Part shown: piece by piece, positions 1 to 64,000 of the stretch
How positions within the stretch are numbered: the stretch's first letter is position 1
Layout: each line of letters starts with the position of its first letter
Source of the DNA: Effrenium voratum
Lineage: Eukaryota; Sar; Dinophyceae; Suessiales; Symbiodiniaceae
Assembly: GCA_963377175.1 (NCBI GenBank)
Contig: CAUJNA010002879.1
Coordinates: 12,501 to 76,500, forward strand
Direction: 5' to 3'
Length of the DNA stretch: 64,000 nucleotides
The notes under the pieces: model-generated
Databases searched by the model: none
The model's input: the letters and a program-made list of their open reading frames with translations, nothing else
What the model was told of the DNA's origin: nothing
Position numbers and translations under genes: made by a program

Positions 1-699
1 CAGCTAATTGCCCACAAAGGATACCTATGGTGGCGTTTAGACGGCAGGTGCAGCGTCTACTGAGCCCGCCGCCTCGCTTGCTGCTGGTCGTGGGTTCGAT
101 GTTGCCAGCGCCAGATCTGGCGGCGACCACCATTTGCGCCTTGGTTGGTTCCTTGGTCATTTCCCCCAGTAGTGCCCTTCTCTGGGAGGGTTCCCCAACG
201 AAAATAGACTGTTCTAGGGGTACCTTCCATTTCCATTCTTTCCAGGTATCCGAATCTTTTCAGGAAACGGCCAAAACCCAGGTTGGAAACAGATCCGGTG
301 ATTGAAAAGAACGATGGTGGAGAAGAATGGCAAAGGAGTCAACCCCATTCGAGTTCTGGTTTCAGCCACGGCATCTTAGGTGCGAAGGGATTTGATACCG
401 AATCCTTCTCAAACTGGTGGACCCCCAAAGTGGGTCATTTGGGGAAACCAAAAGGACACCAAATGTGGCAACCATCAGTCATAGGTGTCGTTTTTGGTTG
501 ATTTGGTTGCAAAAATATAAGGACGATTTTCCCAAAAAGGCTACCTATGTCCACAGTATGATATGACTGTTGTTTCCTCAAGTGAAGGATCCCCAAAAAA
601 CCACCTATGACTTATCGCCAACAAATGTCCAGCACGAATGGGCTTAGCCTAAAGGACATCCTAAAATGGTGCAACCACAAAAACACACACACACCCATA
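1..699. other. Repeat-derived intergenic DNA
   Basis: No credible gene was seen. Bases about 165-225 are a partial copy of the GGTCCCCCAGTAG family (CCCCAGTAGTGCCC followed by AAAATAGAC). Around 480-560 a weak inverted pair, CATAGGTGTCG and CTACCTATG, resembles the hairpin element at 2037-2156. A short CA-rich run lies at 680-692. Confidence 0.5.
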
Positions 700-844
700 C
701 CCCCTACTCCAAATACCCACGTTTTTTAGGGTATTTTTGGAGAAAACAAAACACATGGTTTTCTATGGTAAATACCGATCCCTTTTTTAGTAGAGGGTCG
801 ACATGATACCCTAAAACAGGCCGGGTATTTGGAGGTTGCGGGGG
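700..844 (+). repeat. MITE-like element, family A (CCCCCTACTCCAAATACCC ends)
   Basis: A 145-bp element opens with CCCCTACTCCAAATACCC and closes with an imperfect inverted copy of it. The conserved core reads GTAAATACCGATCCC, then TTTAGTAGAGGGTCGACATGATACCC. It has no coding capacity. Other copies lie at 2528, 3051, 11156, 14655, 14880, 42377, 43038, 44910, 47576, 50301 and 53585. Terminal inverted repeats, small size and high copy number fit a non-autonomous DNA transposon. Confidence 0.75.
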
Positions 845-2036
845 TAGACTTTGCAGAATGGCGCTATAGTGTTGCCGTGTATAGTGTTGCTACAGCATGG
901 GGTTAGCCCAAAGGACATCCTAACATGGTAGTTAACAACAAAAACACGCCCAAATGGCTTTGTGTCAAAACCAATGGTACCATTTTGGGGTAGGTGCACC
1001 ACCCATTTTCGAACCCATTTTAGTGGTTGGATTGGGGGGTACGACTTGGATTTTGACCCATGGCCATATGTTCAACCCTTCCGACGCCCAGCCTCAAAGC
1101 CCCCGAGTCCTCACGAAGAGCGCGGCGGCAGCCGCGGCCTTGCGTGACCGCGGCTTCGCGGCGGAGCTGCGGGCAGAGGCTGGGGGCACGGCGCCCGGGG
1201 CCGGGCCCTTTCGGTTTGGGGCGTCCCTTATTGGACAAACGAACAAGCAGGGATCTGGGGTAGACTTAGCATGCATTTTGCATTTTACCAGTGACTCCAT
1301 GTGAAGCAAACAATAAAATATACATTCTCTAACTGGGCCTAACTCCAATCATGGGATGTGCGGAAGCAGGGATGGCATATTTTTCGGATCATATTTCGAC
1401 ATGGTTTCCTTTACAGGGAATCGTCGGACATCCCCGCTTCCCCTGTATCCCCGCGAATTTGTTTTCCCAACAAAAGCAAGGTACCCGAAAAGGGTGCGAA
1501 TGAAGCCCCTCGTTTTTGGAGACTGGGGTGTTTGGGGTGATAGTTGGGCAAAAGTGTTGGAACCAATCACGAGAGTTAGATAGTGGGTTACTACAAATCC
1601 TTTTATTGCTTGCCAGCTCCCAGGCTATCTAAGCAGACCCTTGGCTCCTTTGAAGGAAAGCCAACAAGAGGTTGAAACAACTTTGGTTTGAACATGACAC
1701 AGTCGAAAGGAGCTACGTGTCTGAAAGGGTGTGTCTGAAGTCCTTTTGATTTGGAGGCTGGGGGTTTGGGGTTATTTAGGTTGGGCAGACGTTGTTGAAA
1801 CAATCACTTGACACGGTCCGAGAGGTAGCTAAGTGGTTAATTTGTAACCGCAATTGGCCCCTCGCAAAAGTCATTTTGTCTCGAGTTAACCATGTAGCCA
1901 GCACGCAGGCTGAGCAGACCGTTGCCCCTTTTAAAGCGAGGCCAAGAGGTTGCTCAAGCAAGTTTGGCTTGAACACAGTCGACCCAGCCCTGCACTCTTA
2001 TATGGCCGCGTCCTTTGGGGGAAACTAATAGAAACC
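845..2036. other. Intergenic, one GC-rich exon-like islet
   Basis: No complete gene. Bases 1085-1215 are strikingly GC-rich and give a protein-like + strand reading with an alanine run followed by LRDRGFAAELRAEAGG, embedded in otherwise repeat-like sequence. Two related segments at about 1560-1700 and 1730-1990 share phrases such as TGGAACCAATCAC/GTTGAAACAATCAC and AAGCAAGTTTGGCTTGAACA. They look like diverged duplicates. Confidence 0.35.
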
Positions 2037-2156
2037 CATGAGCATAGGTGTCCCTGTTGGTTGTTTTGCTAGAAAAATAGATGGCCCTGGTTTACCTGGT
2101 GGTTTAATCATCTACCAGGGCCATCTATTTCCCCTAAAAGGACACCTATGCCCATG
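2037..2156. repeat. Hairpin MITE with perfect 16-bp inner stem
   Basis: The outer arms are CATAGGTGTCC near 2043-2053 and GGACACCTATG near 2140-2150. Inside, 2075-2090 (AAATAGATGGCCCTGG) pairs perfectly with 2115-2130 across a 24-nt loop. A related GGCCATCTATTT segment occurs near 6525. The structure is typical of a folded-back non-autonomous DNA element. No coding capacity. Confidence 0.7.
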
Positions 2157-2527
2157 AGAGACCGACCCACAGATTTTCATTCAAAGGGTTCGACACTGAA
2201 CAACCTAAGCCCCAAAGCGGCGCCCTCTTTCCAGGGGTCATGTGGGAAGCATTTTACATCCTCCTCGCCCAGATCCTGAAGCATGGAATTTGGGGCACCT
2301 GGGTGCCCCGGAATTTGGTACGTCTACGGAAAGGCTACAAGTGTGCCTCACAGGCAAAGAACGACTTGAAACATGGGGGTGGGTCAAAATTAAACCACCA
2401 GGGGGCCTTTTTGGTTCCCATTGTTGACCCACACCCACATGGGGGTGCTTGTTTTCACGGGTATCCTTTTAGCCCAACCAGCGCGTGACGCGCCTTGCAC
2501 TTCCAAAAGCGACCCAGAAAGTGTTTT

Positions 2528-2663
2528 CCCCCTACTCCAAATACCCGGCTTTTTTTTAATGTTATGATGTCGACCCTCTACTAAAAAGCGGGATCGGTAT
2601 TTACCATAAAAACCAGGTTGTTCCAAACATACCACCTGAAAAAAGTTGGTATTTGGAGTAGGG
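2528..2663 (-). repeat. MITE-like element, family A
   Basis: Opposite orientation to the copy at 700: the GTCGACCCTCTACTAAAAA core precedes the GGTATTTACC segment. It starts CCCCCTACTCCAAATACCC and ends GGTATTTGGAGTAGGG, so both termini are well kept. Confidence 0.75.
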
Positions 2664-2874
2664 CATTAGATCAACAAGGCTATCCACCTTGGTTGGAATT
2701 CATCTAGCCGATTCGGTGCCGCCGGTTGACAGTGGCTGCGTTTGTGTTCTTTTTCAGTCCTGATGGCTTGCCTTTCCAACTCGAGTGGCTCGAGCTGCTT
2801 AGTGGCCAGGATACTGTGCCTTTCTTTTTCCCAAGGGGCTCCATGTGTTGAAGTAGGCAGACCCCCCAAAACTT

Positions 2875-2980
2875 GGCTCCCAGCCATCCGGTCCCTCAGC
2901 CTTTTAGCCTAGTGTTTAGTGGTAGTTTCGATTTGACCCACTAAAAGTTAAACTTTTAACGGGGGGATCTGCAACCAGTC
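2875..2980 (+). repeat. Short repeat family F (GGCTCCCAGCCATCC...)
   Basis: A family of about 110 bp begins GGCTCCCAGCCATCC, contains TTTAGTG then CCCACTAAAAGTT as an internal inverted pair, and ends in GGGGGATC...CAGCCCAG. Other copies: 3751-3884, 8681-8799, 38010-38130, 40873-41053 (internally duplicated) and 59757-59869. No coding capacity. Confidence 0.6.
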
Positions 2981-3050
2981 CAGGAAAAAGATGTGGTTTT
3001 CCTGTTGGCTTCCTGTCCAACCAACCTGAAAAGGGTACCTCCAAAGCATA

Positions 3051-3185
3051 CCCCCTACTGAAAAATACCCACTTTTTCTAGGGAATCTATTGAAAAACCT
3101 GGGCTTCCATGGTAAATACCGATCCCTTTTTTAGTAGAGGGTCGACATGATACCCTCAAAAGAATGGTGTTGGGTGGTTACGGGG
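3051..3185 (+). repeat. MITE-like element, family A
   Basis: Starts CCCCCTACTGAAAAATACCC, keeps the TTTAGTAGAGGGTCGACATGATACCC core, and ends GGTTACGGGG. The right terminus is diverged from the usual GGAGTAGGGGG. Confidence 0.65.
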
Positions 3186-3353
3186 TACACTTCCATGGCC
3201 TCAGATGGCCTCACACATGGCTTCCACCCCGCGTAGGTCTTGCAACGTGGCGCCCACGCGGTGGACGCCGTCTATCTTCAGGGAGGCAGGGGTGCGGCGG
3301 GGCGGCGGTGCGGCGGGGCGGCGCCCCCTAGGCGAGGCGTCTGGATCCCTCCT

Positions 3354-3467
3354 ATTGCTCAAGAATATTTTCGATTTTCCCTTGTTGGTTTTGAAAGGAA
3401 TTCATCACTGCTGGAAAAAGTTCTTGTTTTTTTAATTATTTTTTTCCTGGGGCCTTAACCAAATGGA
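3354..3467 (+). repeat. MITE-like element, family D (CCATTTGCTTAAG ends), diverged
   Basis: Contains the family-D core CCCTTGTTGGTTTT, AAGGAATTCATCACTGCTGGAAA and the closing segment CCTGGGGCCTTAACCAAATGG. The left end is shortened to TTGCTCAAG. It follows a GC-rich segment (3230-3350). Confidence 0.55.
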
Positions 3468-3750
3468 AGGATCCCAGATGTGGTGTTGTTTTTTCGTGAA
3501 GGATGCCCACTGAAAAAGGTTGTTCGTATTGAACGACCAGGAGTGCAATAATCCTGGTTTAGAAGGCAAGCTCTTTTTTCGCGTTCGCTGAACCAAAGTG
3601 AAACACGTACCCTCAAGCACTGCCACACCAGCTTCTCGAGATACTGCTTGGCAACACTGATCAAAGACCATGAACTCGCTTGGGGTGATGTTTCAAGATA
3701 CCAGATTCCAGAAATCCCCTCCCTCGCCCTAAAAAATGTTTCTTTTAGCT

Positions 3751-3884
3751 TGGTGGTTCCCAGCCATCCGGTTCCTTAGCTTTTTAGCCTTTTAGCTTTT
3801 TAGTGGTGGGTTGAATGGAATTTCCATTCAACCCACTAAAAGTTAGTCACTTTTCGCGGGGGATCAGAAAACGGGCAGCCCAGT
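3751..3884 (+). repeat. Short repeat family F
   Basis: GGTTCCCAGCCATCCGG opens it, an internal inverted pair TTTAGTGGTGGGTTG / CAACCCACTAAA lies in the middle, and it ends TTTTCGCGGGGGATC...GGGCAGCCCAG. Same layout as the copy at 2875. Confidence 0.6.
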
Positions 3885-4640
3885 TAGGAAGGTGAGTATC
3901 GTAGCATGGTCAAGACTCTTAGTGCCGGCATGGCCATGGACTCCACAGATTTCCACAACGAGGATTCCCTTTAGGCCGGCTACCATGGGCGTGGAAGTGT
4001 AACATTGGGGTTTGTGTTGGGCGTTTGTCCACCAACCATGTTTTGATTAAAAGCTGAGTTGCATGTCCATGCATGAGCCCATACCCATGTTGGACCCCCC
4101 TACAGGCTGATTTCCCTGTAATCCGGCTCTTCATTGACAAAAAACACATGGGTTGTACCACTTTTGGAGAATGTTTAAGAGGAAACAAGCAGGAAACCAC
4201 CCATTTTGGGGGGGTGCCCCTGTTTCGAGACAAACCAATATATATATAGTTATATTGTACATATTTTGGCACGTATCCATGAGATGCTGCCGAACCACCT
4301 GATTGTGATTTCGGGGCCGCACTCCATCGGAGTTTTGACCATCGATGGTTGTCACATCGTTCAATGGGATGCACGGCACTATAGCGCCATTCTGTAAAGT
4401 CGATTTCTTACCACCCCCCCCCCCCCCGCGTTTTGCCCGGTTTGGGAGTAGCTTCGGTTTGATTCCGAAAATTGACTTAGACAGTCAGAGTTGCAATTGA
4501 AAACTGGGATGAAGCTGGGACAATCCCAGTAACTTGCTGCCGCCGCCCTCTTCATTCTTTGCATTTGGAGGCCATTTGGGTGTGTCTTTGCTTAGGGGCA
4601 CCCCCAAAAAATGGCTCTTCTCCTTTTGGCCTCCCCTGGA
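3885..4640. other. Intergenic, no gene recognised
   Basis: Reading frames on both strands are short and of unlike composition. A C-run lies at about 4415-4428. Near 4480-4560 there is a segment resembling the repeat seen at 13735-13830 and 52262-52390 (phrases ending TCCCAG, then GCCGCC and TTCATTC). Confidence 0.4.
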
Positions 4641-4836
4641 AAACCCACCAAAAAGGTGTTCCAACTCCAAAAAAGACGGGTTTCCCTTGGATGGAAACCC
4701 ACCAAAACGGTGTACCAACTCCAAAAAAGACGGGTTTCCCTTGGATGGAAACCCACCAAAACGGTGTACCAACTCCAAAAAAGACGGGTTTCCCCTCAGA
4801 ACCCCCACCAAGAACGGTGTACCCAACTCCGAGAAA
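4641..4836 (+). repeat. Minisatellite, 54-bp unit, 3+ copies
   Basis: Units start at 4641, 4695 and 4749, each opening AAACCCACCA and containing CCAACTCCAAAAAAGACGGG. The second and third are nearly identical and a degenerate fourth runs to about 4836. 54 is a multiple of three, so long spurious open frames on both strands arise from it. They have no domain resemblance and were not called as genes. Confidence 0.85.
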
Positions 4837-5650
4837 AAAAAGAGAAAAAAACGGGAAAAAAAGAAAAAAAAGAAACCGAAAAAAAAAAAAACGAGCCGCC
4901 CCTCGCCACTTGTCGCCCAGGTGGGGAGGCGGCCTTTGAGGACTTGAAGAAGCTCGAGGAGTTGCAGCTGCTTTGCCCAGGACGGATGCGGCGGAGCCGT
5001 CCATAGCGGGGCCCCAGGCGTTCGGTGTAAAAAAATTTGAGGGTCTCTGAGTTGTGGGCTGACCAAGGCTTGCAGTTGTAGATCCGCAAGCTCCCCCGTG
5101 TTTTTCTTGTTTTTTCTTGTTTCGGGTCTTCTCAGATTTCTGGACTGACCAAAGCTTGCTGAAGCCCCAACGATTTTTTATCGTCCATCATCGATCTCCA
5201 AGATCTCAGCGGGTGGTTTGGAGTATCGATCTGTTCCCCTGTCTTAAAGGAGATCACTTCCACGACTGGAGTGGCTGAGTTGTCTCAGAGTTGTGGAGTA
5301 TCGATCTTGCTAAGCAGAGTATCGATCTTGTCTCAGAGAGTGGTGGCTGAGTATCGATCTTTTCCCCCGGGTTGTCTCAGAGTTGTGGAGTGACCGCTGG
5401 CTGAGCTTGCTAAGCTGAAAAGTGGCTGAAATGACTATAGTTTTCCGTTTTGTTGAAGGGAACCAGTTCACTGGAAAAAGATGCACTTTGGACCATGAAC
5501 ACTACATCTTTCCAGCCCAATTTGAAACGGTTCTTTGCTTGGGGGTGTCAAGGCAGGAAACATACCCCCATGGCACCAGGGGGTCCCTGGGATTTTGCCA
5601 AGACCAGGTGCCCTCCAGGTGCCTCTAGTGGGAGGGAGGGTACGCTTTGA
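4837..5650. other. A-rich run, exon-like islet and GTATCGATCT repeats
   Basis: An A-rich tract (4837-4890) is followed by a GC-rich islet (4905-5005). The islet's + strand frame reads EAAFEDLKKLEELQLLCPG, amphipathic and protein-like, with an AG immediately before it. From 5185 to 5365 the motif TATCGATCT recurs four times among CTCAGAGTTGTGGAGT phrases. The islet could be an exon or a captured fragment; no gene model could be built. Confidence 0.35.
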
Positions 5651-5764
5651 CTAGGGCCCCCCCCCGTACCTTTCTCTCCCCTTTTTGGTTGGGAGGGTTC
5701 CGCTACTAAAAGAGACTACAGAAGATTGGGTACCCTTGTTCTAGCCTCTCTACTGGAGGACCTA
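5651..5764 (+). repeat. MITE-like element, family B (GGTCC/GGACC ends)
   Basis: Family B is 70-120 bp long, begins CTAGGTCCCCCAGTAG and ends CTACTGGAGGACCTAG. The conserved middle is GGTTCCCCTACTAAAATAGACTACAG, then GGTACCC and TTCTAACCTCTCTACTGG. Here the left end is altered to CTAGGGCCC. If the outer TA is the target duplication, the inverted repeat proper is GGTCCCCCAGTAG. Confidence 0.65.
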
Positions 5765-7058
5765 GTTGACCATGCAAAGATGGTTTTGCCTTTCTTTCTC
5801 TTTTTGGGGGGAAGAGGGGCGAGGGGGAATGTTCTGGTGGATAGAAGATCCTATGTCTTTGCTTTCAAAGCAGGGGGATCTGTTTTGTAGGATGTTTTGC
5901 ATGAATCAACCAACATCAACCTCATCAACCGACAACCTCAACCGACAAACAAAGAGTATCTTTCTTTCGAAATGACAGTTCACAATCTGATCTTGTTTTT
6001 GTTATTTGCGTGTACCCATGCGTAAATTCAACGGGGGTGAACAATTTTGAGGCACGCCCATTCTTGTTAAACTCAGATGGCGTTTGTTGTGTTGTTCTTG
6101 CCCCCCCCCCCCCTGCACTCAGCCTGGTAGCAAACCCTGTGTTAAACGTCCGCACGCCCAGCCGAACGCATCACAGAGGGCATTGTTGGCAGCAAGGTAT
6201 AGCAGGGTGTTGCAATTTGAAGCCATAGGAACAAATCAAGAAGGCTTCTTCATCAGGCATGTTACAAGACCCAGGCACGTAGTTGATTGCCCGTATGCTC
6301 AGTGTTGTTTGACCGTGGCGAGCTCTTGTCAACATCCTGCGTGACTCGCATGCCCCAAAGCGAGCCCCGTGAGCACGTGTTGCAGTCGATCCCACAAAGC
6401 AGTTTCCTAGAATTGCGGGCATTGTCTTTTCCCATCATAGGCGCGCTGTTTGTTGGTGGTAGAAAGAATTAGATGGGTTTCACTGGATTAGATTGGTTAT
6501 TTATTCCATCTATTCCATCTACCGGGGCCATCTATTTTTCCGAAAGGTCACCAGTGTTGCCCTTGATGATGCGTGTTGGCTGGCAAAATCAAGGACGCGT
6601 GATGACCCATTCGGCTTGACTCGAGGGTCCTTTCTTGGAAATGCTGTGCAGAGGCACATGTTGGATTTGCCCCCTTGACCTAAGTGAGCTGCTTTGTCGT
6701 GTCTTTCTTTGGGGGACACCCCAGCATACCGTGTTGGTTTCGGAGCTCTATTGGTTTGTTGCGCACCTCAATTTCCGCTTGTGGACAAATGTGTATGTGA
6801 CACAGTGAATGCTTGGAGTCATGTTGAATTACCTCCAACTACTCCACAGGGTGGGACTTTGTGCAAGGAGTTGCTCTGGGTATCTCGTATTGGATGATGT
6901 TTCAAAGCCAACAGCTAGCTGACTATAATTTGAGGAATCTCCGTGGATTTATGTTGCGTTTGTTTCTTTTTGTTTGGTCTCAGGGATCCTTCAATTATCC
7001 TCTTGAAAAAGGTGGTGAAGCAAACCTTAGGGGTCACCTCAACATGATTCTTCCATTA
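5765..7058. other. Intergenic, no gene recognised
   Basis: No frame resembles a known protein and composition is uneven. A C-run lies at 6101-6113. Bases 6520-6545 carry a GGGGCCATCTATTTTTCC segment related to the hairpin element at 2037. The remainder is unexplained. Confidence 0.35.
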
Positions 7059-7164
7059 CCATTTGCTTAAACATATGTGTTCTATTATTATTTTCCCCTG
7101 TTGGTTTTAATGACGTCGACTACTGGAAATATTTTCATGTTTGTCCAGGGGCTTGAGCAAATGG
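7059..7164 (+). repeat. MITE-like element, family D
   Basis: Starts CCATTTGCTTAA and ends GGGGCTTGAGCAAATGG, an inverted pair. The core is CCCCTGTTGGTTTTAA then CTACTGGAAATAT. Length is about 106 bp. Confidence 0.75.
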
Positions 7165-7929
7165 AAGGATTGATTCTCCTTTCGGGGCGATGATTTTCGG
7201 TGACACAAAAAAAGGCATCGCGTATTTTAGTTTGAGAGGTGGCTTGACTCATGCTATGCATGCGGACGCATCGCGCCTTTTGTTTGAGGGGTGGTTGACG
7301 CATCCTAAGCTGCACGCTTGGGCAAGATTTGTTGGTTTTTTCATCCACCAGACCCTGGCCCCTTTTGAAGGACAGTGGTTTAAGCATGCGGTCAACAAGG
7401 GGCTGGCCCGACCCAAAAGACCAGCCTTGTAGCAAGTGCGGTAGTAGGGGATGCAATTTTGCAGGGGCCAAGTAGCTGGACCCCCAAAAGACCCCTTTTT
7501 TCTATTTCTTTTTGGGTGAAAGGCAACAAAAAGGGAACTTTGGGGGGTCCAGGTAGCTGGATGTCCGTTCGGTTTTTTTTTCCAGGGGTGGGGCAAGGGT
7601 GTTGCAGAATTGAGCCAAACCAATGGGCCAATGGGTCTGTCTCCTTAAATGGGTTTGTCCGTTTGTTCGTTGTGATTCCATGGTGCATCCCAAAGATACA
7701 GTGGATGGAAACACGAAATCCTCTTAGGCACCACTTTGAAACCATGGTTGAAGCCATTGCTCGTTGGGAGGTGCAGGGGAATCAACATTCCAGGGTTTTT
7801 TAGGTGGTGCGAAATGGATTTCGCAACCACAGCACCTTCTCCCTCCAACAATGGCGGAAGCTGACGATACGAAGGTGCCGGAAGACTGGAACTCCTTTTG
7901 GGAAGCCTTCTATCCCCTCCCATGATCAC

Positions 7930-8462
7930 GGTTGTTGTTGGGAAACATTTTACATTTTTGCTTATGGTGGTTTAGTGATTGAAATCCATCTACTGAACTG
8001 CTAAAAATGATATATATATATATATATGTCTTTGCTCCCCTTCCAACGTCAACCAAGTGATTGGAGGAAGGGCACCCCCAAGAAAAAGCACCCAATTGTG
8101 TGTGTGTGTGTGTGTGTTTCTTTTAGAACACTTCCTCAAGATGGCGCAGCATTCCTTTTTCGGTTTCCTGTTTGGTTCCCTGTAACACCCACAGAAAAGG
8201 GGTGCCAGCTCCAAAAACGACACCCCGCATAGTAGCCAAGTTGCCGGGTTCCTGGCAGGCAAGGCCTTACGCGCCGTATCTCTAAAAACAGGCCACCGCC
8301 AATTGGGCGCCTTTTGTTGGGGGGGGGTGCCCTTCCTCCAATCACTTGGTTGACGTTGCAAGGGGGAGCAAAGCAAAAAATATATATCATGTTTAGGAGG
8401 TCAGTGGATGGATTTCAACCACTAAACCACAAAAAGCCAAAATGTAAACAATGTTTCCCAGC
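7930..8462. repeat. Foldback element (family E arms about 130 bp)
   Basis: The left arm (7930-8060) runs from GGTTGTTGTTGGGAAACATT through TTTAGTGATTGAAATCC to CTCCCCTTCCAACGTCAACC. The right arm (8340-8462) is the same sequence inverted. Between them a second inverted layer brackets a GT microsatellite (8099-8117) and a (TA)n tract lies at 8009-8028. Single-arm relatives lie at 11063-11155, 37213-37325 and 42172-42255. Whether this is one foldback element or two solo copies head to head cannot be settled here. Confidence 0.65.
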
Positions 8463-8541
8463 AAAAAGACATACCCAAAGTCTCACTGCTCGGGAATGAA
8501 AAACGGAATGAACCGTTTTGGGAATCTCCCTGAAAAGACAC

Positions 8542-8650
8542 CTAGGTCCCCGAGTAGTGCCCTTTTACCATTTTTGGGGGGGTTCCCCTACTAAAATAGA
8601 CTACAGAAAAAAGTTGGTACCCTTTTCTAGCCTCTCTACTGGAGGACCTC
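8542..8650 (+). repeat. MITE-like element, family B
   Basis: CTAGGTCCCCGAGTAGTGCCC at the left, CTCTCTACTGGAGGACCT at the right, and the middle motif GGTTCCCCTACTAAAATAGACTACAG intact. One of the better-preserved copies. Confidence 0.75.
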
Positions 8651-8680
8651 GGAAAAACTAACTCGGGAAGGGTTTTTGTT

Positions 8681-8799
8681 GGTGGCTCCCAGCCATCCCC
8701 TTAGCATTTTAGCCTTTTAGTGTTTAGTGGTAGTATCCGTATTTGACCCACTAAAAGTTTGTCGCTTTTCGCGGGGGATCCGAAAACGGGCAGCCCAGG
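8681..8799 (+). repeat. Short repeat family F
   Basis: Opens GGTGGCTCCCAGCCATCC and ends TTTTCGCGGGGGATCCG...GGGCAGCCCAG, lying 30 bp after a family-B copy. Confidence 0.6.
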
Positions 8800-10595
8800 T
8801 TTTCTCGTTGCTCCATTTCTCCATTCCCCGCAGAACTCTCGCACCAAGAACTCTCCACCTCTCCACTTCTCCAGAATTAGCTCCCTTTTTGTTTTCTTTT
8901 GCTTTTTCGGGGTCCCTTTGTTTTCCACAAACCAGGCAAAAAAACAAAAACAAAACAAAAATTCGGGGTCCCTTTGTTTTCCACTAACCAGGCAAACAAC
9001 ATATATTTTGTTGCTGGGGTCCGATTCTTCCAGCCTAGTCCAGGCTGCCGCGTGGTGGCGGACTGCGCGCTGCTGCCGGGCGCGCCGGGCCTCTTGTGGC
9101 GCATGCAGCGAAACCTGGCGCCGCGGCAAGGGACCCACCGGCCCTACGGTGGATGGAAACACGAAATCCTCTTAGGCACCACCGTTCAGAAACCCTATGT
9201 TGATTCCCCAACGTAAATACCAATGAACGTTCTGGTTTCAACCATGGTTTCAAAGTGGTGCGAAATGGATTTAGTATAGGAGTCCCCAGTTGCAACCAGT
9301 GGCTGGCGGTGTTTTTGTTCAACTTGTTTCTGGAGTTTGGGGTTCGTAAAGTCCACCAAGCCAAACAGGACGCCGATTCCTTTTGCCCCAAAGGCCACCG
9401 GTGGCATTCGAGAGTCCGTCCTTTTCTGTTGATCCATTGATCCAGGTCGCAAGCGGTGCAAGATACGGTCAAGGCCTGTTCCCGGGGTCGAAGCCACTAG
9501 GGCTATGAGTTTGTGTTTGTTTGAGTTGGTGCTCCTGTTTTGTGGGTTTGAGTCGGAAATCCATGCACCGGTGGGTTGAACGACTTTTTTGAGTTGGTAC
9601 CCCTGTTTCAAAGGAAAACCAACTGGCAACCCGAAGCCATTTTGGGGTTGGCCCCTAAAAACGACAAAGCCAAGAGGACAGCCATTTTGTGGGCCGGTCC
9701 CCCAGTTTGAGACACACCCAGATGTCCACCTTTTTGCTGGCATTTGCACATCACCTGTTTGGGATCCCCTAATCAGCTGAGGATCAGTGCCTTTTCCGCC
9801 CAGACTTCCAGTGCCCACATGTCGGATTTTCAGGTTCCGCTCGTCAGCTACCCACATTGCCTTGCTTCCATTTTGCCTCATCACAGATTGTCTAAGCTGG
9901 GTTGCACCTCCAAACCAAAGTTACCCCCAAAGAAAAAAGGATAGCATTTGTCTGCAGCAAAGTCTTGCCTCTTAAAAACACAACTGTTAAACTTTTTGGG
10001 TAACATGGGCTATATGTCTGTAAAAGATTAACTTCCCCCCAGGGCTTGGAGTTTTAAGGGGTAAGTGGAATTATTTTTGGCTGTCTATGCCATTTATTTT
10101 CTGGGGGGTAGTGGCTTACGGGAGTAGAAGTCATGGAGATGGGAACAGCAGCAGAAGTGGCAGAGTCTTCTCGGGAAGCAATTTTTAGTAACTAGACGGT
10201 TGGTTTGAAGAATTCTGGCAGTTTCCTTTATGTGAACGTAAGGTTCCACGTGGAGCTGGCAGGACATTGTTTTAAGCTCATGTGTCTTGTTTGATTCCTG
10301 AAAACACACAAGGGTGTGTAGTGGAACATGGCAACCTCACAGTGCTTCTCCGCAAGGACGGCAAATTTACAGGTGCTCTGTTTCTCGATTAAAAGAAAAA
10401 GCTGGATTTTTCAGTGAACAGTTCGAGGTTTTGTGTGGAGCTTGCGAGTTCAAAATAGAAGAACAAAATCGTATGAGAAGTGAACCTTAAAGGCCTTGTT
10501 TTTTGGGCATCACACCGGGCATCCATCGAACAGCTGCGACGGAGCCTGGTCTTGTGGCCAGTTGCTGGAGCGCTCATTGGGGAAGCTGTAGAAAG
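8800..10595. other. Intergenic, one exon-like islet
   Basis: Two near-identical phrases (GGGGTCCCTTTGTTTTCC) at about 8909 and 8964 recur near 38495, 53520 and 54670, so this is another dispersed repeat. A GC-rich islet at 9040-9140 reads in one + frame as CRVVADCALLPGAPGLLWRM and follows a CCAG. The rest shows no recognisable gene. Confidence 0.35.
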
Positions 10596-10721
10596 CCATT
10601 TGCTGAAATGTTTTTTTTTTTTTGTTTTTTTTTTACCCCGGTTGGTTTTAAGGGAATCTATCACTACTGGAAATAGTTTTTTGTTTTTTTGTTTTTTTTT
10701 CCAGGGGACTTAAGCAAATGG
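10596..10721 (+). repeat. MITE-like element, family D
   Basis: CCATTTGCTGAAATG at the left and CCAGGGGACTTAAGCAAATGG at the right. The core GGTTGGTTTTAAGGGAATCTATCACTACTGG is kept. T-runs flank the core. Confidence 0.75.
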
Positions 10722-11062
10722 AGGTAGAAAATCTGTAGTTCAGAACAAGAGCTCGTGTTATCAAAGCCTATTTTCCCAATCGACGGGAACCGCGTAGACT
10801 CGCAGAAACCCTGCAGAACAACCTAGAGAAAAGACGGTTTCAGATGGGAAAAGGGTTGGTGCTTTACCGATAAGGGCTTTTTAAAGCGCCATGAACACGT
10901 TTCAATGAGTTTCCCGGAGTGACGGCATGTTTTGGTCTAACACTTAATTCAGTGTCATTTGGACTCGGCACACTTGACATTCCCGCTAAAACCTCGGCTT
11001 TGTCTTGAGGCCAACTCTTGTGTTCTCTTTGGTACATTTCTTTTTCGCGAAAGCCAAAACAT

Positions 11063-11155
11063 GGTGGTTGTTGGGAAACATTTTACATTTTTGCTGATTG
11101 TGGTTTGGTGGTTGACATCCAACCACTTAACTGCTAAAATTTGACAATTTTTGCT
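11063..11155 (+). repeat. Single family E arm
   Basis: GGTTGTTGGGAAACATTTTACATTTTTGCT, then GGTTTGGTGGTTGACATCCAACCACTTAACTGCTAAAA, matching the arms of the foldback at 7930-8462. It abuts the family-A element that starts at 11156. Confidence 0.55.
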
Positions 11156-11289
11156 CCCCCCCTACTCCAAATACCCGGCCTTTTTCTAGGGTATGTTTTG
11201 GAATACCAGTTTTTTCAAGGTAAATACCTCCTTTTCTACTAGAGGGTCGACATGATACCCTTAAAAAAGTGGGTATTTGGAGTAGGGGG
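11156..11289 (+). repeat. MITE-like element, family A (well preserved)
   Basis: CCCCCCTACTCCAAATACCC at the left and GGGTATTTGGAGTAGGGGG at the right form a clear inverted repeat around the GAGGGTCGACATGATACCC core. This is the best copy for defining family A. Confidence 0.8.
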
Positions 11290-13730
11290 TAGTTTTAGAC
11301 ACATGCAACGCCACCGTTCGACTGTTTTTGCCCCGAGGAACTCATCGAGGTGCCGGACTCATCTGCGATCGCACGGGGATTTGCGTGCCATAGGGCTTGG
11401 GATTCCTTTGTCCCGCACATATGGGTGTTGGCATAATATCCATTTTGGCGTCATGTACTTGCCCACATAAATTTAGAGTTGTCGCAAGCGCTAGGCGAGT
11501 GAACATTTTAATCTTCTCAAAGTTTGCTGGGGGTGGTTTTCCTTTAGACCAGGGTCCCTTTAAACATGTCACGTACAGATGCGTGTGGTCTCGAAGGCCA
11601 GCTGAAGGTCTCGAGGCACATGAGTTGACTCAGAAAATTTCTCGGTTCTTGGTTCCGTTTTTGGGCGTCTGGTTCTGTTTTGGCGCTTTTGGAAATGGTA
11701 GGGGTTTAGTGGAAGTCTACGGTTTAACCCACTAAAAGTTAAGCTTTCAGCAGGGACCTGAGGACAGCGCATTGTTGTCGCACAAAAAAGAACAAGGGGA
11801 CTCACCAGTTGCCCCTTGTTGTTTTATTTGGGGGGGGGAAAGATGTTTCGTTTGTTCGTGGCTCACATGTGAAGCATCCACTCCAGCAGATCGCAAGCGC
11901 TGGACTGGAACAAGATGCGGTGGGTAAGGCTGTCTGTTCCCATGGTCAAGGGACCCCCAAGTCATCCTTTACCCACACAAAGGGAGTTGTGCCATCTACT
12001 GCCCGATGCACCCCACCACAAATTTGTGTGTAACCCCCTGTAAACCCCAGTGTACACCCTTTTAGCTCGATTGTTCCCAAGCTCTCGGATGTTCAACCTA
12101 CTGAATGCTTAGGTTTGTAGCAGGGCTCCTTAAAAGATCTCCATTTTGCAACCATTTGAACCATGTGTTTCTTTTTCCACCAAAATAGATCTGGACACCA
12201 GCATGTACAAGTTGCAATGTTCAGTGTTTTTTTTTCATGTAAGGCTCCCTGTGTAGTTATGGTTATATATATATATATATATCCCAGGAATCACTTCCCT
12301 GCCGGTGGAATGCCCAAGTGCCAGGCTTCTGGACTGTCCCCAAAATGGCGAGCCATAGTTCTGAGTCAAGAGAATCTGCAGGACATGTGTTGCCCACATA
12401 CCCGGTATACTAAACTTCCCGGGAATCAGTTCCGCTTCTTGTTTTTAGCTTTTTGCAGGCAAAACAGATCTCCTTTTTTGCTGGGGTGCCATTTTTCCAG
12501 CCTAGGCAACCGGCACTTCCCATAGACGCCTAGTTTCTGGGAATACAAGGGCACAGGTCATGGAGCTGCTCCTAGCACTCCCTCAAACGCGCCGCCCTCA
12601 TGTTCAGGGGGGTCTTTTGCCACTTGTGAGGAAATTGCCGACCCCCTAAAAAAGGAATCCTTCACTACGAGGGGGTCGATCAATTGTCCACAAAAGGTGG
12701 CAAAAAGACCCTCCTGCTCATGTTTTCCATGTTTTGAGGCACACCTAAAGGCAGCTAGCCATAGACCAGTTTCCGCTTTGGATGTCTTTTGAAGATGTTT
12801 GGCCGCGGGATTTATTCAGTTCGGGGTCTCCAGCGATTCCAATTTAGAGACTGAACTCAACCGACCGTTTGAAGGGTTCTTTTATCGAAACCGCCAGCAT
12901 CATTGATACGCGCGAAGCGGGCAAAGTCCAAATGACTTGCGAAAGTCATTTTACGAGAGCAGATCAAATTATTACAACTTCTTGGTGGGTCAATGCCTTT
13001 GCGCATCGCTTCGTTTGCAGCCTGAGCAAGGTGCAGGAGCCAGGTTTTCCTCCTGGAGAGGCACGCGTTTTATGGGAACGCAAACCGTTTTGGGTGGGTG
13101 CTGCGCAGTTTGTAGCAGTTTATTGTTTGACCTAGGCATGGCGTTTTCAGGGTGACCTTTTTGGGGCTTGAAAGGAATTTAGCCAAAGGAACCATGTGTT
13201 GGGGCAAACCGAGTTAGTTGCTTGTGCGGGGAGACTTTGGTCCTCCTTTTGAGTCATGTGATTCATTGTGCAGAGCTGTTTTGCTGACGGACTAGCAAAG
13301 CAAAATGAATTAAGGATCGTGGTTCATTCCCCATTCTTTTCAATAACCAGCTGTTTTCGCTGGGGTTCGGACATTTTGCTGGAAAGAAGGATCCCTGGAA
13401 AGAATGGAAATGGAAGTGTAGAGGAATGCATTCCTCTAGGAGGAGCGTGGACATGGTGCATGCGTTTGTGTAGACCCAGAGAATCTCGGCCGTAGTGCTG
13501 AGCAAGCCGAGCAGGCGCCCAAATGGCTATGATCAAATCACTAATAGGCTGTGCCTTTTTGCGGGTACCCTTTTTGGGGTTGGGTTTCAATTTCAAGAGA
13601 GCGCAAAGGGAAGCCAACGTGTGTGGGGTGAAGTTTGTTAAGACACACCCAACTACCACAGTTTCAGGTGGAACAGGGGTTGCTTGACTATTGGACAGGC
13701 TTGGTTCAAAATCATCTGTAGTCCTGCAAG
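11290..13730. other. Intergenic, no gene recognised
   Basis: Short non-overlapping frames on both strands without family resemblance. Bases 11700-11770 hold a partial family-F segment (TTTAGTGG... CCCACTAAAAGTTAAGCTT). A (TA)n tract is at 12263-12282. A weak inverted pair GGGGGGTCTTTTGCCAC (about 12608) and GTGGCAAAAAGACCCTCC (about 12697) suggests another degenerate palindromic element. Confidence 0.4.
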
Positions 13731-13734
13731 ATGC

Positions 13735-13890
13735 TAAGCCACAATCAAAACCTGGGTAGATGAAGGTTAGTAAGGGGCGGTCCCAGCCAGAAATAGTTGC
13801 GGCCGCCTTCTTAATTCTTTACATGATTCTGGGTAGACCATTTTAATACTGGGTGTTGATTGTGACTATTTCGTGGTTTCCCTTGCATGG
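13735..13890 (+). repeat. Dispersed repeat (CCACAATCAAA...GGTTAGTAAGGGG)
   Basis: The segment beginning AGCCACAATCAAA, with ATGAAGGTTAGTAAGGGGC, ATCCCAGCCAGAAAT-like and TTGCGGCCG phrases, reappears at 52262-52395. A shorter relative is at 54020-54125. No reading frame is shared between copies, so this is a non-coding repeat family. Confidence 0.6.
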
Positions 13891-14096
13891 CGTCCCACTA
13901 CAGATTACGGAGGATTAGGGATCCCCGCCCATTTTGAAGCTGAGTTCAAGGCTTCGGGGGCGTGAAGCCTTCTCATTGTGGTTCTTAGGTGTCTGGGTTC
14001 AGAGTTCAGGCGGTTTACCTGGTGCTGGAATAAATCGAATCACGCTCCTTTGGATTGATTTGGGAAATCAAAGAGCCAAAGGACTACCTGGAGTCT

Positions 14097-14190
14097 CCCT
14101 AAGGACCCGAAATAAAAATGGTTGGTCATTACCCAAAAAAATGGTTGGTCATGGACCCATTTTTAGTTCGGATCAGAAGGAGACTCCAGG
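14097..14190. repeat. MITE, family C (CCTGGAGTCTCC ends, TA target site)
   Basis: The 94-bp element starts CCTGGAGTCTCC and ends GGAGACTCCAGG, a perfect 12-bp inverted repeat. It is flanked on both sides by TA (14095-14096 and 14191-14192). Inside are two copies of ATGGTTGGTCAT. TA duplication is the signature of Tc1/mariner-type (Stowaway-like) transposition. A second copy is at 38204-38293. Confidence 0.85.
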
Positions 14191-14654
14191 TAGACATTTC
14201 GAAGATTCACAGCTTCGGTCAACATGTCTGAATTTGTCGCTGGGACATGGTTGGAGTTTCCGCCCAACCCAAAGGCCAGGGGACATGGTCGAAATTTCAG
14301 TTCTGTCCTGCTGAGAAAACAAGTATGTTTTACCGCGGCTCACATGGCCACTCCATGTTTTTTGGTTTCCGAAGTACATGTCCCAGCACCCTTCCCCCCC
14401 CCCCCCGCTGCCGAACATGTAGTCGTCTGAGATCGCTAAGTGGTCATGCGACTGCTGCTTCTGCTTTCGGTACCAAGGGGATTGACCTGACAAAAAGGCA
14501 GTTGTTGGTCCAAACCAGGGTTCTACTTGTGGACTCCCCCCAAACAGAGAAAACAACCCAGTGGTCGATTTCCCTAAACGAACCAGCCGGGTTTAAGAAA
14601 AAAAATGCCTCGTCCGGAAGTAGAGCCCCGATCCAAACCGTGGGCTATGATTGG

Positions 14655-14757
14655 TCGACCCACTGAAAAAGGGATCGGTATGTACCCATGGAAACCCGAA
14701 GGGTTGTTTTCAGAAAATCCAACTAAGAAAAGGCCGGCTATTTGGAGGTTACGGGGG
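14655..14757 (+). repeat. Partial family A element
   Basis: GGGATCGGTATGTACCCATGG and the closing GGCTATTTGGAGGTTACGGGGG match the right half of family A; the left terminus is missing. Confidence 0.5.
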
Positions 14758-14775
14758 TTTGGGCCACGAGCAGCA

Positions 14776-14848
14776 CTAGGTCCCCCAGTGCCCTTCTCTT
14801 TCCCCTTTTTGGGGGGAGGGTTCTCTTACTAAAATAGACTACAGCAAA
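14776..14848 (+). repeat. Truncated family B element
   Basis: CTAGGTCCCCCAGTGCCC, then GGGAGGGTTCTCTTACTAAAATAGACTACAG. The right terminus is missing where diverged family-A sequence begins. Confidence 0.55.
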
Positions 14849-14879
14849 AAGTGGGGAGCAACTTGTTCGAACCTCTGAA

Positions 14880-15019
14880 GGTATTGATTTACCATGGGTT
14901 TACCCTGGCTTTTCAGAAAACACCCACTAAAAAACTCCTCTGAACCATGGAAACCCAGGCTTTTCAGGAAAAAACAAAAACTACTATAAAAATCCTGGGT
15001 ATTTGAGGAGGTTACGGGG
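14880..15019 (+). repeat. Diverged family A element
   Basis: GGTATTGATTTACCATGGG and the ending GGGTATTTGAGGAGGTTACGGGG are recognisable, with two copies of AACCCAGGCTTTTCAG-like sequence inside. Confidence 0.4.
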
Positions 15020-15229
15020 TGACATGACACGCCTCGGCTTCGGCAGAACTGGTGGGCCTTCTGGCGCTGGTCGGAGTCTTCGCCTCCGGCTGCAAGTCCT
15101 CAGTTGGCCCGCCTGGTGGCGCGGGGCCCGGCAGACGGACTGCGTGTCGCTGAGCTGTAAATGAGGCAATGAACCTGGGGATTCGCGAATACAGAGGGAA
15201 ACCAGTGGGATTGAATTTTTAACTTACTT

Positions 15230-15329
15230 CCATTTGCTGAAATGACTGGTTTTGGTTCTTTTCCTTTTTTCCCAGGTTGGTTTAAAAGGAATTTATCAGT
15301 ACTGATTATTTTTGGTCTGAACCAAATGG
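15230..15329 (+). repeat. MITE-like element, family D
   Basis: CCATTTGCTGAAATG at the left, GGTTGGTTTAAAAGGAATTTATCAGTACTG as core, and CTGAACCAAATGG at the right. It lies 38 bp upstream of the retrotransposon's 5' LTR. Confidence 0.65.
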
Positions 15330-15362
15330 AAGACTTGAGTCACTTTCTGGATGTTTGGACCA

Positions 15363-15367
15363 TTTTA
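15363..15367 (+). other. Target-site duplication TTTTA (5' copy)
   Basis: TTTTA directly precedes the 5' LTR and is repeated at 37208-37212 directly after the 3' LTR. Five bp is the usual duplication made by copia integrases. Confidence 0.8.
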
Positions 15368-15623
15368 AGTCAATTATCACGATGACATTTATGGCCCAGA
15401 GGTACATGAGGTAGGTTCCCATGTAGTCAGTTGCATGTTGTACATTCAAGTCATTGCCAAAGCATGATTCAATCACTGCTTTGGCTCAAGTGCTGAAAAC
15501 AGCGCGTTGCACCGCGCTAGCCCCAAGGTTAAGGGAGAGGTCGCAGTCACGGAGGGGTTCGTTCCTTTTAAGGTCCCGGGCTCCCCCGTTGTTGACAAAA
15601 CTGTGTTTCCCTCTCCTTTGAGT
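15368..15623 (+). repeat. 5' long terminal repeat
   Basis: 256 bp, beginning AGTCAATTATC and ending CTCCTTTGAGT. It differs from the 3' LTR (36952-37207) at two bases, C/G near 15457 and C/T near 15591. The ends form the imperfect inverted pair AGTCAA/TTGAGT rather than the usual TG...CA. It contains TTTGGCTCAAG at 15480-15490, matching the last 11 nt of the dinoflagellate spliced leader. Confidence 0.95.
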
Positions 15624-15676
15624 GGTTATCAGCCGTAACGCTTTTCGGGTAAACGAACCCTTTCGTGACTGCGACC
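15539..15676 (+). promoter_or_regulatory. Long stem enclosing the primer-binding site
   Basis: 15539-15563 (GGTCGCAGTCACGGAGGGGT continuing to TCGTT) is complementary to 15652-15676. All 25 positions pair in RNA if two G-U wobbles are allowed. The 88-nt loop holds the LTR end and the primer-binding site. The structure would form only in RNA spanning the LTR/leader junction, that is the genomic transcript. A role in priming, packaging or dimerisation is inference. Confidence 0.7.
15623..15634 (+). other. Primer-binding site candidate
   Basis: TGGTTATCAGCC begins at the last base of the 5' LTR. It resembles the copia PBS TGGTATCAGAGC, complementary to the 3' end of initiator tRNA-Met, with one extra T. 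A different tRNA ending ...GATAACCA is also possible. Confidence 0.6.
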
Positions 15677-15688
15677 TGTTGGTCGCAC

Positions 15689-17731
15689 ATGGAAGTCGGC
15701 CCTCACCGCGGCACACGCGGTGGGAAAGGGCCGCGTGCCCGATTGTACAACACTCTGCAACAGATCGTCGTCGACGAGTACAAGCGGCAGAACAGACGAT
15801 TCCGGTGGATCAGGTTTGCGGACGCCTCGAAGCAACAGGTCGAGGCGCTCTTCTCCTGGCGTGAGTCACTGGATAGTTGGCACCTGTGGAATTTTGACCA
15901 AGAAGCCTTCGACGTGATCCAGGCCGCGGACAACGCTTATCAGCAGCGTCTCGCATTGGTTGAAACCACAGGAGTGGTATTGCCGCAGGGTGCGCCATCT
16001 CAGGATCAAGCCGCAGCCTCAGGCGCGGCGGGAGCATCAAGCAGTGCAGCGGACTGGCTTCGTCCTCCGACGCCTCCATCAGCTTCCTCCTGGTTGCAAG
16101 ATTCGCGCACTCCTTTGCCTCGCATTCGGCCATCTGCAGAGGAAAGACAAGCCGCAAAGTCAACTCTTCGCGGGGTATACGCTAAAGCTGCGGAAACGCG
16201 GCGGGAGAGCAGCAGGGAGCGATCAACACAAAGATCGAGGTCCCCATCGCCACGAAGGTCGAGGTCTCCGTCAACGTCGCCGAGACGAGGACCAACTGCT
16301 GCTGCCCCTGTGGAACAAAGGGCTCATAGTGTTGAACCCGCGCTTGCGCGGGAGGGAAGGCCATCCAGAACCTCCCTAGCCACTCGGCCCATCGTTTTGG
16401 CTCCACAGAATAGCATCTACCCTGTGACGAGGTTTGACGAACACGGCACCTGGGTATTGGTGCGGGAGGCATCACAACCACGTGAAGCGGCTCCTCATCG
16501 GCGAGCGCAACGGACGTCTGGGCAGCTTCGCCAAGCCGATCCTTACCTCCTCGCTGACGAGACGTGGAGGGACCCGCCAAGGAGGTCCTCCACGAGCTCA
16601 CGCTCACGGTCTCCTGACCGCCGCCCGGCGCCTGCGGAAACCTTCCGCCTCGACGCCTACAGCTCGGACGAGGACCCACCGCAAGACGCGGAGTCCATCA
16701 GGACGGGCAGGTCAGCACACGTGCCTCGGCGCGTTTACGAGGCGCCGACTCACTCCGAGCCCATCGCGCTTCACAGCCGAAGAATCGGGGCAGTTCAACC
16801 GCCGCCCCCAAAGGCCGCTCCCAAGGTCATCTTCGGCAGCAAGCCACCGGTGCCCAAGGAGGTCCCCAAGGCAGTTTCTCCAGCTCCTGCAAAGGCAGAC
16901 ATCCCGAGGAAGTCACCGCCAAGGGCCAGATCTCCGGTTCGGACTCAGAGTGCATTCGGTTACAAGGCACCTCCGCGAGGCTTGAACAAGGCCGAACCCA
17001 GAAGCAAATCGAGCTCAAACCCGCCACAATTCGGGTACATCGTCAAGCCGCCACCTCCGCAGGTCGCTCAAGCAGCTGCTGCTAGCGCTGCAACTCCCGA
17101 AGCTGGCACGCGATTCCGCTCGCCACCAAGGAGGGCACCGCCTGCGCCCCCGCCGCCACCACCTCCGCCTGGAAGGCCGGTGCCGCCCAAGGAGCTTGTT
17201 GTTGCTCTTGACTGGCACGGAGTTCTTGACGTTGGGCAGCAGGGACCCCACCTCAACCCGGAAGTGATCCGACATCTCGTTCAGTTTGCAGCGGACTACG
17301 CACCTATAAATTTTATAGTGCTATCCTTCGTGGGCAGGGCTGCAAGCGAGTATCGCCGCCGCGAATTTCAGGTCGCCCTGGAGCACGCGCGGACAACATC
17401 TGGACTCACTTTTTCTGCGATAAAAATCGTTCACGAACGGTTGGGAAGGGGAGGCAAAGCAGACGCCCTGCAAGGGCTGGGCGTACACGCCCTTATTGAC
17501 GATACAGCATCGATTGTCCGTGAAGCTCAAAAGACAGGCATCGCGGCGTTCCGCAATTATCCGCACTTCGGTCCGGGAGGTTTTGGCAACGCACTTGAGA
17601 ACCTCGGTGAGTTCATTGAATCCCGGAACAGACAATTTATTCCGGCGGCGAGGGGCTTGCATCCATCGCAATACCTCGAGGAACTCCACCGATCTGCATC
17701 TCAGCTACCCGCCAGCCGGGTACTTCGGTAG
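15689..17731 (+). CDS. Retrotransposon ORF1: RS/proline-rich protein with C-terminal HAD-like domain
   Basis: The first ATG of the frame, at 15689, gives 680 aa; the frame is also open upstream, but only through GTG codons. The N-terminus (about 1-90) is basic and helical. Residues about 165-215 are rich in RS dipeptides (SRSPSPRRSRSPS), as in splicing-factor RS domains, and proline-rich linkers follow. From about residue 500 comes a compact domain with all four haloacid-dehalogenase motifs: I, LDWHGVLD with nucleophile D508; II, VLSF (S546); III, K590 in GGKADAL; IV, IDDT (D604/D605). The usual acid at D+2 of motif I is His, so phosphatase activity is uncertain. It lies between the LTR and gag, where copia elements normally have no gene. 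Motif assignment is by eye; fold and function are inference. Confidence 0.8.
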   Translation: MEVGPHRGTRGGKGPRARLYNTLQQIVVDEYKRQNRRFRWIRFADASKQQVEALFSWRESLDSWHLWNFDQEAFDVIQAADNAYQQRLALVETTGVVLPQGAPSQDQAAASGAAGASSSAADWLRPPTPPSASSWLQDSRTPLPRIRPSAEERQAAKSTLRGVYAKAAETRRESSRERSTQRSRSPSPRRSRSPSTSPRRGPTAAAPVEQRAHSVEPALAREGRPSRTSLATRPIVLAPQNSIYPVTRFDEHGTWVLVREASQPREAAPHRRAQRTSGQLRQADPYLLADETWRDPPRRSSTSSRSRSPDRRPAPAETFRLDAYSSDEDPPQDAESIRTGRSAHVPRRVYEAPTHSEPIALHSRRIGAVQPPPPKAAPKVIFGSKPPVPKEVPKAVSPAPAKADIPRKSPPRARSPVRTQSAFGYKAPPRGLNKAEPRSKSSSNPPQFGYIVKPPPPQVAQAAAASAATPEAGTRFRSPPRRAPPAPPPPPPPPGRPVPPKELVVALDWHGVLDVGQQGPHLNPEVIRHLVQFAADYAPINFIVLSFVGRAASEYRRREFQVALEHARTTSGLTFSAIKIVHERLGRGGKADALQGLGVHALIDDTASIVREAQKTGIAAFRNYPHFGPGGFGNALENLGEFIESRNRQFIPAARGLHPSQYLEELHRSASQLPASRVLR

Positions 17732-18102
17732 CTATTGCTGCAAGCCGTTAAAACCGTCGCTTTGCGCGGTACAGCTTTTGCAATTACAAGCTTTCGATTT
17801 GCAGACAAATTCTCAATACAGCTTGGCAACATCTCTCGATAAAGCACCATAGTGCGGCAGTGCGGATCAATCAATCTACAAGTACAATTACAAATACAGA
17901 ATTCATCAGGTGCAAAGCAGCAGGGCGCATTTTCTTGAGTGGCTCACTTGAGCGTTTCGCAACGTATTTTCTTGAGTGGCTCACTTGAGCGTGTCGCAAT
18001 CAGCTGCCAATCCAGGGATATCTCCTCGTAGCACCTTTTGACACGCTGCTCAAAGCGCGTGGAGCTAGCTTCGTGTGAGTGCAAAAGTTGCATTGCTGTG
18101 TC
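17732..18102 (+). other. ORF1/gag spacer with a direct repeat
   Basis: 371 bp with no gene. 17929-17962 and 17966-17999 are 34-nt copies differing at one base, each containing CTTGAGTGGCTCACTTGAGC. The repeat ends 103 bp before the gag ATG. It might serve expression of the downstream ORF (trans-splice acceptor, internal promoter or ribosome entry), but nothing in the sequence proves this. Confidence 0.6.
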
Positions 18103-19623
18103 ATGGCTTCAACGGGTTTGTCACCGCCATCAGAACCCCGTTCAAGGTCAACCCCAAATAGGGATTCTGAACCGGATGACCCTGACCTAGCCATGGTTCC
18201 TGCAGTTATGTCCACAGTTCGCACATCCACACCTCAAAGAGCAGCCCAAACACGACCATCATCACCCCCGAGTGGTCCGATCGTGTCAGAACCGACATCA
18301 TCCGAAGCTTCCCCAGTCATTCAGTTTCCTTCACAGGGATCGCAGTTACCTGACCCGATGACTAACGTACCCGCTGCGGCATTTATAGCTGGAGCTGCGG
18401 TGCAGCAAGCTCATCGAGCATCCGACCTCGCTGCTCAGGCAGCCAATCACGCCTTGCACCAACAGCAGGCCGCCGATCAGGCGAGACAAGAGGCCGGATG
18501 GATCAGGGAAAGGGCTGTAAGAGAAGTTTCAGACGTTAGGGTTCAGGCCGCTCAGCTAGCTTCGCAAGCACAGCAGGCTGTTCAAACAGCACAACAAAGT
18601 GAGGCTCAGGCTAGGCAACTCATTGAGCAGACACGACAGGAAGCCTTAGGCCATGTCGAGAACGCACGACAGGTTGTTAATGCCACTCAACAGGACGCTC
18701 AGCAAGAGGTTCAACGCATTGTTCAAGAGGCTCAACAGGCAATCCTACAAAGGGAGCAAACCATTGCCAGTCAAGAGCATACCATTCGTGGATTGTCCCA
18801 GGAAAATTCTGTGATGCATCAACGACTTGGTGATCTCGAACGTGTTGTTGCGCAGCTCACCCAACAAGCTCGTGCGACCCCTGTTCCGATGCAAGAGTCC
18901 CCGCCAAAAGCCGCATCAATAGCCGAAACAGCTACGGAAACAAGCGCGGCTAAAGCCTCAAGTCAAGGCACAGTTCCCCCAGGAACCCATCAGCCGGTTG
19001 GAGCACCTCAGGTTTCAGGTTCACAAGATGCCTCCGGTGTTGCCGCATCGTCGCAAGGGAATGCTTTTACAAGTACTATCCCCGACCCTCCGTGTGGTTC
19101 TGTTCAAAGTTCAGGACTTGGTCACGATGCCCCAGCTGATTCAAGGGACCCTGGTGGGGGTGCAACAAGTCAACATCTCGTAGGCCATTCGGCAGTGCTA
19201 GGAGCAGCGTCCTCTGTTGGAGACGCAGCCCCCGGCGCGTCGAGGACTAGCGGGTTGGGTAGAGACGGTCCAAGGGATCAAGCCGATGTGAGAGTGCAAG
19301 TGACGGCTTTAGCGGAAATGGTTCAGCAGCTTTCCCAATTGGTTGCTAATCAAGTGGCTCCGCCACCTCCGCCTCCGGCCGCACCACCTCCAGTGCCTCC
19401 CATTCCCCTTTTGGGGCGCCGCCTCCGCCGAAAGCTGGCAATGGCACTCATGTTCCACCAGTACCAATCACAATGTTGGGAGGGTTATACTCGTCATCCC
19501 CACAAGCGCCATCGGCAGCAAGCTCCGACACATCATCAGACTCTGATGGAGATGATGATACCCCACAATGTCGAGTTTGCGGCGGCAGCCATGAAGACAC
19601 GGATTGCCCATACCTCACCATGA
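18103..19623 (+). CDS. Polyprotein N-terminus: coiled-coil Gag segment (frame breaks at about 19410)
   Basis: ATG at 18103 with G at -3 and +4. The first 90 residues are Ser/Pro-rich. Residues about 95-256 are an Ala/Gln-rich continuous helix with heptad character, a likely coiled coil for Gag self-assembly. A Ser/Gly/Pro-rich linker and a proline run follow. Around 19405-19416 (CCCCTTTTGGGG) the sensible proline-rich reading moves to the -1 frame and continues as the next entry. What this frame encodes from there to its stop at 19623 looks non-native. No family match beyond gag-like position and composition. Confidence 0.75.
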   Translation: MASTGLSPPSEPRSRSTPNRDSEPDDPDLAMVPAVMSTVRTSTPQRAAQTRPSSPPSGPIVSEPTSSEASPVIQFPSQGSQLPDPMTNVPAAAFIAGAAVQQAHRASDLAAQAANHALHQQQAADQARQEAGWIRERAVREVSDVRVQAAQLASQAQQAVQTAQQSEAQARQLIEQTRQEALGHVENARQVVNATQQDAQQEVQRIVQEAQQAILQREQTIASQEHTIRGLSQENSVMHQRLGDLERVVAQLTQQARATPVPMQESPPKAASIAETATETSAAKASSQGTVPPGTHQPVGAPQVSGSQDASGVAASSQGNAFTSTIPDPPCGSVQSSGLGHDAPADSRDPGGGATSQHLVGHSAVLGAASSVGDAAPGASRTSGLGRDGPRDQADVRVQVTALAEMVQQLSQLVANQVAPPPPPPAAPPPVPPIPLLGRRLRRKLAMALMFHQYQSQCWEGYTRHPHKRHRQQAPTHHQTLMEMMIPHNVEFAAAAMKTRIAHTSP

Positions 19624-21361
19624 ATGGTGGTGGGGGAGGTGGGGGAGGCCCTGGCCAGTTCCCCAATGCAGACCCGTCTCAAGCTGCCGATCCTAGTGTA
19701 GGCATGACCGTCACCGATCACGCCACGCATGAGGAATCCGTTGTTCGCGTCAAGGACCTCAAGGATCTCGTGTTGCCATCCCCTCCGGAGAACGCTGGAC
19801 AGGCTAGAGGTTTCATCAACCAAGTTTTGATGGCCATCGGTCGACTCCAGAAGACCCCCGGAGATGAAGTTTACCAGTGGGCCCAAGCATGCATGTCCTC
19901 CACCGAGCAAGAACTCATCGCGGACAAGCGTTTCCCACGGTTAGATCGTGAAATAGCCGCAAAGCTCCTTAAAACCTGCCGTAAAGGTAAGTTCGGGCTC
20001 TTGTTTCAGAATATGGTTGAACAAGAGAGAATCTCGTCAGGTGGGATGCCCGTAGGGAGAATCATGTTGCGTGCTATCTTCAAGCACTTTCAGTTAGAAC
20101 GAGGTAGGCTCGGAACCTTAGGAGGTCGCAACTTGTTAAAGTTGTCTCTTGCAGGCCCGTCCCTTGCTGACCTGGATGCCTTTCGGGAGAAGTACGTTTA
20201 CGTGCTGACCGCAATTCCCGTGGCAGAACAACCCAGGGAAACAACCTTGTTTGATCACCTGTTGGATGAGCTGGAAAAGTGCACCTCGCTGAAGCCTAAG
20301 GTAGAAAAGGCACGGGAAGCCCCTTTCGGTAGCCACCGTAGGAAGCCGGAATGGTTGTGGTCCAAGGTTGATCTAGCCTTGGAGCTCCATCAGGACAAGC
20401 GGAACAGGGATGAGTTTGACAAAAGTCTTCAAATCAAGCCAGCCGTTATGTCCCAGGGGAATAATTCTAATGCCATGCCCGCAGCAAGCAGCGAAGACAA
20501 GCCCAAGAAAAGTAAGAAGAGCAAGAAGGATAAATCTGCTGACCAGCAGACTCCGGCAGCCCCTGCGCCGAAGGTTAAAGCTCCAAAGCCGCCTCCTCCT
20601 AAAGCTAATGCAGCTCCAGCCCCCAAGGGTAAAGGTAAGGGCGGTTCGAACGATAACCTTACTCCTAGGTCTAAGGCCATCAGTAAGACAGCCACTATGA
20701 CCGCGGCGGAGAAAGCCAAGATGCCGTGCATGTTTTATGCCTATAATTCGTGCAAGGCCAAGCAGTGTGCATTTCTCCACAGTGATTCCAACAAGTACAC
20801 TGGTCCCAAGCCCAAAAGTTTGTTGTCCCCGCCGCCGCCAAAGGCGAGTGCAGCTGTTGCACAGCTCATTCCGGCAATGGCAAGCGTCGCCTCCGATGAC
20901 AATCGCATTAGTTGGCTTTGGGATACTGCCGCAGGGAGACACTTGATCGGACGTCAAGCTTTGAATAGCAACATGATCAAGTGCGTGCGCGAGAGCAGCA
21001 CACCCGTAGGTTTTGCGACTGGGGGTGGTGCCCAACAAGGCACTACTTCATTAGGGTTCGAGGACAGCCGAGTGATACCTGCTGAAGAGCAGGTGTACGT
21101 CCTCCGTGATTGCCCACCAGCGCAATCCATCGGTAAGACCGTAATGGATCAAGGACACCTTTTCATTTGGGATCCACGTGAAAACGTTCCATACCTTGTG
21201 CCCCCAAAGGACATCAGTAGATGTAAGATTAACGTGCCCCGCAATGCGCGCATTAATGCATCTAGGGTAGTGGAATACGTTCCCCAATATGATGAAGTGG
21301 TAAAACCCAAGTTGGCAGAGTCGTCAACTCACCTCTGGCCGATTGAAGCCGCTGCTATGAG
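19410..21361 (+). CDS. Polyprotein: Gag, zinc fingers and aspartic protease
   Basis: Continues gag after the -1 shift. Order: a CX2CX3HX4C knuckle (CRVCGGSHEDTDC, about 19565-19605; the retroviral form has X4 before His); a helical Gag core (about 19740-20370); a Lys/Pro/Ala-rich linker; a CCCH finger CX7CX4CX3H at 20727-20780; and a retropepsin-like site WLWDTAAG with catalytic Asp codon at 20922. The frame is cut at 21361 by the nested transposon, inside ...AAAMS, and resumes at 32102 in the same frame once the duplicated GAG is discounted. Protease would release Gag, integrase, RT and RNase H. Confidence 0.9.
21359..21361. other. Target duplication GAG (left copy)
   Basis: GAG immediately precedes the left terminal inverted repeat and is repeated at 32099-32101. 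The polyprotein codons run on in frame with one copy kept, which confirms the 3-bp duplication independently of the inverted repeats. Confidence 0.85.
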
Positions 21362-21388
21362 CCTGGAGATGCATTTCACCCGTAAATG
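21362..21388 (+). repeat. Left terminal inverted repeat
   Basis: Begins CCTGGAGATGCATTTCACCC. Its last 17 bases (21372-21388, CATTTCACCC, one base, TAAATG) recur at 21402-21418 with one change, a subterminal copy just inside the end. Confidence 0.85.
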
Positions 21389-21828
21389 TCGGCCGGATCC
21401 CCATTTCACCCTTAAATGCAAATTTAGTCATTAAACGCCTTTGCCCTTGTCCAAAACATGCCACGTGGAAGACATGTTTTCGCAACAAAAACTTGCTACA
21501 ACAAGTAGCGCCTCTCGAATCAAGTTTTGATTGGGTTCAACTGCGTTGCGTTAGTCATCGCCCAAGCCAAGCGCGCTTGCGGACACTGGGCCCCATGCTT
21601 ACAACTCTGTAACTCTGCCTCACCGTTTGCCGCAGCTCTTTTTGCTGCCCCGGACTTGCTGCCATCTTTCAATGTGAGACGACGCTAGTCGCTAGTTCGC
21701 GGCCCGGTCCGTGCACGTGTGCATGCCAAACATGAGTGACCAAGGAACAAGCTAGATGCGTTCGAGCAAGACATGCGTGAGACATGAGTGACAAGCGTCA
21801 AGACATGAGTGGGCATGAAGCCAAGCAA
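21389..21828. other. Left subterminal region
   Basis: No gene. It holds the second CATTTCACCC..TAAATG copy and, at 21726-21835, a cluster of degenerate repeats of the type CATGAGTG(A/G)C / CATGCGTGAG. A matching cluster sits at 31610-31790 near the other end. In CACTA elements such subterminal repeats bind a transposon-encoded protein; that role here is inferred. Confidence 0.6.
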
Positions 21829-23157
21829 TCACGCACGGTGCAGCCGGGCAAGCAGCACCGCTTGGTACTTTGCCGGGAGCTGAAGAAGCCAGCGGCGCAG
21901 CGTTTGCACGGGAGCTGTGACCACGTGGGTCTTGCGCAGGACCGCCATCAGCTTTTTCAGGAGGTCCTCGTCCATCCAGCAGACCCCTAGCCAGGGGTTT
22001 GTTTGGTTGCCAGGCACATGCAGCAAGAGCAGGTGTTGTAGAAGGTGCGCCTTCGGGCGGAATTGAAAGAGCTTTACCGCCTCGCCACGGTGTTGCAAGT
22101 GCAAGGCAACATATGTCTGCATGAAGATCTGGCCCACCGTCTTGACCTGCTCAGCTTCGGCGTCGGTGAGGAAAGGAGAGGCTTGGGCAGCAGAGGCAAG
22201 CAAGCCAATCACATTGTTTGCCGCCCACACGCAAGTGCGAAGCAAGTTGTCGCCGCAGTCACGGCCATCAAGAAGGTCTGCAAGCCAAAGCAGCACGGAG
22301 CTTGTGCGGGAGCCTTTGTCACGAAGCGAGGCAAATGTGCCAGACTTCCAATTGAGCTTGGGCTTGGAAAAGGACCATTTCCGCGGAAGCTTTGCTAAGT
22401 TGCTTTGCTCGATCCATCGCTTAAATTGAGCTGTGGCGGCTTCCATGCGATCTGCCTGGTTTGGGCCTGCAAAGAAGCCTCGCATTCGCAATAAGATTAC
22501 AAGGACGCTCCCTGCCAGATCCCTCCCGGTTCCAAGGAAATACACATGTAAGGGGTCGGGCCAGATCCAGGATGGGTTGAAGCCGCGGAACGCCGCCAAT
22601 GCCGGCTCTTGGCTCCAAGGAGGGCTGTTTGGATCTAACAGCGTCTGACGCCAAAGCGCATCAGGACCCACATCAGTGACTGGGGCTGCCAAGGTTTTGC
22701 TCCCCATGCAAAGATGACAAGCCAATTTCCGGCCATATGACCGTGTCAAGCAGCAACTTTGCACGTGGAACTTCCAGTCGCCTTTCAAGCCGACGACCTC
22801 GCAGAAGAGCTGCTCCCCATTGTGGTGGACCCCTTTTTGGGCGAGGGCGCAAAGTGATCTGACCACGCACTTGATGGCCTCCTGGAGCGTCACATTGATT
22901 TGCCCACGGATAACGTAATGAGTCTTGGGGATCAAGGTGATGACGTGTCGGCTGAATACCGAGTCAGAAGCTGCAGGGCACACAGCACTCTGCCAAGTCA
23001 GAACCATCCAGCTCGTGCCAATGGCATTAGCTTCGTCACCGTAGAGCAGGAGTGGCAAAGCAGCTTCGTGAGCCGGAGCGCGCCCTAGGCGCACCCAGTA
23101 CTCTTCAGGCAGCTCGCCAAGGATGGCGCGAAAACCAGTTCGTAGCAGCGCGTGGGC
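21829..23157 (-). CDS. Transposase-like protein, main exon
   Basis: About 442 codons ending at TGA (21829-21831). No ATG lies at its start; a GC-AG intron of 46 nt (23203-23158) joins it in frame to the exon upstream. Signatures in order: LLLYGDEANAIG (first acidic residue); VVGLKGDWKFHV followed by TRSYGRKLACHLCMG (CX2C); WPDPLHVYFLGTGRDLAGSV. These resemble the GDWxx, CxxC and DxxH...G blocks of plant TNP2-type CACTA transposases and of a very abundant dinoflagellate protein family. It would cut and join element ends in the nucleus. Catalytic residues are not assigned with certainty. No in-frame stop, so it could be intact. Confidence 0.65.
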   Translation of the reverse strand, partial: AHALLRTGFRAILGELPEEYWVRLGRAPAHEAALPLLLYGDEANAIGTSWMVLTWQSAVCPAASDSVFSRHVITLIPKTHYVIRGQINVTLQEAIKCVVRSLCALAQKGVHHNGEQLFCEVVGLKGDWKFHVQSCCLTRSYGRKLACHLCMGSKTLAAPVTDVGPDALWRQTLLDPNSPPWSQEPALAAFRGFNPSWIWPDPLHVYFLGTGRDLAGSVLVILLRMRGFFAGPNQADRMEAATAQFKRWIEQSNLAKLPRKWSFSKPKLNWKSGTFASLRDKGSRTSSVLLWLADLLDGRDCGDNLLRTCVWAANNVIGLLASAAQASPFLTDAEAEQVKTVGQIFMQTYVALHLQHRGEAVKLFQFRPKAHLLQHLLLLHVPGNQTNPWLGVCWMDEDLLKKLMAVLRKTHVVTAPVQTLRRWLLQLPAKYQAVLLARLHRA

Positions 23158-23203
23158 CTCAGGAAAGAGACGTCGCACACACAATCAGCAGGCGCTACGG
23201 GGC

Positions 23204-23425
23204 CCCAGCAAACTCATGCGGCAACAGAAATGGCCAGCTTTGCACTGTCACAAAGCCATCGCCATCCAGCATGGGGAGCTCTTGGAAGGCTACGGGGGCG
23301 TCAAGCCCCAGAGACTGTGCCTCGAGCCTGGGGCACGCTTCCAGACACCGAAAGTCTGGCAGCCACTCGAGCCTGCGGTGCACATGGCGTTCAGAGGTCG
23401 TCGTGGCGCCCCTGCACACGTCCAC
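23204..23425 (-). CDS. Transposase-like protein, upstream exon
   Basis: Frame reading ...LDGDGFVTVQSWPFLLPHEFAG, ending at 23204, then GCCCCG... and ...CCTGAG, an apparent GC-AG intron joining in phase to AHALLRTGF. The 5' limit is uncertain because the frame is open to about 23425 without a good start. The SWPFLLPHEF segment matches the region before the catalytic core in the dinoflagellate family of the next exon. Confidence 0.5.
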
Positions 23426-24149
23426 TCAGAAAATTAACACGCGCGCAGGCAGGTCAGATCCAGCCTACTCCAGGCTTCAGACTTATACAAGTTCCCCAAG
23501 TCGGAGGCAAGCGCTATGGAGCTTCCACCCGAGCCCACTGCCGAAGCCAACCTGGCCAGCGTGATGAGAACTTAAGGTCTGCTTTGCAAGGAACCTCTCG
23601 TCCAGCTGTCGCCGGACATCTTGAGGTAGGCCGGAAGATGCACCGCTAGTACCTGACAGAACAATCGATCAACACGAATGTATACTGATCATGGACAGTG
23701 CTCTTGCTGGAAACCAAGAGCATACAATTGTTTATCTCCTCTCGCTTTGCTGCAATCGGTTCAAACCCCGGCTATCTTTTAGACAGCGCTCCCACCGTGA
23801 ACCGTTGCAGCTGAACAATGGAGCAAGGCTAAGGGGCACAGGGAAGGCAAGAGGTGAACATCATGAGCGCTGACTGCACAAGGGACACCAAGGCAAACCA
23901 AGCGCCCCGGCATGCTCCAACTCAACTGCGCACGCAGTGCGGTTATACCAAACGGCCCTGGTCAGGAAAAAGCTCACTGCTCATAGCCCCTGGCGTGCGA
24001 AAATGAATTGGCGCGACTTGCGCGAATCAGAGAAAGCCAGGCCAGCAAGGCTTGCGAAGCTCAGCCAGCACCGCGCGAACCTGTACTTTGACCATGCGGA
24101 CGTCCACAACCTCACAAAAGGTGGGTCAATCAAAACGTGAGGCGCGGTG
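23426..24149. other. Transposon interior, no clear exon
   Basis: About 720 bp between the transposase exons and the upstream gene. Minus-strand frames are short and broken. It may hold small transposase 5' exons or an intergenic spacer; none could be supported. Confidence 0.4.
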
Positions 24150-24640
24150 AAGCAAACGGCCTTCTGCGTGACCAGCTTGACCGCCTTCTGAAGGCTTGTC
24201 TCGTCCCGGATGCCCACCAAGCTGGAGCATCAAATTTGGCAACAGCGCTCTATTCCGGATTGGGCACCAAGCCTGTTGAAGACGTCAGTCAGGTCTTTGT
24301 GACAGCTCTTGAGGTCTTTCACAAAGTCACTGCCTTTCGACATGCGGTGCACACCTTCCAGATCGAGCAGGGCGCTGTTCACTGAGTTGAACTCTTTTTT
24401 CAGCTCAGCGCCTGGGGCAAGACGAGGCCGCAAACAACGCGCCAAGGCAGCACGTGCGTAATATTTAAGTCAGGCGCGGATCACAGCAACCTTGTCCTCC
24501 AGCGACTTCTTGCCCTCCAGACGGATGATCTGCTTGTCGCCCGTGGACTTCGGGCCACTCTTGGCCTTCGCTTTTGGCCGTCTTTGTGACGACGGGTCAG
24601 CACCTGCTGCGCCAAGCTATAGCTTTGGAAGACGGGTCCA
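24150..24640 (-). CDS. Helical C-terminal exons of a dinoflagellate transposon protein
   Basis: Three blocks. About 24620-24478 reads KAKAKSGPKSTGDKQIIRLE and continues to VAVIR. A GC-AG intron of 66 nt (24477-24412) follows. Then 24411-24230 reads AELKKEFNSVNSALLDLEG and on to GAQSGIERCC, and a further block near 24215-24150 reads LVGIRDETSLQKAVKLVTQK. The charged helical character fits the C-terminal part of the protein begun at 25827. Function unknown. Confidence 0.5.
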
Positions 24641-24977
24641 CGTACAGGTTTGTACACAACTTTACAAAGAAGAATCCCTGTCGATGAGAAGACAAGACCC
24701 CTGATTTTTTGCAAACAGCTTTGAGCACAGAGAAGTTCAGACATGCATGTCAAACATCAAGCGTGCAAGGTCATGCGTGAGCCATGCCATCAAGCCATGA
24801 GTGGGCAAGCTACCAAGATATGCGTGGCCAAGCCATGCATGAAGCCATGCATGGTCAAGAGTGACGTGTTCAAGCCACAAAGCTACACGTGGTCAAACTA
24901 CTAAACTATACACAATGAGTGGTCAAGAGTGGTCAGCCATGCGTGGTTCAAGAAACAAGACATGTGTGGTCAAGCCA
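24641..24977. repeat. Internal cluster of CATGAGTGGC-type repeats
   Basis: 24745-24965 contains many tandem-like variants of CAAGCCATGAGTGG, CATGCGTGAG and GTGGTCAAG. Similar clusters are at 21726-21835, 27320-27420, 28460-28650, 30530-30640 and 31610-31790. They fall between coding blocks, so they may be introns or spacers built from the same repeat. Confidence 0.65.
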
Positions 24978-25827
24978 TCAAACTCGTACAGGAGCAAGAC
25001 AGATCAAAGGCACCCAGGCCAATCTACAGATGAAGGGAACAAGGGTCCAGCCTGCGTTGGCTGCGTTGGCCGAGCCCTTCACGAACTCCATCACAGCATC
25101 AATTGCCGGCGCGCTGGCGCTTGGGTCGCGAGGGGCTGCTAGGGCCTCAAGCCGAGGTGGGGCTGCCAAGTAGGTGGACAGGGCATCCTGCGCATCAACC
25201 TCACCTTGCAGGGTGGCAGACTGTTCCACAGACTCCTGCTCCGTGCGGCTGCAACTCGTTTGCACCCAGTACTGCATGTCAGCCGCGCTGGTGGGAGCGT
25301 CAAGATCTGGCACCCCCCCCCCCTTCCTGACAATGGCTTCCACCTTGGTCCTGGGCTGGGTGACATACATGAGCGCCGTTATGTGCCAAACATGCGCGCA
25401 GCAGACAGAATGCCAAGCAAGCGGCTCCGACATGCCTCTGGCGCGCATCTGGGCCACCGTGAGCAACTCGCTCTTCCGCTCGTGGGCCTGGCTGGACTTA
25501 GCCTGCAAAGAGAGCGTGGCCTCCATGCGCTCAGCGTTCTCGCCCGACTTCACCCACTTGACCAAGAGGTCATTTTTGGCGTCCCGGCCGCCAGCTGCAA
25601 ACATGGCACTCATCTGCGGAAAGCGTGGTGCTCGGCCACCTTTAACCAGGCGCTGCAACCTCATGTAAGCGGAGCGGTGCGTCGTTGAGTTGATGACGAT
25701 GTCCTGCGCAGGGGCCTGGCCTGACTGAGTTTTGGCGGATGGCGACTGGAGATCCAGGCCATCCGCGGCACCCTCTGTGACGAGCTTTTTCTCTGACGAA
25801 GTGGGGCTGGGAGAGTCCCAGGGGCAC
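24978..25827 (-). CDS. Dinoflagellate-type domain protein, main exon(s)
   Basis: The minus frame is open from an acceptor-like TTTGTAG at about 25828. It reads ...DIVINSTTHRSAYMRLQRL, then RFPQMSAMFAAGGRDAKNDL, KWVKSGENAERMEATL and ELLTVAQMRARGMSE. Further on, KVEAIVRKGGGVPDLDAP and YWVQTSCSRTEQESVEQS appear. This block order (STxxxYMRL, MFAGG, LLxKW, ELLTVxQM) is one I recognise from a large, uncharacterised dinoflagellate family; no biochemical role is known to me. Likely one gene with the exons at 26664-25975 and 24640-24150. The 3' end near 24978 is set only by a stop and may run past a donor. Confidence 0.6.
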
Positions 25828-25974
25828 CTACAAACGCATTGGCAGAACTGCCTTCTCTGAAAGCGGAAGCTGAGGCGCTCGCTGGCTATCCTGCCACGAA
25901 GGCAGCTGGCGGCGAAGCTGTTCCTGTCCAGCTGCTAGGGTGTCCATCGACCTGGACGTGGTACGAAAGCACAA

Positions 25975-26664
25975 TCAGAATTTGTACATGGTTAGAGGCC
26001 AGCGCTCCAGGCGCTTCAAGTCCGGCTTCTCCAGGGGCGGCGTCTCCTCCTCACAGTCCACAACCCCGCCCAGCGTGGCGGCAAGGGGGCTCGTGGCCAG
26101 CAAGTTCAAAACGTTTGGCTGACCTCGGCGCAGGGCGGCTGGCTGAACAGACTTCTGCGCGGCCACAGCGGCCACTATTTGCTGCAAGGCAGTCTGGCCA
26201 CCAGGGGCTGGACCCTTTTGCAAAGGCTGGCCGGGCGTCGGCGCTGCAGGCTCAGTGGGCTCGGCCAGCTTCGAGCTTTCAGCTGGAGCCTGGTGGTTTC
26301 CTTCTGGCCGGTTTTTCAAAGCCTTCAAAGGCTTCCCATTCGCATCCACAGCCTTGGCCTGGGTCTCGGGCTGCTGGCTGTCCTCATCCTGGACGAGGGT
26401 GGGGGCAACTTCCAGCGCCGTCTTGGCTTTGGCCTTCGACTTGCCGCAAGCTTTTGGTTTGGCGGCTTGCTTGGCCTTTGCTTTGGCGGCCGGCTTCTGC
26501 TTCTTTGCGGGCTCCTGCTCCTGAAGCTGAGGACCATCAGCAGGCCGCTTCCTCACGCCAGCCAACATCTGCTCGCACTGGCTTACTGGGAGGCCAGTGG
26601 CCTCAGACAAGGCGTCAGCGGTCGGTGCAGCTCCAGCTGCTTTCAAAGCCTGCAAGGCCTCCAT
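25975..26664 (-). CDS. Lys/Ala-rich protein, first exon
   Basis: ATG at 26664 (MEALQALKAAGAAPTADALS) begins 229 codons; a TTG six codons upstream is not needed. Residues about 1-40 resemble a small helical domain, followed by a Lys/Ala-rich basic stretch (KPAAKAKAKQAAKPKACGK), which suggests nucleic-acid binding or nuclear localisation, then a Pro/Gln-rich linker. Near the stop the sequence ACCAT|GTACAA could be a donor, and 25925-25838 contains an in-frame-looking piece (EQLRRQLPSWQDSQRAPQLP) that would bridge to the exon at 25827. Function unknown. Confidence 0.55.
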   Translation of the reverse strand: MEALQALKAAGAAPTADALSEATGLPVSQCEQMLAGVRKRPADGPQLQEQEPAKKQKPAAKAKAKQAAKPKACGKSKAKAKTALEVAPTLVQDEDSQQPETQAKAVDANGKPLKALKNRPEGNHQAPAESSKLAEPTEPAAPTPGQPLQKGPAPGGQTALQQIVAAVAAQKSVQPAALRRGQPNVLNLLATSPLAATLGGVVDCEEETPPLEKPDLKRLERWPLTMYKF

Positions 26665-27319
26665 GGCAGCTACGATTGACAACTGCTACGAACAAAAGAC
26701 TTGAGAGCTGGTGTGGAAATATGTGCAAAATGAATTCACGAAATTCACGGGCAGATATCGCCTTTTGGGGGTCAGATAACGCCGAAAACACGGATTTTCA
26801 CGCCAAGAGTTTTCGAAGATCAAGCTGCCAGATTTTCGCAGGCAAAGTGCAGGATACGCTACTGATCGCTACTGAGCAGACTCTATACACTTCTTTGCGG
26901 CTGATTGCAGCAATCCATCCCAAGCACCTGGAGGGTGCAGCTTGCTGGATTTCAGCAAATACTTCATTACATCTTCCAAGTTGGCCTTCGTGTCAGGGCC
27001 CGAAGGCAGGCTAGCAGCAATCAAGCAACCAAGGCCTCTGACCAGACCTCGTGAGCAAAGTTGAAGTCACAAGCCTGGAAAAGCAAGAGAGGCCAGCAGT
27101 GAGGGTGCACAACTGGCACGCCTGAAACAGTTCGAGGTCTGTTTTTGTCATGTCCACTTGCGCTGGCCGGACAGAAGCCTCAAGCGCTGCCTGCGGGGAC
27201 ATGCATGAGCAAGCAACCCTTCCAGACATCAACTTCCACCTGGCGACCACAATCTTCAAAGGCTTCACGCAGGAGCACAGCTAAGTGCTGGCCGAAGGCA
27301 TACGCGTAAGCCCTGAAAA
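26665..27319. other. Spacer with one exon-like block
   Basis: 27310-27245 on the minus strand reads AYAYAFGQHLAVLLREAFED, resembling the C-terminal helix that follows the methyltransferase core in dinoflagellate relatives. The rest (26665-27240) shows no gene I can support. Confidence 0.4.
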
Positions 27320-28252
27320 TCACGCGGCATGCGTGGCGACAATGGCATGAGTGGCACAGTGAGTGACAACCAACAATTGCAACGTACATGAATGGCAACC
27401 GTGCGCAGTGACAAGCCAATGAGTGCAGCAGTTGCTGCCCAGGGACTGGCTCTGTTTGAGGGCGCTGCCATCTGCAGACCAGGAAGTCGATCCATCAGGC
27501 AGCTTCCGCTTCTTGCACAATGGGGCGCCAGAAAACCGCACAGAACGGTCAAGGTGTCCAGCAGCAGCATGCATGCGCGTTAGCAGCGCCGGATCGTTGG
27601 AATACAGCCTTTGTCTTTTGGGTGTGCTGAAGCCAAAGAAGAAGAGGCCATGCCAAATGCCACAACTGTGCACTACAGCTGCGTCGAACAGGATGCTGAG
27701 AGCTGGATGCATGGCCGCCATGCTTCCCTCTGGCTGCTCGATCAAAATTCGAAGACCCCTCGAGACCGCGTAGAGCAAGAGCAGCATTGTGCGAACTGCA
27801 AGGAAGTTCCCTAGCGCCACGCTGCTGTACGCACGGTTTCCAGATGGAAACAAAGCCGTTCGCTGATGAGTGCCTTTGTTCCTTGGAGATGAAAAAGGCA
27901 AACAATCACAGCACCTACTGTCAGGCCCAGGCGGGGCACAGAAGCTCGAGCAAGGCAGCGCTGCAATCACAAGCGCTCCTCGGCGACATCGGCGGACTTC
28001 ATTGAGAGCAGACCTCAGCGTCTACATCTGGCAAGGCCAACTGGAAAAACCAGGCACGGGCAGAAAACCTGCAGGGGTTGTCAGGTCGAAGCTGCCCGGG
28101 CGCAGCTGCAAGTCTATGTCAATGCTGGTCCCCCTGAAGCCCGCCTGCTCACATCAGCCAAAGGAGTTGTTTTCGAACCTGACTGCCACAGCCTCTCTGA
28201 GAGCAGCACTCACTCGGCCGAGCCCGCTATAGAGCTCAACAAAATCGCGATC
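27320..28252 (-). CDS. Cytosine-methyltransferase-like protein (multi-exon)
   Basis: Four minus-strand pieces. Exon 28252-28193 reads DRDFVELYSGLGRVSAALRE (motif I, SAM-binding FxGxG-like). Exon 28144-28073 reads AGFRGTSIDIDLQLRPGSFD (motif II acidic). From 28021 come TLRSALNEVRRCRRGALVIA and ALPCSSF (motif IV, catalytic-type Pro-Cys), then ILIEQPEGS (motif VI, where DNA C5-methyltransferases have ENV) and GFSTPKRQRLYSN. GC-AG introns of 48 and 51 nt join the first exons in frame; a further in-frame 33-nt GT-AG intron after PPGPDS is possible. The 3' part reads into CATGAGTG repeats, so the true end is earlier than the stop. A 5' exon with the start codon was not found. Target base and activity are unknown. 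Confidence 0.6.
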
Positions 28253-28774
28253 CTGCGAGCCACACGCAAGTCTGACAGAAACATCACGGGTAAGTTGCGG
28301 CTCCTGGGTGCCATGCAAGCCCGTGTTGTGGATCACAAGAAGCACAACTACTATGAGTTGTAAAGGGGCGCCTACTCGAAGCAATTCTGCTACAACCATC
28401 CTGGAAGGATAGCTTCGCAGCCAAATCCGCTCGAACAATCGCACGTGGGAGCAACTGTCAAGCCATGAGTGCGGCACAAATGAACAACTGCCAAGGCATG
28501 AGTGGCAACATGAGATGGCTTCACAATTAAGTGAAGACAGTGAACAAATCTCAAGGCATGAGTGGGCGACGTGGATGGCTATCAAGACAAACTCTCAAGG
28601 CATGAGCGTGAGTGACAACATGCGTGAGCAACTGTCAAGCCATGAGTGGGCAAAGTGCGGACAAGACACGCAGGCAACCGACTCACGCCAGATGAGCGCG
28701 TATACGCGTTATTTTTCCCCATCCCCTACAGATGCAAGGTTGGCCTTGCTCAAGCACCCCGCGCCACAGGTTTG
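28253..28774. repeat. Spacer with CATGAGTGGC repeat cluster
   Basis: 28460-28650 holds at least six variants of AAGGCATGAGTGG / CAAGCCATGAGTG. Minus-strand frame 28350-28255 may include a methyltransferase 5' exon (…TGLHGTQEPQLTRDVSVR…), but no splice model was convincing. Confidence 0.5.
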
Positions 28775-29155
28775 CTACGCAAACCTGCGACGCTTGAGAT
28801 CCGGGACGTTCTCCAGCAAGGAAGTCCGCTCTTCGGACACCATCCACTTGTCAAGGGCCTGCTTGTACGTGAGGTCCTGCTGCTCAGCGCGAATTGCCCG
28901 GACGAACTGGGTCTTGGCTTTCATGAAGCTGCCAGGCTGGTACCCCTCATGCTGCTCAGCAGGCTCTGGCTCTGTGGACTTGGCAAGAGGCCGGGCCACA
29001 GGCCGGCGCTGCAGGCTTGTTGGCTTGATCGAAATTTCTTCTACGGGGGCTGAAGCCTCCTCCTCTGAGCAATCTTCCTGATTGTCAGGCTGGTCGTCTG
29101 GGTCTATTGAGAAAGGCTTGGGTACAGGGGCGCTTTCCTTCAAGGACTCCAGCAC
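28775..29155 (-). CDS. Acidic/helical transposon protein exon
   Basis: 127 codons, preceded by an acceptor-like AATTAG and no ATG. An acidic linker (SIDPDDQPDNQEDCSEEEA) is followed by AEQQDLTYKQALDKWMVSEE, RTSLLENV and a basic KRRRFA end. The LTYxQAxxxWxxSExRxxLL block recurs in dinoflagellate mobile-element proteins as I recall them. Function unknown; probably a C-terminal exon of the unit starting at 31244. Confidence 0.5.
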   Translation of the reverse strand: MLESLKESAPVPKPFSIDPDDQPDNQEDCSEEEASAPVEEISIKPTSLQRRPVARPLAKSTEPEPAEQHEGYQPGSFMKAKTQFVRAIRAEQQDLTYKQALDKWMVSEERTSLLENVPDLKRRRFA

Positions 29156-29218
29156 CTAATTGCAGTACTACAATCTCAACGCACGGCATTATCACAGTGA
29201 TTTCGAAAAGCAAACAAC

Positions 29219-29731
29219 TCAGAACGGAGCATAGTCAGGCAACGCGTACTTGTTGACCTTGGGCGACGCCCTGGTTGAAGCCGTGGTAGCAGAGATGGCT
29301 GAGGAGCCAGAGCCAGCACGCTTGAGAGCCGGCGGCCCTTTGCTCTGCGCGTCCTGCGCCTGCACAGCTGCGGCAAGTTGGGCCTCCAAGGCTGCCCAGT
29401 CAAACGCCGTGTCCTCTAGGAACTGGACCTCGTCACCGTGCAGCTCTGGGTCTGGGTCAGAGTCGGGGGCGGCATGAGAAACTCGGGCCTTCATGTCCCT
29501 CAGGATTTGGGATTTTGCTCCGGCCGATTGCCCAAGCTTGAATCTGCCCACGACGTTTTTGAGGCCTGCAGCCATTTTGGCAGACCACTTCAGCATCACT
29601 TGCTGGGAGATCCCGGTTGGGACCAAGCTGTGCTTGCTGTAGTACGCCATAATGGCAGCAGCAATGATCTCCTCACTGAATCTCGCGCCCGGAGGGACGG
29701 CCAGCATGTAGCCGACAGTTACCTGGTCCAC
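29219..29731 (-). CDS. Transposon protein exon, unknown function
   Basis: 170 codons: VTVGYMLAVPPGARFSEEII with AAAIMAYYSKHSLVPTGISQ, then QVMLKWSAKMAAGLKNVVGR, an acidic linker with FDWAALEAQLAAAV, and a Ser/Ala-rich tail. The first 90 residues look like an alpha-helical domain. No match recognised. Lies between exons at 30151 and 29155 on the same strand. Confidence 0.5.
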   Translation of the reverse strand: MDQVTVGYMLAVPPGARFSEEIIAAAIMAYYSKHSLVPTGISQQVMLKWSAKMAAGLKNVVGRFKLGQSAGAKSQILRDMKARVSHAAPDSDPDPELHGDEVQFLEDTAFDWAALEAQLAAAVQAQDAQSKGPPALKRAGSGSSAISATTASTRASPKVNKYALPDYAPF

Positions 29732-29767
29732 TGCCGATACTACTTATCACATCCCTGCGAACCACAA

Positions 29768-29835
29768 ATACCCAAGGGCGGATAACCCCTTTTGGGGGGC
29801 GGATAACCCCTTTTTAGGGGCGGATAACTACTAAA
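29768..29835. repeat. Short tandem repeat (GGGCGGATAACCCCTTTT)
   Basis: Three successive copies of GGCGGATAACCCC(T)n with GGGG between, sitting between two minus-strand coding blocks where an intron is expected. Confidence 0.75.
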
Positions 29836-30151
29836 AACGCGTTTCCAGCACAAACAAAAACCGACGAAATTGTGAGGAATTGGCGAGCCATCCTGAGGAG
29901 GGGGCCTGCCAGTTGAGCTCCACATCGCCCTTTGTGCAGGTCTGGCCTGTCCAGAGGTGCTCGCTGTGCGCTCGCACAAAGGAGAAGCCAACCTGCAACA
30001 AGGTGCAGCTGGGCCAAGTTGCAATGTGCACAGAACGGCAGGCCTCCAGGAGTTCAGGGAACTTGTCCCACTCCACAACGAGCCGGTCCAAAAGCTCGGG
30101 CTCCTGCTTCAGCTGCTTGAACCGGTTTTTCTTAACCGGCGGAACAGCCAT
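29836..30151 (-). CDS. Transposon protein exon beginning MAVPPVKKNRF
   Basis: ATG at 30151 opens a frame of about 105 codons: MAVPPVKKNRFKQLKQEPEL followed by LDRLVVEWDKFPELLEACRS, then a Cys/Trp-containing part. The first half is highly charged and helical. The 3' end is uncertain because the minisatellite at 29768 follows; a donor probably lies before it. No family recognised. Confidence 0.5.
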
Positions 30152-30719
30152 ATTGCCAAGAGCGAGTCAGCTGGCTGGGGCCGAAAAAACTGGCGGAAAA
30201 AATGCGGAAAATCGCAGATTGCGCGACGCGCTCGACTCGAGGGCACTGGCAGACGTCCAGGACTGGAAGCGCGGGAACTTCATCAGGCCTGACCGGGCAA
30301 GTGTGACAACCAAAAAGCAGGGCTGAGAGGCCTCATCTTGAGCTCGGTTTGCAGCCACCTTGCAGGTGACAACTGCAGCTGATCACGTGCCACGTGCGCG
30401 CCTGGCTTTTGAGGCTCATGATGGGCCATGTGTGCAGAGACCTGAGCGGGAACGCATGCGAGTGTTCTGCCCTCCAGCGAATTGCAAGCAGGCAAGCGAT
30501 ACCAAAAAAAACATCACACACACACACCATGAGTGAACATGCGCCAACTTCAACATGCGTGGTCAACATGCGTGGTCAACATGGGTGGCCAAGCATGCAT
30601 GCATCCATGCGTGAGCAACGAGCTTGTCATGAGTGGCACCATGAATACGCACAAAAACAGCCCATCACGACATCAATTAAAGCGCACGAGCGGATCGCTT
30701 TTTGCCACCCGGATTACAG
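30152..30719. repeat. Spacer with repeat cluster
   Basis: 30530-30640 carries repeated CATGCGTGGTCAACATG and CATGAGTGGC variants. 30152-30529 shows no gene on either strand that can be supported. Confidence 0.5.
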
Positions 30720-31244
30720 TCAGTGCTCCTCGCAGTTCCGCCATGTGCAGCTGCCAGCTTTGCCTTTCGACGTGGTGTACAGCGTGGGCAGGGTCCGCTT
30801 CCGCCGCTTTGGCTCAGGGGGGGCGAGCTCTGTGTTGGCGAACGTCTCGGGCTCTGCAGTCTTGGGCTCTGCGGTCACGGGCTCGGGCTCTGCAGGCTTG
30901 GGCTCTGCAGTTACGGGGTTGCGCTCTGCAGGCTTTGCGGGCTGTGGGGGCTTTGTGGGCTCCACAGGCGTGTCAGGCGTGCGCGGCTTTGCGCTGGGTG
31001 GAAGCCATGGCACGTTGTACCAGTACGGCCCCATCGGAGGGGCTTTGAGTGGTGGAGGCGGCCTTGGTAGGTCGACCCCCAACTGCGGCATGGCAGCTGG
31101 CGGCGGTGGGGCTGGGACTCGCTCCTCCACGGGCAGCAGTTTCGGGGGTGGTGGTGGCGGTGGGGCCCTGGCCACTTGCGCACCGCCTCCCTTCGCTTTC
31201 GGCTTCGGCTTGCACCCCTTGCGCAAGAGCTTTGCCATATCCAT
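30720..31244 (-). CDS. Proline-rich basic transposon protein
   Basis: ATG at 31244 (MDMAKLLRKGCKPKPKAKGG) begins 174 codons; the frame is open further upstream but with unlike composition. Long proline runs (PPPPPPP; PPPPAAMPQL) lead to a repeated Glu/Pro/Ala/Thr/Val stretch (about four AEP-T units such as TAEPKPAEPE) and a basic KRRKR. Low complexity, with probable nuclear localisation. It is the first coding block inside the element's transcription-start end (32098 side). Function unknown. Confidence 0.55.
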   Translation of the reverse strand: MDMAKLLRKGCKPKPKAKGGGAQVARAPPPPPPPKLLPVEERVPAPPPPAAMPQLGVDLPRPPPPLKAPPMGPYWYNVPWLPPSAKPRTPDTPVEPTKPPQPAKPAERNPVTAEPKPAEPEPVTAEPKTAEPETFANTELAPPEPKRRKRTLPTLYTTSKGKAGSCTWRNCEEH

Positions 31245-32071
31245 GGTCAAGCTCCTGCAAAGGAAAAAATCACTCGATCGGTGCCGGATGCGCGCGAGTC
31301 CTCCAAGGCGAGCTAGCGGGCTTTCTGGGTCCTGCGCTCGCATGAGATCAGACGAAGCGAAGCTATTGCTGCTACGTCCTTTGAGCGGAGGCTCAGTCGC
31401 GAGCCACCGTGCGCTTAAGCCCGAGCTGCAAGGCGCAAGCGGGTCAAGCGCACGAATCGCACCTTGACTGAGCAGCTGAGCGAACGGCGGGCGCGCGAGA
31501 GGCCGAGCGCCCGCACGCATGCGCAGAGCCAAAACTCGCAAGCCAATGGACCAGGTCAAACACCAATCATATGCTGATATGAGCAACACCGACACGAGTC
31601 ACAATATCAACGTGCGTGGCTACGTGAGTGGCAAGCATGAGTGGCAAGCATGAGTGGCAACATGCGCTGTGAACATGCGACATGGGTGGCCAAGCGATCA
31701 ACACACATGTTAACGTCGTGGGTGGTCAACGTTCAACCGCATGCGTGACAAAATGTGTGGACATGCCTGGCAACAGGTGGTCACGTCATCGCCCGTGGAC
31801 AGGAATCACTCGAAACATGGTAGAAATGTGCTGCTAGAAGAAGGTTTAGATGCAGTATATATAGTGCCCAACATGTTTCACGCTGTTTATCCCTGAAGCC
31901 TCGACGCTCAGAAGTCATAGACAGGGCTACATGTCGCCCAGCTACAAGAAGACGCAACATCTTTAGAGGAAGGTGTTTTGGCCACCCAATTAAGGGACCT
32001 GGGGACATTTAACGACGATAGGGGGCATTTAGCAGCTAAAGTCATAAACGCCCCAACAGTCATCAGGGAAA
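31245..32071. other. Right subterminal region of the DNA transposon
   Basis: 31610-31790 is a cluster of CATGAGTGGC/CATGCGTGAC repeats, mirroring the cluster near the left end. Since all coding blocks run minus, the element's promoter should lie here. No promoter motif was recognised. 31980-32070 contains CATTTAACG and CATTTAGCAG motifs related to the inverted-repeat interior. Confidence 0.5.
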
Positions 32072-32098
32072 CTTTTAACGGCGAAACGCATCTCCAGG
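32072..32098 (-). repeat. Right terminal inverted repeat
   Basis: The reverse complement begins CCTGGAGATGCGTTTCGCCG and matches 22 of 27 bases at the left end. It is followed by GAG (32099-32101), the duplicated target. Confidence 0.85.
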
Positions 32099-32101
32099 GA
32101 G

Positions 32102-33092
32102 CGCGGCCGAAGACGATGTCGTTTCTCTGTGCGATGACTCGTGTCAAGCGTCAGGTGAAGGTGAGGTAGATCAGGTTCCTGTGAACATGCTAGCGGCCGA
32201 GGAAGCCCCTCCTCCCGAGGACGAACTTCCATTGATCGCCTTCGGAGATGGTGACCCGACACATGATACTGCGTTGAAGGAGCAAGCAAAATCTCCCGAG
32301 CACATGAGGTCCCATTTCCCGAAGAACCCGTTTTGCAAGGTGTGTTCAATCTCAAAGACCACTTCCGCAAGGGTAGCGCACAAAAAGGATGCTAGATCAG
32401 ACGACAAAGTCGATGTCCCAACCGCACCATTTCAACAGTTGGCTACCGATTCCGTGATTCTTGCCATGGGCGATGAACATCTCGGAGTAGGTTTCGGTGG
32501 AATCAAATCTCACCATGTAGTACGTGATGTTTTCTCAGGCGTTCGACTTGCCTACCCTGTGAGTAGGCGGGACACGCAAGCGCATGTCAAAAACTTCCGT
32601 CAGTTCATGGGCCTTCGGGCCACTGATTCGCCGCCAACGTGTCTAGTAAAAATGGATGCAGCAGGAGAGCTCGAAGGAGCGGCCCACGAAGTCGGTCTCG
32701 TCCCCGAGACAAGCTTACCGAACAGGTGGCCACACAACACCGTTCTGGAGTGCGACATTCGCGAAGAGAAGGAATGCTGCCGCAGCATTCACATGCAATC
32801 AGGGTTGCCCTATTCGTTGCATACGTTTAGTTACCCATTTGCATGTCTCTCCATGTCGTTCGACAGGCCTGCACCATTCAGCCCAGGGAAAACCCAATGG
32901 GAAGCCCTCACCAAGGAAAAGTTCCAAGGTAAGAGATGCTGTTTCGGGCAATTGGTTTGGTACAGAACCAAGACTCCTGGCAAGCTCACTCTCGATCCGA
33001 ACATGGCGCCTGCGCTCTTTTTGGGTTGGAGGGTCGATCCGGGGCTGCGGTACCGTAACGTGGTCAAAGTCATGGACTATCATGGACCATGA
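32102..33092 (+). CDS. Polyprotein: integrase
   Basis: Resumes the Gag/protease frame after the nested element (reads AAEDDVVSLCDDS). An HX3H...CX2C zinc motif (HMRSHFPKNPFCKVC, about 32304-32348) is the integrase N-terminal finger. The catalytic core follows: Asp in LATDSV (codon 32448), Asp in VKMDAAGE (codon 32655) and Glu in HNTVLEC (codon 32748), aligned with the copia NGVAER Glu. It would insert cDNA and create the 5-bp duplication. At about 33080 the frame breaks: a 7-bp repeat CATGGAC (33072-33078 region and 33081-33087) seems to have added one base net, giving TGA at 33090-33092. Confidence 0.9.
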
Positions 33093-36000
33093 AGCCTTCC
33101 GCAAAGATGGTTCCTTTTCCGTTCACGATGTTCCTGAACCGGAATTGTTCGTTGAAGACGGACCCCCAAGCTTTCCGATTGCAGCAGCAGCAGATAGAGC
33201 ATTGCATGGTGGCAAGACAGAAGGGTCTGATCCCCCACCTATGCCCCTGCGAGAGGCGCCCTTTGGTGCCCCACCGACTCCATCCGCTGTCAAGTCAAAA
33301 TCCGTGTACATAACTGTTGAGAGGATCATCAAGTTCAAGGAAACGCCAGGTTGCCGTGCATGCACCGGTCATTCCAAGATTCACAGTGCCGAATGCAAGA
33401 AGAGGTTCTCCGAACTTGTTTCTGCAGATCGAGCTGAAGCAGCTGCAAAAAGCGCTGCCAAAACTGAATCTAAGGAACCCATTCCCATTGTTCATACTGA
33501 AGGGGATGAGGAGCTAGCTAGAGCAATCCACGCATCCGAGCATGGAGAGGATCCTAAGCCCGCAGTTAGTGCAGAAGATGTTGCGCATGAATTTGATGCA
33601 GCCGAAGCTGGGGAGCCCGCTCCCTCAAGACCCGGTGGCTCATTTTTCGATACCGCGCCAGCGACAGCCGCTACATCGCAAGGTGAAGATTTTTGGGTGT
33701 TCAAAGAAAATGCCAACTGTTTGGTTCGATACCATATCATGCCAAGGCAAAATCTCTTTACCCCAAAAGAGGTCGAGGATTGCCCCGTTTCCCCAGAAAG
33801 ATTTACTGCAGCTCGCACCACTCGTGCCGTGCTTCAGGGGGGCAAAGCAGACAACATCCATGATGGTTGGTTTGGTAGCCGACCCAATCGCTCACTTGGA
33901 GATGCATGGACCGGGTTCACAGTGTTCAAGTTAAAACCCATTCAGTCCGATTGTGTTATCACCACAGGTGCAGCCGTGATGTTAGACTCCGTACCGCCGA
34001 CACCTCTCACCGAAGCGTCAAAGAACGGTCGTCCGAACACATTGCCAATTTTTGGCATGCCATGCAGCGCAGAGGTTGAAGCTCCACAGCGCAAGCAGTT
34101 TGAGGTTGGAAATCATCGTGCCCGCAAGAAACAGGCACGTATTGACAAGTTGCCTGTGATGTTCGAATACGCATGTTCACCAGAGTCCAACATGGGTCGC
34201 GTGTTTGAAGGTCTTGGCATACCTCATGTTAGGCTAGCTAAAGAGTTTATCGACCTTAGCACAGATGAAGGAGAAATCCAGTTGCAGTCGCAGATTGAAG
34301 GTTGTGATAAACCCAATCTCTGGGCCGCAATTCCCTGTACATCAGGTTCAGCATGGCAACGCCTTAATAAGGCCAAGTTAGGAAGCCAGTTCAAAAAGAA
34401 ACTGAAGCAAAAGGTTAAAGAGTCGAGAGAGTTGTTCTCCAGATTCAGACGTCACGCAGAGACTGTCCTCCATCAGGGGGGTAGTGTTTCGTTTGAATGG
34501 CCAAGGGATTGCGACAGCTGGGCTAGGGATGATGTTTCTGCATTCTTTAGAGAATACGCACACGTCTTCACCCCAGCGACCTTCCATGGTTGCGCCCTAG
34601 GTCTTAAGGACAGCAATGGTTATCCCATCAAAAAGCCATGGAAAGTCATGACCAGCAATAGCACACTCGCCTCCGCACTAGGTGCATTCAAGTGTCCGCA
34701 CGAAAAAGGGTATAAGCATTCGCTTGCAGCAGGTAACAAGACCGCAAAGACCGCTTTCTACCCCGAAGGCATGTGTCTCACAGTTGCCCGTGCGCTGTAT
34801 CCGACAGTTCAACCCGTTGTGCCTGCGATGCCTGTCCAAGTGCCATTGCCTCTCGATCACCGGGAACGTGAACAGCAGTTGAAGCACATATCCCCTCTCT
34901 CTGGTTTGGAAGATATAGGTGTTGCTGTTGAGTCCGATGAAAAGTGTCACAACATTCTTGAGCAAGTTCTTGATGTTGAAAATCTCATCGCACATTCCCT
35001 AGGACAAGTCAAAGAGAAGAAGGATCCTGAGATCACCGCAATGGTGACCAGACTCTTGTCACGTGCCGAAATGTTGGCTTCCCCGGAAGCTCTTGAAGCC
35101 GTTCGACTTGAAGCCACAGGCCTGGAGAAAGCCGGTGCTTGGGATCTAAATTCAGTCCGAGAGTATGATCAAGTCGCTGCTGAGGCGCGACGATCCAGTA
35201 TAAAAGTCCATTTCGGGCAGTTGATGTCGCTAGCATCCGTCAAGTTCGCCGAACTCGCGAAACACCTTCAGAAGATGAAAGGTAGGATTGTGTATCGCGG
35301 AGACTGTGCGAAAGATGAACATGGCGCAGCAGCTGTCTACCAAGAGTTGGGAGCAAATCCCACGAGCGTACAAGGTCTTAATAACTGTCTCGCTTATGGA
35401 TCCCTGCCAGGGAACTCCACCACAACAGCGGACGCTATAAAGGCTTATGTGCAAGCACTGCTGAAGTCCAAGTACCAAACTTGGATCACACTCCCGCCTG
35501 AGCTCCGGCCAAGGTGGTGGCGCGAGCGTTTCGTGAAACCTGTGGTTTTGCTCGTTAAAGCTCTTTATGGGCATCCTGACGCTGGCGGACTCTGGGAGGC
35601 ACACCTCAAAGGGTTCATTAGTGAACTTGGAGGGCGTGAGGTCGCAGAGTTTCCTGGAAACTTCTGGTTCAAGGAGTCCGGGTTACTTCTCTCGACATAC
35701 GTCGACGACTTGACGTTGGCCGGCCCCAGCCACCTTCATAAAGACTTCTGGGAAAAGTTAACAAGACTGGTTGATATAGAACCCCCAGAAGACATATATC
35801 GGGTGCTAGGCAGGAACCACCTTTTGATAGATGCTCCAAAGGACCCAACTGAACCCGATCTTAATGCCGCAATGGGCAGATTGAAAGGGGGCATGGCGTT
35901 CGACATGCGGGATTATGCCCGTCAGACCGTGGCATTGTATCTTGAGGTTGCACAGCTAAAAAGTGAAAAGTTGCGTGATGCCACCACTCCATTCTGTCCC

Positions 36001-36159
36001 GCTGGATCCCTCGATCCTGCAGATGACGCCTTGGAGGGTGAGCTCGGCTTCGCTGCTTGCCGCGTGTTGATGAAAGCCTTTGTGGCTCGGCCGTTTGGCA
36101 CGCCCAGACCTGGTCAAGCCCATTGGCGACCTTGCCTCATTTGTTCAAAAATGGTCTAG
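33082..36159 (+). CDS. Polyprotein: linker, methyltransferase-like domain, reverse transcriptase
   Basis: Continues pol in the +1 frame. An acidic linker carries a CX2C..H element (CRACTGHSKIHSAEC, about 33355-33400). At about 34150-34800 is a methyltransferase-like domain: FEYACSPESNMG (motif I-like), AAIPCTSGSAWQ (Pro-Cys, motif IV-like) and VSFEWP (motif VI-like). Reverse transcriptase follows: GRIVYRGDC, TTADAIKAYVQALL (domain A Asp), LVKALYGHPDAGGLWEAHL and catalytic YVDD at 35698-35709. The sensible reading ends near 36079, where an extra T in CCTTTG shifts the frame; the remainder to 36159 is non-native. A methyltransferase-like domain is not part of ordinary copia pol, though related ones are reported from dinoflagellate retrotransposons. 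Confidence 0.9.
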   Translation: MDHEAFRKDGSFSVHDVPEPELFVEDGPPSFPIAAAADRALHGGKTEGSDPPPMPLREAPFGAPPTPSAVKSKSVYITVERIIKFKETPGCRACTGHSKIHSAECKKRFSELVSADRAEAAAKSAAKTESKEPIPIVHTEGDEELARAIHASEHGEDPKPAVSAEDVAHEFDAAEAGEPAPSRPGGSFFDTAPATAATSQGEDFWVFKENANCLVRYHIMPRQNLFTPKEVEDCPVSPERFTAARTTRAVLQGGKADNIHDGWFGSRPNRSLGDAWTGFTVFKLKPIQSDCVITTGAAVMLDSVPPTPLTEASKNGRPNTLPIFGMPCSAEVEAPQRKQFEVGNHRARKKQARIDKLPVMFEYACSPESNMGRVFEGLGIPHVRLAKEFIDLSTDEGEIQLQSQIEGCDKPNLWAAIPCTSGSAWQRLNKAKLGSQFKKKLKQKVKESRELFSRFRRHAETVLHQGGSVSFEWPRDCDSWARDDVSAFFREYAHVFTPATFHGCALGLKDSNGYPIKKPWKVMTSNSTLASALGAFKCPHEKGYKHSLAAGNKTAKTAFYPEGMCLTVARALYPTVQPVVPAMPVQVPLPLDHREREQQLKHISPLSGLEDIGVAVESDEKCHNILEQVLDVENLIAHSLGQVKEKKDPEITAMVTRLLSRAEMLASPEALEAVRLEATGLEKAGAWDLNSVREYDQVAAEARRSSIKVHFGQLMSLASVKFAELAKHLQKMKGRIVYRGDCAKDEHGAAAVYQELGANPTSVQGLNNCLAYGSLPGNSTTTADAIKAYVQALLKSKYQTWITLPPELRPRWWRERFVKPVVLLVKALYGHPDAGGLWEAHLKGFISELGGREVAEFPGNFWFKESGLLLSTYVDDLTLAGPSHLHKDFWEKLTRLVDIEPPEDIYRVLGRNHLLIDAPKDPTEPDLNAAMGRLKGGMAFDMRDYARQTVALYLEVAQLKSEKLRDATTPFCPAGSLDPADDALEGELGFAACRVLMKAFVARPFGTPRPGQAHWRPCLICSKMV

Positions 36160-36799
36160 AAACTGCGATAAGCAGCTACATAGGCTTGTTTGCTACATAA
36201 ACAGCACGGTCAACAGCACGCTAGTAGGCACAGTCCAAGATTCGACTGAGGATTTGCATCTGTCCCTTTATGTGGACGCCGATTTCGCCGGAGAGCGAGA
36301 TGCAAAATCCACGTCCGGAGGATTCTTGATTTTGAGTGGTCCGCACACGCATTTTCCGCTTGCGTGGGTATCCAAAAGGCAGACATCGGTCTCCCGATCA
36401 ACGACCGAGGCGGAGATTGTATCTCTCGCATACTCCCTTTATCAGGAAGCGCTCCCTGCGCTAAGCTTGTGGGAGCTGATCTTGGACCGACCATTCCATC
36501 TCAAGATCCACGAGGACAACCAGGCGACTATCCTCGTAGCAAGGAAAGGTTTTTCATCCAAGCTACGCTGTGTCCAGCGAACACACAAGGTGAATCTCGC
36601 GTGCATCGCAGAGCAGCTTGAAAGCGAACACATCTCGATAGAATACGTCCAAACCGACATGCAGTCAGCGGACATCTTCACGAAAGCACTTCCACCCAAC
36701 AAGTGGGACCATGCCATCCGGTTGCTCGGCATTCGTGTTCACCTTCCAGAGAAGCTTGAAGACGTTCGTGAAAGTAGAGCCGCTAAAGCAGCTGCCTAG
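36080..36799 (+). CDS. Polyprotein: RNase H domain
   Basis: The last pol segment, in a third frame. LARPDLVKPIGDLASFVQKW is the connection domain. RNase H follows: LYVDADFAG (Asp codon 36275), STSGGFLIL, SVSRSTTEAEIVSLA (catalytic Glu), HEDNQATI, and the copia-typical closing block YVQTDMQSADIFTKALPPNK. Stop TAG at 36797-36799. It degrades the RNA strand of the RNA/DNA hybrid and would be made only as part of the polyprotein, so the apparent start codon is meaningless. Confidence 0.93.
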   Translation: MWLGRLARPDLVKPIGDLASFVQKWSRNCDKQLHRLVCYINSTVNSTLVGTVQDSTEDLHLSLYVDADFAGERDAKSTSGGFLILSGPHTHFPLAWVSKRQTSVSRSTTEAEIVSLAYSLYQEALPALSLWELILDRPFHLKIHEDNQATILVARKGFSSKLRCVQRTHKVNLACIAEQLESEHISIEYVQTDMQSADIFTKALPPNKWDHAIRLLGIRVHLPEKLEDVRESRAAKAAA

Positions 36800-36943
36800 T
36801 GCGCTGCAGCATGTCTGCAAAATTTCCAAAGTGTGCAAAGTGCCTGGGTGATGCTTGAATAACTTGTGTCAGTCGTTGTGATGTAAACTTGACTTCAAGT
36901 TGGCGTGGTAATGCGCCCAAGACACTCCCTCAGTGCCGTCAAT
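36800..36943 (+). other. 3' untranslated region of the retrotransposon
   Basis: 144 bp between the pol stop and the polypurine tract. No gene or clear structure. Confidence 0.6.
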
Positions 36944-36951
36944 GAGGGGGG
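36944..36951 (+). other. Polypurine tract
   Basis: GAGGGGGG ends exactly where the 3' LTR begins (AGTCAA at 36952), as required for plus-strand priming. This supports the LTR boundary derived from the target duplication. Confidence 0.85.
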
Positions 36952-37207
36952 AGTCAATTATCACGATGACATTTATGGCCCAGAGGTACATGAGGTAGGT
37001 TCCCATGTAGTCAGTTGCATGTTGTACATTCAAGTCATTGCGAAAGCATGATTCAATCACTGCTTTGGCTCAAGTGCTGAAAACAGCGCGTTGCACCGCG
37101 CTAGCCCCAAGGTTAAGGGAGAGGTCGCAGTCACGGAGGGGTTCGTTCCTTTTAAGGTCCCGGGTTCCCCCGTTGTTGACAAAACTGTGTTTCCCTCTCC
37201 TTTGAGT
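36952..37207 (+). repeat. 3' long terminal repeat
   Basis: 256 bp, 254 identical to the 5' LTR. It carries the spliced-leader-like TTTGGCTCAAG at 37064-37074 and is followed by the TTTTA duplication at 37208-37212. Confidence 0.95.
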
Positions 37208-37212
37208 TTTTA

Positions 37213-37325
37213 TGGTTGTTGTTGGGAAACATTTTTCCATTTTTGCTTATGGTGGTTTAGTGGTTGAAATCCCCTTCCACTCAACTGCTAGTTGTTTTAT
37301 TTGCTCCCCTTGCAACGCCAACCAA
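37213..37325 (+). repeat. Family E arm at the 3' insertion flank
   Basis: GGTTGTTGTTGGGAAACATT, then GGTGGTTTAGTGGTTGAAATCCCC and GCTCCCCTTGCAACGCCAACC, matching the foldback arms at 7930-8462. The retrotransposon therefore landed at the edge of an older repeat. Confidence 0.6.
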
Positions 37326-38009
37326 GATTCTAGCGGCAAATGCAAGACATTTTTGGACTGTTGGCCAGTCCACTCAGGAAGGTGAATGGAACCCAGCTCA
37401 GATTGCATCCCATTTTGACCAAGGAAAAACAGTGCCATCCAACCGTTCCAGGTGCCGTTGTTTTTGTGCATATTATTACCCTATTGGGGCCACCAAACAT
37501 CCAGTGGTAGTGTTCGATCAGGAGGGATCATTTCCATATGTCCACCAAACCCCCAGGCAAGAAAACCCTCCCTCCAGGTTAAGTTTCTCAGGTCTATGTT
37601 CAAAATGCCGCTTTTGGCACAGTGCAGTTCTCGATGCTGGTAGGGTTTAAGGTTCTTGTGGCACTTTGCCTCGAGGGGGGGGAAATCACCCACCCCTGGG
37701 TTTAAGTCTACCTGGAGGCAGTCAAAAAGTGAACCATAGTGGGCTTGTCTCACGAAAGGAGTGATTTGAGACTCGATTTTGGCTTGCCCTTTCAAGTCGC
37801 CCTACGTCGCGGGACCCTGAATGGGCTCTAGTATATAAACGGGTTTCGCTCGCTTGCACTAAAGAACAATGACACCATGTATCCGCAAGGAGCCCATTTC
37901 CTAGAACCGATTAAACTGGCCACCTGTGGATGGACAAAAATCCACTTCACAGTGGATGACAATTCATGAATACCATGTTGGCTTTCTGTTGAACCACCAG
38001 GTTGACGTG
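37326..38009. other. Intergenic, no gene recognised
   Basis: Short inconsistent frames only. No repeat family identified except weak GGTTTAGAG phrases near its end. Confidence 0.4.
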
Positions 38010-38130
38010 GCGGTTCCCAGTCGTCCCCTTAGGTTTTGAGAGGTTTAGAGTTTAGTGGTTGGGTTTCCACTTCACCCACAAGTTGAGGTCACTTTTAGCG
38101 ATCGGGGATGAGAGAACGGACAACTCAGTT
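38010..38130 (+). repeat. Short repeat family F, diverged
   Basis: GGCGGTTCCCAGTCGTCCCCTTAG opening, TTTAGTGGTTGGG inside, ATCGGGGATGAGAGAACGG ending, followed at once by a family-B copy. Confidence 0.5.
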
Positions 38131-38134
38131 GATT

Positions 38135-38342
38135 CTAGGTCCCCCAGTAGTGCCCTTTTACCGTTTCTTTATTGGGGGAGGTTTCCCCTACTAAAATAGA
38201 CTACCTGGAGTCTCCATGACCCTTAAAAAATGGGGTCATTACCAAAATAATGGGGGTCATGGACCATTTTTTTTGGATCATGGAGACTCCAGGAACAGAA
38301 AAAAGGGTACCCCTATTCTAACCTCTCCACTGGAGGACCTAG
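38135..38342 (+). repeat. MITE family B interrupted by a family C element
   Basis: The outer element starts CTAGGTCCCCCAGTAG and ends CCACTGGAGGACCTAG. Its middle motif ACTAAAATAGACTACAG is split after GACTA by the family-C element at 38204-38293. Discounting that insert and one TA restores the family-B consensus. Confidence 0.85.
38204..38293. repeat. MITE family C nested in family B
   Basis: 90 bp from CCTGGAGTCTCC to GGAGACTCCAGG, the same perfect 12-bp ends as the copy at 14097-14190. The left flank is TA (38202-38203); the right flank is AA, one change from TA. Inside is GGGTCATTACC...GGGGTCATGGACC. Confidence 0.85.
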
Positions 38343-39644
38343 GATTTCTGTTGAACACCCAACTGACCACCCATCCTTGCCCATTTGCAGGCGGAGTCTG
38401 AAAGCCTGCGGAAGCCCAGGCGTGACTTCTGCCGGGAATCCCTTTTCTTTCCCGGAATTCGGTCCTTTTTTTTGTTTTGCTTTTTTGCTTTTTGGGGTCC
38501 TTTGTTTTTCACCAACCAGGCAAAAAAGATCTCTTTTTTTGCTGGGGTCCTAATTCCAGCCTAGTTTTGGATGGGCTGAAAGATCAAACCACAATAAAAC
38601 CGTTGCCATTTAAGGATGGGTCCAACCATAGGCGAATTCAACAGTCAAATTGTTTCTTGTTGATTTGCGGAAGCCCCATTTTGGATTCTTCTCTCAAGGT
38701 TTAGATACTCTTGTGAAGCCAAAGAGACACCAATCCCGATAGGGTACTTGTCGAGCAGAAAGAAACACGAACGCAGTAGAGGCCTAGAGGGAAGTGAGAT
38801 CCACAGACGCATCCAAAGTTTAACACTTCACATACGCCCAGCCAGGGTTTGTTTGGGTTTAGGGTGGTCAAAACAGGGACCCTTAAAACTGCCCAAGGTG
38901 CCGTTTTGGATGTCCGATGTCCGATGTCCAAATTGGTGTTCGGCTTGTTGATTTGCCACGAAAACATTTAAGAAAGAAGCGCAAGGATCTTGAGCAACGA
39001 ACCGCTTCGGGCTTTGGGATCCATATTTTGGATCTTCCCGACGGGGAAGCATTGTTGGTTACAGGTGGAAAGTCTGGCTGGGGCTTATTGCGACTTAGTG
39101 TTTTGCGGCCGGTCAAAAATTAGCGACTCGTCGTTTTTTTGGGGGGACCCGGCAAATCGTCTGGTGTTCCTTTTGGTTTGGTTCCCCTATGCAGGTCGGA
39201 GTTTCGATTCTCAAGGCCAAGACTGTAGGCCTCTTGGCCTGCCTTGAACCTTTGAGCGCGCCCTTTTTAGACCGCCGCTGCGGTCTGCCCCCAGCCCCGT
39301 GCGGTTTGATTTGGGGTAACCTCAACAAAAAGTCGAGCCAACCCTGCACCTGGTGCAGAACTTTGGTGCATGTTGCCAAGGGATGTTGGGACTTTATAAC
39401 TTTTTGCCAACGAATTTGGGTTTTCCAGGAAACCACTAAAAGTGAGTCACTTTTGGCAGAGCAGATTTCGCAACCGAGATAAGGGGACTTGGTGTCAAGC
39501 GATTTGGCATCACTTCCACCAGCGATCCTGATGCGGAGGGCCTAGCGGCCTAGCAAGTCTGTCATGCTAGCCACTAGCGAGGGCCAGGCTGATTCAAAGT
39601 CGGTGTTTTTTCGTCTGACACATGGGATGGGGGGGGGGTTGGGT
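38343..39644. other. Intergenic, no gene recognised
   Basis: Contains the dispersed phrase GGGGTCC(C)TTTG near 38495. At about 39395-39480 is a repeat segment (AACTTTTTGCCAAC, GGGTTTTCC, CCACTAAAAGTGAGTCACTTTT) that recurs at 45175-45260 and 54955-55025. No frame resembles a known protein. Confidence 0.4.
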
Positions 39645-39960
39645 GGTTTGGTGGGTGGTTTGGGTTGTTTAGGGTTGGTTTGGGTTGGGTATAGGGTTGG
39701 TTTAGAGTTGGCTTGGGGTTGGTTTAGGGTGGGCTTAGGGTGGGTTTAAGGTTGGCTGGTTTAGGGTTGGTTTAGGGTGGGTATAGGGTTAGTTTCGGGT
39801 TGGTGAAGGGTTGGCTAAGGGTTGGTTTACAGTGGGTTTAGGGTGGGTGTTGGGTTGGCTTAGCGTTGGTTTAAGGTTTATTTAGGGTTTGTTTAGGGTT
39901 AGGGTTAAGTGTTAGGGGTGTAGGATTGGTTTAGGGTTGGGGTTTGGGGTTGATTGTGGG
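39645..39960 (+). repeat. Degenerate telomere-like TTTAGGG repeat
   Basis: About 315 bp of G/T-rich sequence dominated by GGTTTAGGGTTGG, GGTTTAGGGTGGG and GGGTTAGGGTT variants. TTTAGGG is the plant-type telomere unit also reported for dinoflagellates, but here the spacing is irregular and unique-looking sequence lies on both sides, so it is interstitial. A weaker relative is at 44262-44450. Confidence 0.7.
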
Positions 39961-40137
39961 TTGAGTTGTCAGTTGTCCTACGTGTCGGGATGCAAGGGTG
40001 CGAGTTCAGGGGAGTCTGGGGACCGTAGCAGCAGGGTGTGGGCTCCGGGCTCGGGGTTGAGCCGCAAAAATGGGGAACAAAACCCTACCCTTGGGGGGGG
40101 GGGGGGGGTTGGTGGCCTGGGGACTGGAAAAAGAAAT

Positions 40138-40138
40138 A

Positions 40139-40172
<34 letters not shown>
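40138..40172. repeat. (TA)n microsatellite
   Basis: AATATATATATATATATATGTATATATATATATAT-type tract. Other TA tracts: 8009-8028, 12263-12282, 43557-43572, 44785-44806, 46058-46092 and 61906-61921. A G-run of about 16 lies at 40094-40109. Confidence 0.9.
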
Positions 40173-40354
40173 GTATACGTGTATGTATTCGACAAATATG
40201 CAAACTTGTATATACATAAGACCAGTACACATATTGATGTACACGACTTGTGCGGTATTCAACCGCAGGTCGACCAGGGCAGCGCTTCTCGAGAAGCGCT
40301 TCGCCGCTCTCACACGGGACCGGGGAGTGAGACTGTCTTTGGCTATAACTGCTC

Positions 40355-40461
40355 CCATTTGCTGAACAATATGAGTCATGTTCCTCTGTCTTTTCTTCAG
40401 GGAATCTATCACTAGTGGAATTGTGGTTTTCTTTCTTTTTCCAGGGGACTTAAGCAAATGG
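40355..40461 (+). repeat. MITE-like element, family D
   Basis: CCATTTGCTGAACAATATG left, CAGGGAATCTATCACTAGTGGAA core, CCAGGGGACTTAAGCAAATGG right. Confidence 0.75.
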
Positions 40462-40872
40462 AAGATTGGGAGTCCTCCCCAAGGCATGTTGTGGATTTCT
40501 GGGTTCTAAATAGCCCCTGGCCCATGTTTTACTTCCCTAAAGGAAACCAAACAGGGAGGGATGTGGTTTGTTTTTTTCCACCCCTTATGTAAAAGAGCAT
40601 CCACATGTTGTGCCTTATATGTTGTTCAAACCACGGGGAATTGTGGACAACCCTTCCGGGCGTGTTGCCGAGACCTATGTGGTCTTTCTCATGTTCGATG
40701 GGTGAACCGGCCCTGGCAGGTTTGGGTTTCTTGGCGAAGCCAAGCATTTGGGTCAAAACCAATGGGTCACCCATCTTGGTTGGTAGGTGAATTCACCACC
40801 CATTTTAGGCTTCCAAATTTTACTGGGGATTTGGATGTTTAACCGATTTGGCTTTTGACCCACAGCCATGTG

Positions 40873-41053
40873 GTGGCGAAGCCAGCCATCCGGTTAGCTT
40901 TGTAGATCCTTTCAGTGTTTAGTGGCTGGATTTCAATTCAACCCACTAAAAGTTCCTTAGCTTTTTAGATCCTTTTAGTGTTCAGTGGCTGGATTTCAAT
41001 TCAACCCACTAAAATTTTCGCGGGGGGTCGATCCGAAAACGGGCAGCCCAGTT
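40873..41053 (+). repeat. Short repeat family F with internal duplication
   Basis: The TTTTAGTGTTTAGTGGCTGGATTTCAATTCAACCCACTAAAA segment is present twice (about 40905-40952 and 40965-41015), then the usual CGCGGGGGGTCG...GGGCAGCCCAG ending. Confidence 0.65.
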
Positions 41054-41299
41054 ATTTTCAGCAGTGCCCCTTCAAGGAGACTCAGTTGTCCAGCGAAGCG
41101 ACGTTTGACCTAGTTTCCCAAGTTTGGCCCATTTTTAGTTATGGCCCCAAAAGTTTTTAGTTTGTTTAGCCCCAAAAGTTTTCTTTAGTTTTTAGTTAGT
41201 CATTTTTAGTTTGGAAAACCGTTTATTTCTAGGTCCTTTGGGTAAGTGAGGGAAAGCAAACACGACATGTCAGCAATAGATGAATTGGCGGTCGACTTG

Positions 41300-41415
41300 A
41301 TCTGGGTGAATTATAGTTACCTCACACAACCAAAATTCCCAAATGGTGGTTTATGTGGGGAATAGCCCCCCAACCACCAAACATTTCAGGTTTGTGAAAT
41401 ATATTGAAATCGTAT
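41300..41415 (+). repeat. MITE-like element, family H (ATCTGGGTGAATTA)
   Basis: Left end ATCTGGGTGAATTA and internal AAATGGTGGTTTATGTGGGGAATAGCCCCC are shared with the copy at 51857-51975. The right end is degraded. Confidence 0.55.
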
Positions 41416-41759
41416 GCTGCAACAGGTTCGACCTGAACGCACAGCAGCACGGCCAGCTTTCACCTTTGTGCCTGGACCAATGCTTCGAAACAAGCGGGTG
41501 GCTCGGAATCTGAATGCGGCTGCGGCAGCTGAATCACCCAACAAGGTGTCAACATCTTCCCATGAGAAGGAGTATGATGACACTAATCCCGTGGCTTGAC
41601 AAAATGCGTGCCGTCTGGGAAGGACCATCGATGCAAGGTGCGAAGAGCAGGAATAGCGCCTACAGAGGTTTTGGGGGGCACCGACCCGCCCTGGCAAGAA
41701 ACAAGGTGCAGCTTTCAGGCGTTTAAAGGCCAGAAGCCCTAAGCCATGGTCAGTGGGAC

Positions 41760-41867
41760 CTAGGCCCCTTAGAGAGGTGCCCTTCCCCTTTTTTGGTGCC
41801 CCTACGAAAATAGACAGAACAAAGTTGGTATCATTATTCTAACCTACCTCTCTACTGGAGGACCTAG
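41760..41867 (+). repeat. MITE-like element, family B
   Basis: CTAGGCCCC left (diverged), CGAAAATAGACAGA middle, CTCTCTACTGGAGGACCTAG right. Another copy follows 115 bp later. Confidence 0.65.
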
Positions 41868-41980
41868 GGACATGTCCCCGTGCAGCCCTCCAGAAACCCA
41901 TGGAAACGGCCGGTTTTCGAAAAGAACGATGGTTGGAAATAATGGAGAATCAACCCTTTTTGGAGTGAATGTTGTCAACT

Positions 41981-42082
41981 GGGTCCCCCAGTAGTGCCCT
42001 TTTACCCTTCTTTTGGGGAGGGTTCCCCTACTAATATAGACTACAGAAAAAAAGGGTACCCTTTTTCAACTGGAGGACCTAG
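41981..42082 (+). repeat. MITE-like element, family B
   Basis: GGTCCCCCAGTAGTGCCC left, GGTTCCCCTACTAATATAGACTACAG middle, CAACTGGAGGACCTAG right. Confidence 0.75.
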
Positions 42083-42376
42083 AGACTTGAAACCAAGAGT
42101 CTTTGGGAAATCTGGTGGGTTTCTTGGGGGAACCAATCGGGTTTTATGGCCCCTTCATGCTTTTTGTTTTTGTCACTTTTGCTTATCGTGGTTTAGTGGG
42201 AATTCCCCACTTAACTGCTTTTTATTATTATTCCCCTTCCAACGTCAACCAAGTCTTTGGGGGGTTCTTACAAGCAGACGAGCCACCGAGGCCGAGCGCC
42301 TCCGCGGCTTTGTCCGAAGTTTCGGCGAAGGCCGGGAAGAGAACCCAGGCCTAATGGGAGGTGATGAAAATGGGTA

Positions 42377-42481
42377 CCCCCTACTCCAGATACCCGTTTT
42401 TTTAAAGGGTATGTTTTAACCTGGGTTGCAGTAGAGGGTCGGCATCATACCCTAAAAAAAGAGGGTATTTGGAGTAGGGGG
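42377..42481 (+). repeat. MITE-like element, family A, short form
   Basis: CCCCCTACTCCAGATACCC and GGGTATTTGGAGTAGGGGG termini intact, but the GTAAATACC segment is missing, giving 105 bp instead of about 135. Confidence 0.75.
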
Positions 42482-43037
42482 TATTTGTCTCCTTTTGGAG
42501 TTGGTACTCCTTTTTGTTAGTTAGTTTTCAAGGGAAACCAAGAACGAGCAAAACACCACCCATTTTGAGGGGTCCCCCAAAAACAGACACACCCAAATGG
42601 CTATGTCTTTTTAGGCCCCCCCCCCGGAAAAAAAGAGAGAAAGAAGGCGGTTTCTTTTTGGCTTGCCCAAGCAAAACCACCCAAAAAGGGGTATACCCTC
42701 AGAAAGAGAGAGAGAGAGAGACAGGAATCGGTCCCGTATGGATTTGCCGCATGTGGTTTCCCAAATGCAAAGTAAGAAGGGTCCGTGGTTCGCAACATGT
42801 GTGAAAAATAGGGATGGTCCCCAAATACGTGGCTCAAGTCTTTGAGATGATCTTCAGGATGCTTCCTTTCCAGTGACTTTTTTTCACCCCAAGGTTCCCT
42901 GGCATCACAGCGGGACTTTCCATTTTTTTTCTCCCACCGCCGGAACAAATTGAGCGGCGACCCCAAGATTTGAGCAAGACTCACAAAGATGGGTGACCAC
43001 CGAAAACCAAGACTCCTCTCATAAGAAATCCAACTTA
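42482..43037. other. Intergenic, no gene recognised
   Basis: An AG-rich tract with (GA)n at 42703-42721 and a C-run at 42616-42625. Upstream, 42262-42352 (before the family-A copy) has an islet reading RATEAERLRGFVRSFGEGRE in one frame. No gene model. Confidence 0.35.
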
Positions 43038-43150
43038 CCCCCGCCCCGGAACCTCCAAACCCACTTTTTCTAGGGTATTTTTTGGAAAACCGATCGGTTT
43101 TTCAAGGTAAATACCTCTTTTTTTTTAGTAGAGGGTCGACATGATACCCT
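43038..43150 (+). repeat. Partial family A element
   Basis: The CCACTTTTTCTAGGGTATTTTTTGG, GTAAATACC and TTTAGTAGAGGGTCGACATGATACCC core is present; both terminal repeats are diverged or absent. Confidence 0.6.
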
Positions 43151-43489
43151 TTACATCTGGGGTAGACTTAGGATGCATTTTACATTTTACGAGCGACTCA
43201 ATGTGAAGCAAACACTAAATCTAAAATATACATTCTACAACTGGGCCTGACTCTAATCTGTCATAAGACTCCAACTTATCTTCCCTCGGTCAATTTACTT
43301 CAGGTAAATGGTGGCCGAGGCTTGCAACATGCTTTGCGTTTGCCACCATAGGTTCCCTTGGCCTTGGGTAAAAGGTTCTTGGTCGTCGTTTCCCAATTGA
43401 GATCGCAGGGTCTCTTGGAATGCCTTGTGATTGTACACGCCCGCGATGGTGCACGCCCGGAACTGGTCAAATAGTTGGTTTTGCAGCTT

Positions 43490-44890
43490 CCGTTTGCTTA
43501 AGAACATGTTCTAGTTTTCCCTTGTTAGTTTTAAAGGGAATCTATCGCTACTGGAAATATATATATATATATGTTTCTCCTTTCGCTTGTTGGTTTTAAG
43601 GGCAATCTATCACTACTGGACATATTGATTGTTTTTCTTCTCCTTTCCCTTGTTGGTTTTGAGGGGAATGTATCACTAATGGACATATAGTTTGTTTTTC
43701 TTCTACTTTCCCTGGTTGGTTTTAAGGGGAATCTATCACTACTGGACATATGGTTTGTTTTTCTTCTCCTTCCCTTGTTGGTTTCAGGGGGATGTATCAC
43801 TACTGGAAATATTGTTTGTGTTTCCTCTCCTTTCCCTTGTTGGTTTTGAGGGGAATGTATCACTACTGGAAGTAGTGTTTGTGTTTCTTCTCCTTTCCCT
43901 GGAAAGGGTGTTTTTTTTTGCCTAGCCCTGGCACAGGGCCAACCCTGGCAGGTGCTTGGTTGGTTGGTTGGTTGGTTGGTTGGTTGGTTGGTTGGTTGGT
44001 TGGTTGGTTGGTTGGTTGGTTGGTTGGTTGGTTGGTTGGTTGGTTGGTCGTCGGGGGGTTGGTGGCCCAACACGCATACGCCCCCCTGCCAGTTCGAGAC
44101 CAAGTTCATGTGCGAACTCGAGCCGTGGAAAGCCAAGTGGGCAGAAAAGGCCTTCAAGCCAAATTTCTTCTTCAAAGACATGCGGGATTTGCACCGGTTC
44201 AGGCCCTGCATCGTTTTAACATCCTCAGCATCGTTTTCAACATCCTCGGCATCACCAGGTTTTGTTTTGGGCTGGGTTTAGGGTGGGTTCTAGGTTGGCT
44301 CAGGGTCGGCTCTCGATGGGTTCCAAACCTATTGAGAGCAAATTTGGGGGTGGCTGTGCTTGCAGCAGATGGTTTAGTGCTGGTTTATGGTGGGGCTTCT
44401 TGGGGTTGGTCTCAGGTAGGTTTAGGGCTGGTTTCGGGTGGTTTTAAAATTGGCTGCAGCCATGGCTGTGTTTAAGCCCACTTGGGTAGTTTAAAGGGAA
44501 TCTATTGCTACTGGAAATATGTTTTTTTTTTTTCTTCTCCTTTCCCTTGTTGTTTTTTAAAGGGAATCTATCGCTACTGCAAAAAGTGTTTGTTTGCTTT
44601 TCTCCTTTCCTTTGTTGGTTTTAGGGGGAACTTCTGACTATTGGACATATTGTTTGTTTTTCTTCTCCTTTCCCTTGTTGGTATGCAGGGGAATCTATCA
44701 CTACTGGACATATTGTTTGTTTTTCTTCTCCTTTTCCTTGTTGGTTTTGTAGGGAATCTAGTTCTACTGGACATAAACAAATCGATATATATATATATAT
44801 ATATATTTGTTTTCAGGGGGAATAGCACATGTTTCTTGTAAAGGGAATCTATCTCTACTGGATTTTTGTTTCCAGGGGCTTAGCAAATGG
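43490..44890 (+). repeat. Giant family D element with amplified core
   Basis: Begins CCGTTTGCTTAAGAACATG and ends CAGGGGCTTAGCAAATGG, the normal family-D termini, but is about 1.4 kb rather than about 105 bp. The core CCCTTGTTGGTTTT, GGGAATCTATCACTACTGGA and CATATTGTTTGTTTTTCTTC is repeated about a dozen times at roughly 70-bp spacing. The array is interrupted at 43917-44490 by unrelated sequence with (TTGG)n and telomere-like repeats. No protein is encoded; long open frames here are products of the repeat period. Confidence 0.8.
43956..44048 (+). repeat. (TTGG)n microsatellite, about 23 units
   Basis: Uninterrupted TTGG repeats of about 93 bp inside the expanded family-D array. They create spurious GWLV-type and PTNQ-type frames. 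Confidence 0.95.
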
Positions 44891-44909
44891 AAGGCAGGGG
44901 TTCATCACA

Positions 44910-45048
44910 CCCCCTACTCCAAATACCAACTTGTTCTAGGGTCTTTTTGGGAAAAACCAGGGTTTTCAAGGTAGATACCGATCCCTTTTGTAGCAGAGGG
45001 TCGACATGAAGCCCGAGAAAAAAGAAGCCGGGTATTTGGAGTCGGGGG
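44910..45048 (+). repeat. MITE-like element, family A
   Basis: CCCCCTACTCCAAATACC left, TTTTGTAGCAGAGGGTCGACATGA core, GGGTATTTGGAGTCGGGGG right. Starts 20 bp after the giant family-D element. Confidence 0.75.
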
Positions 45049-45082
45049 TATCACTCTTGAGGCTTCTGAACTTAAACAACCT

Positions 45083-45142
45083 CCATTTGCTTAAGTTCTA
45101 TTATTATTTGCCCCTGTTGGTTTTAAAGGGCATCTATGACTA
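45083..45142 (+). repeat. Truncated family D element
   Basis: CCATTTGCTTAAG, then CCCCTGTTGGTTTTAAAGGGCATCTATGACTACT. The right half is missing and is followed by the CCACTAAAAGTTAGTCACTTTT repeat. Confidence 0.6.
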
Positions 45143-45738
45143 CTCTTTGGTGCATTTTGCTTGGCTGTTAGAACTTTAACTTTTTGCTAACTGATGGGTT
45201 TTCCACTAAACCACTAAAAGTTAGTCACTTTTAGCAGGGGAGCAGATTTCGCAACCGAGTACTGGTATTTGGAGTCGGGGGAATACGATCAGCCTTTGCT
45301 TTCACGGCCAGGCGGACTGCCGGCGCCCATCTCCGAAGCGGCGCTGGAGCCGCCGCCCTGCACCCAGTTGCGCCTTTGCTGGCGCCCGAAAGTGGTAGCA
45401 TTTGGGGCGTTAAGGGGCGAAATATAATTCAAGTACCAATAGGTGTCTTTCGTATTTTGGTTCCAAATTTTGGCAATTTGGGCTAAGTTTTCCCATTATA
45501 GTCGTCTTCTATTTGGCTAAAGTTGTTTTGAAAGGAACCCGCAGGCCCTTAGAGCAGGAGAACCGAGCCAAAACGGGTTGCAGGGGAGCGGTAGGTTTTG
45601 CGCTCCTTAGTGCCGAACAAAAGGCAGTTCCCCTCAAAATGGCTGTGAACTGGGTTATTTATGGCTTCTGTTTAAGCAAAGAACCTATGTCTTCCTTGTG
45701 CCCACTATGCACCGAGATGGACGAGTCATTCGCATCGT
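45143..45738. other. Intergenic with one exon-like islet
   Basis: 45302-45397 is GC-rich and reads LPAPISEAALEPPPCTQLRL in one + frame. 45513-45755 holds an 80-codon frame of no recognised family. Neither is supported as a gene. Confidence 0.3.
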
Positions 45739-45835
45739 ATCTGGGTGAGGTATAAAGACCTCACACGACCTCACCCCCAATGGTGGTTTATTTCAGGCTG
45801 GTGAAATATTTTAATTCACCCAGATTGTATCCTAG
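45739..45835 (+). repeat. MITE-like element, family H
   Basis: ATCTGGGTGAGGTATAAAGACC left, AATGGTGGTTTATTTCAGGCTGGTGAAATATT middle, AATTCACCCAGAT right, a clear inverted pair of ends. Confidence 0.75.
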
Positions 45836-47575
45836 GGCAGGTCCGCTTGGTAGGGGTTGCAAGATGAGTTTTGACAGGGCTTTTGACGGACCGCTATGTC
45901 AAGCCCAAGCGAGCTGAAACAGAGGTGACTCGCCAAAACGGCAAATGCAATCCTGACTTCACCAAGAGGCGGATGCAACCTTACCTATGAAGGTTTCTTT
46001 CCTGGATTCCAGCGAGAATTGCGGATTACACTTCACCCAGAATGTCGCAATTCAGGATATATATATGTCTAAATATATATATATATATATATGTACACAA
46101 TCTAATGCCGATTGTGAACCCAGCTCGGCAACAGGTCGGTCGCCTTTCTGAGGCCCAGCAGCCCATCTCTACAGCCGCGAGATGCGGTTGAGGGCATGGC
46201 CGAGGCGCGGTCTGAGGGTTTGGACATGACCCTTTTGATCGTTTTCCAAGAAAAGGAATGGCCTTGCGACCTCCGACTGGAATGGCAGGCGCAGGCAAGC
46301 AGTCTGAGACACCCTAAATTTCCTTGCCCCCATTGCAAGAATGGCCTTGCGACCCAATTCAGATGACAATCCTTACGTAAACAATGATGGTTACGCAGGG
46401 CTTCTTAAAGGATACATGTTGCCCATTTGAAACATGGCTTTTTCCACCAAAATAAAGGGACACCGCCATTGACAAGGCAATGCTCAGGTGTATAATGTAA
46501 GGTCCCTGCCTTAATGGTGGTTTGAACCCCAGGGAACATGAGTCAGGTTAATGCTTTGACCTTGTTCCTGCCATGGGCAAATTTGCCATGGAGCCCACAA
46601 AAAACTGGAAATAATAGGATTTTGCTTGGTTCCACTGGTTCCACCTTCATTTGCAGAGTAACTTCTGATGATTGACCAAATTGCTTAATTCAGCATCCCA
46701 CAAGGGAAGCATTCTATCTCCATTTTGTTTGGCTTCGCACCAAAGCAAGAGGTTCTAAGTTTTGGGCCTGGTGCAACCGGGCCTAGAAGCCAATCGTTTG
46801 GAGCTTTTGTGTGCGGAAATTGTGCCAATGGGCCGCTTGATGGGCCCTTTCTCTCCGATGTTATGTGGTATGAAAATGGGTAGTAATATACTGCTTCCTC
46901 GTTGTTGGGTTGACCAGCAGCAGCAAGTGAGGCGTTTAACTTCCTTTAGTACGAATTTGGAGCAGCGTAAGTACGATATGGGAGGCTTTCAGTTTGTTGC
47001 GAGTCCCATGTGCAATGCTTCGCATTAGACAATGGAAGTAGGGGACATAGAGTCGTTTGAAATGCAGGAAGGCAACGCCAATTTTCAACTGGCCTCAATT
47101 CGCTTCCGGGCGGGGAATGTATTCTATAGGCATGGACATGTTGATTGAGCACCGAACACTGGGCAAGGAAGAGCAATGTGGAGGGCGAAACCGATGCCCA
47201 AATGGACAACTCGATTCGGGGACAAGAACATTGTGAGGAAGTATCAGCAGACAAACATGCCCTCTGCAAGCATTTGGACTACCGTCTACACCTCATCCAA
47301 TTTGTTTTTTGTCACTAAAAACCATTGAGAGCTAAGAGCCGTCAGCATGATCTTGGCAAGCGACGACAGCTCGCTCGGTCTGTTTCAATGTGCACCTGAG
47401 TTGTGCGTCTTGGATGGCGCCTGGAGTTGTGCGTCTTGGATGGCGCCTGAACATGTGGAACCCGTGAAGATGTTTGTTGCCTTGCTCTCCTCGGCAAGCA
47501 AAAACGACAGGCCGAATTGCTTGCGTCAATTTTCCGCAGAGGCTAATCTGCAGTAATGTCTTCCACCTTGCATAA
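45836..47575. other. Intergenic, no gene recognised
   Basis: (TA)n at 46058-46092. A local 22-bp duplication (GTTGTGCGTCTTGGATGGCGCC) at about 47401 and 47425. Frames are short and of unlike composition. Confidence 0.4.
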
Positions 47576-47710
47576 CCCCCCTATATACTCCAGATACCCG
47601 CTTTGTTTAGGGTATTTTCGAAAACCCGGGTTTCCGGAAGGTAGTTACCTCCTTTTTTAGTAGAGGGTCGGCAGCATACCCTAAAAAAGGAGGGTATTTG
47701 GAGTAGGGGG
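47576..47710 (+). repeat. MITE-like element, family A
   Basis: CCCCCCTATATACTCCAGATACCC left (an extra ATA), TTTAGTAGAGGGTCGGCAGCATACCC core, GGGTATTTGGAGTAGGGGG right. Confidence 0.75.
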
Positions 47711-47967
47711 ACTCAGCCATAGACAGTGCCGCACTCACTGTATGGATCATGCTTCAGCGAGTGCAAGCTTTCACTGCTGCATGCCTGTGGCAAAGCTGTG
47801 TTGACCGAGCAACAGCGACCTGTGTTCTTTCGTGGTGAGGTTTGCTAGATATTCCAATTCCGTTTAGGGAAGAGGGCAACAGCCCTGGTTGTTCTCCAAC
47901 TGTTGCTGATGTACCTGCAGGGTACTCCTCAGATTGACATGGAACCCAAAAACATCATTTCTAGCTT

Positions 47968-48062
47968 CCATTTGGCTAAGAATATGTTTTTTCCCTGTTG
48001 GTGTTAAAGGGAATCTATCACTACTGGATTTCGTTTTCTTCCCAGGGGACTGAAGCAAATGG
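47968..48062 (+). repeat. MITE-like element, family D
   Basis: CCATTTGGCTAAGAATATG left, CCCTGTTGGTGTTAAAGGGAATCTATCACTACTGG core, CCAGGGGACTGAAGCAAATGG right. Confidence 0.8.
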
Positions 48063-48500
48063 TCTCCCTTTGGGGCTGGGTGCTATCGCCCGCCAAGTTT
48101 CTCAGGCGCCTGATTTGCGGAACATGTCCTTCGAAGACTGGCTTGCTGCTCGGCCACAGGTTCCATGCGCCACATCCAACACCTGGATGGAAGCTATTGA
48201 GCAGGGGACAGTCCCCTGGCCAGTGATATTCGCCCTTCCGGTTCTTAACGTCTTGAGCAGACTTGTCACATACCAGGCTTGATCATGACTCGTGTATCCC
48301 TCTGGTGCAGAGTGCTACCAAGGCTGCTTTGGACACATCCGGTGCAGCACTGTGCTACGTGTCTGCCGCTGAGCAGTGTGTCTTGGCGCACAGCAGACTT
48401 GGCATGTCGCCCAGCGTAGGCTTCGCGGAGAAGAAGCCCCGTCAGAAACCAAACGCGGAGTTCTGTTCGCGTGGCCTCAGCTCCTGGTTGAATTCCTGAA
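48063..48500 (+). other. Possible exon(s) or captured gene fragment
   Basis: Directly after a family-D element the + frame 48063-48282 reads LGLGAIARQVSQAPDLRNMS, FEDWLAARPQVPCATSNTWM and VPWPVIFALPVLNVLSRLV, more protein-like than its surroundings. An overlapping frame (48300-48499) continues with AALDTSGAALCYVSAAEQCV. No family recognised and no start. It could be an exon of a host gene, a pseudogene fragment, or chance. Confidence 0.3.
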
Positions 48501-50300
48501 CAGCACTCAGGTGGGAGGATGTCATGTCCCTCCACGGAACATGACTCGACTGAGATGCTAGCAATACCACCCAAACAAGCGTCCAACGAATGGGACTTGG
48601 ATGGACTTGGGTGGTGTTAAAAGGAAACTTACATGCTCCCTAGCAATGGACGCATCTTCCAGCGGCAAATTCCTATGTGTGTCTTTCATGTGTTAGTTTG
48701 ACACGGGAGACAGTTGACAAGAGGGTGTTGCTCGTTGCGTGTAAGACTGTGTGATATGGCCGACTCTTTGCGTATGTCGACTCCAAACAGACTGCCTGAG
48801 GTTATGACACGGTGGCTCAAATTGCTCAGACCTACACCCTCGTGGCTTCTCGGCAGGCAACTAGAAGACGGGGTCCCAGTTGACGTTGCCTTCGGTTTGA
48901 GGTTGGGAAAAAGCCAGACAAACGCACAGACCAAGATACGCACTTCCAGCAAACCCAACATTTCCTCGGATTCCCGGGTTGGCGTAGAGAATGCCAGACA
49001 TTGACCTTTTTGAAGAAAGGCGGCCAGGTGTTTCCCTTTTGAGTGGGCGACGAATGTATTTCAAGGGCGACGTTTGCCACTTGCGTTGCAAAGTGGATGT
49101 CAGGGCTTCTCTCCTTCTCCTTCTCCTGTTTAAAACCAAGTTGGACGGAGCTCCTTGGCACACCTGGGTTTGTCTCTCTCTTTTTGGGGGGACCCCCCAA
49201 ATTTGTTTGTTTCCTTTTGGTTTCCCTTTAAACCAAACCCAACTGGATGGCTTTGGTGAGGGAGCCCCAGGCAAGGAGTTGTTTTCGGAACTTGCGGAGA
49301 CTTGCTCCTCTTTTTTTGTGGCTAGGTAGCCTTTTTTGGGGTAGTTTTCACGCGAACCCAAGGGGAAACCACTGATTGGGGTTCCTGAGAAGAAGACCGC
49401 AACACATACAAATGTATCAAAACAGGAATTTGGACCTCAACAAATGGGGTTTCCTGTCGGAGTCTCTTTTGGCGTAGTTTCTGGTTTCTTGAGGAAGCGC
49501 GTGACACGGCGAGAAATATCGCAAACTGATAGACTAGCGGCCGAAACTTTGGCAACGTGGGATTTGGCTTTGGGGCTGCTGCGAGAAGCGCACATCAGAA
49601 CCCCAGCCGAGTTTGTTTGATGTGCCACGCTGGGCCTGTCACGAACTTCATTCTCGCAGCCCTTCACCACAAGCAGAGAGGAAATTAGATCATGTAGTGC
49701 CAAAATGTCCTCCCGGGCCAAGCATTACAGATGGCCATAAAACTGGTTTCCCCCTATGGTGCGACGGTCAGCCGTGACACCCCTCAGGTCTTGAAATCGA
49801 TGCAAAGGGTGTTCAGCCGGGCTAGGGCCCAGACTCGAGCCCGTGTAAACCGCGCTTGTTCAAACAACCTCTTTTGGCCCGGATTCGGATCTCTTGACAT
49901 GGAAAAAGGCGGGGTCCAGGACTCCAAGATGTAAACCGATTTGGGCAAAGTGTCCCTGAGACTGAGGGGAACGGATCGAGTCTGCTTTGAAGCAGTGTGC
50001 GTCTTTTTTTTTAAAGGAAAATGGCCTCATCCATGTTGGTTGACCAGCAATCGTCCGAATTTGCCAACTAAAACCCCAGGACAAGACGTCCAACGAGAAG
50101 TCCCTGGACCCGCTGCTTTTCAGCGACCTGGAGATTTCGGAGGCTCACAGGCGGGCGCAAGCGACCTCTGTGAGGGCCCCCTCAGGGCGACCTAAGGCAC
50201 CCGTTTGGAAAAAACATCAGGAGCCGTGTTTCTTGAAGAGCAATGTTGCGGAACACAAGGGGTCATCTGGTTGGACACTTGGACACCCATCAGGCAGGTA
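48501..50300. other. Intergenic, no gene recognised
   Basis: No frame of recognisable family on either strand and no copy of the main MITE families. The phrase CTTTTTGGGGGGACCCCCCAA (about 49180) resembles internal pieces of other repeats. Confidence 0.35.
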
Positions 50301-50432
50301 CCCCCTACTGCAAAGACCCACTTTTTCTGGGGTATTTTTTTTGGGAGAAACCTTGTTTTTCAAGGCAAATACTTTCTTCTTAGTAGAGGGTCGGCATGAT
50401 ACCCTACAAAAAGTAGGTATTTGGAGTCGGGG
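50301..50432 (+). repeat. MITE-like element, family A
   Basis: CCCCCTACTGCAAAGACCC left, TTAGTAGAGGGTCGGCATGATACCC core, GGTATTTGGAGTCGGGG right. Confidence 0.75.
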
Positions 50433-51035
50433 CATGACGGGTTTGAGTCCGACAAGCAATGATGACAGGGCGACACTTGAAAAGTAGAAGTAACGTGCCG
50501 CTGTAAGTAGGCCGTCCTGTTCAAACCCGGCAAGGCCGCTAGGGGTCACATTGACTCAATGCTGACCTGCTGATCTCTGCCGCCTCTCCTGCACGCACAG
50601 CTTTAAGGCGTTACTCGCTAGACTGGGAAAACACGAATTTTACACCTGCGGTCCTAAGACAGTCAGAACATGTATTTTATCAGGCCCTGCTTGCCAGAAA
50701 TCTCAACAGGAGCCAGTCGCCTAGGTGCCATCCCAATGAGTATCTCACGTCATGGGAGGGATTCGGTGCTTGCAAACCTCCGTCGGCTTGTCAAGGTGGT
50801 GTTCTTTGGCTGACCTGCCGTTCCGCCAGAAAAGAAACAATAAAAAACAACTAAAACATGTTTTCTTTTTTTTAAGGGGTGCAACAAAAGTGTGCATTGG
50901 ATCACCCCGCATGCTTGCTGGCTGATTGGACAACCCCACTGGACATGGTGTATACCTGCTACTCGAAGCTCGTGGCCGTGCACCCTGACTGCTTGTCACC
51001 TAGTGGACAGGCAGCTGGTGCCGCGAAAAAAATCG
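50433..51035. other. Intergenic, no gene recognised
   Basis: Nothing recognisable beyond a short A/T tract near 50830-50876. Confidence 0.35.
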
Positions 51036-51164
51036 GGGGACCCCTACTAGAGCTAGGTGCCCTTTCTCCCCCCTTTTTTGGGGTTGGGTTCCCCTACTGA
51101 AATAGACTACAGAAAAAAATCGGTTGCCCTTATTCTAACCTCTCTACTCTACTGGCAAACCTAG
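51036..51164 (+). repeat. MITE-like element, family B, diverged
   Basis: GGGGGACCCCTACTAGAGCTAGGTGCCC left, GGTTCCCCTACTGAAATAGACTACAG middle, CTCTACTCTACTGGCAAACCTAG right. Confidence 0.6.
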
Positions 51165-51856
51165 CCTACAATGGTTGGGTTTTCCCCGCACGCGCCTCTT
51201 CCCCAAGGGCGCCCTCAAGAAACCACAGCCCCCAGTCGATGCGCCAGGCCGCTGTTCACGCGGTGGTTTGTCAACGTCTGCGGCGTGAAGGCAATGGAAC
51301 CCGTTGATTCTGCCGCACCTGGGCCGTAGGATCTCACCCACCCTATGCCCCCCCCCTTGGCTGTTTCCAACAACTTGGGCGACGGATGAATTCAACCAGG
51401 AGCTATCTGCCTATGTTATAGCGAGCTCTGCGGGTAGAACGAGCTCACCATGGCAACAGGTCCTCTTGGGGATCCAATTCGCAACTCAGCTTTTGGACTT
51501 GTCATTTGCAGATCAATGGTGAGCCACTTTAGAAACACCCACCTAAATAGGAAAATGTGTCATGCAAATCACCAACATGGTCTACTGACTTGTTGTAGGG
51601 GGAAAGGTCGCCGCGGCGGTAAACTTGGAGACCCTCATTTTGGGCGTCAAGGATCGGGGGCGGATTTCGAGAGGCAGCTCTGCAGGCCTTTCCTGAAATT
51701 CGGAGCCGATGTCGCATGCCCAAACCGGACCCAGTCCGAATTTCTTATTCAGGCAGTCTTTGTTTGTTTCACCCAGCTGGTTCACTCTGCAGTATCGCCA
51801 TTGCGGGGCAGGTGCTTGCAGATAGAGTACGTGTGTGTCACCTCACTAGTTATAAT
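51165..51856. other. Intergenic, no gene recognised
   Basis: Moderately GC-rich with overlapping frames on both strands; none matches a known family. Confidence 0.35.
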
Positions 51857-51975
51857 ATCTGGGTGAATTAAAACGACCTCACACGACCGAATTCACCCCA
51901 AATGGTGGTTTATGTGGGGAATAGCCCCCAAACCACCTTATTTCAGGCTGGTGAAATATTGTAGTTCACCCAGAT
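51857..51975 (+). repeat. MITE-like element, family H (best copy)
   Basis: ATCTGGGTGAATTA left and TAGTTCACCCAGAT right form the inverted ends. Internal AAATGGTGGTTTATGTGGGGAATAGCCCCC and CAGGCTGGTGAAATATT are shared with copies at 41300 and 45739. Confidence 0.8.
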
Positions 51976-52118
51976 AATATATGATTCTCACTTTAACATG
52001 ACTGCATCGCGCATGGCACGGCTGCCAAAGCAATGTATCAGAGCTTCAAGCCCAGCAAAGAAGACGCGCAGACATGCGTGAAATGCCATGATTTTGCTGA
52101 GGTGAGGTTTGAATTAGA

Positions 52119-52227
52119 CCTCAGTTGTTCAGTGGCACCCTTTTTCCTTTTGTTGGGTGACTGCCCCACTAAAAATGCTCTCCCGAAAAAGGGTTCCCTT
52201 TTTTTCCAGGGTCCCTGAGCAACTGAG
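52119..52227 (+). repeat. MITE, family G (CCTCAGTTGTTCAGTG ends)
   Basis: CCTCAGTTGTTCAGTGGCACCC left, ACTGCCCCACTAAAAATGC middle, CAGGGTCCCTGAGCAACTGAG right. The second copy (60055-60167) has perfect ends and TA duplications. Confidence 0.75.
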
Positions 52228-52261
52228 AGACAGAACAGCTCATGATTCGGCCAGATTCGTC

Positions 52262-52395
52262 AGAAGCCAGCTGAGCCACAATCAAAGGCCGGGTAAATGA
52301 AGGTTAGTAAGGGGCAATCCCAGCCAGAAATGGGTTGCGGCCGTTTCAATTCCCTACATGGTTCTGGGTTCATCGTTTTTGTACCAGGTGTTGAT
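52262..52395 (+). repeat. Dispersed repeat, second copy of the 13735 family
   Basis: AGCCACAATCAAAGGCCGGG, ATGAAGGTTAGTAAGGGGC, ATCCCAGCCAGAAAT and TTGCGGCCG match 13735-13890 over about 130 bp. Confidence 0.65.
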
Positions 52396-53038
52396 TCTGA
52401 CTCAGCTGGAACTTTGTCTGATTGGCTCGCCTCATGACCGTAGAAAGTCTTTGAGCCTAGGATCGACAGGGACCCAAATGTCCTCCAAGTCAACTTGAGC
52501 ATATGAACCTGAATCTTTGTGTGGTCCCTTCAAGAGGCTTTGCAAATTCCTGGGTGAGGGATCAAGAGGCACATCTACCGAGATTTCAACATGTTAAGAG
52601 GGAGAGCACACTTGCAGATGTGTCATGAGGTGTCGCATTGTTCACCAACATAACCTCGCATCCAAGTGCCACTTGCTTGTTCCACATGGTCAGTTGTGGG
52701 TTTTCCGAGTTATGATCCACCCAGATAGTAGCTATCCAAGATAAACCACCGACAGATCAGAAGGCGTTTTTTCTTTTGTGCCTAAGCATCACCAGACTTA
52801 TCTTACCTTTCAGTTGGTTGTCTTTTAACTTTTAGTTGGTTGGTTGTTTCCTCCCATGTTTCCTTTTTCGCCTTAGCGTGAGCTCTTTGCAGTGTGCTCA
52901 AGTGGGAACCGTTCCCAGGGAAAGCGCCAGACGGAGGTTGGCCAGAGGCGCCCTCCAGAGGCTCTCCGTCCAGCCAGGTGCCAACTTTAAGCCCCTGGTT
53001 TGGGGGGGGGCTCCCCGACGAAAATAGACAAAGGGGAC

Positions 53039-53155
53039 CTAGGTCCCCCAGCCAGGTGCCCTTTCTCACCCCTTTGTTGGGGGAGGGTTCCCCTACTAAA
53101 ATAGACAGAAGCAAGTTGGTACCATCTTATTCTAAGCTCTCGACTGGAGGACCTA
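53039..53155 (+). repeat. MITE-like element, family B, after a partial copy
   Basis: CTAGGTCCCCCAGCCAGGTGCCC left, GGTTCCCCTACTAAAATAGACAGA middle, CGACTGGAGGACCTAG right. Just upstream (52965-53032) a partial copy with CCCGACGAAAATAGAC adjoins it. Confidence 0.75.
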
Positions 53156-53584
53156 GAGGATGGGCGCAGTAGCTTCTAGTTAACCCACTAAAAGTTGGTC
53201 ACTTTGAGCGGGGGATCTCATAAAACCGCCCAGCAAAGGCTTTCCGTTTCTTGGGATGGAGGTTCCAACTCCGAGTTGGCGCCAGGCCTAGCAACGGACT
53301 GCTTCCAAGCACTGGCCCGCGCTGAGTCACCGCGCGGCAAGATCTGCGGATTTGGTCGAGTTGGACGCCTTCCATGGGGCGTTCCACTTGATGGTACCGA
53401 AGACGGGCCCAGTTCTTCTCGTTGCTCCATTTCTCCATTCCCCGCAGATCTCTCGCACCAAGAACTCTCCACCTCTCCACTTCCCCAGAACTCGCTCCCC
53501 CTTTGTTTTTTTTTGCTTTTTTTGGTTGGTCCCTTTGCTGGGGTCCGATTTTCCAGCCTAGTTTTGGGGAGGTGTAGGTGTATA
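53156..53584. other. Intergenic, repeat pieces
   Basis: Family-F fragment (53180-53230). 53400-53510 repeats the TTCTCGTTGCTCCATTTCTCCATTCCCCGCAGA segment also at 8805-8840. No gene recognised. Confidence 0.4.
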
Positions 53585-53715
53585 CCCCGACTCCAAATAC
53601 CCGCCTTTTTTTTGGTATGATTTGTCGACCCTCTACTAAAAAGGGGATCGGGATTTACCTTGAAAACCCAGGTTTTTCAATAAATACCCTAGAAACAGGT
53701 ATTTGGAGTAGGGGG
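53585..53715 (-). repeat. MITE-like element, family A
   Basis: Inverse orientation: CCCCGACTCCAAATACCC left, GTCGACCCTCTACTAAAAAG core, GGTATTTGGAGTAGGGGG right. Confidence 0.75.
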
Positions 53716-55332
53716 TATGGCTGTGGGTCAAAACCCTGTACCCCTGGTGAACATCAAAATAGGTTGCACATAGGTGTTCATCCGCCCCAAAATAGAGGCA
53801 TAGGTTTTGACCCAGGGCCAAAGGGCTATGAGTTTGAATGGTTGGACCCCCCTGAAAAGTGGTTGGGTGGACATACATCGGGATCCACCTAAATGATGTC
53901 CACCATTCCGGGTCTTCTGGGTCCCTAAGGAAAATTCACAGCCGTATATAGGGGATTAACAGAAACAACCGATGCTGAGGATCCGATTCCTATCTGGAGA
54001 CCCACTTGAACCACACGCAACAATTGGGTAAGTGAAGGTTAGAAAGGAGAAAGGGCGAGTCCCAGCCATTTATAGGTGCGCATATGTGCCCTCTTGGTTC
54101 TGTTCGCGACCCACAGTTGAAAACTGTCTTTTTGACTCCCCCTTAAGGCCATCCGGGCTGACTGGAAGAACGCCTCTCGATTCCTCTTTTAAAACCATCC
54201 AAGAGGGGGCTCCCAAGTGTTCGAGTGCTCCGGAGAAAGATCAGGTCAGTTGCTCCTGCAAGTGGAGAGATGCCAAGTGTTCTAGCTGATGGGGCGAGTA
54301 AAGTGTAGATCCATTTTGTTTCAACTATGCCCTTTTTGTTTTCTACAAACTCTTCAAACACCACCCGGGTTTCTAGGGGTACCTTCCCCATTCTTTCTAG
54401 GGATCCTTCTTTCTGGAAAACCTTCAGAATCCCTGGGAAAACGGATTGAAAAGAATGGAAAAGGAATCAAGCCCTAGAAGCTTGGTATTAGTTGCAAGCT
54501 AGGTGTACTCCTGGCGCTTTCCCCGCAGCCTTGCCATCGTTGACACGTTGCAATAGAACTCCTCGGATGGGTTGAAAGGGACACCAAAAGGAGACCCAGT
54601 TGGTCTACTTCCCCAGAATTCGCTCCCCCTTCTTTTTGCTTTTTTTTGCTTTTTCTTTTTTGAATTGGTCCCTTTGTTTTCCACTCACCAGGCCAAAAGG
54701 ATCTCAAGTTTTTTGCTGTCCGATTTTTCCCGCCGAGTCGAAAGGGATCCAACCAGATGCTCCAGTTGCCACGAAAGCCGTAAGTCAAGACAAGCGCTTG
54801 TAGAAGCAGTCCTCGGTCATTGCCCCCGGCGGCCCGGGCTGGGGAATGCAGTCACCACTCTTTGCTCCAGTGGGAGTTAGAAAGTGTGATCCTTTTTCAG
54901 GCATGGGCGCTGATTCGTTTGAAACCCATTCGACTCGGAAGTGGACATTAGAACTTTGATTTTTTGCCAACTAATGGGTTTTCCATTAAACCACTAAAAG
55001 TTAAACTTTTGGCAGGGGAGCATAAAGCAAGCGCGGATTCGATTGAAACCCATTCGACTCGGCGGGTGGAGACGCTGCCAAACAGAAAGCTTGAGCCGCT
55101 TCGCTCCGACTCTCCTTGCCTTCGGCCCAGCCAAACCCGCTTCGTAGATATAATGTTTCAATATTTGGCGATAGGAGGAGGCGCATCTGGCATTGCAGCC
55201 GGATCATTACATCATTTTTATGGTGCAAATGACATCCATGCGGCCTTTTCGGGGAACCAAACAAAGAAACCAAGCAGCACCAGCGGCGCCTGTCTTGAGC
55301 TCGTTGGCTTTGGGTTTTGTGGACCAACACAA
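53716..55332. other. Intergenic, no gene recognised
   Basis: 54020-54125 is a short relative of the 13735 repeat. 54955-55025 is the CCACTAAAAGTTAAACTTTTGGC repeat. At 55152-55230 the + frame reads FQYLAIGGGASGIAAGSLHH, which looks like a dinucleotide-binding GGGASG loop but has no supporting context. Confidence 0.35.
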
Positions 55333-55459
55333 CTAGGTCCCCCAGGTGGCCTTTCTCTCCAACTTCGGTTGGGAGATTCGGTTCCCCTACTAAAATCGAC
55401 TACAGCAAAAAAACAATCATCGGGTACCCTTATTCTAACCTCCCAAACTGGACGACCTC
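55333..55459 (+). repeat. MITE-like element, family B, diverged right end
   Basis: CTAGGTCCCCCAGGTGG left, GGTTCCCCTACTAAAATCGACTACAG middle, CAAACTGGACGACCTC right. Confidence 0.65.
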
Positions 55460-56666
55460 AACAAACCCAACTGACTTGTCAGCGCTGACAAAGCGGCCCG
55501 TGCTTCAGGTCTCGCCGGGAAGCTGCCAAAGATGCAGCGGAAAAAAAGAGACAAGTCATGTCACGCGTGACGGAAACAAGGCGCCATCGGGTAGGTAAGT
55601 TTTGCCAGGCGGACGGTTGCATTAAAGAAAAGCAACGAACATTCAGACCCTAGTCCATGTTGGAAAACGAAACGGATGATGGTTTTGTGAAGAATTGAAT
55701 ATCTTCATGACTGGTTCCTGCTGCGAAACCATTGGTGGGTTCCATGTATGTTGGGAGGGTAAGTGGTCGGACTCTTCGCATGGTTGCTTTTCTGAAACCA
55801 ACCGTTTTTGTGGGGTTCCCATGAATCTTGATGCCTGGTATTTGAGCCACGAATAACACATATGTCCAATAGGGGAGGGTCTCCAGCTTCATGGCTTCCG
55901 CCCGATTTCTTGCTTGAGCTCTGGGAAATCTTGCCTGTCTGAGCTCACCATGAAGGTCCTGATGCAATTCTTAGTTCGGGTCTTGGAAGTATCATAACAT
56001 GTGGGGGTGCGCCTCAAAATGAAAGAGCTGGGGTTGCGCAGGTTTTAGTTTTAGTACATTTGTTTGAGCCACAGCCATTGGGTGAATCTTTTATGTCGGT
56101 ATGGGCAGACTGCAGACGCCGCGCGACTCGCAGGACAACACCGCCTACATCGTGGCTGGCTCCCGATCCTGCTCAGGCACCGAGGTGGAGTGGTGCGCCC
56201 GGCCAAAGTTGTGTCGCTTTTTCGGCAGCTTGGTGGCTCAACCAGCCATCCGGTTCACCGGTTCAGTAGGTTTTGGGTTGGTGAAAGGCGGTTGGGTGAC
56301 CATTTAGCCCACTAAAAGATGGACAGGCCAGTTGGGGGTGTCTTCTTTTGAGGCTCGGCACCCTTTTCTGGTCGGATTGAAAGGGAAAGCGACATCCATT
56401 TTGGTGTCCCCTTTTTTGAGACAACCCCATTTAATGCAGTGCCACCTACTATAATTGGATTGTTTCCAGAATCACTGGTTATTGCGATTTCTGTGCGTGT
56501 TCGCTTGATGATGAGTGCTGTGGCTTTGCTCAATTCCCACTGAAGCACCGCTCAGTTGCGATTTATGTCGGCTCAGGTGGGACAGCACGAGAATGGCCGC
56601 AGGAGAGTAAGACTTGCTCCATCATACCAGACTAGTTTCTACTTTTGTGTTCACTCGGAACATCTT
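55460..56666. other. Intergenic with one exon-like islet
   Basis: 56105-56225 is GC-rich and reads LQTPRDSQDNTAYIVAGSRS then CSGTEVEWCARP in one + frame. The rest is unrecognised; no gene model. Confidence 0.3.
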
Positions 56667-56736
56667 CTAGGTCCCCCAGTGGTGCCCTTACTACCCTTTT
56701 TTGGCCCTGATTCTATCCTCTCTACTGGCGGACCTA
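56667..56736 (+). repeat. MITE family B, internally deleted (70 bp)
   Basis: Both termini are present (CTAGGTCCCCCAGTGG and CTCTCTACTGGCGGACCTAG) but the ACTAAAATAGACTACAG middle is missing. Confidence 0.75.
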
Positions 56737-59531
56737 GTCTTGGCCTCAGGAGGTGTAAGGCCGTCTTTCACCCCACTCATCTGGCCAGAAGTTGCGGGTG
56801 AACAAGGCACCACAGGCTTGGCCATTGAACAAGCCGGCTCGTCGCACCAAGCTGCGGTAAATTTAATTCGGCAGCCCACCGAGATTGGGTTGAGGGTGGT
56901 TCCCACAGTCGCTGTATGCCGAGAAATTACCTTGCACCAGTTTTCCCCCTGAAACAGCTGGTTTATATGAGTCATGTGCGCCATGTAGGGAAGCCAACCC
57001 GTTTTTGTTTTCAAAACTGGTGGCCGTTCTCGTCTTCTCGTCTTCTCGGCCAGGGACAAGTGCCAAGACAGCTTGCCCTCCTGCGACCACTGCGTGCCCC
57101 AAGATTGCCAGCCGGATACCCCAGAGGCCCAGAGGTCTTTGCAGACTCGGGATATCGCATGGATAGAGAATCAGAGTGCTTGGAGACAGCAGGATTTGTT
57201 TTTTGTAACCTATAAACAATAATATGTAGTTTCTGAATGATCCTTGTTGGGCTCAACTTGTATGCGGCTTTGATTTTGCGGTTTGGATACTCAAATCTCA
57301 ATTCATTTTTACGTGGTGATGGGGCACAGCCGACAGCGAGCGGCTCAGGTGTGCTGGCCCAGAGCTTCCTCGGCCGTAACTTAGGCAACTTTTGTCAACG
57401 GCCGGTTTCAACACCCCGGAACCAGGCAACGTAAAAAGCCAACCCGTGGTTTTTTTTTCGGCCTCCGTAACTCGAACGGCCTTTGGACTCCCTGGGATTG
57501 GTCGACTTGAATGTCTAGCGGCTTGCCGATCGAGGTTTGCTCAGTGGGGTCAGTGGTACGATGCTGGAGGACGGGCTCGCTCACGGCGGTGTTGCTGGGA
57601 TTGGGATGGAGCTAGGATACTATGGGGAACACATGCAAACATGGTTGGTGGGCATAGACGAATGCAATTGATGTTTACCAATTGGTCCCCCCGCAACATA
57701 TATCTCCGCAGACACTTGAATTGCACGCGGCCAAGAAATGAAACACGACGTGGAACTAGCCTCCTGTACACTAACATTGAACCCAGGTCCCTTCTAAAGG
57801 AGAATGGTCTTCCAGGACCTCTCAGGCAGGTTCCATGTCAGTGGACAGGAGGGTCTGTTTTATGGCGATGTCTATCTTTTTCCTGTTTAACCCGCCAGTG
57901 GGAAGTGGATCGGGCACCAGGCTTTGCACGAGCTAAGCTTACCCGATTGTGAGAGGAAGCAGTGCTGCTTGGCGATTGGGATGGGTTGACTTTATTTGCT
58001 GTATTTAATATTGCCAACACCTCATGCCACTCGTTGGCCTTTCATTTTAGCTTGTGTTTCGGTCCGTGCCGATTCGCGTTTGCTCACGGGTGCGTGTACT
58101 GGGCGGTGCCTAGAAGTGGAGAAGGGTCCCAAGCCAGCGCTGGCCAAAGATCTGCCATGGAAAGGCACGGAAGAGTTTTTGTGGAGGTGCACAGATTTCG
58201 TTTGGAAGTGCAATGAATCACAGACACTTGGCACTGCTGGATAGTCTGTGAAGGGCTTACTCCCGGCAAGCTATCCCCGAACTAAGGGAGCACACATTCG
58301 CTGAAAAGAAAGCAAGGCATGGTCCATAAAGCTTGAGTGCTGTTGGGTTGGATCTTTAGACTTATTTTTTGGAAACCCACAAAAAGTTAAACTGTTTGCA
58401 GAGGGGTCAACAGCAACCAAGAAAGGACATACAAGGATCGGGGACCATGGTGGAGCTTTGGTCTGATGAACATCAAGACAGCTGGGTATGTGTGGCAATT
58501 CGGGACCCCTGAAGGTGGTCTGTTTCTTTTTGGATTTCCTAAGCCAAAAAGAGGTGTTTCCCTAGTTGACGCAGACACACAGAAAGGGCGCTTCTCACCA
58601 GAACAAAGTCCTTCTGGGTTGAATTGCCAGGATGCACGGGCCTTTGCTTCAGACACAGGCGGGCGTAATCGTCAGAGGCATGGATGAGCCTCCTTTCGTC
58701 CAACGGCAGTGGTTAACATGGAAAGCTTGCACATATATGTGTATATAATATGCATAAGTGTGCGTGTGTGTGTGTGTCAAAATAGGGGGACCCTAAATCC
58801 GTTGGTGGTCCTTTTGGTTTCCCTCTAAACCATCCCAAAAAGGGTACCCTAGAAAAAAGATACATCCATATGAAGAACAGGCCAATCGTCAGAGCCAAGT
58901 GCCCCACTTTCCACCAGCTCACTTCATCAAACCTGGGTTCAGTCAACCGTCAAGTGGCGAAGGGATACCCTGCATTCGGCATCGGAGCCTCTCATTCGCA
59001 GCGATGGTCAATTTGGAATCAACGCGGCTGTGGTTGCATGCATATGAACTTATTTGGGCTTCGTCTCTTGGATGATTGCCAAGTGCTTCTGTGCCAACAG
59101 GGGGTTTCCAAAGTGAGAAAAACATGTTGAACTGCCCAGTCAAGCTGTGCCTTTTGACCCGTGTCAAAAAAAGGCCCAAAACAAGTGTAGCAACTGTCTT
59201 TCAGCGGTTCCCAGCCGCCCCTTGGGTTTTCATGTTTTTGGCTTTTCAGCAGGGGATTTGAGGACACTCCAGTTTTGGACAGCATTTCGAGCTTTGGACA
59301 GCAAAATCACTCGTTACGGGGTGCTTTGAGGGTATCTCCTTCCTCAAAGTTGGGACCAAGGCAAACTCTTCCAATGAGCTCACATGTTGAGCGGAGAATA
59401 TGACACATGCGGCGAGAACAATGGTATTTTTCCTTCGGGGTGAGGGGTATATAGAGAGACGCCAAAGTGAACAACAAGCTGTGCCCAAAAAAAATGAGCC
59501 TCGCCGATGCTGGTTGTTTTGAAAGAACCTT
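56737..59531. other. Intergenic, no gene recognised
   Basis: About 2.8 kb with no recognised family on either strand, apart from a CCACAAAAAGTTAAAC-type repeat piece at 58345-58420 (relative at 62575-62680) and a (GT)n tract near 58763-58778. Frames up to 186 codons exist but have uneven composition and no domain. Confidence 0.35.
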
Positions 59532-59633
59532 CCATTTGGTTAAGAATATGTTTTATTTCCCCTGTTGGTTTTAACGGGAATCTATCACTACTGGACATAT
59601 TTTCTCACTTTTTCCAGGGACCAGAGCAAATGG
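59532..59633 (+). repeat. MITE-like element, family D
   Basis: CCATTTGGTTAAGAATATG left, CCCCTGTTGGTTTTAACGGGAATCTATCACTACTGG core, CCAGGGACCAGAGCAAATGG right. Confidence 0.75.
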
Positions 59634-59756
59634 CGGTAATGAGTGCTGAGGACTGCACTGACGCAGCTAGACCGTAGGTAACTTACGTGTTGCATTTTTC
59701 AAATGCCTTGAGCGGTGGAAGTAAGTCAGAGCTTACCCTGTTCAGCAATGTTCACT

Positions 59757-59869
59757 TGGTGGCTCCCAGCCATCTCCTTAGCCTTTTAGTTTTGTAGTGT
59801 TTAGAGGGGATTTCCATTTGACCTATGAAATGTTAAACCTTTCGCGGGGGATTTGAGGGCAGCCCAGTT
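59757..59869 (+). repeat. Short repeat family F
   Basis: TGGTGGCTCCCAGCCATCTCC left, TTCGCGGGGGATTTGAGGGCAGCCCAG right; followed by a partial family-G start (TTCAGTGGCACCC). Confidence 0.6.
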
Positions 59870-60054
59870 CAGTGGCACCCTCCTTCCCCTTTTGTCACAC
59901 TTCGTCGCCCGGTGAGCCAGCCAGTTGTCTGTCCGGATGTTCCGCAAGCGTGGGGAACATCAGGGTTTGAGGCGCGAACCCCAGATCCCTGTGATACTAG
60001 CAGATCAGTTCCTTATGGCTTATCGGGTAGTTCCCTTGGTGACCTATACAGGTA

Positions 60055-60167
60055 CCTCAGTTGTTCAGTGGCACCCTTTTTCCTTTTTTTTTTTGGTGGC
60101 TGCCCCACTAAAAATGGTCTTCCCAAAAAGGGTACCCTTGTTTTCCAGGGTCACTGAACAACTGAGG
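60055..60167 (+). repeat. MITE, family G with TA target duplication (best copy)
   Basis: 113 bp from CCTCAGTTGTTCAGTG to CACTGAACAACTGAGG, a perfect 16-bp inverted repeat. TA flanks both ends (60053-60054 and 60168-60169). The interior CCCCACTAAAAATGGTCTTCCC is non-coding. Tc1/mariner-type non-autonomous element by its TA site. Confidence 0.85.
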
Positions 60168-60633
60168 TACATGACGTGACGAGTTGTCAACTGTCCGTGC
60201 TCAGCAGACATATGAGAAAGTGCATGAACTGAATATCCCATGCATGCACGCTTGGAATTCTGCATTCATGGGATTCCGTTTCAGGAACAGAGACTTTGAC
60301 GCCGTGACACATGGATCCACCGGGGAACATACTGTAGATGGACAAATTCCTGCACCACTTTGAACCCATGGAAAACCATTGTTTGTCGGTATTTACAGCG
60401 GAATCGTCATTCCAGCGTTTTCTTAGATGGCGCAGGATTTCGTCCATCCACAGTAGCACCTTGGACCTTTTGTCAGAGGGCTGGGGTTGGCTTCAGACGA
60501 CCCCGCAGACCAAACGACCGGACGGGTGCAGGGCCCTGGCGCGCCCCAACAATGAGTGCGGCCATCCCTGCGCTGGCGTGCAGGACAGCGGGCTGCGCAG
60601 TTCTGGACTCGTAGAAGGCCCTTTTGGGTACAT

Positions 60634-60738
60634 CCACTTGCTTAAGAATGCTTTTTTTGATTTTCCCCTGTTGGTTTGTAGAGGGAATCTACCACTACTG
60701 GGCATATCCTTTTTTTCCCAGGGGGCTTCAGCAAATGG
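60634..60738 (+). repeat. MITE-like element, family D
   Basis: CCACTTGCTTAAGAATG left, CCCCTGTTGGTTTGTAGAGGGAATCTACCACTACTGG core, GGGGGCTTCAGCAAATGG right. The 60500-60610 islet before it is GC-rich. Confidence 0.75.
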
Positions 60739-62196
60739 AAGGATATGGCTGAAAGGGAAACACACACGCCAAACAGGACGCGATGCATGTTTGGGCGGGG
60801 GGGCCCGTGTTTAAGGACATATGCATCAAATGAACCTCGTTTCGAGGTCCGCCTTTTCAACGAGGCGTCAAGCAATGAGCAGCGTGCGAGGAATGCAATT
60901 CCCCTGTAGCTGAGCTGGAGGAAGCCTGTTGAAGGTTCCTTAGGTGCACCTTGAGGCGCGAGGATTCCATTTTGCGCCGATGCGCCTGGCGCGAGGATTC
61001 CTTTTAGAATTTCCGCTACTGGGGTCGGTGGTGGTGACGCAAGCCTGCGGGGCGGCCTTTAGCGTCCCTCGTGTTTTGTGGGTATCTTGCGTGATGCCTG
61101 ATATTATACGCCAAAAACTCGGGTGGCCAATTTGGTGGAGTTTACTGGGTGTGTTTTTCTTCAGGGCAACCTTGTTCCTTTTGGCAACGGGAAACAGCAA
61201 TATATGCATGTTGAACAACATGGCCTAGAGGGCTTCATACTGGTAGTGGTGAGTGCATCCAGTCGAGTATTTTGATGAGATGCGTGCCTTGGTTGCTGAA
61301 CGACTTGAGTAGGGCCCTCACAAGTCCAACGCAAAACCAATTCAACTATGGGGTGTTGTGGACGACTGCGCTGGCCCTCAACAAAAAATATTGATATTTG
61401 TGAATGTGTCTTGTTTGTTCGAACAGCATTCATCGGCATTAATTGTGGAGGCAAACAACTTCTTTGGACACGCACACATACTTGAGTTGTGCCGAATGTC
61501 TTGCACATACATACACATGCACCTTGCTTCTGTCTGAAATGCGCAAAACCATCCATTCGCCACAGTTCATTCCTTTCTCCTTTGAGTTTGCAGGGGTCCT
61601 CCGCTGACGTCTGGCCTGATCCAAATGGAGGTCCGTTAGGGGCTCAAATGGTGCAGATGTGGCTGGGGTTCGGCGCAGGAAGACACCAAGCCTTGCTTCA
61701 AGCAAGAATGCGCGGGACCTCGCAGGGGCGCATTGTGTTTCTGGGAAGCCACGAATGGCGGGCCCCCAAAGTGCGCTTCCGCCAAGAAAGCAGTCATGGA
61801 GTCAATGGGTGCGGGATTGAACTTCCCCATTTTGTTGTGTGCCTTTGTTTTTTTGTTTTCAGGACTCTTGGTTTTGTTGTTGCTTGTTCCAAAGGCACCC
61901 TCCAAAATATATATATATATAAAAAATGGGACCCCCCCCAAGAAAAAGGACCCCAACAAAGGGCCCCCCCCCCCCAACAAAAAGAGAGAGAAATGGGACC
62001 CCAAGTTCCCCTTTGGGGCCCCAAACCGTTTCCTTCGACTTCCCCGCGTGTTTTCCGCGTGGAGCGCCGATTCCAGCCGTGTCCCAGGTGCGCCGTCGCA
62101 GTCACAAGACGCCATGTGGAGCTCTTGGTCGTCGTTGGGGAGCCCAGGTGACTCTCAATGGACTTTGTTTTTTATTTATTTTTGGTTTAAGAACAT

Positions 62197-62197
<1 letters not shown>
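60739..62197. other. Intergenic, no gene recognised
   Basis: Frames on both strands lack family resemblance. 60951-61004 contains the phrase GCGCGAGGATTCC(A/T)TTT twice. A TA tract is at 61906-61921 and C-runs near 61933 and 61964. Confidence 0.35.

Positions 62198-62292
<95 letters not shown>
62198..62292 (+). repeat. Poly(T) tract of about 95 bp
   Basis: Uninterrupted T run between two copies of GGTTTAAGAA. It could be an expanded T-tract of a family-D element or the reverse complement of a retroposed poly(A) tail. Run length in an assembly is unreliable. Confidence 0.9.
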
Positions 62293-62373
62293 CGGTTTAA
62301 GAATGGACTTACATTTTGTTTTAAAGAATATATTTTTTTGAGAACATGTTTTTTTTGGTTTCAGAATGGACCT

Positions 62374-62542
62374 CCATTTGTTTAAGAATAATGTTCTCTG
62401 ATTTTTCCCCTCTTGGTTTTGAAGGGAATCTGTGACTACTGGACATATTGTTTGATTTCTCCCTGTTGGTTTTTAGGGGAATCTGTGACTACTGGAAAGT
62501 TTTAGTTCGTTTTTTTTTTTTCCCAGGGGTCTGAACCAAATG
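62374..62542 (+). repeat. MITE family D with duplicated core
   Basis: CCATTTGTTTAAGAATAATG left, two successive cores (GGGAATCTGTGACTACTGGA at about 62424 and 62479), CCAGGGGTCTGAACCAAATG right. An intermediate between single-core copies and the giant array at 43490. Confidence 0.75.
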
Positions 62543-62981
62543 AAAGACCAGGTGAACTCAATGGACCAACTCTACTGCTGGGTTGGATCTTTAGACTGAA
62601 AAACTTTATGGATTCCCCTCATATTTCCTTTTAACCAGCAACAAGTTAAACTTTTTGCTGGGGGATCTACAGCACCCAAGCCAAGGCGATCTTTTTTGCA
62701 AGTCGCAAGTTGCATTTTCTTGGGAGCTTGACAGGTGGTCACCTATTCTTGTACTGTGACGTTGACTACTTCGGGAGGCCTTCAGAAAGTGGTTGGTGCT
62801 CGTTCGAGCAGATTTTTGTGAAACAAAACACAGTTGGCTAAACAAAAATCATATTCTAGGAGGGGCTGAGCCTGCGGCTCAAGGCACCTAGCCTTGTTGC
62901 AAGTCCTGAATTTCGTACAGAGATGGAGCCGGCTCAGGGACTGGCATTGCAAGCATGACTTGACCTTTGGAATGACCATCC

Positions 62982-63093
62982 AGGTCCCCCAGTGGGTCCC
63001 CCAGTAGTGCCCTTCTACCCTAGGGTTCCTCTACTAAAATATACTACAGCAAAAAGGGTACCCTTATTCTAACCTCTGTACTGGAGGACCTAG
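62982..63093 (+). repeat. MITE family B with a repeated left end
   Basis: AGGTCCCCCAGTGGGTCCCCCAGTAGTGCCC left (the terminal 10 bp is present twice), CTACTAAAATATACTACAG middle, CTGTACTGGAGGACCTAG right. Confidence 0.75.
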
Positions 63094-64000
63094 CCGTTTG
63101 TATCTTTTGCGGAACATCGCGAAATGCTGCAAATCGAGCAAACAAAACGCGAAAAGAGCGCCACAACCTGCACAAGGACGCAACTCTGGAAAAGTTGTCA
63201 AATCTAGCTTTGCAGGATCACAGAGGGCAGTTGCCTCGTCAGCAGCCCCAGGGTTTCAATCCACAAGTATTGTCCAGGTAGGGCAAACAGCACCATCGAC
63301 CACGTGGCAAGCCGTCGCGGGTCGGCCAGAAAAAGTGTGGCATCGGTTCAAAGACTATAAGTGTGCGGCGAAGTTTGTAGCTCAAAGTTCGCTTTTGGTG
63401 GAGCTGTTGGCAGGCAATCCACACAGATCCTTCTCGGCTACGAAGGTTTGTGACCCTGGAGTAATGGGAAACCCCTGGTGGAAAATTGGGGGTGTCCCTT
63501 GCTAGAGGTGATTTGATTCGGGGATAAGACTTCGGCCATTGACAGTTGCACGAGAATCAAAGCCAGAGGATTCGCCCCCAACTGCACAGCGCCTGCCACC
63601 GTTGGCCAAATTGAAGGAACTGCGTTTCGTTGAAGCTCCGCAAGCCCTCATATAGATTTGATAGGTTCTCGAATATTCTAGAATTAATCGGCTTCGGGAT
63701 GCTGCTCAACAAGCACACCTGTTGGCAGTCTGTTGCGGAGAAACTGTTTTTTGTGTTCTTGTTTTTTTGCAAGGGTGCGCGTGCAAGGCAACGATTCTTA
63801 AGGCACTGACGGTCCGACCAATGGTCGTTCACTGGCCAAAAGACCCACCGTTTGCTTTGAGGCTACGGCGATGGGTTGTTTGGGGGTAAGTCAAGCACGA
63901 GGTGTCCCATTCAAGGTTTCTTTCTAGGGGTACCTTCCATTTCCATTCTTAACCCAGGGATCCGAAGCTTTTCAGGAAACCATCTTAAAATCTCAGGGGG
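63094..64000. other. Intergenic, no gene recognised
   Basis: A 135-codon + frame (63098-63505) has no recognised domain and begins in the edge of a MITE, so it is not called. The window end (63930-63985) repeats the GGGGTACCTTCCATTTCCATTC phrase also found at 220-242 and 54375. Confidence 0.35.

What the first reader, a model, noticed from the sequence alone, without database searches (positions are those of the whole stretch)
15689..17731. Extra ORF with a HAD-like domain inside a copia retrotransposon
Between the 5' LTR and gag lies a 680-aa ORF with an RS-rich region and a C-terminal domain showing all four HAD motifs (DWHGVLD, VLSF, lysine, IDDT). The D+2 general acid is replaced by His. 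Ordinary copia elements have no such gene. It could be a phosphatase acting on nucleotides, RNA ends or proteins, or a catalytically altered binding fold. I know of no described role for this ORF.
Basis: partly seen in the sequence, partly recalled or inferred. Interest (0 to 1): 0.8.

Follow-up and report, generated by a model that had tools for sequence, protein, structure and literature searches.

The report
Phosphatase-like protein in dinoflagellate retrotransposons
A family of copy-and-paste DNA elements in what is probably a dinoflagellate alga carries, ahead of its usual genes, an extra gene ending in a phosphatase-like (HAD) domain whose active-site residues have been kept across distant versions of the element, so it probably has a real but still untested job in the element's life cycle.

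Summary
Confirmed. The 680-codon ORF (15689-17731) lies between the 5' LTR and gag of a copia-type element; this copy's gag-pol is interrupted by about 10.7 kb. Profile libraries and PDB sequences gave no credible HAD hit, but two AlphaFold models (pLDDT 70.8, 83.3) match HAD phosphatases. In the same assembly 65 places were scored; 64 of 65 lack internal stops; pN/pS over 26 copies is 0.12 (HAD part 0.10). At least five clades exist; the four found in this genome each sit upstream of a related gag. The HAD domains are only 26-38% identical between clades, yet D508, H510, S546, K590, D604 and D605 are invariant (6 of 6 among 21 invariant of 164 columns, P = 2e-6). His at D+2 is thus a family hallmark. 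Best explanation: a capless HAD phosphotransferase fused to a basic Arg/Ser/Pro-rich tail, acting on a phosphorylated macromolecule during RNA packaging, in the manner of baculovirus 38K. That it is an enzyme is likely; the substrate is inferred. My paper searches found no description. In passing: the LTRs carry the 3' end of the dinoflagellate spliced leader.

The parts
15363..15367 (.). candidate target-site duplication TTTTA (left)
   Evidence: sequence; a 5-bp match alone could be chance
15368..15623 (+). 5' LTR
   Evidence: 254 of 256 nt identical to 36952-37207; repeat family D14
15480..15490 (+). TTTGGCTCAAG, identical to the 3' end of the dinoflagellate spliced leader
   Evidence: present in clades A, C, D, E; leader sequence as printed in PMC6050394; the full leader with up to 3 mismatches is not in the window
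15624..15639 (+). probable primer binding site GGTTATCAGCCGTAAC, conserved between clades A, D, E
   Evidence: tRNA identity not tested
15689..17731 (+). ORF1, 680 aa, extra gene between 5' LTR and gag
15689..15988 (+). N-terminal domain of ORF1 (residues 1-100), aligned between clades A, C, D, E at 22-31% identity
   Evidence: pN/pS 0.157
15989..17188 (+). basic Arg/Ser/Pro/Ala-rich linker (residues 101-500)
   Evidence: pN/pS 0.125; composition
16385..16468 (+). conserved central box RPIVLAP..VTRFDEHGTWVL (residues 233-260)
   Evidence: recognisable in the five clade representatives
17195..17638 (+). HAD-like domain (residues 503-650)
   Evidence: model m173955753225, fold matches; pN/pS 0.103
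17210..17218 (+). motif I D508-W509-H510: nucleophile Asp and the D+2 position occupied by His
   Evidence: invariant in five clade representatives
17324..17326 (+). motif II S546
17456..17458 (+). motif III K590
17498..17503 (+). motif IV D604-D605
18079..21434 (+). gag and protease region, in two overlapping frames in this copy (one long frame in several other copies)
   Evidence: domains named by eye, no Pfam support
21435..32180 (.). about 10.7 kb of inserted sequence that interrupts gag-pol of this copy (limits approximate)
32181..36799 (+). integrase, reverse transcriptase and RNase H region, in three frames in this copy
   Evidence: RVT_2 E 0.0016, below Pfam's cut-off; integrase and RNase H named by eye
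36952..37207 (+). 3' LTR
37208..37212 (.). candidate target-site duplication TTTTA (right)

Best explanation
ORF1 is a standing gene of a copia lineage of what is probably a dinoflagellate. It encodes a small N-terminal domain, a basic, probably disordered Arg/Ser/Pro-rich tail with a conserved central box, and a C-terminal capless HAD domain. SHOWN by computation: presence across the family, purifying selection, HAD fold (predicted), kept active site. INFERRED, likely: the HAD domain forms a phospho-aspartate on D508 with Mg held by D508 and D604/D605, with K590 and S546 on the phosphate and H510 in place of the usual Asp acid/base, so it takes phosphate from a large, exposed substrate. INFERRED, tentative: the substrate is a phosphorylated basic nucleic-acid-binding segment (ORF1's own tail, or Gag), and dephosphorylation restores positive charge so that the element RNA is bound and packaged, as baculovirus 38K does for P6.9.
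Confidence: 0.4

Rival explanations
1. ORF1 is a nucleic-acid-end phosphatase, like the 3'-phosphatase domain of polynucleotide kinase/phosphatase, that cleans 3' or 5' phosphates on the element's RNA, primer tRNA or cDNA ends; the basic tail holds the nucleic acid.
For: T4 PNKP phosphatase is among the top Foldseek hits for both models (ranks 2, 7-9; rank 1) and proteins named polynucleotide kinase or PNKP phosphatase recur among viral hits; capless site.
Against: TM-scores are modest (0.41-0.48 by query for the T4 PNKP rows), and HisB, GmhB and MDP-1 score higher by VIA Z; T4 PNKP has DxD (recalled); no kinase or ligase domain was recognised in the ORF.
Confidence: 0.25
2. ORF1 is a catalytically altered HAD fold: it binds a phosphorylated partner (or makes a long-lived phospho-aspartate) but does not turn over, and serves as an RNA-binding or host-interaction accessory protein.
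For: D+2 His in the five clades; the HAD domain diverges faster between clades (26-38% identity) than a gag stretch (68-82%) and protease (78-84%), as accessory proteins do.
Against: The other catalytic residues are invariant, Asp nucleophile included, which a mere binder need not keep; His can act as acid/base.
Confidence: 0.25
3. ORF1 counters a host phospho-signal or defence, for example by removing phosphate from a host protein or nucleotide messenger.
For: Fast divergence of ORF1 relative to gag-pol; HAD phosphatase effectors take part in another host-element conflict, type III CRISPR (PMC12715507, search listing only).
Against: Within-family pN/pS is low and near that of gag; site-wise positive selection was not tested; no host target known.
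Confidence: 0.1

Closest known systems
Baculovirus 38K (ac98), HAD phosphatase for nucleocapsid assembly (PMC5899202)
   Same: Virus-encoded, HAD motifs D, S, K, DD in its C-terminal part; acts on an Arg/Ser-rich nucleic-acid-binding protein; a baculovirus nucleocapsid chain appears among fold matches
   Different: 38K has DxD, ORF1 DxH; DNA virus, separate substrate protein; no sequence search named it; ORF1 function untested
T4 polynucleotide kinase/phosphatase, phosphatase domain
   Same: capless HAD fold, among the top fold hits
   Different: has the kinase half, DxD (recalled), and low identity (12-17%)
HisB-N and GmhB (small-molecule HAD phosphatases)
   Different: metabolic enzymes, 7-16% identity in the VIA rows, not known to be fused to a basic tail
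Retrosat2 ORF0 (rice Ty3/gypsy; PMC3485330)
   Same: extra ORF upstream of gag-pol that evolves faster than gag-pol (passages)
   Different: gypsy, plant; no HAD domain in the passages read
Orchid Ty3/gypsy with 2-ODD RNA demethylase (PMC9289625), SymbioLINE/DIRS-Dnmt (PMC5890265), bdelloid LTR ORF3 esterase/exonuclease (PMC5408684)
   Same: retroelements that keep an additional enzyme domain (passages)
   Different: other enzymes, positions and element classes; PMC5890265 states that Symbiodinium copia lacks DNMT

Membership tests
HAD superfamily (fold) | Rossmann-like core with motif I strand followed by the squiggle/flap | tested here: met
   secondary structure (the hairpin is clear only), 76 matches led by HAD enzymes; predicted, not solved
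HAD superfamily (fold) | motif I Asp nucleophile | tested here: met
   D508 in five of five clade representatives and 26 of 26 clade A copies
HAD superfamily (fold) | motif II Ser/Thr | tested here: met
   S546, five of five; 26 of 26 copies; Leu in P0018
HAD superfamily (fold) | motif III Lys | tested here: met
   K590, five of five; 26 of 26 copies; Gln or Arg in P0023, P0027
HAD superfamily (fold) | motif IV acidic pair | tested here: met
   D604-D605, five of five; 26 of 26 copies; Glu at 605 in L035
HAD phosphatases (DxD class) | Asp at D+2 as general acid/base | tested here: not met
   His in five of five clade representatives; 25 of 26 copies, the other (L014) has a deletion there
HAD phosphatases (DxD class) | metal-dependent phosphate hydrolysis | not testable with these tools
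   no biochemistry
38K-like assembly phosphatases | sequence homology to 38K | tested here: inconclusive
38K-like assembly phosphatases | dephosphorylates a basic packaging protein | not testable with these tools
   needs experiment
Ty1/copia LTR retrotransposon | paired LTRs and short target-site duplication | tested here: met
   the 5-bp duplication is a candidate
Ty1/copia LTR retrotransposon | copia-type reverse transcriptase lying downstream of integrase | tested here: inconclusive
   RVT_2 E 0.0016, 18.5 bits against a cut-off of 31.6; integrase region upstream recognised by eye, no Pfam hit

The most novel reading that the evidence does not exclude
A lineage of dinoflagellate copia elements, whose RNA 5' end is set by spliced-leader trans-splicing at a leader-derived site in the LTR, has carried since before its split into at least five families its own HAD enzyme of a new catalytic type (Asp nucleophile with His at D+2), which is needed for packaging or maturing the element RNA.
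Probability: 0.25. Interest if true: 0.88.

Novelty: new variant of a known kind. Interest (0 to 1): 0.72.

Why it matters
Extra ORFs in LTR elements are known, but many lack recognisable domains. Here one has a clear predicted enzyme fold, deep conservation and invariant active-site residues, so its role can be tested directly. A review passage names Ty1/copia as highly expressed, heat-activated and the more likely driver of retroposition in dinoflagellates, whose genomes hold thousands of retrogenes (PMC6050394, passages and section 4). A DxH HAD family would also widen the known chemistry of that superfamily.

Tried and rejected
Chance ORF or decayed captured gene: rejected. Recent one-off capture of a host gene: rejected, since clades differ by 62-74% in the HAD domain while the four clades of this genome each sit upstream of a related gag; the source gene was not found. 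Membership of a named HAD family through profiles: Pfam, NCBIfam, PHROGs and PDB sequences gave nothing credible; a weak DUF7240 match (3 of 10 members, E 0.015) did not recur with the full proteins P0010, P0012, P0026, P0029. Viral contigs: none of 53 pattern matches was confirmed. Papers: nothing on a HAD domain in a retrotransposon in the listings seen: 20 listed of 105; 20 of 35; 19 of 19; 11 of 11; 20 of 37; subscription papers are not held. Clade B in the own genome: the search with P0029 scored 150 of 276 candidates and gave identities of 31-36% only, so no close clade B copy was found. A 1905-aa frame at one place was an artefact of masked bases. The hypergeometric test used wrong numbering for the Asp pair (5 of 6); others (four clades; five clades) are right. 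A first clade C pN/pS of 0.369 (8 copies) included two frameshifted copies, dropped (6 copies, 0.118).

Full report
THE ELEMENT. The window is part of a 1.156-Gb, 3699-contig assembly. ORF1 (15689-17731) starts 65 nt after the end of a 256-nt 5' LTR; the 3' LTR differs at 2 of 256 positions. A 5-bp duplication TTTTA may flank the element. Gag begins about 350 nt after ORF1, and the pol genes lie downstream of about 10.7 kb of inserted sequence. In several other copies the gag-pol frame runs unbroken from about 350 nt after ORF1 (for example 1724 codons in L022, up to the end of the fetched stretch), so the window copy is a damaged member of an element that has less damaged copies. The reverse transcriptase matches Pfam RVT_2 only weakly (E 0.0016, below cut-off); gag, protease, integrase and RNase H were named by eye.

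CONSERVATION WITHIN THE FAMILY. The own-genome search with ORF1 scored 65 of 24502 first-look candidates: 65 matches of 91-100% identity spanning residues 1-680, 64 of them without internal stop. I took 26 copies (the window, 7 loci, 18; two further loci repeated copies already held and one was the window itself). Over 325 pairs, uncorrected pN/pS (Nei-Gojobori counts) is 0.121 for the whole ORF, 0.157 for residues 1-100, 0.125 for the linker 101-500, 0.103 for the HAD part 503-650. The ratio falls from 0.22 in the closest pairs to 0.11 in the most distant, as expected when fresh neutral mutations in dead copies sit on top of selection in the active lineage. Gag core in 15 loci of this family gives 0.091 (21 loci searched, 16 found, one wrong match dropped). 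In these 26 copies an LTR match lies upstream of ORF1, about 65 nt away in most and about 550 nt in L011.

FIVE CLADES. Database searches returned close relatives (P0002-P0009) and a second type, P0010-P0012, with 43% identity over 69% of the query for P0010; a profile search added P0026 and P0029, which I place in that type. No close copy of this clade B was found in the window's own genome (150 of 276 candidates scored, 31-36% identity to P0029); which organism it comes from is not shown. Loci from the own genome show three more: clade C (L044, L048), D (L045) and E (L047), each with ORF1 upstream of a related gag. Pairwise identity in the HAD domain is 26-38%, against 68-82% for a gag stretch (the E comparisons over 78 residues) and 78-84% for protease in A, C, D. 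The layout is shared: an N-terminal domain (A, C, D, E; 22-31% identity), a linker with the box RP[IL][VI]L (all five), and the HAD domain. Clade C has pN/pS 0.118 over 6 copies. Not every copy is whole: L048 is frameshifted in the HAD part and gag of L045 is broken. Among 120 clade A gag places typed in, 94 have a listed HAD place upstream, at a median of 2.6 kb between starts.

WHAT IT MAY DO. The usual HAD mechanism uses the first Asp as nucleophile and the second as acid/base (PMC8069645, passages). Here His stands in the second place. Other HAD branches replace D+2 (dehalogenases, P-type ATPases, phosphonatases; recalled), so the domain may be a hydrolase, a slow phosphotransferase or a binder. 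The kept nucleophile, Lys, Ser and Asp pair favour phosphoryl transfer. Both models lack a cap insert; capless HADs typically take macromolecules. A phosphatase tied to a basic, Arg/Ser/Pro-rich tail in an element that must package RNA recalls baculovirus 38K, whose HAD motifs are needed for encapsidation and which mediates dephosphorylation of five sites of P6.9, three of them in an RSRSRS stretch (PMC5899202, abstract, section 5 and passages). Against this, RS/SR dipeptides are enriched over composition in clades A and C only. I hold the packaging-phosphatase model at 0.4, a nucleic-acid-end phosphatase at 0.25, an altered binder at 0.25, a counter-defence role at 0.1.

NOVELTY. Extra ORFs upstream of gag-pol are known, for example Retrosat2 ORF0 (PMC3485330, passages), and retroelements that keep other enzymes are known (PMC9289625, PMC5890265, PMC5408684; passages). 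A review of additional ORFs in plant LTR elements has no occurrence of phosphatase or dehalogenase in its main text (PMC7264820, term search). The searches listed no paper on a HAD domain in a retrotransposon (listings partly capped at 20). I therefore rate it a new variant of a known kind.

SPLICED LEADER IN THE LTR. The LTR holds TTTGGCTCAAG, the 3' end of the 22-nt DinoSL printed in PMC6050394. It is present in 29 of 29 clade A sequences that reach the LTR (L001-L028 and the window, duplicates included) and in C, D (14 nt there) and E, 57-186 nt before the ORF1 frame, although the LTRs otherwise hardly align apart from TGCATG and the LTR end with the probable primer site. Against over-reading: the whole leader with up to 3 mismatches is absent from the window, similarity beyond the matching 3' end is poor (13-15 of 21 in all), and the two window matches, against 0.12 expected, are the two LTRs and thus one independent event. 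Reading: a trans-splice acceptor or promoter piece that fixes the RNA 5' end just before ORF1. This is inference; relict leaders upstream of retroposed genes are known (PMC6050394, PMC3229502, passages).

Noticed in passing
window 15480-15490 and 37064-37074; L044 2799-2809, L045, L047, L048: Both LTRs carry TTTGGCTCAAG, the 3' end of the dinoflagellate spliced leader; it is found in clades A, C, D and E although the LTRs otherwise hardly align, which suggests a trans-splice acceptor or leader-derived start of the element RNA.
   Followed up: partly
window 15539-15563 and 15652-15676: An inverted repeat (23 of 25 positions) pairs the LTR with the leader just before ORF1, enclosing the probable primer binding site; it could form an RNA hairpin (packaging or dimer signal).
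   Followed up: no
window 21435-32180: About 10.7 kb of sequence interrupts gag-pol of this copy; it includes a 451-aa minus-strand ORF (21829-23184) with no credible Pfam match.
   Followed up: partly
window 43511-44871: Arrays of about 63-bp repeats with GGGAATCTATCACTACTGG, of which single copies occur across the window (families D2 and D4).
   Followed up: no
window 16385-16468: The central box RPIVLAP..VTR.D..G.W.L is recognisable in the five clade representatives within an otherwise variable linker; it may be a docking motif.
   Followed up: partly
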